The notes beneath the pieces were generated by a model. That model saw only the letters and a list, made by a program, of their open reading frames with translations. It did no database searches and was not told where the DNA came from. 64,000 bases of DNA from positions 1-64,000 of the forward strand of contig WIXG01000118.1 in NCBI GenBank assembly GCA_009869945.1. Direction: 5' to 3'. Shown here in pieces: positions 1 to 64,000 of the stretch (position 1 is the stretch's first letter; each line of letters starts with the position of its first letter). A program made the position numbers and the translations under genes. Source of the DNA: Mesaphorura yosii. Its lineage: Eukaryota; Arthropoda; Collembola; Poduromorpha; Tullbergiidae.

Positions 1-3000
1 TCATGTTTGATTTCGGCTAGCACTCTTCGCTCATCTTCAGTTAGATCTCTCGATGCGCTGAGATTTTGGAGATCGTCTTCTTGGCGTTGTTCGTCCACGC
101 TAGCCGGTTGCTCTACGCCTGATTCATCGTTTTCGGTTATGTTATCCCATATGCGCAGAAGCTCATCTTCAAGCTCCGTGTCCAATCTTCTCATCCCTTC
201 AACTTGGTTGGGCAGAGGTTTGAGCACACGTTTCACGTTTTGGTATTTATCAGTCAGCTGGAATGAACTAAACGGCTTTGTCCGCACTTTGGCACTGTTC
301 TTAATTAGATCAGCAGCAACTTCTACGATTAAGGCACAGTTTTCAGGCTTATTCTTAGCTTGAGATTCTTGATAATACTCGTTGGGATTTTTTGAAGTCA
401 TTAGCTCTTTCCAGTTACGGAGGAAAGTCCTAAGGCGGGGATGAGATGCTCTCGTCTTTCTGGACGACTCCATGGGTCGCTGATCCCATTCCTGAAAAGA
501 GAAAACCTAGCCAACAACTTCGCAAGTACAAAGTACAAAAGTTTTCTTGTATTTACCTGATAAAATATGTCTCCAAAACCATTCCCTTGAAATACTGCAA
601 ATCCGGGGGGCCTCAGTGCCGAGTTCATTGCATGCGGTAATTTCATAACCGACAAACCAGTACACCATGCGTAGCAATGATCCTTAGCCTTCGCATTGTC
701 ACTTTCCCAGGATGGAGTTAGGCCTTGCGTTTCCGCAAATTCAAAAAACTGCGTAGGGTTTAGGAGATGCCTCGGACAAGATTGTAGGACCGGGTTTCTT
801 GCAGTGCAATCCACTCGTTCCGCACATGCCACATGAGACGTGTCGTGGACAGCACAAAATGCTTCGGGCAGTCGCTGACTGCCAGCAATCACGACCTCGT
901 AGTTTTCGTCATCCTATCACACGCACACAAATCAAAGCACAGAATAAGTCGAGAGAACGGACCAGGAATAGGCCAGCATTTCATATCTTGCAGGACTCAC
1001 ACGAACGATATCAAGGTAGGCAGCTGGTGATTTCATTCCGTGGTCCATTTTCAGCACTGGATTTCCCGGGACCCTCATGTCCATTAAAAATATTCTGCTT
1101 GTTGTTCCCACATGATAATACGTTGAGGTTGGAAATGTGCTTTGTTTGACAGCGGTCACCGCTTCTAGAAGGTGGCGGGTATCATCTTGAAACCTAAATT
1201 CTTCTGACCACGCCCGAGCAGCTGGAGTATATCTCAAGTTGAGCAATTCTAAAGAATTCGTTAAATCTGTTCTGTAATCATGAAAGTAAATATGCGAGTC
1301 GACCCAGAAGTAGCAGGTTCTTGGATGATTTGCGTAGGTGATTCCGGAGGACTCATTCACATGGAATTCTGGGTACGTGTAGTCGTTGTAGACCGTGTTA
1401 CGCTCTCTAGCAGGTGAGATTTGATATATCGTTCGCCTGCAAAAGATAAAGGAGTTAGTAAAGTTTGATCAATCGTGCAAGCATAAATGATATAGATAAA
1501 TGTTCAATGTTCAGGTTCGCGCTCACCCTCGAGCAAAGTCAACGAAGGTGAGGATATTGTTCTCGTCCAGCATTGTCATCTCTTCGGGAAACCACGGGTT
1601 TAAATCGCAAGATACTAGCAATGGGTTGCCTTGAAGGTTCCTTGGTCTTGAAAACTTGTACCCTTCATATTTGTTAGTACCGTAGAACACATTCGCCACT
1701 GATGTTACAAGAGATGGACTTTCATCAAATCGATAAATTTCAATGCTCCTTCCTCCTGATAAAGACAGTTCACGTGAATTACTGGATACGTTTACTGGAA
1801 CAACTTTAACACACAATGCATAACTTACTCCGCACGGCTCCCAAGCAATTATTAAGTCTTCCCTTCCTGGCTGTAACAATCTGTAGAACCAAGTCACTAA
1901 GTTCTTCATTTGGGGAAGTCCTCCCTGGTTTAATATTTGTTGGCACACTGCCTTCTTCCCAAACATTATCCAGGGTATAGGAGAATATTTGCTTGTCTCT
2001 GGACGGTTTCACAGTGGCCACTCCTACAAAAAGTTATAAATAAAAGTCAGATTTAACCGAACTTTGGCCAAATGCAGCCGGCTCTGAACTTACTTAATTT
2101 CGTTCCATATCCGACAAGAATGTGTCTTCGTTTCTTATCGTGTGGATCTGAAATCCAATCACAAGCTCCATGGCCATTAAAAAAGTAGTTCCACGTGCCC
2201 TCAATTTTGTACTCGGGCTGGCGCGTGTAGCTTCTCAAAACAGACAGAGGTACGCGTCGATAATCCTTTTTCTTATAGATATCGTCTAAAGTTACATTGT
2301 TTATCAATGTGCTGGCCTCTGCTTGCTTTATTCCGTCGTCCCTAGCAGGTGTTGCTTCACGTCCTTCTTCAACATCACGATCTTGAGCGTTAAACATGAC
2401 TTTCTTTAGTGCAGTGCGTATTTTCTTTTTAGTGCCAGCCCTTTTCATATTATCGTCTGAGACCAGAGATTCTGCAATTTTTACCACATCTTCCTTGATT
2501 TTCTGCTGAATCCTATTGTTATCGGTTTCTCTAAGAGCTTCTTCTTCGTCTTCAGTGAAGTCAGTTTCTTCTGATTCATCTTTGTCTTGGTCGTCGTCAG
2601 AGTCGATATTTAGTTTCGCGTGCTCGGCCTCTTGTCGCTTCTCAAATGCATACTTTAGTCTAGCCTTTGCCATTCTCGACTCCCGCCGAACATTTTTGCG
2701 TGGATTAGAGTGAAACTTTGCCCTGATTGATTAAAATATTAAATGAATCTTAACATCATGGGGAGACAATTTCAATTTCACTATTTCACTTACTGCTTTG
2801 CTGCAAGCGGCTTCACAGCTGTAATGTATCTGATTGATCCGTGGAAATCTTGGATGTATTTTTCCCAATTAAGGACTGGCCGTGAGCAGGCGTCATGTTC
2901 TTCGGGGATCAGGTGATCAGTTGTTAGTGTGGGGTACTGGATTAATGGTAGCGCAACTGGAACACGAGGTTCCAATGGGAATTCGTTGTCCAGTTGATTT

Positions 3001-3290
3001 CCTTTACAACCAACTGCAGTTCGAGGAGCGGATGGTCTCGGCACAAGTCCACCAGTGTCGTCGACCGTTAATCGCAATGGATCACGTTCAGCAACGGAGG
3101 TCCCACTTACTGAAGCCAACGCGTTGGGATAAAGCGCATCTGCTTGAAGGCACAGCAGCGACGAAATGTTGCCAAGCCTTTCTCGGTGGTCATCAGGAAT
3201 GCTTCTTCGGAAATACTTCGATGCTTTCGTACCATAGTTTGGATAAAGATGCTCCTTCGTCTGGTTGGACCAATGAATTGTGTGGCTCAT
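1..3290 (-). CDS. TAF1C-like RNA polymerase I initiation factor subunit (partial, C-terminus off the left edge)
   Basis: Seven exons join in one open frame: 2794-3290, 2094-2722, 1829-2023, 1527-1755, 1001-1436, 557-913 and 1-491 (continues past base 1). About 944 residues are visible, starting at the ATG at 3290 (MSHTIHW...). I see no signal peptide or membrane segment. Exon 2 encodes a charged stretch with an acidic run (DSDDDQDKDESEE). The later exons look like a beta-propeller-type protein, with blocks such as RIFLMDMRVPGNPVLKMDHG and GDIFYQ. These resemble conserved blocks of TAF1C/TAF(I)110, the SL1 subunit that helps RNA polymerase I start rRNA transcription. That match is from memory of the family, not a search. 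The 5' end lies 1.4 kb from the divergent amphiphysin gene. Another WD-like nuclear protein is the main alternative. Confidence 0.5.
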
Positions 3291-4725
3291 GCTCACTTGA
3301 ATAATGAATTAATGACGAGCACATTTAAACAAGCACTTTAAATTATCCAATTTCTTCGAAGGAATAACTTGATGTAACGTGCACCTCGTGAAAATGTGAG
3401 CAATGGTAAATATGCAATGAAAATCCCGGTGCAGATTCAACATTCCTTGCTGGTGGTCTGCAGATTCTTGGGTGAGAGACGCTCAACTTCAGGAATGAAG
3501 GTAACATATCAGTGATCAGTGATTACGATCGCAGTGATTTTTAATTTTCAAACTCATCAAACTGACACTGACATACTTGTGAAGATGAAACGTAAGGCAG
3601 TGTCCGCGTCCGAGCCCTGTCGCATGTCTGTTAATTTTTGCTCAATTATCAATTTGCTTGAAATTCTGAATTGGGATAATTCGAGTGTCCAGGGGTGCGC
3701 TTGGGTTTCGCAGTCTGTCAATGGCGGCACGCTGCCTTCTCGGTCCATTTCTGCAGTGGACGCGAAATTGATCACGAATTCGTGAATTCTAGATTCCAAT
3801 TCTTACATTCCCCTGTCTGCCTTTGTCAGAAAACCATAATACTCGCTCATTGCTCGTAAATAACTCGGCTCATAAGGAGAATTCTTCAATGCTCAGTATT
3901 CTACCCTCTGAGTGGAAACGATAGTAGTAAATGTAGGTTGGTGTTCGGCTCAGGATTATGTGCGTATATTGTTGATGTTCGTGTGGGTTGAATTTACAAT
4001 CCGTCATATAGTCAATAGACATTTCGAGTTGCCAAACAGCCAACTCAACTCATACAATCATCGTTCTCATGCACAGAGATTCGAGCTTAGCTAAAGTTGC
4101 TAAGTTTTTCTCTACCATCACAAGTACGAACTGCAAGGCGAAAGAGGAGTCTTTAGTCAGTCAGGTAGGGTTGCTTTGCTTTATGCTAATCATATGAGCT
4201 GGTTTTGGTTTTGGTACGCCAGCAGCAGCAGTTCGAGCCAGTGGTCTGAAACTGCATTAGTTTAACAGAAGAGTTGAATGAAGTATCATCTCATCTCTCT
4301 TGTTAACGTGTTGTAAAGTTAGTTGAAGTCGGCGCCGGGTTACTCAAATAATTCAAAGGCAATTCACTGATAAGGCAGTTCACAATTTTCCAGTGCAGTA
4401 GTTCACCGTTGGTTTGTGTTTGTTTACATTTTTACGACCTGCGGTAATAACGAATCGTGCAAAACTCATTGCAAATTCAAAACACGACAGGCACAAACAA
4501 CGAATTTTGAGTCACCTGTCCGAGTCCACGCCACACGACAGCCTGTCTTGTCCGGACTATCTGATTGATTGTGACGAAAGGCACGTTATCAAACTTTCAA
4601 GATCTATGCAAAGTCAAAGTGACACCTTCATACTTCATTCACCGTTGTCTAATTGAACAGTAACTGAATTTTAATCTATCCAGTATTCTTGCAAGTTTGA
4701 CTGAACGGAAAATCCATTCGTTACA
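3291..4725. other. Divergent intergenic region, TAF1C-like / amphiphysin
   Basis: This is the shared upstream region of two divergent genes and probably contains both promoters and 5' UTRs. ORFs here are short, overlap on both strands and resemble no family I know. I see no convincing TATA box next to either start codon. Confidence 0.4.
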
Positions 4726-7700
4726 ATGTCGACGGTTGTAGAATCCAAGATTGGAAAGAATTTCAGCAAGTCCATGGGACGAGCGAAGGAAAAGGTAAGA
4801 AATTTCGGCATTCGCTTTCTTTTCATGATAATTCGTGTCGTCGTTGTCGTCAATTTGGGTCAGACACAAAGTTAAAGTTCATGTGAGGTTAGTTACGCTC
4901 TACGAGCTGCGAACCAGGCTGCGTGATTTATGCCTGCCATGTAGAAAGAATTTCTTAAAGTGACTAGCCGAACGAACTTTGATTTCATGCCAAATTCTCA
5001 AGTATTCGTTACTCAAGCCACTCGCCCTTTAAGATAAGAGGGTTCAGGCAGCTCAGATTCGAGAATCGGGTAGAATTCGCTGGTCGCCGGGTCGGTGCCA
5101 GTTTGTCGTCTGAATGACACGAGAAATAAAAACAAAGGTTCTTCAAAGTGTGATTCTCATTTCCTTTGGCATTGCTCATTCATGGAATCCAAAATTGTTC
5201 CTTGGATTGTCCAGCCTACGTCCAGTACCCAGTAATGAAACACGACAGATAAATTGCATTGTGCAAAATATGGTCCAATTCTCAAGGACAACAGCCCAGT
5301 CAGGAGCGTCGTGCAGTTTTTGTTGTCATTCATGTCAACCCATTAACTCAGCCACCGTGCAGGACAATGAAAAGTGTGCTTTACTTTTTGCGATTGTAAA
5401 AATCCATCAAGCACACGCAATTTCAATTCGACCGTGAAACCAACAGCCGACAGCACAGAGAGCCAGCAAAGCCTTGGAAGGCCGTGGATTTAAACTTGAG
5501 ATTATTCAATCGTTTTGTGTTCCTTCTTGGTTGATTTGTTTTTCTGCGTTTTTGCGCATTCAATCTGTTCTGTGCATGCTTGTAATAATTCATGTTCACT
5601 GTGTAATAATGCGATGGAATTCAGTCTGGGTTTGGTTGCCGAATGTAGGTTAACAACGTTCTTGAAAATGTAATACAAAGAGGTTCATCGTTCATCTAAC
5701 GGGAATCGATCAGGCTAGTACACACATGAAATATGCATGCTCGGTCCTGATAATGTATTAACACATGAGCAGATGCCTGCCTGCCTTGCAAAACAGCAAA
5801 ACTCACAATCACTGCAGCTGCGGCTGCAAGCGGATTTGTAATTGCAATGAATTAATGCGCATGCAGTCGAAATCGCAATACAAGTACAAGTTCATCATAA
5901 CAAGACTCGGGACGAGACGAGGACGGGTTTTGATGGTTTGACCAGAAACCAAACCAAGATAATCTTTAATACGTAATACAGCTAGCAGAATGTCGGTCGC
6001 CTGCCTCCTCGGCGTTGGCTACCTTTCAAGGTGCACGAAGTAAATTGAGTTTTTGTTTTTGCCGAAGGTACGAATAATTGAAACTGCTGCTGCGATTTGC
6101 AGCAAGCAAAGTCCTTTTCTAGGTAGGTCAAGCCAAATCCGAGCATTGAGCACGTCCACATTCAAATCAAATTCACCGTACGCTTATGCATTCACGTTTC
6201 GGTTGATGCCTCAATGAGCATTACAAATGTACACTGTGGAAACTGCCGACTGTCAAGTTGGTGTTTATTGTAGGACGTCATAATTCGCACCACAAACTAG
6301 CCGAAAGCAAAGCCGTGATGCAACAGGTGGGCTGTATTATTTATGACACATTAAATCCCAGTCGCTTTGCTTGAGTTTGAGTTTATGAGGCTGACATTCG
6401 AGGTACTCAAAAATTTATGTGCCGGCCCGCATTAATCCTGCAACTGCAAACATGTAGTTAATTTAATTTTGTCGGCTCTTCTCTCGTTTAATTAATGTGT
6501 TTTGCAGTAAAACAAGAAAGGACTCAAATTCGACATTAACTGCAAGATCCAACGTGGATGCGACATTTTTCACAAAGCTCAGAATTTTAGACCCACTTCA
6601 CACGTAAACGCGTTGCTGTGAATGTGCGATTGCCACTTTCTTCCCTTTTTCATCACCTCAGACAAAATTTGCAGATGTGCGAGCTGTACGAGAAGAATGA
6701 ATGACTCATGGGATTAAATATTTGCCAATTACAATATGGTTTCTGTTTTGGTTTGTGGTTTGGTTTGTACGCTTTGACCGTTTTGCTCATATTTTTGACG
6801 TTTGCCAGAATTTGGAACCCGTTTATTCCTGCTTGCTGAATAATTACAACCTGCGTTAAAATGATAAGCGATTAACGTTAAGCTTGATTAAGTTCAGGTT
6901 AAGCACCTCTGATGCGTAAATGTTTTACCGCTATGGACAGGGAAGGTTGATAAACGCATAAATATATTTCCTAACGTATTATAATTACATCACCAAAGCT
7001 GTCTTCAAATCTTCATTAAGTAATCTGTTGAAAATATGAAATACAATGACGAGTCACCAATTCATTCATTCGAAATGGATCGCATAGTTCATCGGTCATA
7101 GTTCGCACTCTTTTTGATTATTCTGACTGCACGAATTTATTTAGTATGAAATAGCGAACTGATAACGAATTCAGTTCCCGGAGTCCCTCTCCATTGACCT
7201 AAAACCCAATTATTATTCATAAATAAAATCTTGACAGACTGTGGGATTAAAGTGGTCTGGTTTCGGAAGACGAAAGTGAATGGCTGCTCTGCTCTGCTCT
7301 TAGTATTGTGGCTCATCAGAACTCTTTGTTAGATCAAGAAATTTGAAACGCTAAAAACACACTAGCTGCATGTGACACGGGACACTTTCTCTGTCAGCAT
7401 TCAATTAGAGTCTCATAATTGAAATCACTTCCAATGACCAGGCGGACATTGTTATTAAATCTTCAGTCGTCACTACTGCGTCAGTCAGTAAATCCAGTTT
7501 CACTACGTCTCAGAGCCTCAGAGTACTAAAGAGCGATTTTAATAAGCAAGAAGTCCATATTTGTCTTGCTCAATTTCATTTTATTATTCGTCTTGCGAGA
7601 GAGCTGGCGACCCGTTCCTTTTGTATGCTTGACATATTTGGTGTCTGTTTCTTTAAGCAACTTTGTCTCTCGACGCTCAGTCACTGACTGGCTTGTGGCT

Positions 7701-10700
7701 TGGCGATCCTAGTTGGCGATGAGATGACGGCATCCGAAGACATTTAAGGAATTAATTTAGTTTCGTGTGGACCCGTCTTGACATCCTGATTAATACTATT
7801 CATTGCTTCGTACCAAAGGTGGACTGGCACTCTTTGACATGTGGTGGTGGGCCTGACCCGAGGCCCGGTATTTCAGTATTTCAATTTACTCGTCATTGTT
7901 CACTGCACACTGCTTTTGAATTTGGGAAATTCATTGTTTTCAGAATTTATGAACAAGCTACTACGCATTCGCAGTTCGCATTGCGTACGCTCAAAGGCCA
8001 AGCCAAGCAAATGTTGAGTCATGTCACACTTCTCGGTTTCAAATCCAAATTGGAATTGGTTGTGGTTAAGACCGTATTCTGTGTGGGTTGGTAGCCAAGC
8101 CAGACATGGCGCTTCGCAGCGGGCACGCAGGCATTAACCAGTTAATGCCTTAATCTTACTGTGCAGTCGCAGTCTCAGGCCCAGCCATGGTTTGTATGAG
8201 AATTCGAATGCTACCGCTGCTGCTGCTTGCATATGCAATAAAAATTGGGTGCTTTCTACTGTCGTCTTCTGTAACAGTACAAGTCTTATGTGACTATGCC
8301 TAGTTTCAATTTCAATATGTACCGTAATATCGGCGCGCGCTAAAAATAAACGCAAGACGAAGCGAATAGAAAGCTCGAAACCTTTCTGTTGTTGCAGTGT
8401 CATAATTGTGTTGGTTCGAAGTGAAGAGGAAAGTTAACAGTACTTGAACTGAACATGAGCGAGGAAAACAGAACAGAACAAGTGAATGATCCTCATAATA
8501 GACAAAGTCTTTCAAATTTTGCATTTCTTTCTTTCTTTTCTGTGCGGATGCGGATTTCATAAAGCAATGATTGAGGTTATTTTGCTTATTAAATTTGAAA
8601 GGGAAGATGAGTCAGTCGAATTTTTTGCACTTGCACCCTGAATAGCAGTCGTCGCAGAGTTCATTTCAATCCTTCATCCATGCTTCCGGTCAAATAGAGT
8701 GCGAGTGCGTGGTAGGAAGGAGAACGAACTAGAGCTCAACTATTTATAACTAATTTCTATTGTATAAACGTTGTGGTACAAATATCAGGGTGTAATTATC
8801 AAAACACCAACTACAACTCCGGAAACACGAGTATTCAATCCTCGCTCGTCTTCTTTTGTTTCGTTTGTAAGTACGCAAATAAATACACTATAAATTAATA
8901 TCAAACTCAAACTCATCATGAACTCCGAAAGCTTCCTTTTCGTCTTCCATCTTTGCCTCAAGCTCGGGAATGTTAAGGAGTTTCAGCTCTCGGCATAATT
9001 TTTTGCTCGTGCTGTTGCGGAAGCAAAGTCGAAATGGAAATTATAGCGCGGAATCTGAGTTTGAGCTTGAGTTCTCGAATTAATTATACACCTTACACAA
9101 TTCTGCGCTGCTCTTCTTTTCTTCTTGGTTCATGCTCATGACTGTGAATTGTTATCCTACAGAAGCTCAAAAGCAAGCATTTTTGACTTGCAATGAAATT
9201 AAGCAGCATGAAGCGCAATTTTCGCCTGCCCGTGCTGTTCGTGTTCAATTGCTTGCGTACGGTAATGAATAATTCAAAATTATAGCAACTAAGGAGCGCC
9301 AGAAGCATTGCAATGCATTTAACTTGATACACAGTAAAGCTTTTAATTTTAACCATCCTGAAAGTCCTGAAAGCTGCCTGCCTGTTTTCTTGCTCGTCGA
9401 GCCAAGTAGAAATTCAGCTCAAAGTAAGTAATTCGCATCTCCTGACTTAATGCACTCTCACCTGACTTGATTCGGTTCAATGCGCAAACACAAAATAAAG
9501 TTACATAACTAATTTTACGCTGGAACGTGTTAATTGGCTACTTTTGCATCTTTTCGACTTTCACGAATACTGATTTCGTATGGATGCTTATTTCAAGAAG
9601 TCAAGCGTTATTTAGCAATTAAGGACTTGATTTGCATCGTGCTCTATTTTAAGTTTCTGCGTCTCGAGACCGAGCTACCGAGTGAGTTTGCTGAAGGAAA
9701 ATGGAAATTCCCATTAGCGTATAATTAGAACAAATTAAGTTGCTGCTGAGTCCTGTGGCTGGCCTGGTCGGTCAGTGCGATGGAAATTCAAATCGAGACA
9801 AGACATATTGGTAGACATTTCGCACGTATGTGAGTTATTCGAAAGTTGTGCAAATACACTTCTTAAATCTTAATGCCATCAACACCGTACACAGAGTGGA
9901 TAATCTGGGTCTTGGTTGTTGTAACTTGAAGTATCGTAAAAGCAAGCAACGGCATCCGAACGCCCGTGAGCCGCAAGCCAACAACATTACAACTTCTGAC
10001 CCAAGAAGTTCGAAAGGGTATTCGTGCCCGAATGCGCATTCATTGCTAATTCCTTATTTCTTCACTATTTGTCTTTTTCATTATGCCGAATTTGTCTTGT
10101 CCCTCGCTTCGACTCGGACTTCGGTAAATTATGAACCTGCAATTTTCATTTGCATAAACTTAAATGTAGTAATTTTTTATTCGCCCTGCGAAAAACGCGA
10201 ACCGGCAAGACAGCATATTTAAATAATGTCAGGCTTTTGCGTGCCATCCCAGGCCAGAAGAATTTTCTTTCCGAATTCCGTCTAAAGACTTTGGCAAATA
10301 TCATATTTGGTCGTGCTAATGCCCTAAGTCGTAATGTAATGCATCATATACTACGATTTTGTGACGTATGTTAATGATAATGCTAATATCGCGTTAAACA
10401 TAAGGCTTAAGCCCAAGCTTGTTTTGTTCAAATGCTGTATTATGACAATGTACTCATTGTGCAATTCACAATACAAGACACAAGAAATGGAAGAATGCCA
10501 AGAGGACGGGTTAGTAGGCTAAAAAGACATTGCTTTTACCACCTCGTCTCGGGAAAATATTTGCATGAGAAAGAAATCAGCAAAGTTGACTTTGTATAAT
10601 TTTTTGTACTGCGAGGTGCGAGTTTTGCAGTCTTCTGCCTCTGCGTTAACCTTTTCTTTTTCAATTGTCTGTCGTGTGTGTGGTTGGCGTTGGCAGTGCG

Positions 10701-13700
10701 AAGATGCAAGGAAAGAATTTCAGAATGTGCCATATCTATTTGTCAATTGCACAAATGCGGTACTCGCATTTATATTTGCATTGTTGATCCGTGTATTATA
10801 TCATCGTCAGTCAAAAAGCTGCTTAAGCTGTTTTGGAGATGAGATTGTGAAAAGGCTGATGTTGATGTAAAAGGCGATAGAATGATGAGATGAGATGAAC
10901 TTTAGCTTTATGAAAATGAGAACGACGAGTGGGAACTCGACGCAGAAGGAATCTTATTTTATTACACCTTCTACAATCAGGTTTATGCCGTCGTAACTCG
11001 GAGTCGTATAAATTACGATAAAAGAATATCTTTGCTTGCTTATTACTTTGTCATTCTTTCATCTTCGGCTTCAAGTGTCTTGTTAACGACGGCGTCCATT
11101 AATATTAATGGTCTGAGAGGGTCTGCGACTGTGACGGGGTGAAATGCCATCGTATTACTGTGGATTGTCAATGTCAAGAATCTTCGAGCAATTTTTGTGA
11201 TGTACACAGGAAACATTAAGCACATTAGGCATTCGAGACAACAAGCATTAAGCATGCTTCAGCTCAATTTCCTTAATCGAGGCTCGCTCCCAACTCAACT
11301 CATTATCTATTTGGAGTTTACGCCAGTCATCCCAACTTCTACTTCAATTCCAACGTCAAGTTCATGAATTTCAGAATTGCGTAATCAAGTGCATGACTCG
11401 TTGAGAGTGCTCATTTCCTATAGTCTGCACTTGAGCACTTGTTGCGTCTTCGCATTGTCCATGATCATGATCAACTTCTGAACCTTTTTACTCTGCTCAG
11501 CCGAGTAGAATTGAAACGGGTCACATTTGTTATCATTTCTCGTTTCAATTTATTCTCAAAGCGAAGCGACCCAGCCCAGCCCGACTACATAAACCCACAA
11601 CTTACAAGTTGTAAGACAGGAGACATGACTGGCCTTATTGTAGCAGTAATTTTGGCAAAGAATACAAAATGACAAAATCACGCACAAATATTCGCAACAT
11701 TACTCACGTCTCTCGTCTTTGTTAGTTTCGTCTTGCTTTGCTTTGCTTTGGTCCTTTGGCTTGTCATTCATTAACAGTTGACGTGACACAATTTTTGGCT
11801 TCGCTCACTGTGCCGCACTCCACCTCAGTTTCAGTTCCATATTTCTATTTTAGGAAACTAGGTACAATTTCATGCTCGTATTCGCTAAGCCAAAGCCAGA
11901 CTATTATATCAATTAGGGACTGAGCCCAATGCGAGCATAAAAAATGTGATTTTGACGGCTGATTTGCATGAAATCAATTTTATGGGTCAATGTACATACG
12001 CCGCAGTCACAGCGCAATTGTGATTGTAGAGTGGAGTTACAAATGACACGATTACAATTGAGCTGTCATTGAGCATGCCCATAAAAGCAGACGACGGCTT
12101 GTAATGAGGCTTTCGCCAGCCAGCACTTGCCGTTCAAAACTCCAAAATGTGTTTATGTGTTAATGGTTTGTTTTAATTAGAAAAGCATGATTGGTGAAAT
12201 CAACGTTTTGTCGCCTTTTGTTACAAAGTTAAATTAAATGAGCCTGCAGATGAGCCGACAAGCCGCTTAAATGTAGTTCAAGTAAATAATGATTTGATTC
12301 TTGCTAAAGGATGAGTTCGTTTGTCATTCGTATTGGCTTCTGAAGTTCTTCAATGCTTCAGGGAAGCTTCAGGGGCTAAACAACTTCAATTCTTGCGTGT
12401 CGCGTGCATTCTTGCCAATGATCTTGCATTCACTTAATTGAGATGATTTGCGGTACGGCAGCGCAAACGGCAAATGGCAAGTGCGAAATGCACGAATGAA
12501 TTGTACGTGGTCAGAAATTGGATTACAACTGCAAACTGCAACGTAATTCCACATCAGTGCCGCTTGGCTGTGGATTTAACATCATTTTTGTTGTGTTGTC
12601 GTGCCACGCATTCCAAATGCTTCAGGCCCGGCCTCAGTCTCTTTAACGCTATAAAAATGATGACTGTCCAAATTGGCATTAATAAGTCATGAAGTCTCGC
12701 CATTGTCCGCTATGTCCATAAATTTGCGATTCGCCAATCACCAAGCTGGTCGCACTGCAGACTGCACTGCACACCTTCTTCAGCTGTCAGTTAACGGTTC
12801 ATTTTATTAACTTGCTGCAGACAACTCGGTGCAATGTACTGAGATGATAATATTTGTATTTTCTGCCCGTTGTGCTGTAATGCGGTTGCCGCTGCCACTT
12901 CGTGACAGGACAATGCGAATTCGGTACGTGCCTCACATTTTTGAACAAACGAAGCTGACATTTGCATCGATGCATTTTAATTCAATTACAATACAGTTAC
13001 GTCAAACGCTCCAACACGTTACCTGAGCGTACGTTTGACCCTTGCATTCATAAACCTTCCAGTAAAATCTTGCATGCTTTTCGTACAAGAAATTATGGCA
13101 ATTAAGGCTCAAGTACCTTAAGTGCTCTGTCTGCCACTCTGCTCTTAATGGACACTGAACAAGTATCTGCTTATTATTCAGATCCAAGAATTCAAGCACT
13201 GTATTATTACGAAATCTCCAGTATTTTTTCTTGTTCGTTCATCAAGAGCTCAATTTGTGGTAATAATTCAAGCTTTCAATTGATCTTGCATTCTGTTCTT
13301 GCTTTTAATATTTCTGCTTTCATGCCATTGCGATGAATCAAGTTAATGATTCGTATTTCGTAGCGTACGCGTACGAGCACTGCCATGCTCGTACTCGTAC
13401 TCTAATTGATACACGATAGTCTGCATCTGTTCCACCAGTGACAGATAAGAAAATGAGGGCAATATTCTCAGTCTGGTCTGGGATCAAGCCGGCCGGCAAG
13501 TCTCACTCTCGATCGTCGACGAGGACTCGACATCAACTCCATTTTTACGCTCAGCAGATTCGAGTGCAAGTATTTTGATCTTGGCAAAGCGTAAAGATAG
13601 TTTTGGCTAAATGCCGTAATTTCTCTTTTAAACCCTTCAAGAGATATTATTAGAGTGCAAGATTCCTTTCCATCCCCGATGCCTTGGCCATTATTTCACA

Positions 13701-16700
13701 ACACTCGACTCAAGATTTCATTCACTATATCCCGTACAAGTTAATGATGGTACGTAAAAGTGTCATGGCTTTAATAATAAAAATATGCCATCGTTCTCGT
13801 ACTCCCAATGCACGGAAACGAAGACGGTAGTTTTTGTAGTGCATTGCAACATTCGCAGAGGATTTACAAATAAAACAGTCGACTTTTCAAAACATCTTTT
13901 CAGCCTCAGAAGAAAAGGAAAGATCAAAAGGCTGAGGAATGTACTTCTTGATTTTAAATACAGTTGCTTGTAGTCGTAGTTGTACGAATTATATTCACTT
14001 CGCTTGCAACCGGGAATGCGACTGCAAATACAAAATACGAGCACGAATGCGTAGTGACTACTATATTGATAAATTGTAACAATGGTACCGGTGCGGGTTC
14101 AGCCAGATGCTCATGAACAGAAACGCATCTCCCTACAGAATTGCATTGATTCAGAATAGAATTGGTATTGGGTCGCGTACGTCGGTCGGGATTCGTTTGA
14201 ACAAAATATGAATGAAATCTTGAGACTCTTAATAAACATCTGCAATACTTGAAGACAGGAAAAAGGAAGGCATCTTTTCAGTACAGAGCTCGTTCGAACG
14301 ATCGCTTGTGGATCAAGAATTGTACAATGCAGTGCAATGTCGAGCAGTGAAATATTTGGGTAACTGAACCGAGAAGATCAAGACTCATTTTCTTTGCGTG
14401 GTTACAGATTTATTGCAGGAGACCTGGCCTGGCTTCCACATCTGTGTCTGCTACGGAGAGTAATATCATAACGCTATTATGGATTTGGAGTCTGTTGAAT
14501 GCTTTAGATTTAAATTAGCTTTTGAATTATTAATGTTGACTTCCGAATAGCTCGATACAAGAATGATGCGCAAAGAATAAAGAAAATTAAAGACGCCAAT
14601 GACAAAATGTTAAAATGTGTTTATTACGGACACGCCATTATTTTAGTTAATTTTGTAGTTATCGTTTGGTGCGCTTTTCAGACAATATTCAGAAATTGCC
14701 AAAAATTGAAGCAGATATAATTCAAATAAGTTACACTAACGGCTAATAGCCCCATGATGGACTTGTATCACTCCGCTTGTTTGGTGTAGCATGTACCTGA
14801 GCCATTCATTGTCCGGCACAAAATTAAGAATTTTTGTACCCAAACATGAGGAACGAAATATGCGTCGATGTGGATGTGAGCGAGACGTTAACAATGTACC
14901 GAAATGCTCATAAATCCTGAAAATTCCCATCGCATTCTATGGGAGTGAGATTCCTCTCGTTGCTCTCTGGCTCGTCTTGAATGAAATTGAAAAATTGGTG
15001 TAGCCATAGATGAATTAGATGATGAAGTGAATATAAATGTGTTAGAGAAACACGGTCGGTGCATGTGCATAGGAGAAAGATGAAGATGAGAACGGGCTCA
15101 GGGCTCAATTCACATGCACACACAACACATAGCAAAGACTACGACTTTAAAAGTAGGTATTTGTTGGAATGATTATTTCATTTACTGATGATCCTAAACG
15201 AGGAAAGGCGAAAGAGGATGTTTATATTTTCCCCATATCTTTCAGTATTATGTAATCTTTTTCTACATCTATTATGATATTCACTTCCCTGCAAGCCACA
15301 TGCATCGTCTCGCTCTGCATGAGGGTGGTTTAAAAATGTTAGAATGAACTTCATCTCCGCCTTGGGGTTATTTTTTCAAGCAGCAAGCCTCAACAGCGGC
15401 AGCGGTAGCCAGCCATCCCATCAGTTTAAAATGTTTTGGTTCAGTTCAGCAACAAGTATGAAATTTATTGAAATGAGCCTGGGCAGGATTTGTGAATCTG
15501 CGCTTTTACACCAGGCACATCCTGCCCAACCCCCGCTTGACATTCTGAGAATCTGGTAATGAAATTAGGCGCAAGTGCTCAAGTGATTGATGTATGCAAA
15601 AAATACGTGTAATAATTACCTCGCACTCGAACAGATTTGATACCTGAGGCTGATCGGAATGACAGGACTTTAAATTCATTAGCCTGCACTTTCTGAAGTG
15701 TATTTCCGGAAAAGGCGAGACACAAGAGCAAAATGAGGGCAGAGGAGGGACAGATCATGGTCAAAGCTAAACGAAACGTATTTTTATGTTTGTTGGTTTG
15801 CTGCTCGTGCTCGTAACTTCCTGTCATGAGTTTATGATTGTGGGTCTACCATATACCATCTAACAGGTCTGGCAGTGGCATTTCATGACGAATGAATTAA
15901 GTCGTGTGCGTGGCTCCGAAATGAAAGACGACTCCACGATAGAACAATACGAAAATATCCAACTTCATGACGCCAATGATGAGAAAAATTCATGCCACAA
16001 GCAATAATTTCTATTTTTATTTCTTTTGCAGATCTTACAGAATCTGGGCAAAGTCGATCGCACAGCAGACGAAATATTTGACGATCATGTGAGTAACTTC
16101 AATAAACAACAATTTGCTGCCACAAGATTACAGAAGGAACTGAACAACTACATCCGTTGTATTCGAGGTAAGTACGCAGGCGCAGTCATCCGTCATAGTT
16201 CTAATTCTAGTTTTTAGCCTATTCGATGTCTGTTTAGTATTATTTACAAATTATTGATAAAAGAAAGCAAATAGCAAACGATCGAATTTCATGTTCACGT
16301 GTTCACGGAAGTTTACAGTCGTAATATGAACCTTTCAAATAACGCAATTGGTTATTAGAGATCAAATTTTCTCTTCACACTCCTCTTAACTGTGAAAACA
16401 CAGATGTATTTACTATTTACCATCAGGTTTAAGTCAAGTCCACGTTTTATTTGATTTCAAGCACAAAATGTGTGCACTGGCCAAGCAATTTTATTACTTA
16501 TTTATTCAAGTAAAGCTCGATTGGGATGATCGACCCTTCAAACGCAAATGCGCAGGCAAGCAGCGTTTTTTTGCAAAATGAATCAAAGCAATAAGCAAAA
16601 ATGTGACCGCACTGCACTGAGAACAAGTGGGATAGGTATTCAGTAGTTATTCATTCATTGATATTCAGGCACATGCGCCTGCAGCTGAGAAATTAATTGC

Positions 16701-19700
16701 AGAGTACGTATGTGAAAGGATTTTACAATTTACGTGGGACCAGAATCAAAGCCAAGCCAGGTATTGGGAATGCAATACCAATTCAGGGAAATGCCGTAGA
16801 ATTATTGCAAACTTTTTTTTACAATTGAAGTCGTTTAGTAAAAGTGGTCGTTTTTTAACTGTTTCGTTTAGCTTGCGCAGCCGCGAACAAATCACTCTTG
16901 GAAGCTGTGACCGATGTGTACGAGCCGGAATGGGGCGACAAGGACACACTCAGCGTTAATACGCAACAAGTGGAGATGCTGTGGAATGATTTTGCACATC
17001 GACTGGCCGAACAAGTTCTGATCCCGCTTAACACCTACCAGGTGAGCTTAATCTCGTCGCGTCATATTCATAATATCGACATCGAAGTGCACCGCGTGAG
17101 TGTGCGCAGTAAAACTCGCGACTCGTTATCGGATTTTACTAATGAGGTTTCTCAGAAACTGACAACGACCAGTTTTAAAGAAAATGTCGACTGCTGAGAA
17201 TACCAGAAGTCATTAACTCAGAATTCTAGCTTCCTTTCTAATTTGCTTCCTACGTGCACATTTTAGGAGTGCGCTCTTAATTCAATCACGTATTCAAGAT
17301 GAACGCATGAGATTCATAACTGCGGAGAATTTTCACCGTTGCGAGCAAAAATAGACTACTTTCGTATGCTGATTGCCGGCATCTTTCAATCAGCGTCTTT
17401 GGTAGTTTGCATTTTTAACAGACTCCGTTCAATATTTACGCTTATGCTCTTTATCTTTGCAGGGTCAATTCCCAGAGATGCGCAAGAAGATTGAGAAACG
17501 TGGTCGAAAGTTGGTGGACTTTGACGGAGAGCGTCACGCACTTCAGGCACTGCAATCGAACCCACGACGAGCTGAAGCAAAACTTTCGAGACAACGCGAA
17601 AATCTTGAGGCAGCCAAACGAACATATGAGGTTAATACGCGCAATAATAAAAATTCAAGAACAAAAGGCGATTTGCGCTTGCGCTGTTGACGTGTTTTTG
17701 TTTTGCAAAGTCAAATTAGCGAATGTTCATACGCGGCCTTTATAAGGATTTAGAGTGTTGAGTAATTGTAAATTGTAGACCAAAAGCTCGGTTGGGTCGA
17801 GCTAAAGATTTCATTTTCATACGAAAGGCGCAAGAGGAAGGGAGTTATTATCATGATTATTGTAATTACGATATCCATTTTATTACTGAGTCCTGCATTG
17901 TTATTATTGTTTATGACGGTGGACCGGCACTGAAGTCGGCGATAGGCGACAATTCTCTATTAAAATGGCAAATAGTGACGCCTGATATGCAGAAATAAGT
18001 GCAAATCATTCTGCATGAATCTTATCGGCGAGTTATCTTGATCGCTTGCATTGCAAATGCAAACTTTCCTTCGCACTTCAGCATTTCGCATTCGCAATTC
18101 GCTAGTATAATTTGAAAATATATCGCTGCGAAAAGTTTATGGTAAAAGTAAAGCCACATCCACGTGTAGGAGGCAAGATTTCGAGATTGTGTATAAATAT
18201 TTTGTTTTATGCCCTTCTTGAAGCTGAAATTGTGCAATAAACCGCCTACACAAACAAAGTTTTGCTGCACGTGAAAGTAATTGGCTATTGCGCATTGCAC
18301 AAGTAAATCTTGCGTACAAACAAGGCTCACGTAAAATATTTTCTAATATCTGGGCAGCAACTGCATATCCCAATGACATAAGACGATTAATGAATATTGA
18401 CCTCTTATTTTCGATGCTTGTTTTCCAGGTTTTGAACTCAGAGCTTCATGAGGAGCTTCCGGGACTGTATGGCTCTCGCATCGTGTTTCTCGTGAGTGCC
18501 ATGTCTACGCTGTTTGCATCAGAAAATATATTTCATTCAGAATCGGCAAAGGTAAGACAAGTTACTAAATTGCTCGAATTTTGCTTGCCAATGCATGTAA
18601 CACAATTTCAACTGTCTGGCAGATATTTCAGGAATTTGAAGGCGTCGTGGAGCGTTTGGCGAAGGAGAGTGCAAAGGGAACGTTAAATTTCAAATCATCC
18701 AACAATGCCATACTAAACAATCGAGATTCAATGAAAGACGGTAAGTTGTGTGTCTTTGTCTGGAATAGAACAGAACCATGTCGATAGTCAATTGACAACA
18801 TTTCCGACCACAAAGTGGAATCCGTGAATAGGCAATTGCCAATTCTGCGTGCTTGTGTTATTTGTCATTAACCACATGTAGCTTAGCCACGTAACAATGT
18901 ACAATGATTTGGTATTGCTCATGCTGGTTTTGTGCACGAGAATTTGCACGTGCAATATTTACTAACATGTTAACAACGTGGTGCTGTGTTTTTACTCGCC
19001 AGTCGCTACGCTACTTTAAATAGCCCGTCCAATTTGAGTTTGGACGTGGAAAGTAAATACAAAAGTACGAGTACGGCCTTGTCCCTCCGTATTTACTTAG
19101 CCATTAAGAATTTTATGCTGTGATAAGTGTGACTCGATTCTAAACAACCAAACATGCAATTGTGATTCCGACAACGCTGAAACAATACGCACACGCTAGC
19201 ATTTGTGTAACCCACCTTCCCATTCCATTTCTCACGGTTAATTTGGTGTTTAGCTTTGGCTGCGACGTTATGCACGTATTTACGTCGTAATTGAATTGCC
19301 ATTTCGCTGCTATTATGAGAATTGCGTGAATTTCCTTGCTGTGGCCTTGACTGACTGACTGAGTATTGCATTGCACAAAGCACCTGCATTTTCACATCGC
19401 AATCGTAAAGACGCGATGGAGACGGCGATGGTGACGTTAAAAAGCGATACCGAATGGGAGTTGATGTTGACATCTCATTTTGTGCATGCATGATTTATCC
19501 AACCTATTCTTATATTTTTCATTGCTTCTCGCTTTCGATTGTTGGGAACTGAGAGATTCACGATCACACATTAAAAAGCTGAAATTGCTACCTTTACTCG
19601 CTTAAATCACTTTTGTTACTACACCTTGACTATTAAACCTAAGCCTGTGATTAAGCTTCTATTTGTACGGGTTGGCTTTGTTATGTAATTTCGATTTCAT

Positions 19701-21564
19701 GCTTTGAATTATGACTTGGTGTGGTTCGAGGTAACATTTAATTAGCTTACGCAATCGGTCGCCATCCTTTTGAGGTCTGATCGTGGTCGTGACACCTTGC
19801 TACTGCTATTCGTTTTGTCTGCTTTACCTTTATGGCATCTGGCCTGAACGCGCAGATGCAGAGCATTAATCTTTCTGTAATCTGGTGCATGCTGCAAATT
19901 GCAAATGCAATTGATTGAATTCCTGTCAGAACCCCAATAACTCATTAATTCATAGGCGTACTAAAGGAGATGGCAACAACACCAGTTTGGTACTTGCTAT
20001 ACGGTTTTTAGCTTGTGGTTGGTTGTTTTGTACAATAGTCTACTATTTTATGATTTAATTCCATGCATGCTGTTTTGCTAATATGACTTACCCTCTGTTA
20101 CTTGTGTAATTGAATAGATAGCAAAGGTGAGAGGTCAACTCCAACTACACCTACGGTTAAAACGACAAAGCAGGTGGTCGCAGAGCTGGGTGGGTTTGAT
20201 AATGACAATGAGGCGGCCAGCATACCTCCTCATCGTCCTCCGCCCGTTACTCCGATAAAGAAAGGGCTTAAGAACCATATTTCTTCTTCGTCTGTCGCTC
20301 CTTCAACTTCTGCAGAGCCTCCCTCAGACCTTTCACTTTCCAACAATGCGACCACTCCCGACAAACGTGCAACTCCTGACCTTGACTCGATTAAAACGAC
20401 TAACCCTGCTGATACTGAGATGGTCACTGCTTCTGAGGCGAGTAGCCCGGCGAAGCACGTGGCTAATGGTGAAAGTGAAGAGAAGGCTGAGGCTACTGCT
20501 GTTGCTGTAAACGGGGACGCATTGCCCGCTAAAGATAATCCCACGACCACGGTGGTCAGCAGCATCGAGGCAGAGGCCAGCATTGCAGTAATTGCGGCTA
20601 CAACTACAGCTACAGCCGCTGAGGCACACGACAAAAAACACGAGCACCAGAATCACGGCCAAATTAATGGCAATGGAGATGATACTGATGAGAGTAAACA
20701 TGATGTCGTAGAAATGCCCATGTCGGCCTCAATCACAACAAATGGAGACAGACACAAGTTAAATGGACGCCACTCCTCTGGCGACTCACACCCGACTCGA
20801 GAACACGACGAAGAAACCGAGAAAGCCGAGGCGCATCGTGCAGAAAGCGTGAAGACGCCTGAGAAAATCATCAGCAACAGTATTTCTGCCAACGAGAATG
20901 CCGTTGTTAAACCTGCTAGCCCCACTAACAATCATTCCACTAGCAATTCCAACGCAACTACCCCGGCAACTGAGATTCCGAAAGAAGAGAAAGGTGAGTT
21001 GACACAAAATATGGGTCCGAAGAATCTCAATTGTAAATCTGTACATAATTTTTTTGCATGTGGATTTGTTTTCCATTGCCAAATTCTTTTGGTTTGGGTT
21101 TGAAGTTTACGATTTATAAATTAAAGCAAAGCGTGCATGCGTGCCAATTAACTACTAATTTAATGCAATAACATTCCACCAGAAGACCTTTCACGGAATA
21201 AACTCGGAACTTTCATCTCTCGGGATAAAAATTCAAAACACGCGTCGACCTGTCAATGTTGCTCCATTAAATTGGATTCGGATGATGATAATATTCTTTC
21301 TCTAGGTGTATTATATCGTGTCCGGGCCACATATCGATATCAGAAGGAGGACGATGACGAACTTTCATTCGACGCTGGCGAAATCATTCGAGTCATCGAA
21401 TACGACGATCCCGAGGAGCAGGTAATTGCCAATTGCCTTCTTGTCTTTCGCACATGTTAATGTCAATATTTGCGTTTCATTTTCAGGAGGAAGGTTGGCT
21501 GATGGGCGTCAAAGACAACGGTGAGAAAGGAATGTTTCCTGCCAATTTTACTCGACCAATTTAA
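4726..21564 (+). CDS. Amph: Amphiphysin/BIN1-type N-BAR and SH3 protein
   Basis: Nine exons: 4726-4794, 16032-16167, 16872-17041, 17463-17630, 18429-18551, 18623-18740, 20118-20993, 21183-21421 and 21487-21564. Together they give 658 aa, with all phases matching. The N-terminus has the amphipathic H0 helix ending GRAKEK, then [19 protein letters not shown], a near-diagnostic amphiphysin BAR block. BAR sequence continues through [15 protein letters not shown] and HEELPGLY to about residue 255. Residues about 262-553 are a Ser/Thr/Ala/Glu-rich linker with a PxxP-like [10 protein letters not shown] segment and no clathrin box that I can see. The SH3 domain (about 595-656) has an ALYDY-equivalent RATYRY, a DDDELSF acidic loop, GW and PANF. 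The protein senses and bends membranes; insect amphiphysin organises muscle T-tubules. The 658-aa length is near that of insect homologues. Identification is very secure; only the untranslated ends are unknown. Confidence 0.95.
4795..16031 (+). other. 11.2-kb first intron of amphiphysin
   Basis: The intron runs from GTAAGA after the H0-helix exon to TTTGCAG before the BAR exon. It is AT-rich and holds many short ORFs on both strands, none with a recognisable motif or a splice partner. I saw no tRNA, transposon ends or long tandem repeats. Its size is exceptional for this window, where other introns range from about 45 bp to 1.4 kb, so enhancers or alternative first exons are plausible but not visible. 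Confidence 0.7.
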
Positions 21565-24500
21565 AAACCGAAACGGAGGAACCAACACAACACAGCATGA
21601 TGGAAGAATCTTAGTATGAATGGACTCTAGCTACTGAATACTAATTACCCTACACCTGTGAATCTTCAAAAGCAATTAATTGTACTAAGTAGACTATATT
21701 TTGTCCGAGTATGTGAACTCTTTACTCTGTTATCTTTTAAACTAAGGAATATTTGACTTGCTGAAAGTGAAAATGAATATTGTGTAATTGTATCTGTTTT
21801 AAGGTCTATAATAGTGTATAATAGTATTCATATTAAGTTTATGTTACTTAAAAAGACTAACTGCAACAATATTTAAATAAGAAGTAGTTCTAACATTAAT
21901 TCTCGATCTTTTAAACGAAAGATCTTGTCAATACAAAAAAGGCCTCACACAAAATCTTAACGGTAATATCAAAGCAGCCAGCCAATGAACAAAGTGAACT
22001 GAATCTCTTCCAGAAACAGAAACAACGGATTGTGCCTTCCCTTAAGAAAGTATTTTCTACATTATACAAGAACCATCCATTTATACTAGACTACTTTAAA
22101 TATCAACACAGAAATTTGGAGCAGGTAATCTTAATCACAGTGCCAAATCCGATAAGGATCAAGAATCATAACGTATCAAAACAGTGGCTTGTGCCCGCAC
22201 TTTGAAGCTATGCAATTATGCGCTTACTGGAGTGAATGCCATATGGTTAATTGGGATTTAATTCTGACACTGGCAGCTAATTTAAGTATTAATCACGTAT
22301 TATGTTTTGTTACAATAATTCACCGTAGCCAATAAGCTAGCCCGCCCCAGCTTGAAGCTCAAGCTCAATCAATACGCGCCTTGTTGAACCAGCACGTGTA
22401 CTTATAATTTATTTAACTTGCTGCAGAATTGCAGAAGCTTATGTGCAGTGTAGAGCAATGATAGTTTTCATTTATTTAGCGCTAGTGTCACGCCATCGCC
22501 ACCATTATCAGTTAATCGAATCTATACTGTAGCCACAGCCAGCCAACCTTTTAGTTTTGCCGCAGCGTTGCTGTAAATAATAGATTACTTCTGCGTTTCG
22601 TTCTGCAGCCTGTATTTAGTTATTGATCGGCTTGATTTAGTTCGCTTCGCTGGCCAAATGCGTAAAGCGTAATCGTAATATTATTGTATTGAAACTAGTT
22701 GGAGATTTTAATTCATAGACTCACACGAGCAAGAATCATATACTTATCAGTACGTTAAGCAGAGACCATCGAGATGGTCCAATCTTATCTTAATTACGAT
22801 TACAAGACGCGCGTGGTTTGGTTTGGAGTATGGAATGGATGACAAATACAATAATAATTATGAAATTAAGCGTGCAGCATCGAGCAATTAGCGAGTAGCT
22901 TTCTTTTGTGTATAATAGAATGCATAGTTAATAGTTAGGCAAAATGAAGATAATAAAATTACGTTTACTTGTTTTGTCTTACAATTCTGCATATGCGGAG
23001 TTCATGGAAGGGGCACAACACTTTGCTCTTTACATCATTCACCTTTCATCATCAAGGACTCGACCTCGACATCAAATCAGGCATTGACTTGCGATCTGAC
23101 TTGGTTGTGACTCATCTCTGAAACTGAAACTTTATCGACTGCTCAAGGACATGCGAAAACGAAATACGAAACACAAGATGCGAGTAAACAGTGCAGTACA
23201 TAAAACACAAGTACGGATTGGAGTCAGAGTCTAGTCGCAATCTCACAATGAATGACAGCCAACCCAACACTCAACTCCTCGACTCGACTCCTGGATCGAC
23301 AGGAGAAAAAGAAAAGAGAAGTGAAGAGATGCGCGACTCGACTCGCGAGTCGAGTCGCGAGTGTGAGGATTGTGAAATGAACAACTGCAAGTGTGAAGAA
23401 AGGGTAAAATGATCTTGCACTGCACGTACTCCATTAATTCTTCTTCATCTGACTGTTTGCTATCGCTGCGTCTGTCTCTGACTGACTTGCGTCTTACTCT
23501 GCCCTGCCTGCGCTTTGGCTTTGGCTTTATCAGTCCGTGATTATCAGAGGGCAGGAGGGCAGGCATGTTGAGTCACTGACTTGGCTTAGCGGAGATGAAT
23601 TCTGCATGCGTTCTTTTTGCATTCTGCAAGCAAAGCATATCCATGGATGTATACTCGATGTAACAATTTCGTGTACCGTGCGTATAGCGAATTCAATTTC
23701 TGGTTAAGACCAGGCCGACCAAGACACGAACATGAAGAATGTAGAGTCAGTAGTAGATTCGAGATAAGCCTGCAGGAAAATTCTACGCGAAGTGCGAACG
23801 CGGACGCGATTGGCGAGTGTGAATGCGAATGCGAATGCAAGTCGGATCAAAACCATGCAAACCAAATCTAACCAACACCACCAAGACTGGCATCGTCGTC
23901 ACCGCGCCGTGCCGTGCCGCGCGCCACGTCGTGCCTGCCTGCTTTTGCTTGTGGCTGTGGTTTTGGCTTCGTCTTTGGCGTTGGTTCCACACTTTTTGTT
24001 TGAGTTCATTTCATTTCATTGCCGTGCCGTGCAGCCGCCGTCCGCGTCCGTCGTCGTCGTCGCTGAATGCGGCGCTCCGCTCACTCGCGCTGCGCTCCTC
24101 GCTTTACTCTTGACTGAGTTGACTTTCTCGTCTGAAAATAACCTTTTGTACATTTGGCACGGCACTGGCAGGCAGCAGGAACGCGTATTTCAATCCAAAT
24201 CCAAACCCAAACCAACGCAAAACGCAAACGCACCCATTCATGATAATATGCCTTCTGGGCGAAGGTATGCCTGCCTGCGTGATGGTCTCGGTCTCTCTTT
24301 CTCTCCGTCCTGTGCTCAGGACACACACAATGGTATTGGGATTCTTTCAGAGCGTGACATGAAAAGAAAGGAGCCTGTCTGTTGAATGCGAGTGCGAGCG
24401 GAGCGAGTGAGTCTCGCGTCAAGAGCACAAGAGTGTAAGCACGGCAGAGGCAAATGAATCCCAAACCCGCAGCCGTAGCCGTGGCCGTGGCGCAGATTCG

Positions 24501-24950
24501 GTCGGTCGGTCGCTTGTAAACCCTTTTTACTTTACTCGCCTTTGCTTCTCTGCTGCCTCTGAAACTCAACTCAAGAGCGAGAACCGAACCAAACGAAACT
24601 CCAAAAATGTGGTGAAGCTGAAGCTTTACTTGACTTGTACTTGGTTTTGGCCTGGCTCTTGGCTACTACTGTGCTGGTTAGCTTAGCTATGTTTCTCGTT
24701 TCTATCTCCTTCCCTTTCGTACACAACACAGGACACAGTGGAGCGAAGGACAATAATAAAACGGCAGTAGTGGAGAGAGCCAATAGCCAATGTACAATGC
24801 TAGTGTGAGCTGTGGACGGATAATGCGGATTGTTAAGTGTTGAATACTCACTAAGCTAATTTACTCACGCCAAGCCAAGCCGGAGCAGGCTCACCGCGAT
24901 CATTGTTTAAATTAATTGACTTCCAACCGAAGAAAGTGCAAGTGGTCAGA
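21565..24950. other. Intergenic: amphiphysin 3' flank and upstream of the RING-IBR gene
   Basis: No gene was recognised. The first several hundred bases are AT-rich and probably 3' UTR. From about 23,780 to 24,560 the sequence turns GC- and CpG-rich with short repeats (GCGAATGC, GCCGTGCC), and ORFs of up to 197 codons occur in several frames on both strands. That pattern reflects composition and shows no domain. A 28-bp perfect palindrome lies at 23332-23359. Confidence 0.5.
23332..23359. repeat. 28-bp perfect palindrome built from CGACTC/GAGTCG
   Basis: The sequence CGCGACTCGACTCG is followed directly by its exact reverse complement, with no spacer. It lies in a short tract rich in GACTC motifs (about 23,275-23,360). 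It could extrude as a cruciform or fold as a hairpin in RNA; no function is implied. Confidence 0.85.
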
Positions 24951-25016
24951 CTCGACACACGAACGCAGTGCAAGTGCAGTGCGTCGGAACGACGTAGCTA
25001 TTATATTATACATTCG

Positions 25017-25796
25017 GTAAGTAATTAAGCTTATTAATTGACTCGCGACCGTTTCTGCATGCGTAATGACCTGTCAATTGACGAGTCTTGTTTACATTTT
25101 GACCGTGGCTGTGAATAGGATTTGCATTTATTAAAAATCACATTTTGCAATCTGCGAGCCTATTGTCTGATAAATCTGCCGGGAATACAAAAGCCAAAGC
25201 CGTAATTGTGGCGCGTGAGGATTAAGCGCGCCTAACAACTCTATGTGCACGGCAGTAATAATAATGCGGTAGTATTTGCAATTGCAATTGCACATTTTAA
25301 CAATGTAAACGCTAAAACGACATTCAGAACGCAGAAAGAGGACATGCAAGTGTAGTTTCAAGTTCCATTTAATGCTTCGTTCATGTCAAGTTAAACGGCG
25401 GAGCTTTGTTCACGGTGATGGCTGTGTTCTCTGGTATTACTTTCTCAGAAAGTATTACGAGAAAATGATTACGCCATTCCCATGCCAATTTCAATGATTT
25501 GCCCTTTTTACAGTTCTTGCATGCTGTTTTCTAAACGGGAGACGCAGACCTGATTTTATGAAACGAGTACAACAATTAATGGAAATTAGAAACTCAAACG
25601 GAAACGGAAATTAGTCGTCCAGTCAGTCTGAAGCTGAAGCCTGGTATTGCAACTGCAAGCAACTGAAAAAAATTCTTAGCACTTTCATTTACTTTCTCAT
25701 TAAAGGTACGCATGGGACATGAAAATGTCTAAACGACACTGGCAGTAAATGTAAATGTCAATGAGTATCGTGAATGATTCTAATCTTGTCTTTCAG
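25017..25796 (+). other. Probable 5'-UTR intron of the RING-IBR gene
   Basis: A good donor (CATTCG then GTAAGT) at 25017 pairs with a pyrimidine-rich acceptor (CTTTCAG) ending at 25796, 31 bases before the start codon. This suggests a non-coding first exon ending at 25016. It is inferred from consensus only. Confidence 0.45.
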
Positions 25797-25827
25797 TAGT
25801 CAACCGAAGTACAAATTGAATCTGATA

Positions 25828-27736
25828 ATGAATGATCAAGGATCTCTCGGCTCGCCGTCAACGTCGAATTCGTCAAACTCAAATTCATCCATGTCGGGGA
25901 TGCCAATAATGAATCACAACAATAGCAATAACATGAACAACATGAATAGCATGAACATGATGAGCAATAACGGCATGGTGAGGCGAGAGCAAATGATCCA
26001 AATGTCGCATCACAACTCTGGAGGGATGCCTCCGTCGTACGGCTACAACCCGCGGGGGATCAACACTGCCGGCGTGGAGCTGCAACTCTCCAATATCGAC
26101 AGGGAAATTCGGGGCCTGCAGCAGCAACAGGAGCAGCTAGAAATGGGCGGAGGCATGAGGAGCCTGACACCAGACGGACTCATGAATCATTTGCCCAGAA
26201 GTCCTTTCACACCCACACAACTGCACCAGTTCAAAGATCAAGTCAGGAGATACAGAATGATCCTCATGTGGAGCACGGCCGCAACCACGCCACCACCGTC
26301 GACACCGAGCCCAACAATAACCCCACCGATGGCGGTGCAGCCTCCTCTCGAACCCCGACTGCCGGCAAGAGGAAGAGGTTCGCGTGGCCCGCGAGGAAGT
26401 CGGGGGACGCCGAGAACGCGAACCAACCGGCCTCGAGCGCCAAGTAAGAGACAATTTCAATTGAACTACATACATATTGAAAGTCTAAACTTTATACTTT
26501 TGTTTTCCCAAAGAACCCTCGGCGACAGCTCCCGGGCCTCCACCGCAATTACCGCCCCCTTACGTTCGATACCCAACACCGTACGTGAGATACCCTCGAA
26601 TGGGCGTCGGGCGACCCTCGTACAGGGTTCCACCAGCGCCGTACATGCAAAATGATATGTTGGAAGGAGTGCATATGAATGACAACATGAACTCAAATAT
26701 GAATTCACATCCACATCCTCACCCACACCCAATGCAAAACCAGACACCTGAACATCATCAACACAACCAACAGCAAGAAGATGGACTGATTCGCTCCATC
26801 GGCTCAGCCAACTGCTCATTCTGTGCCTCCTTCGTGGCAGACGGATTGGGAATATCTCTTCAGTCTTGCTTGCATACCTTTTGCAGGTGAGTCTTGTCTA
26901 GTTTTATTCCTGTGTGAGCCGAGCGTCTGGATCCACTTGAGATTAGTTTCAAGTGACCTATAGCTTAATTGCTGATTAATTTTTTAATTGCAGGTCGTGC
27001 CTTGTCGCATCGATTGAGCAGTGTGACGCTCCTCAAATCCCTTGCCCCATTCAACACGATTCTCAGTGCAGAGGCTACATGATGGACTCGGAAATAAAAG
27101 CTGTAAGTTAACTGCCTTAATCCACTGGGAGTCACGCCATTAATGTAATGAATCTCAACAGCTCGTGTCCGACGACGTGTTTCAAGCCTACCTGGCAAAA
27201 TCTCTCACTCATGCAATGAAGTCAGACAATATGTTGAGTCATTGCTACGCCCAAGATTGTAATGGAGTCTGTGCAATAGAAGATGGCCTCAAAACGTTTT
27301 ACTGTCCAGCATGCAATAAACTCAATTGCCTGACTTGCGAGGTGAGCTGAGAACTAATGCACTGGAACTTGATTGCTGCAAATTCGGTTGTGAAAGTCGG
27401 TCGTTAATTGCAAATGTACTTAAACATACGCAGACAATACACGACACTCCATGCGAAGCGTCGAAGAAGCGACCTGGCGGGCCAGACGACCCGTACGCGT
27501 ATGATATTGCAATGAAACGCTCAAGAATAGATTCTGCTGATGAGGCTGAACTGCGGAAAGATTTCGAGACAAACTGGGAACAAATGTGTGCTAAATTCAA
27601 CCCCGAGTCAGAGAACAACTGTAATACAAATTCATCGGATCCAACCGCTGGTAATTCAAGCTTGAAGGATCGAAGCCTGGATCCCTTCTCGCTTTGTAAA
27701 CTAATTTCGACTTTCGCCATTTCAGGATCGGAATAA
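25828..27736 (+). CDS. RING-IBR (HOIL-1/RBCK1-like) zinc-finger protein with QLQ-like N-terminal motif
   Basis: Five exons: 25828-26443, 26514-26886, 26994-27102, 27162-27341 and 27434-27736, giving 526 aa in one frame. Residues 1-110 are rich in Met, Asn, Ser and Gln. Residues about 126-147 (PFTPTQLHQFKDQVRRYRMI) resemble the QLQ motif of SWI/SNF ATPases and plant GRF proteins. A Pro/Arg/Gly-rich stretch follows. RING1 begins at Cys306 (CSFC...CLHTFCRSCL), and the IBR-like fold at 394-433 has CYAQDC, CPAC, CLTC and a final H-x3-C. The blocks CLHTFCRSCL and SEIKAL recall HOIL-1, a LUBAC subunit making linear ubiquitin chains. UBL and NZF domains are not seen, and no RING2 with its catalytic cysteine is encoded before the stop, so E3 activity by the RBR mechanism is doubtful. 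The gene may extend downstream (27742-28069). Confidence 0.75.
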
Positions 27737-27741
27737 GTTAG

Positions 27742-28069
27742 AGACATCCAATCATTTACTTAATCACATCTTCCTTTTAAATCGTTTGCAAAAGTCTGAT
27801 TTAATAACATCTATCGACGAATTTGAATGAATGCCCGATTTGCCTGACTGCGACTGCGGTGGCCAAAGGTGAAGCTGAAATTTTGTGTCCATGCTGCCGA
27901 CTGCCCCAAGCAGAACTGCGTAAGCGTGTACTTGCCTTACAAGTAAGTCGAAAGGTTCGGCGTAGATTCCCAAGAGCAATGGATGTGCGGGCACTTTAAT
28001 TTGTAAAATTACTCCGGGTTTCAGGCAATCTATGAAGCGGCTCCATGTGCTGGGTTTGAAAACCGATAA
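27742..28069 (+). pseudogene. Frameshifted Cys-cluster exon pair downstream of the RING-IBR gene
   Basis: If a donor at 27651 is joined to an acceptor ending at 27741, the upstream frame continues through LETSNHLLNHIFLLNRL to ITSIDEFE and then meets a TGA. Four bases further on, another frame continues as ECPICLTATAV...CPCCRLP up to a clean GTAAGT at 27943. A further exon, 28025-28069, follows in phase and ends AIYEAAPCAGFENR. The break coincides with a tandem GAAT duplication (GAATGAATGCCC near 27825-27836). Either this allele is broken, the assembly holds a 4-base error, or the exons are a relic. The Cys pattern is RING-like but incomplete. Confidence 0.35.
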
Positions 28070-29131
28070 AACAAAGGAGAATGTGAACTGAAACCACGCG
28101 TCACGTGGTAAGATTTCGAAAATTGGTGTGGCATGTGCATTTGCGGTTGAAATTGGTTAAGATTTTGAGGATGAAATCTTCCTGATTTTAGAAAGGAACT
28201 TCAGTGCTCAGGTTCCCACCTGTGATGCTGAAACCAGAAGGATGGAACTCCGACGGGTTGCTTTTACAGGCACGCTGAAATGTGTTGGGGCTTAAGATAT
28301 GAGAAAAACCCTTAGCGTGGATTAAAGGTACTAATTCTGTGCCGTTTATCCTTTGTGAAGACATAAATTGTGCAAGGAATCATAAATTTTAACGCATAAA
28401 TTCTAATTTGGTGCAGGTGGTGTGAACTCTGAATGGCAATGTTGTGAAAATCAACTGCGTCACCGAACCCTCGCTTCTGTCAATGAATTCAATCTAATTT
28501 CGATGAAGCAAGTGGAAGTCAAGAAGAAGACGGGCAAATTCAATTCGGTTATGTTCCTGATTTCCTCCTTGATATTTTGAGTATTCGTACTTAATTTCGT
28601 TTTCGCATCTTCTTTTTCAAAAGATCTTATATTTTATAATTTACGTCTTGCAATTGTACCTCATATTTCAGTCACTCGGATGATATTTGCATTGCATTTA
28701 CCTCAAGAATACAAATACAAAGTTGATAAACGAACTATTTACGTGTATGCGGTCAGACTTTCATAAACTCTTCTTAATTACTAAGGCTAAGTACGTCTAC
28801 AACGTGAGTGACTGTCTTGATTGTTCTAGGCGGTAATTTGTAACTAACACTATTTGTATTGACGACTTGAAGAGCTTGTTATATCTCAACTTGTTGTATT
28901 TATTGAATAGTCATTAAGTCATGTTTTGTACGAATAAATCAGTGACACTTGTGGCAGCCGAGAAATTCTCCTTAATTCACTTTTCTTTGCAATTAGTCCA
29001 ATTTAGAATAGTTGAACATTTTTGCGTATATAAACAACCACATTTTACACACCGCAAATCGTTCGCCCAACTCACGTTAGCTTCTGCAAGCTCACTTCAT
29101 AAGCAATCATAAGATTCAGAAATTAGCAAAA
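28070..29131. other. Intergenic, with TATA box of the first small-peptide gene
   Basis: Short ORFs only. The right end carries the TATA motif listed separately and the presumed transcription start of the gene at 29132. I see nothing else. Confidence 0.4.
29027..29034 (+). promoter_or_regulatory. TATA box for the 44-aa secreted-peptide gene
   Basis: TATATAAA lies 98 bases upstream of the ATG at 29132. This leaves room for a start site near 29060 and a 5' UTR of roughly 70 bases, a normal layout for a highly expressed small secreted-protein gene. Confidence 0.55.
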
Positions 29132-29266
29132 ATGGAAAACAAATTGTGCTGGCTGGTCTTTGCTGCGATCGTCGTTCTTGTAAACGCTTTCTCAGTGTCT
29201 GGAGACGCCGGCTGGGCGACAACACTGATGGACGCAGACTTGGACTTGGACGAGCGTGAACAGTAA
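29132..29266 (+). CDS. Small predicted secreted protein A (44 aa)
   Basis: A single-exon ORF of 44 residues. A charged start (MENK) and a hydrophobic signal-peptide-like core (LVFAAIVVLVNAF) are followed by a short acidic mature part with GDAGW and DADLDLDEREQ. It has one cysteine, inside the signal, so no disulfide fold is expected. Its layout matches gene B 0.5 kb downstream: hydrophobic leader, then GDxxW and xADLD. The two look like diverged tandem duplicates. A GTAAGG overlaps the stop codon, so a further spliced exon is possible. I do not recognise the family. The TATA box at 29027 supports a real promoter. Confidence 0.5.
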   Translation: MENKLCWLVFAAIVVLVNAFSVSGDAGWATTLMDADLDLDEREQ

Positions 29267-29723
29267 GGGTTCCGCAGAATTTTGGTCTGTCGGTAAGCGA
29301 ATCTGTGGAATGACTTCAGCCTTTATGACTTCCGGTGAAAAATTCAGCATTGGTTTATTTTCTTAGCAATCCACGACCACAGCTGCACAACGAGCGACTA
29401 CTTGTTTTAAAATATGAGTTATCGCGTATATTATTTTTGTGTAAACGGCCAACGAGCGTAATAAAGCAGGGTAATTTGGAAAATTACGAATAAAGGCTTA
29501 ATCAGACCCGCTTTATGGGGTGTGCTGACGGATTGAAACAAATTAAATGCATCATGTACGAATCAGCTGAGACCACAGTACTAATTGCTGTCATTTAATT
29601 GAGCCTAATTTAATTAGTCCTCATTTCGTCTCATAAAACGCGGAACTCTAATGAGCCTAATGCTTTTCAATCAACTCACGTTTCCACATTTGACATTCAA
29701 ACTCGTTGCGTGACACAATTAAC
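29267..29723. other. Intergenic between secreted-protein genes A and B
   Basis: AT-rich, with no coding signal beyond a possible extra exon of gene A behind the acceptor at about 29,366 (TTTTCTTAG), which I could not substantiate. Confidence 0.3.
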
Positions 29724-30018
29724 ATGGACTCCAAACTATTCTGGCTTAGCGTTTTCGCATTTCTCCTCGCTTTCGACGTGATCTTCGTTTTCGGAGACGA
29801 CAGCTGGTGGATTGGGTTGGAAAATGCTGATTTGGATGCGGGAAGAGAGTCTCGAAGCGCTGAGAACTCTGACTACGTTCGTAAGTGATCTTTCAGGACT
29901 CGGACTCCAGGCATCAGAGAGGCGAACTTTATATGTTGGTTATGATTTGGTTTCAGTTGAAGACGACGCGAACTTGGCGAATTTGCTGTCAAGAGTCACA
30001 CGACGAGCATTGCGCTAA
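29724..30018 (+). CDS. Small predicted secreted protein B (72 aa)
   Basis: Two exons, 29724-29880 and 29957-30018, joined in phase 1 across a 76-base intron (GTAAGT...TTTCAG). The 72-aa product starts MDSKLFW, has a long hydrophobic leader (LSVFAFLLAFDVIFVF), then GDDSWW, NADLDAGRES and a second-exon tail LEDDANLANLLSRVTRRALR. The tail has dibasic and basic sites (TRR, LR) at its end. No cysteines occur after the leader. It shares leader style and the GDxxW...ADLD pattern with gene A. The family is unknown. A membrane or secretory-pathway peptide is the plain reading. Confidence 0.55.
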
Positions 30019-30385
30019 CTGGAAGTACTGTATCTTGTGTATTCATTGCTTGCCCTTGTTCTTGTTCTATTAATACGCATTAAAGACGAGATAAAAAAGA
30101 ACACATCATTTGTGCAGATGTGCATACTGATTAGCATCAGCACTACCATTACGCATGGGTGATTACCATTGCGCTGCGGTGTGATGCAATTAAGATGAAA
30201 CCGCACACTTGCGTTGCTAATTAAGTTGAGAGACCAGATAATAATGGGAGAGAAAAGATACTAATCAATAGGAAAGAGTTTAGGACGACGATCACAATCA
30301 TTTTGCCACTGTCAGTCCGTCATCTCCGCGTTGCTTTGATTCAACAGCATTCGACTTGACGAAGATTTTCCATCCTATTGTCACA

Positions 30386-30655
30386 ATGAGAGGACAGGTG
30401 TTAACAATGCTGGCGATGGCGTTGTTGTTCGTCTCTTTTCCAAATTTTGGCTGCGGTAAGTATCAATGATCTATTTCTTTCTACTACTGCGTGATCGAAT
30501 CTCAGTGTCGCACTTCATTGAATTCAGCGACCTACCGAGTGATTAAGTTGGAGTACAATCGATTCAGTCCGTACAACAAGCCGAAGATTGGCATAACTGC
30601 AACTCTCGAAGATTATAACACAGCATCCAAATCAAGTGGCTTGGGCAAATTTTGA
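30386..30655 (+). CDS. Small predicted secreted protein C (65 aa)
   Basis: Two exons, 30386-30455 and 30528-30655, in phase 1 across a 72-base intron. The first exon is essentially a signal peptide (MRGQVLTMLAMALLFVSF...NFGC). The second encodes a mature part of about 42 residues rich in Tyr, Lys and Ser (YRVIKLEYNRFSPYNKP, ending SSGLGKF). The splitting of leader and mature parts by a phase-1 intron is typical of secreted-peptide genes. I do not recognise the mature sequence, and it lacks cysteines beyond the putative cleavage site. Confidence 0.5.
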
Positions 30656-30962
30656 GCGACCGGAGTGCGTAAATTGGAGCATTTCTTAATGTTCTTATTG
30701 AAGAACTTTCCTCAGAGCGCAGTGAAGGCATTGACGTGATGAAGGGACTAATTAACAAAAAAATTATTATCTGCAGTTGTGTGCGGGTAAAGGAGACGGA
30801 GGATTGCATATTGCATCTCACTCATCCCACAGCCAAAAATTAGCCCTAGAATAGAACGTATAGTTTAAATTAGCAATAAATCGATGCCACATTTCAGTGT
30901 AAAATGTCAAGCCAGTGTTTAAATTCAGGATCATGTTATTGAGCCAGTACGGATCAATACAA
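30656..30962. other. Intergenic between genes C and D
   Basis: No supported coding exon or motif was seen. Confidence 0.3.
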
Positions 30963-31267
30963 ATGAGCGTGTTAGTTCTACTTCGTGTAAGTAAGCTCTG
31001 CATCAGCGTAAAAAGTGCAACCGCAACTTTTGCCAACGATAACCCAGAATTACAAGTAATAGAACTGAAGCAGGGTGTTGCCAGTGAGGACGATTCTCTG
31101 GATTTTGGTATGTTGACTCGTCAATTGAGAAGTGGAAGTTGATTTATGGTGAATGGATTCCATCTTCCGTAGTGACAGAATCGTCCGAGAATGCCCACGC
31201 CGATCCTGAGCCCGAGGGTTTCGACGACGAGAATGTCTTGGACGCACTAGATTTTGATGTCTATTAG
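30963..31267 (+). CDS. Small predicted secreted protein D (79 aa), acidic
   Basis: Two exons, 30963-31107 and 31173-31267, in phase 1 across a 65-base intron (GTATGT...CCGTAG). The leader is weaker than in its neighbours (MSVLVLLRVSKLCISVKSATA), and an upstream in-frame ATG at about 30,936 is an alternative start. The mature part is strongly acidic: ASEDDSLDF across the splice, then HADPEPEGFDDEN and LDALDFDVY at the C-terminus. The product is unknown. The acidic, Leu/Asp-rich style recalls genes A, B and F. Confidence 0.4.
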
Positions 31268-31709
31268 TGTAATGCCCCATGCAATAGCAACATTGACGGT
31301 ATGTGTAACACAGCACACAATTAGTAAGTACGCAAGAAATCAGAATAAATCAGCCAAATCATACATGCGCATGTTTTTCAATGATTCCGTTTACTCACTA
31401 CAAAATACTCGACGTTTTTACGCACATCAATAAAAGTTTTGTGAGGCAGAATTCATGCGAAGTGCACACTAATCAAATCATAAAAGGCACAAAACCACAA
31501 GTCCACGAAGAGCTTGCAGATATCGCCATTGTTGATAATTGCAGCCCCGAACAGAGGCGTAAGGACTTCTCTAGCCAGAATGGCTTCCTGAATAGATTAA
31601 ACCATACTTGAGGTTTCTTCCCGTACCCACAGTTCAAACTGTGCCTATGAAACCTTTGCGCATACGCTGGTCTGCATTGAATTGGATTGGAATCAAGCCA
31701 TTGACGAAG
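31268..31709. other. Intergenic upstream of gene E
   Basis: A 76-codon ORF at 31381-31611 has no domain or signal and no convincing splice sites. I see nothing else. Confidence 0.3.
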
Positions 31710-32490
31710 ATGGGCAAGAGCGGATTACCTGGGCTGTTGCTCCTCCTTGGAGCCGTGACCCTTTGCCAGGGTCAACTGTACCACTACAAAAGTAAGTTCG
31801 AATCCATCAACACAATTGTTTCTGTCTCTTTTAGTACGGACTACAAAGAATATAGTTATTTTTTACCTTCATACATTTTCTGAAATTTAGCTGTGAACGG
31901 AGTCATTAAATTGGATAAATCGCAAGGTTAGTCTTGGACTTCAAATACACTCGAAAACTTCATTTTAATGGTACAATGCTTTCTTGCAGCTGATCATGGA
32001 ATTAAAGCTCGAGAAATTCAAACGCGTGAATTTGGGAAACTTATCAATCCAAATTGTAAGTGTGACTATTCTGTCATCTGTAATTTGATCGTTCCTACAA
32101 GTTACCGACTGAGAAATTGCCCACCCTTATTACAGTTATCCCATTGGCAAAGCGTGCCCATCCTCTTGATTATGACGTTATGAAGAGGCACGCTATTTCC
32201 GTTCCGGTAAACGCTCGCCGTCGTCGGAGCATCCCCACCTCTGACCTGAAGAAAAAACGACTTGTGGAAGTCGAAACCAGGGAATCTGAAGACAGTAAAC
32301 GGGAGGCGCGCGAGCTGAGTGAGCGGATGACACTGAGAGACTTAAAACGTGAGAAACTCGAATTAATTCATTAAAACTTGGAATATATTTAAATCAAATC
32401 GTATCGCATTTATTGTGCGTATTTTCAGGTTTCATCAAATCTGTGAGCCACAGCCACCGCGACATTCATCTCTACCGCAAAAAGAAATGA
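31710..32490 (+). CDS. Prohormone-like secreted protein E (152 aa) with multiple basic cleavage sites
   Basis: Five exons (31710-31791, 31891-31926, 31990-32055, 32136-32348, 32429-32490), every intron phase 1, give 152 aa. The signal peptide is clear (MGKSGLPGLLLLLGAVTLCQGQ). A spacer follows, then a run of basic sites: LAKR (to residue 68), MKR (78-79), RRRR (89-92) and KKKR (100-103). These delimit short segments AHPLDYDVM, HAISVPVNA and SIPTSDL. The rest is a very basic helix-prone tail (KREARELSERM, HLYRKKK). No Gly precedes the basic sites, so C-terminal amidation is not predicted. A polyadenylation signal AATAAA is at 32554. This is the shape of a neuropeptide or hormone precursor, but I recognise no known peptide, and a basic structural or antimicrobial protein remains possible. 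Confidence 0.6.
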
Positions 32491-32931
32491 TTTCCTGAGC
32501 AGCATCTGAAAAGCGACTACGACTTTTATGGACATTTTCTTACACTTCAACGGAATAAAAGTTCTCCTTTGTACAATTTCATGTGTACACATTTTAAATG
32601 AATTCTATTAAGATCATATCTTCAATCTTCATATCTTCAACTTGTGGTTGGCATGATTGATTTGCAAGTGCAACTTCACAGTCCCGAATGCCAATTAACG
32701 CAATATTTGCCTACTTGTGGGATAATTGGACAGTAGCGCATCAAGCCTCTTTATTGAACGTTGCGGTTTCTACCACCAACGGAGGCATTCACATTTCCGG
32801 AGTTGATTAAAGATTCCATCATGCTGTACTGTGAGGGTAGGCAGGCAGGCTGACTGAACTGCATTTGCTGGTTGGTTCGGCGCATTTTTAACACTGAAGT
32901 GCCTGAAGTATAATTATTACCTTCCTAAAAC
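32491..32931. other. Gene E 3' UTR and gene F upstream region
   Basis: Contains the AATAAA at 32554-32559 that should end the gene E transcript. The remainder is non-coding as far as I can see. Confidence 0.4.
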
Positions 32932-33640
32932 ATGTTCAGATTGGTGCTAGTGTTATCCATTGTTGTGACACTGTCTCTGGCCCAGAATTATGTTCTGGAA
33001 GAACGTAAGTAGACTGGTAGCATTGTTAAGTATTGTCCAAGACTGATACTGCCATTTTTGTTTCAGTGCCGCCATTGACAGCAGGAGGCAATGGACATGG
33101 AAACTGTAAGTACGAAGTGCAGCAGTGCAGTTTTACGAAAGCATTGAAAATAAACTTTGCAGCTTTCTATTCGCTTTTGTTTCAGATCAGGACGTGATGG
33201 ACGGCAGAGGTTCAGACGGCGAAAAATAATAAATTAGCGTTTACTAGCCACATTTTGGGTTGCACTTCTCATTATCATTATCATTTCACAATCTACAGAG
33301 TCACCTCTTGAAACTGCTGCCAAGCTGGACAAGATCAGGGAAATTGCTCTTGACGATGATATGGACTTGAGTTCAGCAGAAGGAGACGACATGCCGTGTA
33401 AGATTTCTGCTTTTTATGAATTAAAGTTGACTTTCCAAAATCTTGTTTTGCACGGACGCCCAACACAATTTTCTGTGTTTTGTAGACCTGGACCTTTCGG
33501 TACCCGAAAACGCAGACAAGATTTCTTCACAGACGAGTAAGTTCAATATCGTTTCGACCTTACTGCCTAATTGTACTGTGCTGTGTAGCTGTCGCTAAAT
33601 ACTCCATACTTATTGTTTTGCAGTTGTAGTAGAGAAATGA
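32932..33640 (+). CDS. Small predicted secreted protein F (100 aa), acidic
   Basis: Six exons: 32932-33004, 33067-33105, 33186-33209, 33299-33397, 33486-33536 and 33624-33640, all introns phase 1, give 100 aa. The signal peptide is clear (MFRLVLVLSIVVTLSLAQ). The mature part begins NYVLEELPPLTAGG and becomes acidic (LDDDMDLSSAEGDDMP, YLDLSVPENADK), ending IVVEK. Without the third splice, whose donor GTTCAG is weak, the protein would end at 33229 (...GSDGEK), giving a 51-aa form; both may exist. AATAAA follows at 33679. The family is unknown. Very small phase-1 exons encoding short acidic blocks suggest exon shuffling or rapid turnover. Confidence 0.55.
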
Positions 33641-34712
33641 AGAGCCGCGTACAATTTTGTACTTCGACAAAAGTTTGGAATAAAACATGGGCATTTCTTC
33701 TTATTATCGTACTGTTGGCTGTTCTCGCATTTCTTTCTCAGAAAATGCAGGCAAGAAAGCCTTGCCTGACAATTCATTTCTTCTAGTTCCAGTTCTAATT
33801 TCAGTCCGAGTCCCACGCATTTCACATGTCGGCCTCAATGCTGGACTGTCAGCGAGTTGACAAGCAAGACAGACACAGAAATTGGGTGAAAAATGGCTCG
33901 AGTCCATTAGGCTGAATTAGCTTTCTTTCTTTTTTCACCATTTCTACCTGACAGATTTTCTCATCGTAACTTTGCAACATATTGACTATTTTGACAGCCC
34001 AACATCGGGCCAGGCCTTGAATATTACGTAAATCGAAATCGCGACTGGGCCTGAATAATAGCATTTGTATTGACAAATCCTGCGAATGCCAAACTCATTG
34101 ATCCGCACTTTCTTTAGGTCCAATTACTTCGAGATATCTCCAACTGGTCATTTACGCTGCACCATGTGCTGCTTACGTGTACACGGGTGTCTTAAATTCA
34201 GAGCAGAAGTTGTGATTTGCGAAAATCTCTCGATTCGATTCATGGCCGTCATTCAGTCAGTGTAATCGATTTCGTTCTAATTCTCATGTTTCATTTGCAC
34301 TGGCAGACCTGAGAACTTATTAACGCAAATGGAGAAACTTTCTCCACAGAACGAGTCTACGCAATTTCGGTTACTGACTACACGCTGTCTTTTGTTACTG
34401 ATGACAGTTCACGACAGGGAATGCCGTGAGGATGATAGGCGATATTCACGTCTTTCATCTTGTTTCGTGATTTGCTAATGGAATACTACCTCGCAGCGCA
34501 GTGAGCCATCATAATAAAATCAGATTACGAAATTACGAGCACGATTACGCATCTAACTCAAGGCCAGCTGTCTCGCTAGAATTGGGAGTTGGGTGCTGGA
34601 AAGCGCTCTCCTGTGAATCAGTCCACGCTGTACCTGCCGTATGTCCACATCAACCGCTCAACTTCCGGTGCAATATTTTATCCACGTGAATTTGAACGTT
34701 ACGGCTAACAAA
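33641..34712. other. Intergenic between gene F and the DOMON gene
   Basis: Begins with the gene F 3' UTR (AATAAA at 33679-33684). The rest holds only short unsupported ORFs. An ATG in frame with the DOMON gene at 34641 was judged less likely than the one at 34713 because the latter directly precedes the signal peptide. Confidence 0.4.
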
Positions 34713-36579
34713 ATGAAATCATCAGCGAGAGCTTCGACGAGTTTTAAGCTCCAATTTTTACCATTAACGGCAACGATTGCTAGTTTAGTGTTGGTTCAAG
34801 TTCAAGCCCAAAGAGCATCAACAGCGAGCCCAACCACTACTTTCAATCCATCGAACGTTGGTGGAACCAGGTTAACTACTCCAGGATCAGGTTCTCCAGC
34901 TGGAAATGGAACTACGTCAGGCAACTACACGGTTGACGCCAGCCTCGTTGTAAATAACATTACGCAACTGCGAGTCCTCGATGAGGATTACCTGAAAGTG
35001 TACCTGCTCCCAACCGAAAAGACGCTCGAGGTCGAGTGCTACTTAAATCTGAGCAGGTGGAAGCAAACTGCTGCTGGCAGAAGCAGTTCCAATGACGATA
35101 AACTGGTATTTCGCTTGGGGTTTGAAAGAGTGGAGGAAGATTCACTGATTGACATCGTCTCAATTGGGCTGGATAATGCGAACGTGGGTGAAAGCCCGAG
35201 AAGCAACTCAGTGTCAAACAGCGGTCTGAAGGTACTAATAATGTCCAGGAACAGTTTGCCCGAAACTACTCTCGGAAACAATTGTTCGGGAACAATTTAC
35301 CAGAAATAATTGTCCAGAAACAATTTACCTGAAACAATTGTCCACGAACAATTTACCTGAAACATTTCTCTCGAGACAATTTCTCCAATTTCCTTATTCT
35401 TTGATTTTTCCTTGATTTAGGACTCTTTTTGGAATCCTGATGCTGGGACCATCACACTGGATGATAAACAAGATTACAAACTGCAGAATTTTAATGCAAA
35501 CGAGAGTAAACAATTCTTTTCAATCAAGTACACAAGGCCCTGGCTAACATGCGATGGTCTAGACACTCAGTTCACGGTAAACGGCACAAAAATTGTGGTT
35601 CTTTTTGTATTACATCGAACACCTATATCATAGATGTAAAGAACTTCCCTTGTGTTGTGATTTTGAGCTTACAGCAGCTACAGTTGTCATTATTTACTAT
35701 AAAGGCATAATTTCCAATTTGAAATTTTACAGCTGGCAGGAATGAAATTATACTGGACAATTACTCGCGAGGAAGGCGAATCCAGCGAAATTGAATATGG
35801 CAATGCTAAAATCAACTCAAGTGGCTCGGGTCACACTCAAGCGGGAAATTCGACTTTGACATCCACTGCTCGCCCGTCAGGGTCCTACCCAACCACACCA
35901 TCAAGATCAGGAGCTGGAATCGGAGTCACTAGATCGTCGTTCAGTTCAACAATATCTCCCGAGGGGGATAAACCTGGATCTTCGAAAGGTAACGCAACGA
36001 AAACGGAAGGAAGGGCCATAACAACTACGACTACAATGAAACCCAAAGTTATTAAAACGTTCAAAGATTACAAATTCTTGGGCCCAGTCACCATCGCCCT
36101 TAGTGATTTGTTTCAGAATTTCACGTACATGCAAGTCAAGGTTAGCCAATGAATTTGCCTTGTCTTGATTCATGTCATGTTTCTCTTGTGAATATTAATT
36201 TTCTAATTCCTCTCTGCAGGGTTGCGGCAGCGTTTTCACTACGATTTATCAATGCACGTTCCCGGATTACAAAGGCAAGGCGTATTTAAGCTCGGAGGGA
36301 AGTCCATTTTTCATCGTGAAAACGATTCATCAACCAAATGCTACTGAAGTTGGAAAATCAATAGAAATCGATGGCGAAGCCTACAAGCCCGAGTTGTGCC
36401 CTAATGAGAGGTTCAGTTTCAAAGGCTGGAACCAAGGTCGCCCTCGAGGGAAAGGCCGCACGGGGGCTTCGACGCAAAAGAAGAACGGCGCGGTCTGCGC
36501 GGTGGAGCACTCGTCTCTGATTATAATTTTAATTCATACTCTTGCCTTTGTCCTTTATTCTCGTCTTTTTCGTCAATAA
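34713..36579 (+). CDS. DOMON-domain-like secreted or surface protein
   Basis: Four exons (34713-35231, 35421-35576, 35733-36140, 36220-36579) give 480 aa, all introns phase 0. There is a signal peptide (ending ASLVLVQVQAQ), then a Ser/Thr/Gly-rich mucin-like stretch. The next region has DOMON features: VFRLGFERVEEDSLIDIVSI, a middle strand block, and FSIKYTRPWLTCDGLDTQF, equivalent to the family's R-P-x-x-T-x-D signature. A second Ser/Thr-rich linker follows, then a cysteine-containing region (GCGSVF, YQCTF, ELCPNERF). The C-terminal hydrophobic tail (SLIIILIHTLAFVLYSRLF) suggests a GPI-attachment signal or a single membrane anchor. DOMON domains bind haem or sugars in other proteins; the ligand here is unknown. 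The stop codon lies inside an AATAAA signal. Confidence 0.6.
35283..35366 (+). repeat. 28-bp tandem repeat in DOMON intron 1
   Basis: Three adjacent copies begin TGTTCGGGAACAATTTACC, TGTCCAGAAACAATTTACC and TGTCCACGAACAATTTACC at 35283, 35311 and 35339. A degenerate copy starts near 35242 and a decayed end runs to about 35386. The array lies wholly inside the 189-base intron. Confidence 0.75.
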
Positions 36580-36580
36580 A
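36575..36580 (+). terminator. Polyadenylation signal overlapping the DOMON stop codon
   Basis: The hexamer AATAAA spans the last codon and TAA stop of the DOMON gene. The converging aminopeptidase gene ends only 57 bases away, and its own AATAAA (minus strand, 36554-36559) lies inside the DOMON coding exon. Confidence 0.6.
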
Positions 36581-36636
36581 ATGTGCACACACACATGATT
36601 CTCATCACCAAAATCGAACGGAGCGCAGCGTTGTTT

Positions 36637-39600
36637 TCATTTCGAGGTCGAGAATGAGATGCTGTTCAGGAATGCTTCAATGCCATCGTAGTATTTGTCC
36701 AGCTTTGCTTTGTTGGTCTCAGCTTGCGCCAAATAAGAGTTTAATGAGGTGATTACGTCAGCCGGAAGGTCCGTGTTGGCGTCGATGTAATTTTGTATCT
36801 AATAAAAGGATTGTACTCATAACATACCAATTTCCAACTTAAGGCTTGAAAAATACCCAGGCTTGGACATTACCTGCTGGATTCTTTCATTCGTGCTGAA
36901 ATATGTGCTTAGAGTTGATACCACACTGCTTATGGCATTTGCATTTATGGTTGCAATGATTTCCGCTTTATGGGTCGTCAGAAACTGGAACGCAAGATTT
37001 CGCCCGACTGAATTCTTCGCCACTTCTTGCAGGAGCGTTGTCCTTTCTGCAGGAGTGAACTCTGAGTCCGGGTCGAGAGCTGATTCAAGCGTCCTACGAA
37101 CAGTGGATTTGTGCAGCGTGCAATTATTTTTGTAATTTATAGCGAGCCACAGGCTTACGCTTGGAGTAATGCCTCCGTATTGTGACAGGCCATCGCATTA
37201 AGAAGTAGTCCTCGTTGTCGGGCGGTAGTCGACTCGTGTCTGAATCGTGCAAGCACAAAGTCTCGAACGTTGTCAGCACCATTGCTGGCTGTCACAGCCG
37301 CGCAGTAGACCACAGCTTGCACGTCGGCAGGGCTCCTGTTGATAGTTTAATGGACATTCAGAAACAAGTAAATTGATGTCATAATGTCTTGATGTATTTT
37401 CTTACGGGTTGTTCTCAGGTGTGGTCATCCATTGAGTGAAGAGCTGAGTTGCACCGGCAGCACACACAGTGGGATCCATGCTGCAAGCCCAGTCTAGGAG
37501 CTGAGCCCTGAGCATTGCAGTGATTGGCCTGTCATCGTCTGGTGGAACTACCTGAACTCTTTGAAGCTGAGGAGTGACTTTGGACAAGACGTAGTCCTAG
37601 AATGGGAATGAGAAAGATTAGAATACAAGAACCAGCTAAGCCAACATCCGTATCATCGTACCTTGAATTGTTGGTAGATCGGAGTATCGCTCAACAGTGC
37701 GTACGGCTCTCTCAACTTGTTGAAGAATGTGGTCCATGTTACCAATTCCTGTTCGTTGTGCATGAAAGTTGTGAGTTCAAGGGCGGCCTGAATTCCAACG
37801 TAACCTGGAGGGCAACGAATAGTATTGAGGAATAAATTCATCGCTGCTGTGACTTGTGGTTTCGAGACGATAGACGAGGACTGAAAGTCAAGATCAGAAT
37901 GATTCACTCACCGTTGAATGCGGATACAAAATAGTCATCAAGAAGTTGACTTCTGCTGCTCACACTGATGACAGCGTGATTTTCATCCAGCTGAGCCTTG
38001 ATAAGTTGACGTAGGTGTTCATCGTACAAGACGCGATAGTAGCCTGGAGACAAATCATTGAATGAATTCTAAACGTCGAATGCCGAATTCCTGAATAAAA
38101 ACTTACTCCTTGCGTCCGGATTGATCACAATCCACTCCGCAGTCGTGGGCACTGGAAGAGACGTGAGTGCCACGTTCTTATGTAGCCAAAATTTTGGCGC
38201 CCAGTTGCTGGAATTGAAGTCAGGGTTTTGCTGGGTCGCGTAAGTGATTGGAACTTCCCAGAGATCAGTCGGCTCCAGATCCAATGTGCCAGCAGGAGGT
38301 GCCCCGTTTGCATAAAATTTTTCCTGGTGTAATAACAAATGATAACTTTAAGAGGTGATGTCAGCCAGTCGCTTGTATGGTGTTTCACAGTACTTGAGAA
38401 ATGAATAAGCGTGTGCTGCTCGCTCTGGAAACTCTGATCAGTGGAAATCCGGTGCGTTCTGTCCACGTCTCCATGATGTCAAAAACGGAGACATTTTCAG
38501 GCAACTTTCCATCCTCGTGGGCTTGATCAGTCAAAATTTCAAACAATTCTGATTGAATCGCGTGACTGAGTGTGCTGTGATTCATATTGAGAATTACAAA
38601 AGATGAGAATTTTTCGCCTGTATGAGCTGAGGTTGTATGTAACAGGAAAATATGATGTATGAGGCGAAGTCTTACAATTTTACTAGAAACTTTCGCAGTG
38701 CGATAATGAGCGTTTCTTCGGACAGAAACCCTTGCATCATTCGGATCAGCGAGGCGCCCTTCTCGTATATGATTCTGGAATTAGAGTTCGGTAGCACGTC
38801 GACGATTGGCCGGTGAAGCGGGTGCGATGCGGGCAGGATATCATTTTCCATTGCCACTTGTATGCAGTCGATTACGTAACGCTTGTCGGCTTCCATGTTC
38901 GGGTCAGTTTCTCTGACTCCAATGAATTGGAGGTATCTTGCAAACCCTTCCTATATCATAAGAGAGATTTGATGGATCCTTGTTGAATTACATGTGGTTT
39001 GTGTGATAAACTGACCTTGAGCCACAGATCATTCCACCAGGTCATTGTAAACAGGTTGCCAAACCATTGATGAGATAATTCATGAGAGATTACGGCAGCC
39101 TGTCTCCATTGTTCGAATTGTGTTGATTCACCTCCCACCCAAAGCATGTACGGAACGCGATAAGTGTTGAGCCCTAGAACAAGCCAAGCCATGCGAGCGA
39201 GAATCTGTAAAATGTGTCACATGCCACCTGCTATGAGCTTTCAGTTTACCCCAATTTTCCATCGCTCCGGCCGCAAACACTTCAACGGCGACTGAGTACA
39301 TTTTGTTCAGGCGGTACGGCGTGTCAAAGTATCTGTCGAAAAACGTCAGGATCTTCGCTTGAATATCTGCGGAATAAACTCCAGCGCCGTCAGTAATTTG
39401 ATTTGGTGGGCCATACGTCTAGAATTGATCCACAGGTAAGATCATGCTGGCGAGAATCTTTCTGACGTGTGCAATTGGACATTGACATTGTCTGCTGACA
39501 TGATGCTGCGTCGAACTTACCTTGACATCGTAATTTGAAAGACCGACAGCTGCCTCCTGGTACCCGAAATCACTTACGATAATTGCAATCAAGTAGGTGG

Positions 39601-40584
39601 GCATGTTTGGCGTAGTTTCGTACTCGTCCCAGACCCAACCATCTCGGCCATCTCTGAGGAGGCAAAACATGAAAGCAAGTTTAGTTTTGTTATTATTTAT
39701 GGAATGAAACTGTGCGTCCTTTTCGTACATTGGGTCGCTTTCCACGTCTTTTTTGTTCGTATTTCCCAGTGTATGATAAGGGCCGGTTGTTTGTCTTCCA
39801 ATGCGGATGTCAAATGTTGCTCGTAGCGCGGGTTCATCAAAGCAGGGGAAGCATCTTCTTGCTCCGGTTGACTCAAATTGAGTGGTAGCAATGTATCTGT
39901 GAACACGGCCGGTAAATGACAAATAGCATTTAAGTGATGATCGTTCATTTCGAAAAGCATTCGCCACTCACCGCCTTGTCCCATCTTCAGCAGTGTACCA
40001 ACTTCTGTACAGACCGCTGTCGTTCTCGTTAATAAGCGACACGAATTTAATTTCTACGTCGTACTCATCTCCGGGGATCAATTCTGTGGCTAAGTTAATT
40101 TTCAACCCACGTGTGGTTTGGTCAAAATCAAAATCGAGCACTAGAATCTCCGCATTGTCCGCAAGTCTCTTCACCTGTAATTAAATTGAATGTCATGCCC
40201 AAACCACTGGAAGGACGGAACAGAACTCTTTCCTCCCTTTTAACTTACCGAAATGTCGCCTTCTTGAATTGTGGTTTCTGGATGTGAATGCAAAACGATG
40301 GCTTGTGAAGCCTCGTCACACTTGACGGTGATAGTGACATTACCAGGTGCAGTAAAATCGTCCGCACCGCCCAAATCGAGTATCGGGATTATATCGAGTT
40401 TATAGTGGATTGGAGTAACTGCCCGTGGAAGACGAAATCTGGCCTCCTGGAAAACACCTGGAACACGGAAGTCTCGGATATGGTCATCTCCAAACCCGAC
40501 TTGTGGTTCCAGGTGCAAAGGCGGAGAACTCAAGACCAGAGCGAAGGAAAGTGAAAGCACGAAAGTCAAAAACAATAAAGCCAT
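36637..40584 (-). CDS. Secreted M1-family aminopeptidase (aminopeptidase N-like)
   Basis: Fifteen exons: 40249-40584, 39972-40174, 39711-39896, 39521-39653, 39250-39418, 39016-39173, 38676-38950, 38394-38574, 38107-38323, 37912-38043, 37662-37852, 37406-37596, 37159-37335, 36874-37093 and 36637-36799 (true end 36798). They encode 976 aa. A signal peptide ([20 protein letters not shown]) comes first. The M1 hallmarks are all present: GAMEN exopeptidase motif at 337-341, zinc motif HELSH at 373-377 with third ligand Glu396 (WLKEGFARY), and catalytic Tyr457 in IIYEKGA. An ERAP1_C-type C-terminal domain follows (WIVINPD...SYYRVLYDE). It removes N-terminal residues from peptides, probably in gut lumen or haemolymph. 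Unlike most insect midgut APNs there is no C-terminal hydrophobic GPI signal, so it should be soluble. The exon 10/11 junction uses a weak acceptor and is the least certain splice. Confidence 0.93.
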
Positions 40585-41127
40585 GATGGCTGCAATAAAA
40601 CAGCTTCAAATGGAATCCGGACTAGGCCAACACAAAGTGCAGACTCCTATTAAAATGGATTTTAAAGTGTTAACATTATTCTGCACTGTGCTCTTATCTG
40701 CTATAAACTACCTATGCTTGTCAACTCGAGGTGTCGGAACATTTACACACATTTAAATGGAAATTAATGAGATATTACTTAATTGCTACTATGCATTGTA
40801 TTTGTTGATCCATCTGCTTATCAGTAGCAGTGACACAACTAAAGGTCAGCATTTAGCTGCTAAACAATAAAAAGAGGAGTTTGTCATCCTTTGAACCGAG
40901 CCGCTTAACAAGAAATCTATCAGTCGCATTCACATTCGTATCTCAGGATGCAAACGCTAAGTAGCTTGGCACTTGAATGGAAATGATGCGATTTGTCGAT
41001 GTTTGATTACGAAATTCCATCACGGTTTTATTCAAGTTGAAACAAAACAAGAACAATTGAATTAACAACATCACGAGACAAAATCTAATAACCAAAGCTC
41101 CTGCATTAAAATCGGGAAAGCCCGTTT
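40585..41127. other. Aminopeptidase upstream region and CUB gene 3' flank
   Basis: Holds the presumed aminopeptidase promoter and the CUB gene 3' UTR. A minus-strand AATAAA at 41027-41032 fits as the CUB polyadenylation signal. I see no other feature. Confidence 0.4.
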
Positions 41128-43074
41128 TTACTGCGTGGACGGAGTACAAGGCTGCTGGATGTAATCTACGGGGCAAATAAAAAAAAGCCAGGTGAGGTAA
41201 TGTAATGTATAACCAGGTAATTACACAAGGCATACTAGTACTATCTCAATACTTACTGAGACAAAAGCCACGATTGCCAAGATCGTTCGTTTCATTTGAG
41301 TCGGTATGCAGTGTGATGCGGAATGGTTTCGAGTAGCCTGCAAATTAACGTTAATTAATCTGAGCATTTTTGAATGTCAATGGCGCCAGTAATGGTAACG
41401 GACACTATGGACTTACTGAATACTGGCATTTGCACTTGCGATGGTTCGCTATTAAACACATCCCCACAAATTCTGTCCTGACACACAGTCCCACCCAGCT
41501 GCGCTACCCGCCCAGAATTTGTCGCGCAGGGAATGGTGATCCAATCCGTCTGACAACTTTGCGAGCTAACTTGAGCTCCGATTGATTGCCCAGCAGTAGC
41601 TTGTCCAGTCAGCGAGAATGCACGCGAGCGCTGATTTTGCTGAAGTTGCTGATTCGATAAGGTTTCTACAAGAAAAATTTGTGTTCGTATAGTTTGAGAG
41701 GACAACACAGCGCAGTTCCTGTTTTGTTACCTGTGTCAGTACACGCTGTGTATCTGATCCCACAAAAATTCCGTTCCATTCGGATGCAAGCTGTGTAATC
41801 CTGATTTGAGAGTTGTTGGCCAGCAGCAAAGTCAAAGTTGTACGAACGAATGACACCGCTGACGCCCTGATGGTATTGGAGGCAGCCTTCGGGTGAGCGA
41901 CTGATGGAATGACATCGAATTTGGGTGATTTTGATTTTCCACGAGCGTGAGTATGTCGGGCCACTTGTGACGACCGAAAGCGTGACGGGGCTATTGTCAT
42001 AACCCGCGACGTCAATGTACACTGTGAAGGAAATGCACACGATGTCCATTTCAAGCTACAAGAATTTACTCTGAGGTCATCTTACTGTGGTTTCCACTGT
42101 TGATTCCGCAAATGATCGGCACAGCTTGTGAGCTACTTCCAGACACAATGAACTGATCATTATTGCAAATTCCATTGGACCCAGGCTGAGCGATGTTGAA
42201 TGAGTCGAAATCCAGTCGAATCTGGCAGATGTCCGGACTCGCTTTATAAACTGTTAGCTGACAGCTTCCGGTTCCGTCAAATGATGTGGGATAGCCACTG
42301 TGAGTGAAGTACGTCGCGTTCTGGCTTGTTGAGGCCCCGCACGACTTAGAAACTAGCCACATGAGAGACGAAGGTTTCGGAAACTGTCTGAACAGTCTGA
42401 GCGTCTACGTTCAGGAATTGGATAGTAACTTACTAATGCAGCACACGCCGTAGCCTTGTGCGCATTTCCCATTTGGTGACCCTCCACGGCGATAGCATTC
42501 ATTGCTTGGGTAACAGGTTCCGTTGTCTCCAGAAGCACTGAGGCACTCCGTATTGTCGAACCTCACAACGGTGAAGAGCGACAAGACTGGAAGCGGATTC
42601 GCAAAACAAAATTCAAGCCAATTAGACAAGCACGAGGACTCCAGGAGAAGAAAAGGACAAATCACGCTTACATCTTCCGTCTCGGTCAGTCACATTCAAA
42701 GGCGGAGCTGGTGGTCCCGGTTTGGCCACAATGGACCCGCTGACGAATCCTTTTCCGTTCGGGACGGCATTGTAATTGTGGTTCCCGCTCGCACTCATTT
42801 TCTTGCGAGAGTGTCGTTCATCTGTGGCGTCCTCGCCAGCTACGAGCCCACTCAGCCACTTGCCAATGAAGGGTATCTGTCTCTTGATACGATGAAGCAA
42901 GCCTGCTTGCTCCTGCACCTGCAGAAGTGGCGAGGGCCCGGGTCTAGGCTCCAGCACTTCAGGACTGTCAATCTGCAGGTCAGGAATATATTCGACATCG
43001 GCTCCAAACGCTGACGAAATGAAAGCCAGCAGCAATGCTGCCAAAATTCCAGACAACAAACTTTCGAACTTCAT
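41128..43074 (-). CDS. Arthropod-type secreted CUB-domain protein
   Basis: Seven exons, every intron phase 1: 42672-43074, 42434-42586, 42086-42352, 41731-42021, 41417-41665, 41257-41337 and 41128-41165, giving 493 aa. A signal peptide (MKFESLLSGILAALLLAFISSAFG) is followed by a linker with basic sites (HRIKR, HSRKK) that could be furin-cleaved. A Cys-rich module with GTCYPSNECYRRGG and GYGVCC comes next, then a CUB-like domain (CQIRLDFDSFNIAQP, CNNDQFIVSG, ICGINSGNHMYID). The final conserved block carries DWITIPCA, CGDVFN, NRGFCL and NYIQQPC. This domain order is a large lineage-expanded family in insects and crustaceans with no settled function. A TATA-like element at 43131-43140 lies 57 bases upstream of the start. 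Confidence 0.85.
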
Positions 43075-43130
43075 GATTACAGTGTCGAGGTTAAAAAGTG
43101 ACTAAACCATTGTCAATTGTTGTGCACGCA

Positions 43131-43140
43131 CTTATAAAAG
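43131..43140 (-). promoter_or_regulatory. TATA box of the CUB-domain gene
   Basis: On the minus strand this reads CTTTTATAAG and lies 57 bases upstream of the ATG at 43074, giving a short 5' UTR of about 25-30 bases. Confidence 0.5.
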
Positions 43141-44339
43141 ATTTGGGTCGAATGTCATCGCCCTGGTGTCGTGTTTCCCTGCGCGTGTTCACCGCAAAAT
43201 AATTTTCGCTCTGAACCCATTTGTGGAGTAATTGCAATTGTTGACTGTCGCTGTCTCTTTCGTTAATTAGAATCTAATTAGCTTCTGTACAACAATCACA
43301 CAAATAGGACCGACGCACACCAACGTTTGTATCCTTTCATGCCAACTGAATTGAGGATTGTGCACAAGTGTCATGAGCTCGACTTTCATTGCAATGCGAT
43401 CGAGAACGCGAGCACCGCAAGCGAACTTCGAATGCTGTAATTTCTCCTAAAAGAGGGACGCTGACTTGAATTCAGACGCAGCGAACTGTTTCAATCACAA
43501 TCGTACGCTTGTTTGCAAATAGACGGAGGGCTAGGCAAGAGAGAGTCATTGTCATAATTCTCCATTGTGTAATTATAGTAATTGAACCGTGGCCTTTAAG
43601 CCAAATGCCAATTTACCACGACACAGGGACAGCGTCTTATTTCTTTACCTTCGCCTTCCACCGTGAATCACGATTCATGCGTACGCGTTTGGCGAATGCG
43701 TGTTCTTGCTAGGTCACAGTCTCTGAATTTGGAATCCCAATTCTCTATGAAAAAGTGCAGATTAATCTGATACTCAAGTGCAGGATGCAATTAATCAATT
43801 TCGATTTGTGATTTGCGAACAACAATGCATTTTCTATTTCTTAGAACGGAACGCGAATGAGAATACGAATGCGTGTGTCTTTGACTTGTGTTGCCAATTT
43901 GTTCGGTTGAAGCAGAGTCTAGACTGCAATTAACCATGGCATTGCACTGCATCGCGGTCACTAAATCCAAGAATCGTGTACATCAACACTAGTTGAAACC
44001 GTAGGTTTGCAATATGTCAGAAGGCGGTAGAGCCTGGTAATGCCTCGCGACATTGAAATCAGGCTATTGGAACTGATGATCGATAAGTTGTTTGTGTAAA
44101 AATGACTAAATTGGTGAGACATGAAATACCGTTTAAACAATTCGAAAAACATCAATACACCTTTACCACTCACGCAAGCTCTGAAAGACCATCCAACATT
44201 ATCTGTGAGATTAAAAGTATGATTTAGTATAAGTTCGGGCTGGTTGGTGGTTAACAAAATTAGTAACATCATCACAGATCATCAGTTAGATAATCTTCAC
44301 ATTTTATACACTTCGTGCCTGGTCCCTGATGCCAATTTT
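43141..44339. other. Intergenic between CUB and lysozyme-like genes
   Basis: Only short ORFs without domains. No repeats or RNA genes recognised. Confidence 0.4.
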
Positions 44340-45680
44340 CTATTTTAGGGGCTTCAGGGCTAAAACATTGTGAACCGTATTCTTCAGCAAAGCTCCCAAT
44401 CCCAGACCGACGGGCTGGGTTGATACGGGAGCGCCTGATTTTGTTTGCTGGGATTGTTGTGCCGTTGGCAGAGCCGGTGGTGGTGTAAATTGTTGCGAGG
44501 GATTAGGTACCAGTAATTTCTGCAGATTCTGCATGATGTCTGCCATTTCCTTTCGGACAAGCTCGAGTTCCCTTGTGGTCGCCTCGAGGTTTGACTCAGT
44601 CTCCTTTAAACGCTGTTCCAGCGATTCAGTACGAGCCTGTTCTTTCTCAATCTGCAGAATGTGACGATAATTTTGGCAATAGTACCAGTGACATGTTTTA
44701 CAATTAAATCATTACATATTCAGTTATCGCTTTTTCAAGGGATAGGACGGTCCTCTCGATTTCGATGACTCGTAACACTGCACCACCAAATTCCAATTCG
44801 ATCTTGTCCAGCTCATCTTGCCGTACCGTTCTGGTACAGCAATCATTTGAGTCATTTGAACTGGAATGTTTCAATTTCAAATTTCTTGGAACTGAACCGA
44901 TCTATGGCGAGAAATGTTCCTTTTATGTAGATTCGGTTGTGCCCAAGAAAATTTTGGGAACAGACCTTCTCTGGCTTATTATTTGACTCTGCAGTCATCA
45001 GATCGTTTGCAGTGTCGCACTCCATGAGATATTTGCTCCACTCTTCGGACTTGCACTTTGTCAAGGTTTCTTTCCAATTTTTAAATCCCGAGAGTGTGTG
45101 AATTTGTTTTGCACACTCGATGTCGTCGGAGATGTCATCGTCGATTAGCTCTGCAAATGATCAAATTGGACTGACGACAGCCACCACCATGCACGGTTTA
45201 GAAAACCTTTTGAAACTTGATGTTACCTTTACAATCTATTCCGCAGTGATTCGTAGTGGACACCATGTTCAGATCGTCGTCATCCGAGTTGCACCAAGAT
45301 TTGCTGTCAATCTTCAAAACCATTTGCCCAAATTATGCTTGCGCTTTACTCACGTAAAATTGACTGAATTTGTACGTTTTACCCCAAACAGTCCACATTT
45401 ATTTGTGCCATTCTTCCGAAACGATGTTGAAAATTCACTTTCTTTCTCCGCAATGCAAACCCCTGCAGTAGTACAAGGCAAGGCCTGATTCATTTGCGAC
45501 CTGTGTCATGGCTTCTATTTACCTCAACTTTTACTTACATTCTTCGACCGGTTCCAGTCTGTACTTGGTTTGGAGAAGATCTGCGAGCTCACATTTTGTA
45601 AACTGTTTCGATTCACTAATCCTGCTATAAATTACTAGAATAGCAATGCAGATTAGCGCCGCACTGTCACGTTTGTACAT
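44340..45680 (-). CDS. C-type-lysozyme-like domain fused to a coiled-coil tail
   Basis: Six exons with matching phases (45539-45680, 45383-45462, 45227-45311, 44966-45150, 44716-44901, 44340-44651) give 329 aa. After a signal peptide comes a lysozyme domain: KQFTKCELADLL, WVCIAEKESEF, CGLFGIDSKSWC, LIDDDISDDIECAK and GFKNWKETLTKC. All eight canonical cysteines are there, plus an extra Cys70. Glu55 matches the catalytic Glu35 of hen lysozyme, but the catalytic Asp52 position is Lys69, so muramidase activity is unlikely. From about residue 190 a coiled coil follows (DKIELEFGGAVLRVIEIERT, EQARTESLEQRLKETE), then a Pro/Gln-rich tail and a hydrophobic GLGLGALL end. The two halves are linked by a phase-0 splice (donor GTCTGT, acceptor CCATAG). 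Reading through instead would stop the protein about 35 residues after the domain, so both forms are possible. Confidence 0.7.
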
Positions 45681-46585
45681 TTCTTATTAGGAACCAGACA
45701 AATTGGGGACGCTTCCAGAAATACAAGAAGATAACTCGCAACTAGTCGAAAATGAACAGGAAGAATTCTTAATTGTCTTGTATTCAAGCTTTAAGATAAT
45801 GCAAGACGACGATGAATAATACAGCTTTAGTAGCTTAATTAATATTCATTCATCATTTACATTTGCATTGTTGGACCTTGATTACAAAATAAGAAACTCA
45901 TCTTCTTTTCATCAAAGCACTTAAATCATTGTCGCTTGTGTCACCTTTCGTGCCATTGTTCATCTAGCATTGACTCATACATCGTGCTTCGTGTAGATTG
46001 CATCGTCCATACTCGATTTTCTTATGCAAATTTTGAGGCCGCGGGTAGCAGGAGAATCAGGACCAGGACTTTGGCACGCGTTTGTATCCAAAAATGGCTA
46101 TTCCAGGTTTAATTCGGAATTTGCATAGAGAATTGTTATATGTTCATGCCATTTCGCAAACAATTTGACGTTTCGACCTCCAACATGCGACTACTGCACG
46201 TGCCGGAGTGTCTGACACAAGAATTCCATGAATTTAGCCGTCAATTCCGTCTAGATATAAATATCTCGTCTATTTAATCATATTTACATGGAACTCAAAG
46301 CCTAACACCAACACCAGCAGCGACCAGCTCCAAAGCATACTTCCTAAAGCCAGTTCATTCCTTGTCAGCGCGTGCCGTCATGTTCAAAAAGAGGTGATGA
46401 CGGCAGCTGTACTCTACTCCTATGGTAACGTGCATTACAGGCACAGCATTGGCATTGGCACAATGCAGAATTTATGAATATTAATTTTAGTCAATCTGTT
46501 AGTAAATCACGCACACTATTTTTAGTTACCACCTCTAAAAGATAAAGTAGCCTAAATCTAAATTAATTTACGAGCAGGTTGTACC
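45681..46585. other. Divergent intergenic region, lysozyme-like / ZnT7
   Basis: Non-coding as far as I can see; it should contain both promoters. No clear TATA box next to either gene. Confidence 0.4.
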
Positions 46586-47959
<1,374 letters not shown>

Positions 47960-48448
47960 TGAAGATAACGCATTTAATTTTAATATAATTTATACACCAT
48001 ACTGATTCTATATACTTCTTTCGTGGGGCTACTAAGCGCACACCAAATAAGAATAATTTATTGATATGCTACAGCAAAATGGAAATGAGCAATGAGCCAA
48101 TTCAGTGCATTTGCATTTGCAAACATTTCATGAATATGGACTTGACTAAAACTGTTTCGTCTTTCGATTTGCTGGGGTTAAGTTTAATTACATTTCTTAC
48201 TGTTATGATTTTCGAATTAAGTTATGAACATAGACAATCTAATGCAGTGTTGTAAATTCAGATAACTCGGTCACTGTTTCCATCCGGTTGCGTTGTTCAA
48301 TGCTTGTACTTAAAGCAGAGTGGAGAGTACGCTCATCAATCGTTAGCAGTATTTATTGTGCGAACAGCGTCAGATTTGCTACGTTTCTGAATAAAAGTGC
48401 AATCTAACAATGATCAGATCCAAATCACTAATCACAAGCCCCATGCAT
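47960..48448. other. Convergent 3' region, ZnT7 / malate synthase
   Basis: Probably the two 3' UTRs. A minus-strand AATAAA (48352-48357) lies about 90 bases past the malate synthase stop. Confidence 0.45.
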
Positions 48449-51190
48449 TCAAGTCTGCTGAATCGCTCGGAAAGTCGAGTGATTGTAAAGGAAAGTCGTG
48501 ATGAATTCAGGTGGCTCAAAAGCAGAGATGAGTTCCAAGAAGATCTGCGTCGCGGCTTCCAGGAGCTGGGCGTCGTAATCTTGGGCTCTGCCGTATTCCT
48601 GATTCAGCCTCCATGCCAATGTGACCACCAGCTGCCTCGTTATCTGTTCTTGAGTTCCATCCTCAAGGCTTGTCTACGAAAGAAAGCAAAGAACAGGTTG
48701 TCATCTATAAGCGTTTTAACCCACTTTTGTAATGAATGAAGAGGCTTTCAACTTGCAGACTTACACGATGCAAAATCCATTGCCAAACTTGCGACCTCGA
48801 GATTTCTGCGGTCGCCGAGTCCTCAACCAAGCCATTCAGGACGAAATGTCCTCGAGCATTCGCTAACCACGAGTAAATGTAGAGGATGCCGACTTTTACG
48901 TTGTGCGTCAGTCCGTCAGTCGTAATACCGCCAACTGGAATCTGAATTCATACAGATTGTCATTACAAATTAGAAGCCTTTTTCGGAGGGCGTCACTAAA
49001 AACTTGTGTCTTTTTCGATACCATCAAAAGATCACCGGCACTCGCCCTGAAGTTTGTATGCAGAACGGAGCCGATCTGATTTGGTCCATCATTCGACCCA
49101 AATCGTTGCCATAATTCATTTATCCACGAACAGAGTTCCGTGTCATAAACCATGAACCCATCCACGCCGAGTTTTATTTCACGCAGCTTCGCTTTGCAGA
49201 CGCCTTCGATTTTCGCAGTTCTGTGATAAAGGGATAAGGTACAGCCGTTAACTACACGTGTGGCACGAGCAATCAGCAATCACGACCAAAGCGAGTGACG
49301 GGTTCCAATTGTTCATAATTCGTATCCACAAATCAAAACACAGACTACAATGTTTGCTTTGCTCATTGCGTTCGGTTCGGATTTATCAGCTATGATTGAG
49401 AGAATTATTCTAGAAATAACTGAATACGTGATTCGCCGAAGACCGCGACAGCGAATGACAAGCGTCAAGCGACGACAAATATTTGCTGATAAGCTGCATT
49501 GATTGATGTGCCCGTGTACAAGGTGTACTTATTTGCACAACAGATGCGATTCGAACGCGAATTTTGGGAATGCTAACTTACTTCTCTTGGTTACTGAGTG
49601 CCTGCGAGTTCAAAGTCAAGGCTGCCATTCCACCTGTGGCGGGTGCTCCGTGTCGATGGCAGATCTGCACTACGAGCTTCATGTACGCTGTCAGAAACGG
49701 CTTGTCCATGCTCACGTACTTGTTTCGGTCTGGAAGAAGAAACTTCTCGCGATCACCTGCCACGCACCAAAGTCATATCGATTAATCATACTCGTCATAC
49801 TTGTCAGGTTTCGAAAGGAAAGCGATTGCAAATTCTTGGCGATTGCACAATTGGTCATTAGCGTGTGGTTGGCTACCGAATTTATTCACGAACGATGCGC
49901 AGTAATCCCAAATGCCACAGTTCAGTCCAAGTGAATGTTCGCGCAGTTCGTAGAGAATCTCCTCCATTTCGAACGATGCGAGAATGTTTTCGATGAGCAC
50001 ACAAGCTTTAACCGTGCCACGTGGGATTCCAAGCTCCAGCTCTGTCCAGACGAAAATGTCATTCCAGAGTCTGGCCTCGGCGGCTCCCTCAACTTTTGAG
50101 AGGTAGAAGAAAGGCCCGATTTGGTGCTTAGCGAGGGTTTGGCCGACATGGAACATGAGAAGGCCGAAATCCATCAGCGGGCCAGGAATTTCTTTTCCAT
50201 TAACCTGGATGCAAGCAAAAGGACAAAGCAATGCATTATAGCTTATCAGTCATGGTCACGTAGTGACATTCGCGTCAGCGATTGAGTGCTCCATCACATT
50301 GTGAGTCAATCCATGTCAAGCTCACCATCACATTGTGTTCATTCATATTCCATGCGCGCGGGCGCATCATCAAAATCGGGAGTGAGGTCAGCGGAGGAAC
50401 TTCGTGCGAGAAGAATTGACCTCGTGTGATAGCGATGACGTTGTAGATCCCTGCAAAAAAGTGAAACCATAGAGTAAGCTAAGGTAAATCATTAAATATA
50501 GGTGGTCACATCAAAGATGAGTCATGCCCCATGCTGATCACGTGCTCCTAAAAATAGGCCACATATAGACTATTGTGCTTGGCCGTGCGGCGGCTTTATG
50601 GGAGTGTATACTTTTCCATACAGCAAGCAGTAAACAGACTAACAGACCTTCAATCATATTTTTCCAGGATGGACAGTGACCATCGTCGTAATCCACTTGA
50701 ATGCCCTGCACGTCACTCTGCAAAGCCTTCTTGAGATGTTCCGCATTGGATGGTGAGACATCGCCCAAGTCGAGGTGGCGATTCTGCAGCCTTGGAGGCA
50801 GAGGATTTATCTGCCAAGGTTGATCCACTTTGGATTTATGAGAAGCGAAATTGGGCAACTCATTCCGCTCGTCCAGCATCAGCTTGCGTAACTTTCTTGC
50901 TCGAAGAATCTGCCGCCAGAATGGGGTGGTGAGATTTGAACTGAGAGCCAATGCAGTGCCATCAAATTGATAAAATGCTAACTTACGCCTGTAACTCGCG
51001 GTTGGAAAGTTGACACGAGATCGGTCAGGAATTCCACTGCTTCATTTGTGAAAATCGTGCTGTATTTCTGTTCGTAGCCTTTTGGCGCTGGGTTGACCTC
51101 AATCACGTTGGATTTGGCAAATTTTCTGGCCGTGCAAGCGTCAAACACGCCATTGCCATTTGCAATCGTGTAAAGAGGATGAGACATCAT
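48449..51190 (-). CDS. Malate synthase (glyoxylate cycle)
   Basis: Eight exons, 50987-51190, 50648-50909, 50326-50450, 49877-50204, 49582-49756, 49022-49220, 48765-48941 and 48449-48673, give 564 aa. It condenses glyoxylate with acetyl-CoA to form malate. The PROSITE-type signature REHSLGLNCGIWDY is complete at 285-298. Other family blocks are MRPRAWNMNEHNVM, GPFFYLSKVE, LGIPRGTVKACVLIEN, ATGGMAAL and VEDSATAEISRSQVWQWI. The protein follows the plant/bacterial MSA (MS-A) layout and is not fused to isocitrate lyase as it is in nematodes. The C-terminus (AIQQT) is not a PTS1 peroxisomal signal, and no clear mitochondrial presequence is seen (MMSHPLYTIANGNG). Malate synthase is patchy in animals. 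Confidence 0.93.
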
Positions 51191-51939
51191 TTAAAGTACA
51201 GAGATTCAATTCAATTAGAACGTTAGAAACTTGTAGGTGAGCGCTTCTGAGTTGGATCAGTCCTGTTTCAGCGATAGATTTCAACTGCTGCGTCTTGTGT
51301 GTGAGGAAACTAAAATAGCAAGTCGAAGGAAATGTTCTGAAGATTTAGGAAGCGTGCCGTGTGTGCAAGATGGTGCAGGAACTGTAACATCGTCTCTGAC
51401 TAATCTGGCATCTGGAGATTATGACGTTGTGGAAGACGACCCGTCCAAAGTGCAAGTGTGTTGATCACCGTGCGGAGGCCGTGACGTGTGAACTTTATTC
51501 ACATAGTCGTGCAGAATTCATTGCCAGACGTTCCAACTCACAAGTTCCAGGCATAAACGTGGCGCAGACAGATAAACAATCGTTGTTTTGCGCATTAGTG
51601 CTATTAGTCATTGTTTATCCTGTCGGATTTTGGCCGAAGGTGAGAGTTTTATGGAATATTTGAATTGGACTTGTGTTGGACTCTGCTCCAATAACATTAT
51701 CTTGTCTTAATCTTCTTGTTCACAAGTTGGTCGAGCCAGGTGGGCCAATTTCCATTGTATTGAAGCTGAATTGTATGACGGTTTTATTAAAAAGAATACA
51801 GTCCAGAATTAACATTACAAAAAGCGTTACTGCGCGTACACAATTTCATTATCAGTTTAATCGCATGATAATACAAACAAATAGACTATGACTAGAGTGG
51901 TCTTGGACTTGGGAGCAGCTGTCCCCTTTCCTGCCGCTG
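51191..51939. other. Intergenic between malate synthase and TLR-A
   Basis: An 80-codon plus-strand ORF (51421-51663) contains one strong hydrophobic helix (LFCALVLLVIVYPVGFW) but no partner exon could be placed in phase. Otherwise nothing is seen. Confidence 0.3.
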
Positions 51940-54900
51940 CTACGTATTTGGACTCGGCTTGAGTGCCAGCCCATTTCTCAGTCTCGCCCAAAACAGTGCC
52001 TTTTCATTCGCATCTGCCTCCGCACCTGGCCACCGAAGGTACGTCGTGGACTTCATCAGATACGTGAGTACCTTCGTGCGCTCTTTGGCAGGAATCTCTT
52101 CTAGGAGAATGAGTAGAAATGATTTGCGCCTCACTTCAACGAGGCGATGATAAGCTAGATTCATCTCGAACAGGCACCACTGCGATTCTAAATAGTTTCT
52201 AGACACTATGATGAGCACTTTACGAGAGCGATCCACGCACTCGATTATGTTTTCGGTGATCGACGCACCGACTTCGAAGTCTCGTTCGTGGAGACAAACT
52301 CTGAAGCCGGATTCGTCCCGTTGTCGCTGCAGTTCACGCTGAAGCTGATCTTCATTTGGTATAGGCAACAGCTTTCCCTTACCTTCGAGCACAGGGACCA
52401 GATCCTCTTGAATGAACGCTGAATCATGATGGCTGTACGAGATGAAGACGTCGTAGTCAAAGTTTTCGGCCTTCACACTGTAACCTTCACTATCACTTGT
52501 TTTCTTCTTGCGAATTAGTCCGCTTTCACTGTGCTTTTCTTTCCTTGCCATCAGCCTGAGTTGTATATCGAACCAAAAGTATTTCAGGTCCGATCTTCTC
52601 TGGTAAGCAATCACTCCACAAGCAACAACCACGAGAGAACATGTTGCAATAATTATAATAGAGGTTTCGGACGAAGTTAGAGTTGATTCTGACTCGAACT
52701 CTTCATTTCTTGGATCTTCCTCGTCTTTCTGTTCTGTCGTGGGTGTTAGCGACAATTCAGTGCTTGACGGTAAGCCGGGGCTGGAGACAGGGCAGTCCTC
52801 ATTTGTCAACGAATTGATGGGCACTCTGATCTGCGGTGTCTTGTAGCAACGGTAACTGGCCGGAGACTCATCCCAGCCTTGTAATTGAAGTTCGCCACTT
52901 TCCACCACACTTTTTAAGCTGCACACACCAGCATCACAACCGAAGGGATTTTCGGTTACATCTATCGTCGAGCGGACTAATCTAAAATCGCTTATCATAC
53001 AAGGGGCAGTTGTGACCAACAGATTCTCAGACAAGTGCACTTCGTCCAGGTTGAGGTTATTGGCAAATATTTGAGTAGCCCACGGTTGGATCTTGTTTCT
53101 GTTCAGATTCAAGTACTGCAGGTTGACCAGAGTCCCGAAAAGTTCGGGGTACAGCTGCGTAATTTGGTTATTGGACAAGTCGAGGGTCTCCAGTGCCTCA
53201 AGGTGTCTGAACGGTTGTTTTGGAGGCTCATTCTCGCCTTCGCCCTCTGAAACCGCGGGAAATGACAAGCCACAACCGGAGAGGATTAATGTTCGCAGGC
53301 TTTGAAGTCCATAATTCGTCCTTGGGCTCGGGTTGAAGCTGATGCCACCGGTGAGTGGATTGCCTCGCATGTCGAGCTTTGTCAAGTTCGGTGTGTGCAA
53401 AAAGAGTTCATCCTCAAGTGCCCTTACGTTTGAATTTTGCAAGGACAGAAACTCGAGTCTCGTTAGCCCTTCAAATGTGCTGGCATTCAGGGAATTTAGC
53501 AGAACGTTATTCATGTACAATTTTTCCAGTCTGGTCAACGACTCGAATGCTTTGTCTGCAATTTGGAATGCGGTGCCTCGGGAGTCTCGATTGTTACACA
53601 GGCGCAAAATTCTCAGATTGACAAGTGGGCCAAGAGCCAATGGAACCGTTGTCAGCTCGTTTCCTCGAACTGACAGCACTTTAAGATTGGGAAGATTTGC
53701 AAATGCTCCTCTTGAGATTTTTGAAAGCTTGCAAGAATCTAGATTTATCGCTGTTAACGTGCTCATCAATGGAAATGAATCGTCGGCCAGTTGCAACAAA
53801 CTGTTTCCTTGCAATTCGAGGTTGCGAAGCGTTTCTGACATGATCATAAGAGCCTCTTTGGGAATGCGTTGCAAACTGTTGTATGATAAGATGAGACTGT
53901 TAATGTTCGCGTTGGCCAGTCCAATGGCGGTGGAGGTTAAGTTGCCCATCAAGTCGGGATTTTCGCTTAGGTCAACCAGTAAAATTGTCGCGAAAGCATC
54001 GAAGGCATCTGCAACAGAATCAAGGCATTTCATTATCCAATATTCTAAGTTTCTGCGATGATGGAAATGCATGAGTAGACGTATACAATTTTTATACAAT
54101 CGCAGCAATTAGTCATCCTGTCAATAAACGTTTAACTTTAAATATTGACGATTGAAGTCTCTTAACTTGTTTTTCAAAGTTGACTGTCAACTTTTCTATT
54201 CTCACTAAGACGAAACAAACACTGCTGTTCTGCAGCTGATATTCATCATCACCCGCCAGCCGCTTACATAAGTATGCAATTTAAGTTGAAATTTACTTAT
54301 CTCAAATTTTATTTTTACATTCCACTACTTTATGGCTACAAGCATGAAAGCTTGTGATCAGGTCTTCTGCAGTGCAGCATAGAAAAGCGATAAGAAGCGT
54401 TGTCATTGTCAAGTACTGTTTAAATTCGCCAGCCATTTACCTTCGTCAATGTAATTCAGCTTGCACGCACTCAAATCAATTTTCCACACGACTTCTGTGT
54501 TTCGAAAGCGAGCAAAGAAGAATGGCGGAATGATCTCCAGGGAATTCGATCTCAGGCTGATGTCGCGGATGGAAGTTAAGTACGGCCCGTTGACTCCGAA
54601 GTCTGTCGGCAGTCTATCGTCCGACTCCCTATTTTGGAGCACGAAAGGAGTCATGCAAATGCGATTATGCTCGAGCTCAATCGTTCGGAGAGTTTCAAGG
54701 CCGCTGTGTGCGTGAAACCAAACAGGCACTTGCAAATTGTTGTTGCTCATTATCAAACGCTGCAGCCCATCCACATCCTCAAATGCGTCATCCGCAACAT
54801 ATTGGATCTTATTATCTTTCAGATTCAGCTCCTGCACATGCACATTGGAGAATGCTCGTGATCGTACACAGCGCACGCTCGTCGCAGTCATTTCGAACAC

Positions 54901-55536
54901 ATCTAGCTCTGATGGGATATTCATTGGGATTTCGTCCATGTTTGAGTCACTGCAGACAAGATGGTTTTTGTAGGTCACGTCCAAGTCGCCCTTTACGTAG
55001 TGACATCCATCTGGCAGAGTTCCAATGCCCTCGCCAGGCGTAGGCGGAGGGGTTGAGTTAAAGAATTCGTCGTCGCCGTCGCCAGACTCGGTCGTTGCTG
55101 TTGTCGAATTGTTCGATTCCGGCTCATCGTCTTTGACAATTGGGCCTTTGCAGATGTCGATCGGACCGCCGTAGTCGCCGTTATAACCATAACCATTAAT
55201 TAACACTTGTTTGGGACTCTTGCCGTCAATTTCACGATGTATTTCACGAATCGGCGGCTCGAACCAACTTTGCACGAGGAAATCTTCCTCCACTTCCGCC
55301 GGGAGCTCGTTCACTGGCACTTGATGCGTATTCTTATTAGCATCTGTACTTTCTAATTCAACACGTTGCCCAAAACTTGCAGCGTTCACACCTTCACAGT
55401 ATTTGCAGAAAATTTGTCCCATAAGTATTATCAGGAAACCGTAGCCGTAAAGCCTCACAATTGCCGCGGAGGTGGACGTAGACGTCAACGCCGGCTTTAA
55501 CACGAAACTTGAGCTTGCGCCTCGTCGCCGTTTCAT
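51940..55536 (-). CDS. Toll-like receptor A
   Basis: Two exons, 54441-55536 and 51940-54008, joined in phase 1 across a 432-base intron (YIDE/DAFDAF), give 1054 aa. The chosen start (MKRRRG) directly precedes the hydrophobic leader (GYGFLIILMGQIFC); an in-frame ATG 123 bases upstream is possible. A low-complexity N-terminal region is followed by leucine-rich repeats from about residue 190 to 720 (LNLKDNKIQYV, LDLSNNQITQL, LNLNRNKIQ). One cysteine cap follows (NPFGCDAGVCSLKS...). The transmembrane helix is 815-834 and the TIR domain about 884-1045: box 1 YDVFISYS, box 2 VCLHERDFEVGASI, box 3 ALFW. A single C-terminal cysteine cap without mid-ectodomain clusters marks the single-cluster TLR class. 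It should sense ligands and signal through TIR adaptors such as MyD88. TLR-B lies 0.9 kb upstream. Confidence 0.93.
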
Positions 55537-56604
55537 TTTTTGAAAGGACGCCTCATTCATAAAATAAAGCAAAGGTAGGCGAAAGCTCTGATTCAGCGAT
55601 GGCGAGGCGAGAAACGATGTCAGCTCATCGTATCTCACTTGAGGAATAAAAGCAGTCAAGTTAATTACGACAGGATAAGCCTAAAACAATGCGGATTAGA
55701 TTTGCACTCCAGTGCTGAAGTGATTGATTACCAGTGCCAGCCGTGTCGTGCAGGCGCAGATTATGTCAGTTACTTTTGTTTTAGGACTAAATTATTGCGC
55801 AGTCACCTGCCGCATGCGCACGCGAACCCGAATTTTATCTTATCAGCAGAATTAAGTCATCCAGTCGTCCTGTTATTCTATGATTCAACGTAGCTTGACA
55901 TGACACGGGTTCGAGTTCATGGCGCATCGCGAATTCAAATCAAATCACAGAATCGAACTCGAACGAAAATCAATGTCAAAGTCAAGACTGCCATGTCCAA
56001 CACACGCTTATCCGTGAGAGCAGTGAGCATCTAGTAAAGGTTAAAAATACCTGGACCCAAGCCAAATGCTAAAGCAAAAGTCAAGCAGAAAGTGCATGTC
56101 AATTAGCAAGTTACATGAGCACATTTCTCTCATTTCGTTTGTGTGTTCTGTCAATTTCAATTGAGGATGTTGCCAAATATGCGAATGCGAATGGAACTGA
56201 TATATGGATTAAGGTTTTATGCCGTCACTGCACTGCGCTGCGCTCAGCGGAGCATCGATTTGCTTCTGCGGCCTTTGCCATTTGCGCAATTTCCAACTAA
56301 CGTCAGTCAGGTCAGGACGAGCATTTCTTGGCGTTCGACATTTCAACAAGTTTATTTACAGCGTACCGTTGAGTATTATTGTAATTTAAGGTAAATTAAG
56401 CAGCTAAATAGTTTGTAAGTATGTACTTATTGCTAGTATACGTGCATGTCAAGTATTAGTTATAAAATCGCGTGAGCGTAAGCATACTTTATCTGTTGCA
56501 TAAGTGTTTCAGGTGATATATAAAATGTAATATACAGGGAATACGATTAAAAGTACGTAGGCCAATCAATGGCTGAATATCTACTGGCTACATTTCCCAA
56601 GTTG
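55537..56604. other. Intergenic between TLR-A and TLR-B
   Basis: Contains the TLR-A promoter region and the TLR-B 3' UTR. No other gene recognised. Confidence 0.45.
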
Positions 56605-59600
56605 TCAAGCAATAATTTTCAGCGAATGTCGTAGCCTTGTCCAGAAAATCTTCTTTTCAGTCGCGGTCGCCTTCTCCCCAGGCCACTGAAGATATGTCGT
56701 GGACTTCATCAGATAGTTTAGCACTTTTGTACGTAGCTCGGCGGGCACTTCCTCCAGCAGAATTAGGACGAATGATTTCCTCCTCACTTCAATCAGGCGA
56801 TGGTATGCGAGGTTCATCTCGAACAGGCACCACTGCGATTCTAAATAGTTTCTAGACACTACGATCACTACTTTACGCGAACGATCCACACATTCGATGA
56901 TGTTCTCTGTGATGGAGGCTCCAACTTCAAAGTCACGCTCGTGGAGGCAAACTTTGAATCCGGGCTCGTCTGGCGAGTCGTTCGAGTCCATTGATGATGT
57001 CGTCGACTCGCTCGCGCTCAGTTTTTGTTTGATGACGGGGTTGAAAACCTCCGGGAGCACGGTCGCTGTTTTCTCGTTCAAGAGGAATTTTCCTTTGCCT
57101 TCGAGCACTGGCACGACGTACTCCTGAATGAAGCCCGAGTCGTGGTGGCTATAAGATATGAAAACGTCAAAGTCGTACTCTGGGGCGTTGCTGCTGCTGC
57201 TGTTTGTCCGTATCAGCTTGGAACCGCCTCGATCTATGTTTCTGCCTTTCATCAAATTCATTTTGACGTCGAACCAAAAGTACTTCAAGTGGAGCCTCTT
57301 CTTGTAGAAAACAACTGCACTGGCCAGGACCACGGCGAGGCATCCTAGCACGATTAACGTTGTCGAGACCGAGAATGACCCAGACGGTTCACTCGGGGTT
57401 TCATCACGTGGGCTAACGGTCCCATCGTCAGGAAACTTTGTTGAAGAACCTGTAGTCGTCGTGCCTTCGTATTCATCTGTCGTAGTTGTTTCAGTTGTTG
57501 ACGGTCGGCTGGTTGGGTCGCCGTCGCCGTTGCCTGGATTAGTCGATGAGTTCGTATCCAAGTCTTCGCAGAATTGAGTCGACAGTGAAGTGATTGGCAC
57601 TCTTTTATCTTGGGCAGTGAAGCACAGGTAACTAGACGGAGCAGTGCTCCAGTCTTGCAAGTAGAAACTCTTATTTGCGACTGCACTCTTCAGATTGCAG
57701 ATTCCAAGGTCGCAATGGAATACGTTATCAGTCAAGTCTATGTTCACGTACACGTCCTCAAAATCTTCCAGCATTGCGTCGCTCGTCGTCAGCAGTTTAT
57801 TTCCGGAGAGCTTCAGCTCAGCTAGCATCGTGTTGTTGGTAAACACTCGTTCGGTCCACACTTCAATACTGTTTTTGTTCAAGTCTAGCAAATGCAGGTA
57901 TGGTAGAGTGTGAAAGAGTTCAGGGTAGAGTTTCTCGATTTTGTTGTCGTAGAGGTAGAGATACTGGAGCCGCTTCAGATGACGGAATGGCTCACGGAAG
58001 AGGCGAAGTTCTTCGTCGTCATCGTCTTCTTCATTATCAAGAGCTGCGTTGAGCAGCTGTCCAATTGTGACAAAGTCGACGACAGCGTTTTCAACGATCC
58101 TACGGCGCTCGTCAGGCTCTGCCTCCGGATCGTTCTCGCGCCCAGCCTCCGGTTTTCTGTAGTGGGTCGTAATATTTCTCGGATTTGGTTCGCCGACAAC
58201 GGCGGCAGGAAATGACAACGCGCATGACCGCAAATATAAGCTGTCCAGATTATTAAGGCCACGAAACGTGTTTGCGTTGAGTCCACGCAACTCGTTGTCA
58301 CTCATGTCCAAATACGTCAAACTGGGCGTTTGCTCGAATATTCCATTTGCAAGAGTTTCAATTTCCGAATTCTTCATATATAGCAGCTTCAACTTTGTGA
58401 GGCCTTCAAACGTCGACGAGTTCAAGAACCGCATCCGCAGGTCGTTCAGGATCAAAGACTTCACCTGCGCCAAGGTCACGAAAGCTTTGGATGGGATGAC
58501 GAACTGGTTATTATTCTCGTTCTTGTTCCCGGTGAGGTCCAAGATGTTCAGGTTTATTAACGGAGTTAGCGCTGCTGGGATGGACAAGAGCTGGTTCCCC
58601 TTCAAGCTTAGGGTGTCCAGCTTGACAAGGTTCGCAAATGCTTCCTTGGAGATCTGCGACAGTCTGCACTCATCGAGATTGAGAGCAGTAAGCTTAGACA
58701 TGCGTGGGAAGGAATCGTCGTAGAGTTGACCAAAGCCATTGCCTCGCATGTCGAGACCAAGCAGTGACCCTTCCACGATACTCAGCGCTTCCCGCGGAAT
58801 GTTGCTCAGACTGTTGTGTGCCAGCGTTAGTTTTTGCACCTACGCAGGAAGAATGCAATTTCAAGTATTGTGTTTAGCCAAGCGCGCAAATAAACCGAAA
58901 TTACACTAGGCTTAGGAAATTGACAGAGACATGGAAAAACTACCTTGGCCTTGGTCATCGCGACGGCTACGTCTGGTAAGTTGTCCCGAAGGTCAGGATT
59001 TTCGCTCAAATCAAGAATGTAGATTTTCGGAAAAGGAGCGAAAGCATCTAGCGAAAAATTCAGGGTATTACTGACCAGAGTCGAGTAGAGTAGAATTAGA
59101 ACAGAAATGATACGTGTCATTGTACAAATAAAATTAGAGCGTTAAAACACGCTTACCTGGATGGATGGAGTGTAGATTGCACTTCGCCAAGTAAATAGTT
59201 AGCGTGGGCCAATTAGCACCAGCGAAGCGGTTGAAGAAGAACGACGGCAGAAAGCTGAGAGGATTATTTGCTACGCTGATGTACTGGACTTTTGTCAGAA
59301 ACGGTCCCTCACCGTCGATTGCGTTGTCGATCTCGAACTGTTGAAATAGCTGTCCGTTGCTGGTCTCCTGTAGCGCCGTCATGTTGATTTGATTAAACTC
59401 CATTGCAATGAACTGGATCTCTTCGAGCCCCACTGCGGCAGTAAACCAAACTGGCACACGCATGTAATTGTAGTTCATGGACAAATGCTTGAATTCAACA
59501 GCACCTTCAAAAGCTTCCTTTGCCACGCTCTGAATTTTGTTTCGGTTAAGTCGGAGGAGTTGGATTCTCACATTTTCAAAGGCTCTGGCACGAATGCATT

Positions 59601-60393
59601 CGACACTTGTCACATTCAGTTCAAACACATCCAGATTGGTTGGGATGTCTGCGGGAATCTCCGTTATGTCAAGGTCACTGCATACGAGGTAGTTATTGTA
59701 AGTTACGTCACCAGTGTAAAAGTAGCAGCCTTCGGGTGCAACATCGTCGTCATCGTACTCGGAGTATTCGAGCGTGCGCTCAGCTGTGCGCCCCGAAGCC
59801 GCAGACCGAGCATTGCTGCATATGCTTATGATTGATCCCAAGTCCCTGCCCTCGAGCTCGGGATCTGGCCACTGATTGTCATCGTCTGGCCCAGCCGTAG
59901 TTTGAAGCGTTGTCGACTGCTTTTCCGTCGTCGTTGGATCAACGTCCTCTCCAGTCGACAGGCCTCCCATTCTTTTGGGCAATTTCTGTGGACCGAATTC
60001 TGGTCCCGGCTCCGTATACATGCCCTGCAAGAAAGCATTCAACAATTCTTCGCTGTCGATCGAGTTCTTAAACAGTTCTCGTATGAACATTTCCACGATA
60101 AACTTTGGCTGCGATTTGAACCAACTGAACACAAAAGGGTCGTTCGCCAAGGACTCTTCGAGGTGAGCGTGTAACTGTGCTTCCTGTTGTGGCAACTTTG
60201 TAATCAGAGGCCCCACATTCTGAATCTTGGTACTATTACCGCCATTGTCACTATCACTGAATTTATCAGGTTGCAACTGCTGAATCCGGCGAATATTCGC
60301 ACAGTGGGCCACGTCGCAGTACGTGGAACAAAATTGTATGATTAACTGGAAACAAAAGTATGTGGAAAGCGTTGGCTTGAACATTAGCTTCAT
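56605..60393 (-). CDS. Toll-like receptor B
   Basis: Three exons, 59157-60393, 58944-59047 and 56605-58839, give 1191 aa. The first intron is at the same place and phase as in TLR-A (SIHP/DAFAPF); the second, phase 0, is extra. A signal peptide (TYFCFQLIIQFCSTYC) leads into a long Asp/Glu/Thr-rich N-terminal region. Leucine-rich repeats follow (LDLSENPDL, LTLAHNSLSNI, LYLYDNKIEKL). They are interrupted by an acidic insert of about 65 residues (EEDDDDEELRL). The single cysteine cap is FHCDLGICNLKS, with a Ser/Thr stalk, a transmembrane helix at 940-959 and TIR from 1004 (FDVFISYS, VCLHERDFEVGASI, KIFW). The TIR has 46 extra residues between its first helix and box 2. Close similarity to TLR-A across ectodomain and TIR shows a tandem duplication. 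Confidence 0.93.
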
Positions 60394-61929
60394 CTTGGAA
60401 CAGAAAAGTATGCGAGGTCAACCTTGACCTTGTCGTGTTTACAAATTTAAATCACATTCACTATTTTATTGGTACAGGTGTATAATGGTTTAAAGGATAA
60501 TCCGGCCAAGGTTTGTTGTTGTAAACTGAACTCTGGAAGTCGAGAACTCCTCGGGTGTCAGTCTCGCGTTGCTAGTTCGTTTCGTAATCGTTACCCGTAA
60601 TGAGTGTCACCTCGAACGATCCGTCGAACAATGACTGGCTGGCAGAGCGATAATATTTGAATTAAAGCTTTGCACGCAACATAGCATTGAGAATTTGCGT
60701 CTCGACCCCTTCAATTGAATTCACTGCTGCCACTAAAACTAAACTTACAATCTATTAACACTGAAGTAGTCTGCGACGTGAGAATGTATTATGTGACTGG
60801 CTACCGCCGTTATCTTATCAGTGCGAGAAACGTAAAATGTGCAGAACATTGTCAGTGTCAACTGATTGTCCTTTCTAGCAAAGCGACGCGGCAGCAGCAG
60901 TGGACTTTGAGCATCACTTGAATAGGATTCCATGGAAGGTAGTCAGATATCAATCAAGCAGGATGTTTGCAATTTGTGTACGCTGCGAAAAATGTCTTTG
61001 CAAAAATTGATTTGTGCAGGAGGCCGAATCCTTCCTGGGCTTCATTTAGTCATCAGTCTTGTCACATCAAACCGATTACGAATTATATAATTAGACTAGA
61101 AAGCTGCATGATCTGAGATTTAGGGATTTCCAAATCACAGATGCTTCAGATTCCCATGATTCACTTTGAATCGTTTCACTTACCGTTCGACGGGTGCACA
61201 ATTTAAGTTCGTCACATTGAAGCAGATTAGCCGTGACAGTGACCATCGAGCTGTGCCTGTAACGAGAATCACGCGATTCGTGTAGAATAATTATAATTAG
61301 CTACTTCAGGGATTTACTTACGTTTCATTAAATTAGCACTATATGAATAATGGCCATGCATGCAGCGATATCTTTCAAGTATTTGCTCGAACCAACGCCA
61401 ATTCGCCACGAAGTTCTACGCTTGTATCTCGATCGAGTAGTTTGCAGTTTCATTTATAAATTTCGCAACAAATCGCGACTGCTGTTAGCAATTGCAGCAA
61501 TAGTGATGGCATTTTGTAATTCGTGTGAATTTTCTCGACTCGAGACTCTCAAGTAGTGCTAAATCAGCTGCACGACTGAATTCACCTTGACCATTGTCAA
61601 TGTCAGGTGTCATGCATTCTGAACGTGTCAAGTGATTGTCAACATCGGTTTTCGTGTGTCAGCAGCTGCAATTGACAACGTATTTTTAGTGTAATCTCTG
61701 GAGTGCAAAGTGTTTGTCATCGAGTCGATTCTCTTCATTTAACAGTCCCATGGGTTATGCACCTGAAACCTCGGATAGGATGTTTTGAGGCTGATATAAA
61801 GACTTGAATGACTTTTCAGGTCCGAGGAAAGCTGGAACCAAATCAACCATGAAACCGAATTAAAATTATTAACTCTCCAGTTATTTATTCTCCTCCAAAT
61901 CACGCCTCATCAATCAATAATCTTATTAA
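60394..61929. other. Intergenic between TLR-B and the GH30 gene
   Basis: Only short ORFs. A minus-strand AATAAA at 61884-61889 fits the GH30 transcript end. Nothing else recognised. Confidence 0.45.
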
Positions 61930-64000
61930 TTACAATAGAACAACGTCATCAATGTATGAATCTGACGAATCGTGTCCAGCGTACAAGTACACGTCAATCC
62001 TGTCGCCAGCATTCGCCGTGAAGGAAAGTCCGTACACTTTGTGTCCTGCATTTCCGGAGACATTAACCTCAGGTCCTTGCTCACCGTTTACTTTGACACC
62101 CAATTTGGCTGATATCTTGCTCGATGCACACCGTGCACTCAGGTGGTACGTAGTTCCATCGGGGTACGGCGCTGTTGCTTGCTGATTCAGAGATAAGTCG
62201 CTGCTTGTAGTTGTGAGGTAGCCGCTAAAACGCCCTCCCCAGGCGTAGTTTCCGTTCACACCACCATTGGATCCGAAGAACAGCGTCCATGGCGCCATTG
62301 ACCCAGATTCGAAGTCGCCGTTCTGGATCAGATTCAACTTCAACGCTGGTATCGCGTTTTCGATCACCACAGTGGTAATTGATTGTGCTGGTGCGGTGTA
62401 CGACAGGCGGAAGGCGTCGACAGACGGAGCTGCGATGTTGACATTTTGCTCGGATGCCGACGTTCTGGTGGCAGAAATAGCGCCGAGTGATACGAATGAA
62501 GTGAGGTCGTACGTTGTGGATCGTGAGCCACTACCTCCATTAACGATGACAAGAACCTGTCAATGTCAATTATTCCAGAATTTAAACTTAATCATGAGGC
62601 TGTATGCAGCTTGCTTTCTAAGTTGTCCTACCAAAACGTTCATCGTCGAGTCGAACGCGGCGACTGCGTCGGGGTCTGTAATGTGGACAATCGAGTATCC
62701 TTTCCGTATGTATTTACTGAATTGTTTCACTGCATAGAATCCGGATCTGTAAACCACGTCATTTACTGTTGCATCCGTTCTGTATGGAACTTCGATGAGT
62801 CCCCAGGCGTTCAGGGCTTCCATCGCTTGCCAATAAGCTAGTAAAGTAGGCAATGCCAATGTGGTTCATGATAACAAAGCATACTTATGTCATTCGGAAG
62901 CCCGGAAAGCATAACGACACAAGCCATTGAGGTGTGCCTTTCATTGACTAACCCCAAGCTGACGGTGCCATGTCTCGTAAATCCAGCACAATTCGGTTTG
63001 CAATGTTCAATCCTTGCCCCATGTCATTCACTGGGGTGGACGCCCAGCCCCTGTAATTAATTTCAGCATATGGTTAGTACTGCTGTATTTAGTCCCGAAT
63101 TCAGATAGAGTTCGGATTACATTTCATCCATCCAGAGACTATGCCCACCGCGTTGTGCCAGAATATGCAAATAATCCCTTCGTCTGTTTCCATTGTCGGA
63201 ATAACCATGTGTATTAACTTTCGTGTACAAGTTACCGACTCCTTGAGCCGAGAAGTACTCCTGGGAAGCGACCTCGGTGTTGATCTGAGTCTCGTCAGCT
63301 ACGGTCATTTTTACGTAGTTCATTCCTTTGTCCTGCAATGCCTGAGCGACTGCCCTGATCACTGCTACCATTGTGGATCTGTTCATGTGGCATCCTTCTT
63401 GGTTTCCGTTCGGTCCCACCCACCATCCACGACCATCATCACCTTGCGGCTCATTGAACGGTGCGTAGTAGTCGAATGTTATGCCCCAAACGTCGTGGAA
63501 ATGGCGAATGACTTCTGTGGCGTAGTCTGCAAAGGCAACTGCATTCTGTGAGTCGAAGTTCACGTGCAGTGGAGCTCCATCGGCGTTGCCTTTCGAGCAT
63601 CCAGAAATTGTCATCCTAAAATCACAAATACAGTTCGTTTTTGACGCAACCCTGCAGCCCCTTTTTGGCACCGTTTACTGCTTCTGCTACTTACCATTGT
63701 GGCGGTGTATTTGAAAATGCTTCGAATGTGTCCACGCCCAGACGCTTCGCTTCATCGAGAATACGCCGTTGTCTTGGGTCTCTGCTCCCTGAAGCATTAA
63801 AATTAAGATGATGTGCATTTAAATTCACCACATGCAAACGCGTTAATGATACGATACACATTTGCTTACAGTCGTATGGAAGATCGGGTCCGTCTCGAAA
63901 CGATTCTGTGGCGCCACCGTCTCGATATGAGCCACAGTTAGAGGCCCCCAGGCTCGTGCCTCCGATTGTATACCTCACAATGTTAAAATTCAGCTCCTCC
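61930..64000 (-). CDS. GH30-family glycosidase (endo-beta-1,6-galactanase-like) with C-terminal carbohydrate-binding-like module, partial
   Basis: Six exons are visible: 63870-64000 (runs off the edge), 63695-63788, 63121-63615, 62953-63050, 62632-62837 and 61930-62556. About 517 residues are encoded; the N-terminus is outside. The catalytic barrel shows FEAFSNTPPQW, then ITFDYYAPFNEPQ, whose Glu is the expected acid/base, and SLWMDEMGW, whose Glu is the expected nucleophile. The motifs resemble fungal and bacterial GH30 endo-beta-1,6-galactanases, which cleave side chains of arabinogalactan. After the GH30 C-terminal strands comes a beta-rich module beginning NLIQNGDFESGSMAPWTL and ending SYIDDVVLL, like CBM4/9- or CBM22-type sugar-binding modules. 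Animals generally lack this subfamily, so acquisition by gene transfer followed by intron gain is likely. Secretion cannot be judged without the start. Confidence 0.85.

Follow-up and report, generated by a model that had tools for sequence, protein, structure and literature searches.

A compact cluster of predicted small secreted-protein genes with phase-1 introns in the collembolan Mesaphorura yosii

The window analysed here is a stretch of 64,000 nucleotides at the start of contig WIXG01000118.1 of the collembolan Mesaphorura yosii (assembly GCA_009869945.1). Six plus-strand gene models could be fitted by manual splicing into positions 29132-33640, where a sequence-only reading had placed six such genes, and the acidic stretches quoted in that reading are present. 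Gene 1 (29132..29266) was modelled as a single exon of 44 aa with a hydrophobic leader and the acidic tail DADLDLDE, and it is flanked by TATATAA at 29027 and by AATAAA at 29460 and 29489. The single-exon structure proposed earlier gives an open model, but it is unsure, as a GTAAGG donor at 29263 (phase 2) and an acceptor at 29367 allow a further exon; gene 1 may thus have a second exon from 29367, behind a phase-2 donor. Gene 2 (29724..30018; exons 29724-29880 and 29957-30018; 72 aa), a paralogue of gene 1, is followed by ATTAAA at 30079. In gene 3 (30386..30655; exons 30386-30455 and 30528-30655; 65 aa) the leader exon ends in a phase-1 donor, and AATAAA lies downstream at 30875. The acidic gene 4 (30933..31267; exons 30933-31107 and 31173-31267; 89 aa), with AATAAA at 31344 and 31429, has a doubtful start and leader. 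The longest model is gene 5 (31710..32490), which has five exons and encodes a basic protein of 152 aa with five KR sites; a four-exon form of 140 aa ends at 32374, and AATAAA is found downstream at 32554.

For gene 6 two forms were modelled. The short form (exons 1-2-3, 32932..33229) joins 32932-33004, 33067-33105 and 33186-33229 into 51 aa, and an AATAAA at 33228 overlaps its stop, while the long form (exons 1-4-5-6, 32932..33640) joins 32932-33004, 33299-33397, 33486-33536 and 33624-33640 into 79 aa and is followed by AATAAA at 33679. When exon 2 (33067-33105) is joined to the later part (33105 to 33299), codon 38 becomes TAG, and the two halves of the gene would therefore be alternative tails, or be linked via a poor GTTCAG donor; the variant through this donor stays open, and exons 1-2-5-6 are likewise in frame. 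Gene 6 may accordingly make two products.

Leaders and cleavage sites were called by a simple hydropathy and small-residue rule. The leaders are good in five of the six genes (maximum 11-residue Kyte-Doolittle mean 2.63-3.18), whereas that of gene 4 reaches only 1.96, so the description of the genes as small and secreted holds by hydropathy for five members and is weak for gene 4. The proposed lack of cysteines in the mature parts is right for genes 1, 2, 5 and 6, which have none from residue 23 on, but in genes 3 and 4 residue 23 itself, in or near the leader, is Cys. Cysteine-stabilised venom or defensin-like peptides were considered and rejected, as no model has more than one cysteine from residue 23 onwards. 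The products had also been called often acidic, which is true of genes 1, 2, 4 and 6; those of genes 3 and 5 are basic.

The splice signals and leader exons in this region are strongly concentrated. Between 29100 and 33700 (4.6 kb) GTAAGT occurs nine times on the plus strand and not at all on the minus strand, where the contig rate predicts about 1.4, and in 14 kb of presumed non-coding sequence there are three on the plus and one on the minus strand. Seven of the nine act as donors in the models, and those at 30987 and 31324 are unused. The whole contig (C118, 203,949 bases) was scanned on both strands for a hydrophobic leader followed by a strong donor, which gave 15 hits (four in phase 0, seven in phase 1 and four in phase 2). 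Four of the seven phase-1 hits are genes 2, 3, 5 and 6 of the cluster, and the other three are at 93574, at 101519 and, in a lysozyme gene on the minus strand, at 45538; gene 1 is listed among the hits in phase 2 and gene 4 is missing. Six Markov-1 random contigs scanned with the same settings gave 2, 2, 1, 2, 1 and 0 phase-1 hits, and 2 to 9 hits in total. The settings for leader position had been widened after a narrower, window-only version listed just genes 3 and 5 of the cluster, and the controls used the widened settings. Four leader exons in 4.6 kb correspond to a Poisson probability of 5.6e-8 from the three outside cases, or about 5e-6 after a rough window correction, for a place that was picked post hoc. 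Of the hydrophobic-leader exons with phase-1 donors outside the cluster, two on the plus strand were noted at contig positions 93498 and 101446.

Codon scores were compared with open stretches of 3501-17500. These mutually overlapping stretches, none longer than 135 nt, were taken as non-coding. The fraction of these null stretches scoring at or above the models per codon was 0.006-0.008 for genes 1, 2, 4 and 6, 0.041 for gene 3 and 0.032 for gene 5. The score is beaten by another plus frame in gene 5, and in gene 3 by a frame on the minus strand of its spliced exons. An AATAAA or ATTAAA lies downstream of every gene, and in 28500-34500 there are 18 such hexamers on the plus strand and 7 on the minus strand; they are weak evidence, since several of those on the plus strand sit within introns or exons. 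TATA-like matches, counted without a control, are present upstream of genes 1, 2 and 5, with weak TTTAAAT ones upstream of gene 4, and none was seen upstream of genes 3 and 6.

The model introns measure 62 to 99 nt, except for the first intron of the gene 6 long form (33005-33298, 294 nt). It had been proposed that the cluster contains eleven introns, all in phase 1. Every intron of the valid models is indeed in phase 1, but the exact count of eleven was not confirmed; a 33105 to 33299 join in gene 6, if it was part of that count, gives TAG, and if the possible phase-2 donor of gene 1 is used, then not every intron of the cluster is in phase 1. The lengths of all six internal model exons (36, 66, 213, 39, 99 and 51 nt) are divisible by three, compared with those of 16 among 35 loosely paired regional candidates, a result that is not independent because the models were chosen to stay open. 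An excess of phase-1 introns is known for proteins with signal peptides (Tordai and Patthy; Vibranovski et al.), as described in the available text of PMC1626468. As far as that text goes, these genes and the present cluster are alike in having phase-1 introns both close to where the leader is cleaved and in the rest of the gene; the cluster is unlike them in that the introns of its valid multi-exon models, although few, are all in phase 1, while the possible intron of gene 1 would be in phase 2. The uniform phase 1 fits the signal-peptide rule in the form given there and does not call for a special process of exon gain, such as had been proposed.

The earlier suggestion that the array has grown by duplication applies to genes 1 and 2, and no other pair of different genes exceeds shuffled sequences (smallest p 0.14). 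The protein match between genes 1 and 2 scores 68, compared with 26.5 (SD 6.5) in windowed shuffles, and at the DNA level the match scores 36, while the highest score among 300 shuffles was 30. Judged from these alignments, the two genes are the sole clear paralogues in the cluster, and a single tandem gene family was rejected, similarity beyond composition being limited to this pair. Genes 3-5 have VIKLE, VIELK and VIKLD in common near the mature start. As a triple they give p 0.002-0.004 when the first 25 residues are compared and 0.014-0.036 for 45, for a post hoc motif in one of ten triples, and as pairs nothing significant (p 0.27, 0.36 and 0.61); at most, then, these three genes have a weak, post hoc motif in common. 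The YVLE common to genes 2 and 6 has p 0.017, as one of nine pairs tested.

The statement that the products belong to no recognised family agrees with a Pfam search of the seven models, none of which gave a match over the cut-off; the sub-threshold matches were PilX_N (E 0.11) and MFD_D3 (E 0.1). The protein-database search covered genes 1, 2 and 5 and finds only proteins that have exact five-residue words in common with the query; within this scope gene 5 had no match among 28 candidates and the gene 1/gene 2 alignment none among 5. A PDB sequence search with gene 5 gave a single match (E 0.54), which was taken as chance. In the animal's own genome (93.0 Mb, 1127 contigs), searched with one query per gene and with gene 6 as the long form, each gene found its own exons only, apart from one weak match of gene 6 to C262 (E 2.66, 34% identity, one stop), which was also taken as chance. 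The gene 1 query missed gene 2 and vice versa, and these searches are therefore insensitive. As DNA, the first 1 kb is single-copy in the genome. The proposal that the locus is lineage-specific is consistent with the failure to find a relative for gene 5 or for genes 1 and 2, but it is weakly supported, as close kin of the animal seem to be absent from the database; the missing relatives could reflect thin sampling, because the best match of its Toll genes, among the matches listed, is only 43% identical. In the literature texts that were retrieved, no published account of the cluster was found.

What the computation documents is a cluster with leaders, splice signals, a strand bias, one tandem duplication and no Pfam match over the cut-off. 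The array is largely real, yet it is not the uniform duplicated family that had been proposed, and the locus is of an ordinary kind, a compact cluster of orphan small secreted-protein genes with one tandem pair and a gene for which two forms are probable. Our reading of the sequence is that about six small genes, real and densely packed, probably lie here, and that five or six encode short proteins predicted to be secreted, with no relative found so far. Frames that are open by chance in intergenic DNA and give no protein product might look similar in that all models are short, no relatives turned up where searched, and genes 3 and 5 have weak codon scores that another frame exceeds; the strand-biased GTAAGT, the clustering of leader exons and the paralogy of genes 1 and 2 are all far from chance, however, which makes such an origin highly improbable.

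The number of units is less firmly fixed. Parts of the array might be alternative exons of fewer, larger units, in which the gene 3 leader may also be spliced to the exon of gene 4 at 31048, with gene 6 as one gene whose tails are mutually exclusive. The AG before 31048 brings the gene 3 leader into frame in phase 1, this leader would outdo gene 4's own start as a leader, the gene 4 ATG lies about 55 nt past the start of the gene 3 AATAAA, and the junction stop in gene 6 leaves two forms. Every model is followed by an AATAAA or ATTAAA of its own, however, and the acceptor at 31048 is absent from those passing the acceptor filter, so that we regard fewer units as a possible but rather doubtful arrangement. 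Splicing of the gene 3 leader to the upstream gene 4 acceptors at 30898 and 30929 was rejected by eye, as it runs into a stop. It is tempting to go further and picture a modular locus, where alternative splicing within and between neighbouring genes (the gene 6 tails; the gene 3 leader to gene 4) would join a leader exon to interchangeable phase-1 mini-exons and so give combinatorial extracellular peptides. Because every internal model exon starts and ends in phase 1, exons could be skipped without loss of frame, and if leader and tail exons are truly combined in this way the locus would show in a small space how symmetric phase-1 exons can diversify peptides, but we consider such a scheme quite improbable.

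With about six separate genes as the preferred reading, signal peptidase would remove the leader and short acidic peptides would be released extracellularly from genes 1, 2 and 6 and perhaps 4, and gene 6 could bear two different tails on one leader. Gene 5 would be a basic precursor, and cleavage at its KR and RRRR sites by proprotein convertases could yield seven pieces, each 11-47 residues long. Its five KR dipeptides compare with 2.1 expected (p 0.035), the dibasic excess is marginal (p 0.02-0.04) and RxxR is unenriched (p 0.64), so that the KR excess is at most suggestive of convertase processing. Gene 5, and perhaps gene 3, might alternatively be a neuropeptide or hormone precursor and not an effector, as the gene 5 leader together with the five KR sites and RRRR would split the tail into short pieces. 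By eye, however, no peptide recurs among these pieces and none of the KR or RRRR cut points is preceded by Gly, the dibasic excess is only marginal, and no relative of gene 5 was found in the protein database, while many neuropeptides are conserved; we regard such a precursor as rather unlikely. As a guess, the products are most likely extracellular effectors (immune, glandular or reproductive) and not structural protein. Salivary, seminal-fluid and immune-induced peptides of arthropods are known clusters of short secreted orphan proteins, and the present genes resemble them in being short, leader-bearing, clustered, partly tandem-duplicated and without a recognised domain. They are unlike them in having no Pfam match over the cut-off and in being mostly dissimilar to each other. 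The result is a clearly bounded group of orphan secreted-protein genes in an animal that, judged by its Toll genes, has no close kin in the protein database, and at present these genes are candidates for studies of expression and peptidomics.

All neighbouring features noted in the window lie on the minus strand. At 44700-45680 there is a C-type lysozyme gene with the leader exon MYKRD...KQFTKCELADLLQ and a phase-1 donor at 45538; no Pfam family matches the leader exon by itself, and Pfam Lys is matched by a later frame of the gene with 28.8 bits (cut-off 27). Two tandem Toll-like LRR-TIR genes occupy 51940-60417. For their frame at 56605-58839 the closest entry among the matches listed is an ENA entry (43% identity, E 2.5e-157), and the best named match among those listed is from Ceratitis capitata (E 9.2e-54). 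The presence of lysozyme and Toll genes within 30 kb is at most a hint towards immunity. A predicted secreted frame at 42622-43101 has a KR site followed by the amphipathic-looking stretch QIPFIGKWLSGLVAG; downstream of it is a cysteine-rich piece in another frame, with no Pfam match at E 0.01. The frame at 49782-50249 matches the malate synthase TIM barrel (E 3.9e-40), an enzyme that many animals lack, and at 61930-63674 a Glycosyl hydrolase family 30 frame (50.5 bits, cut-off 27) is adjoined by a sub-threshold CBM_4_9-like frame.
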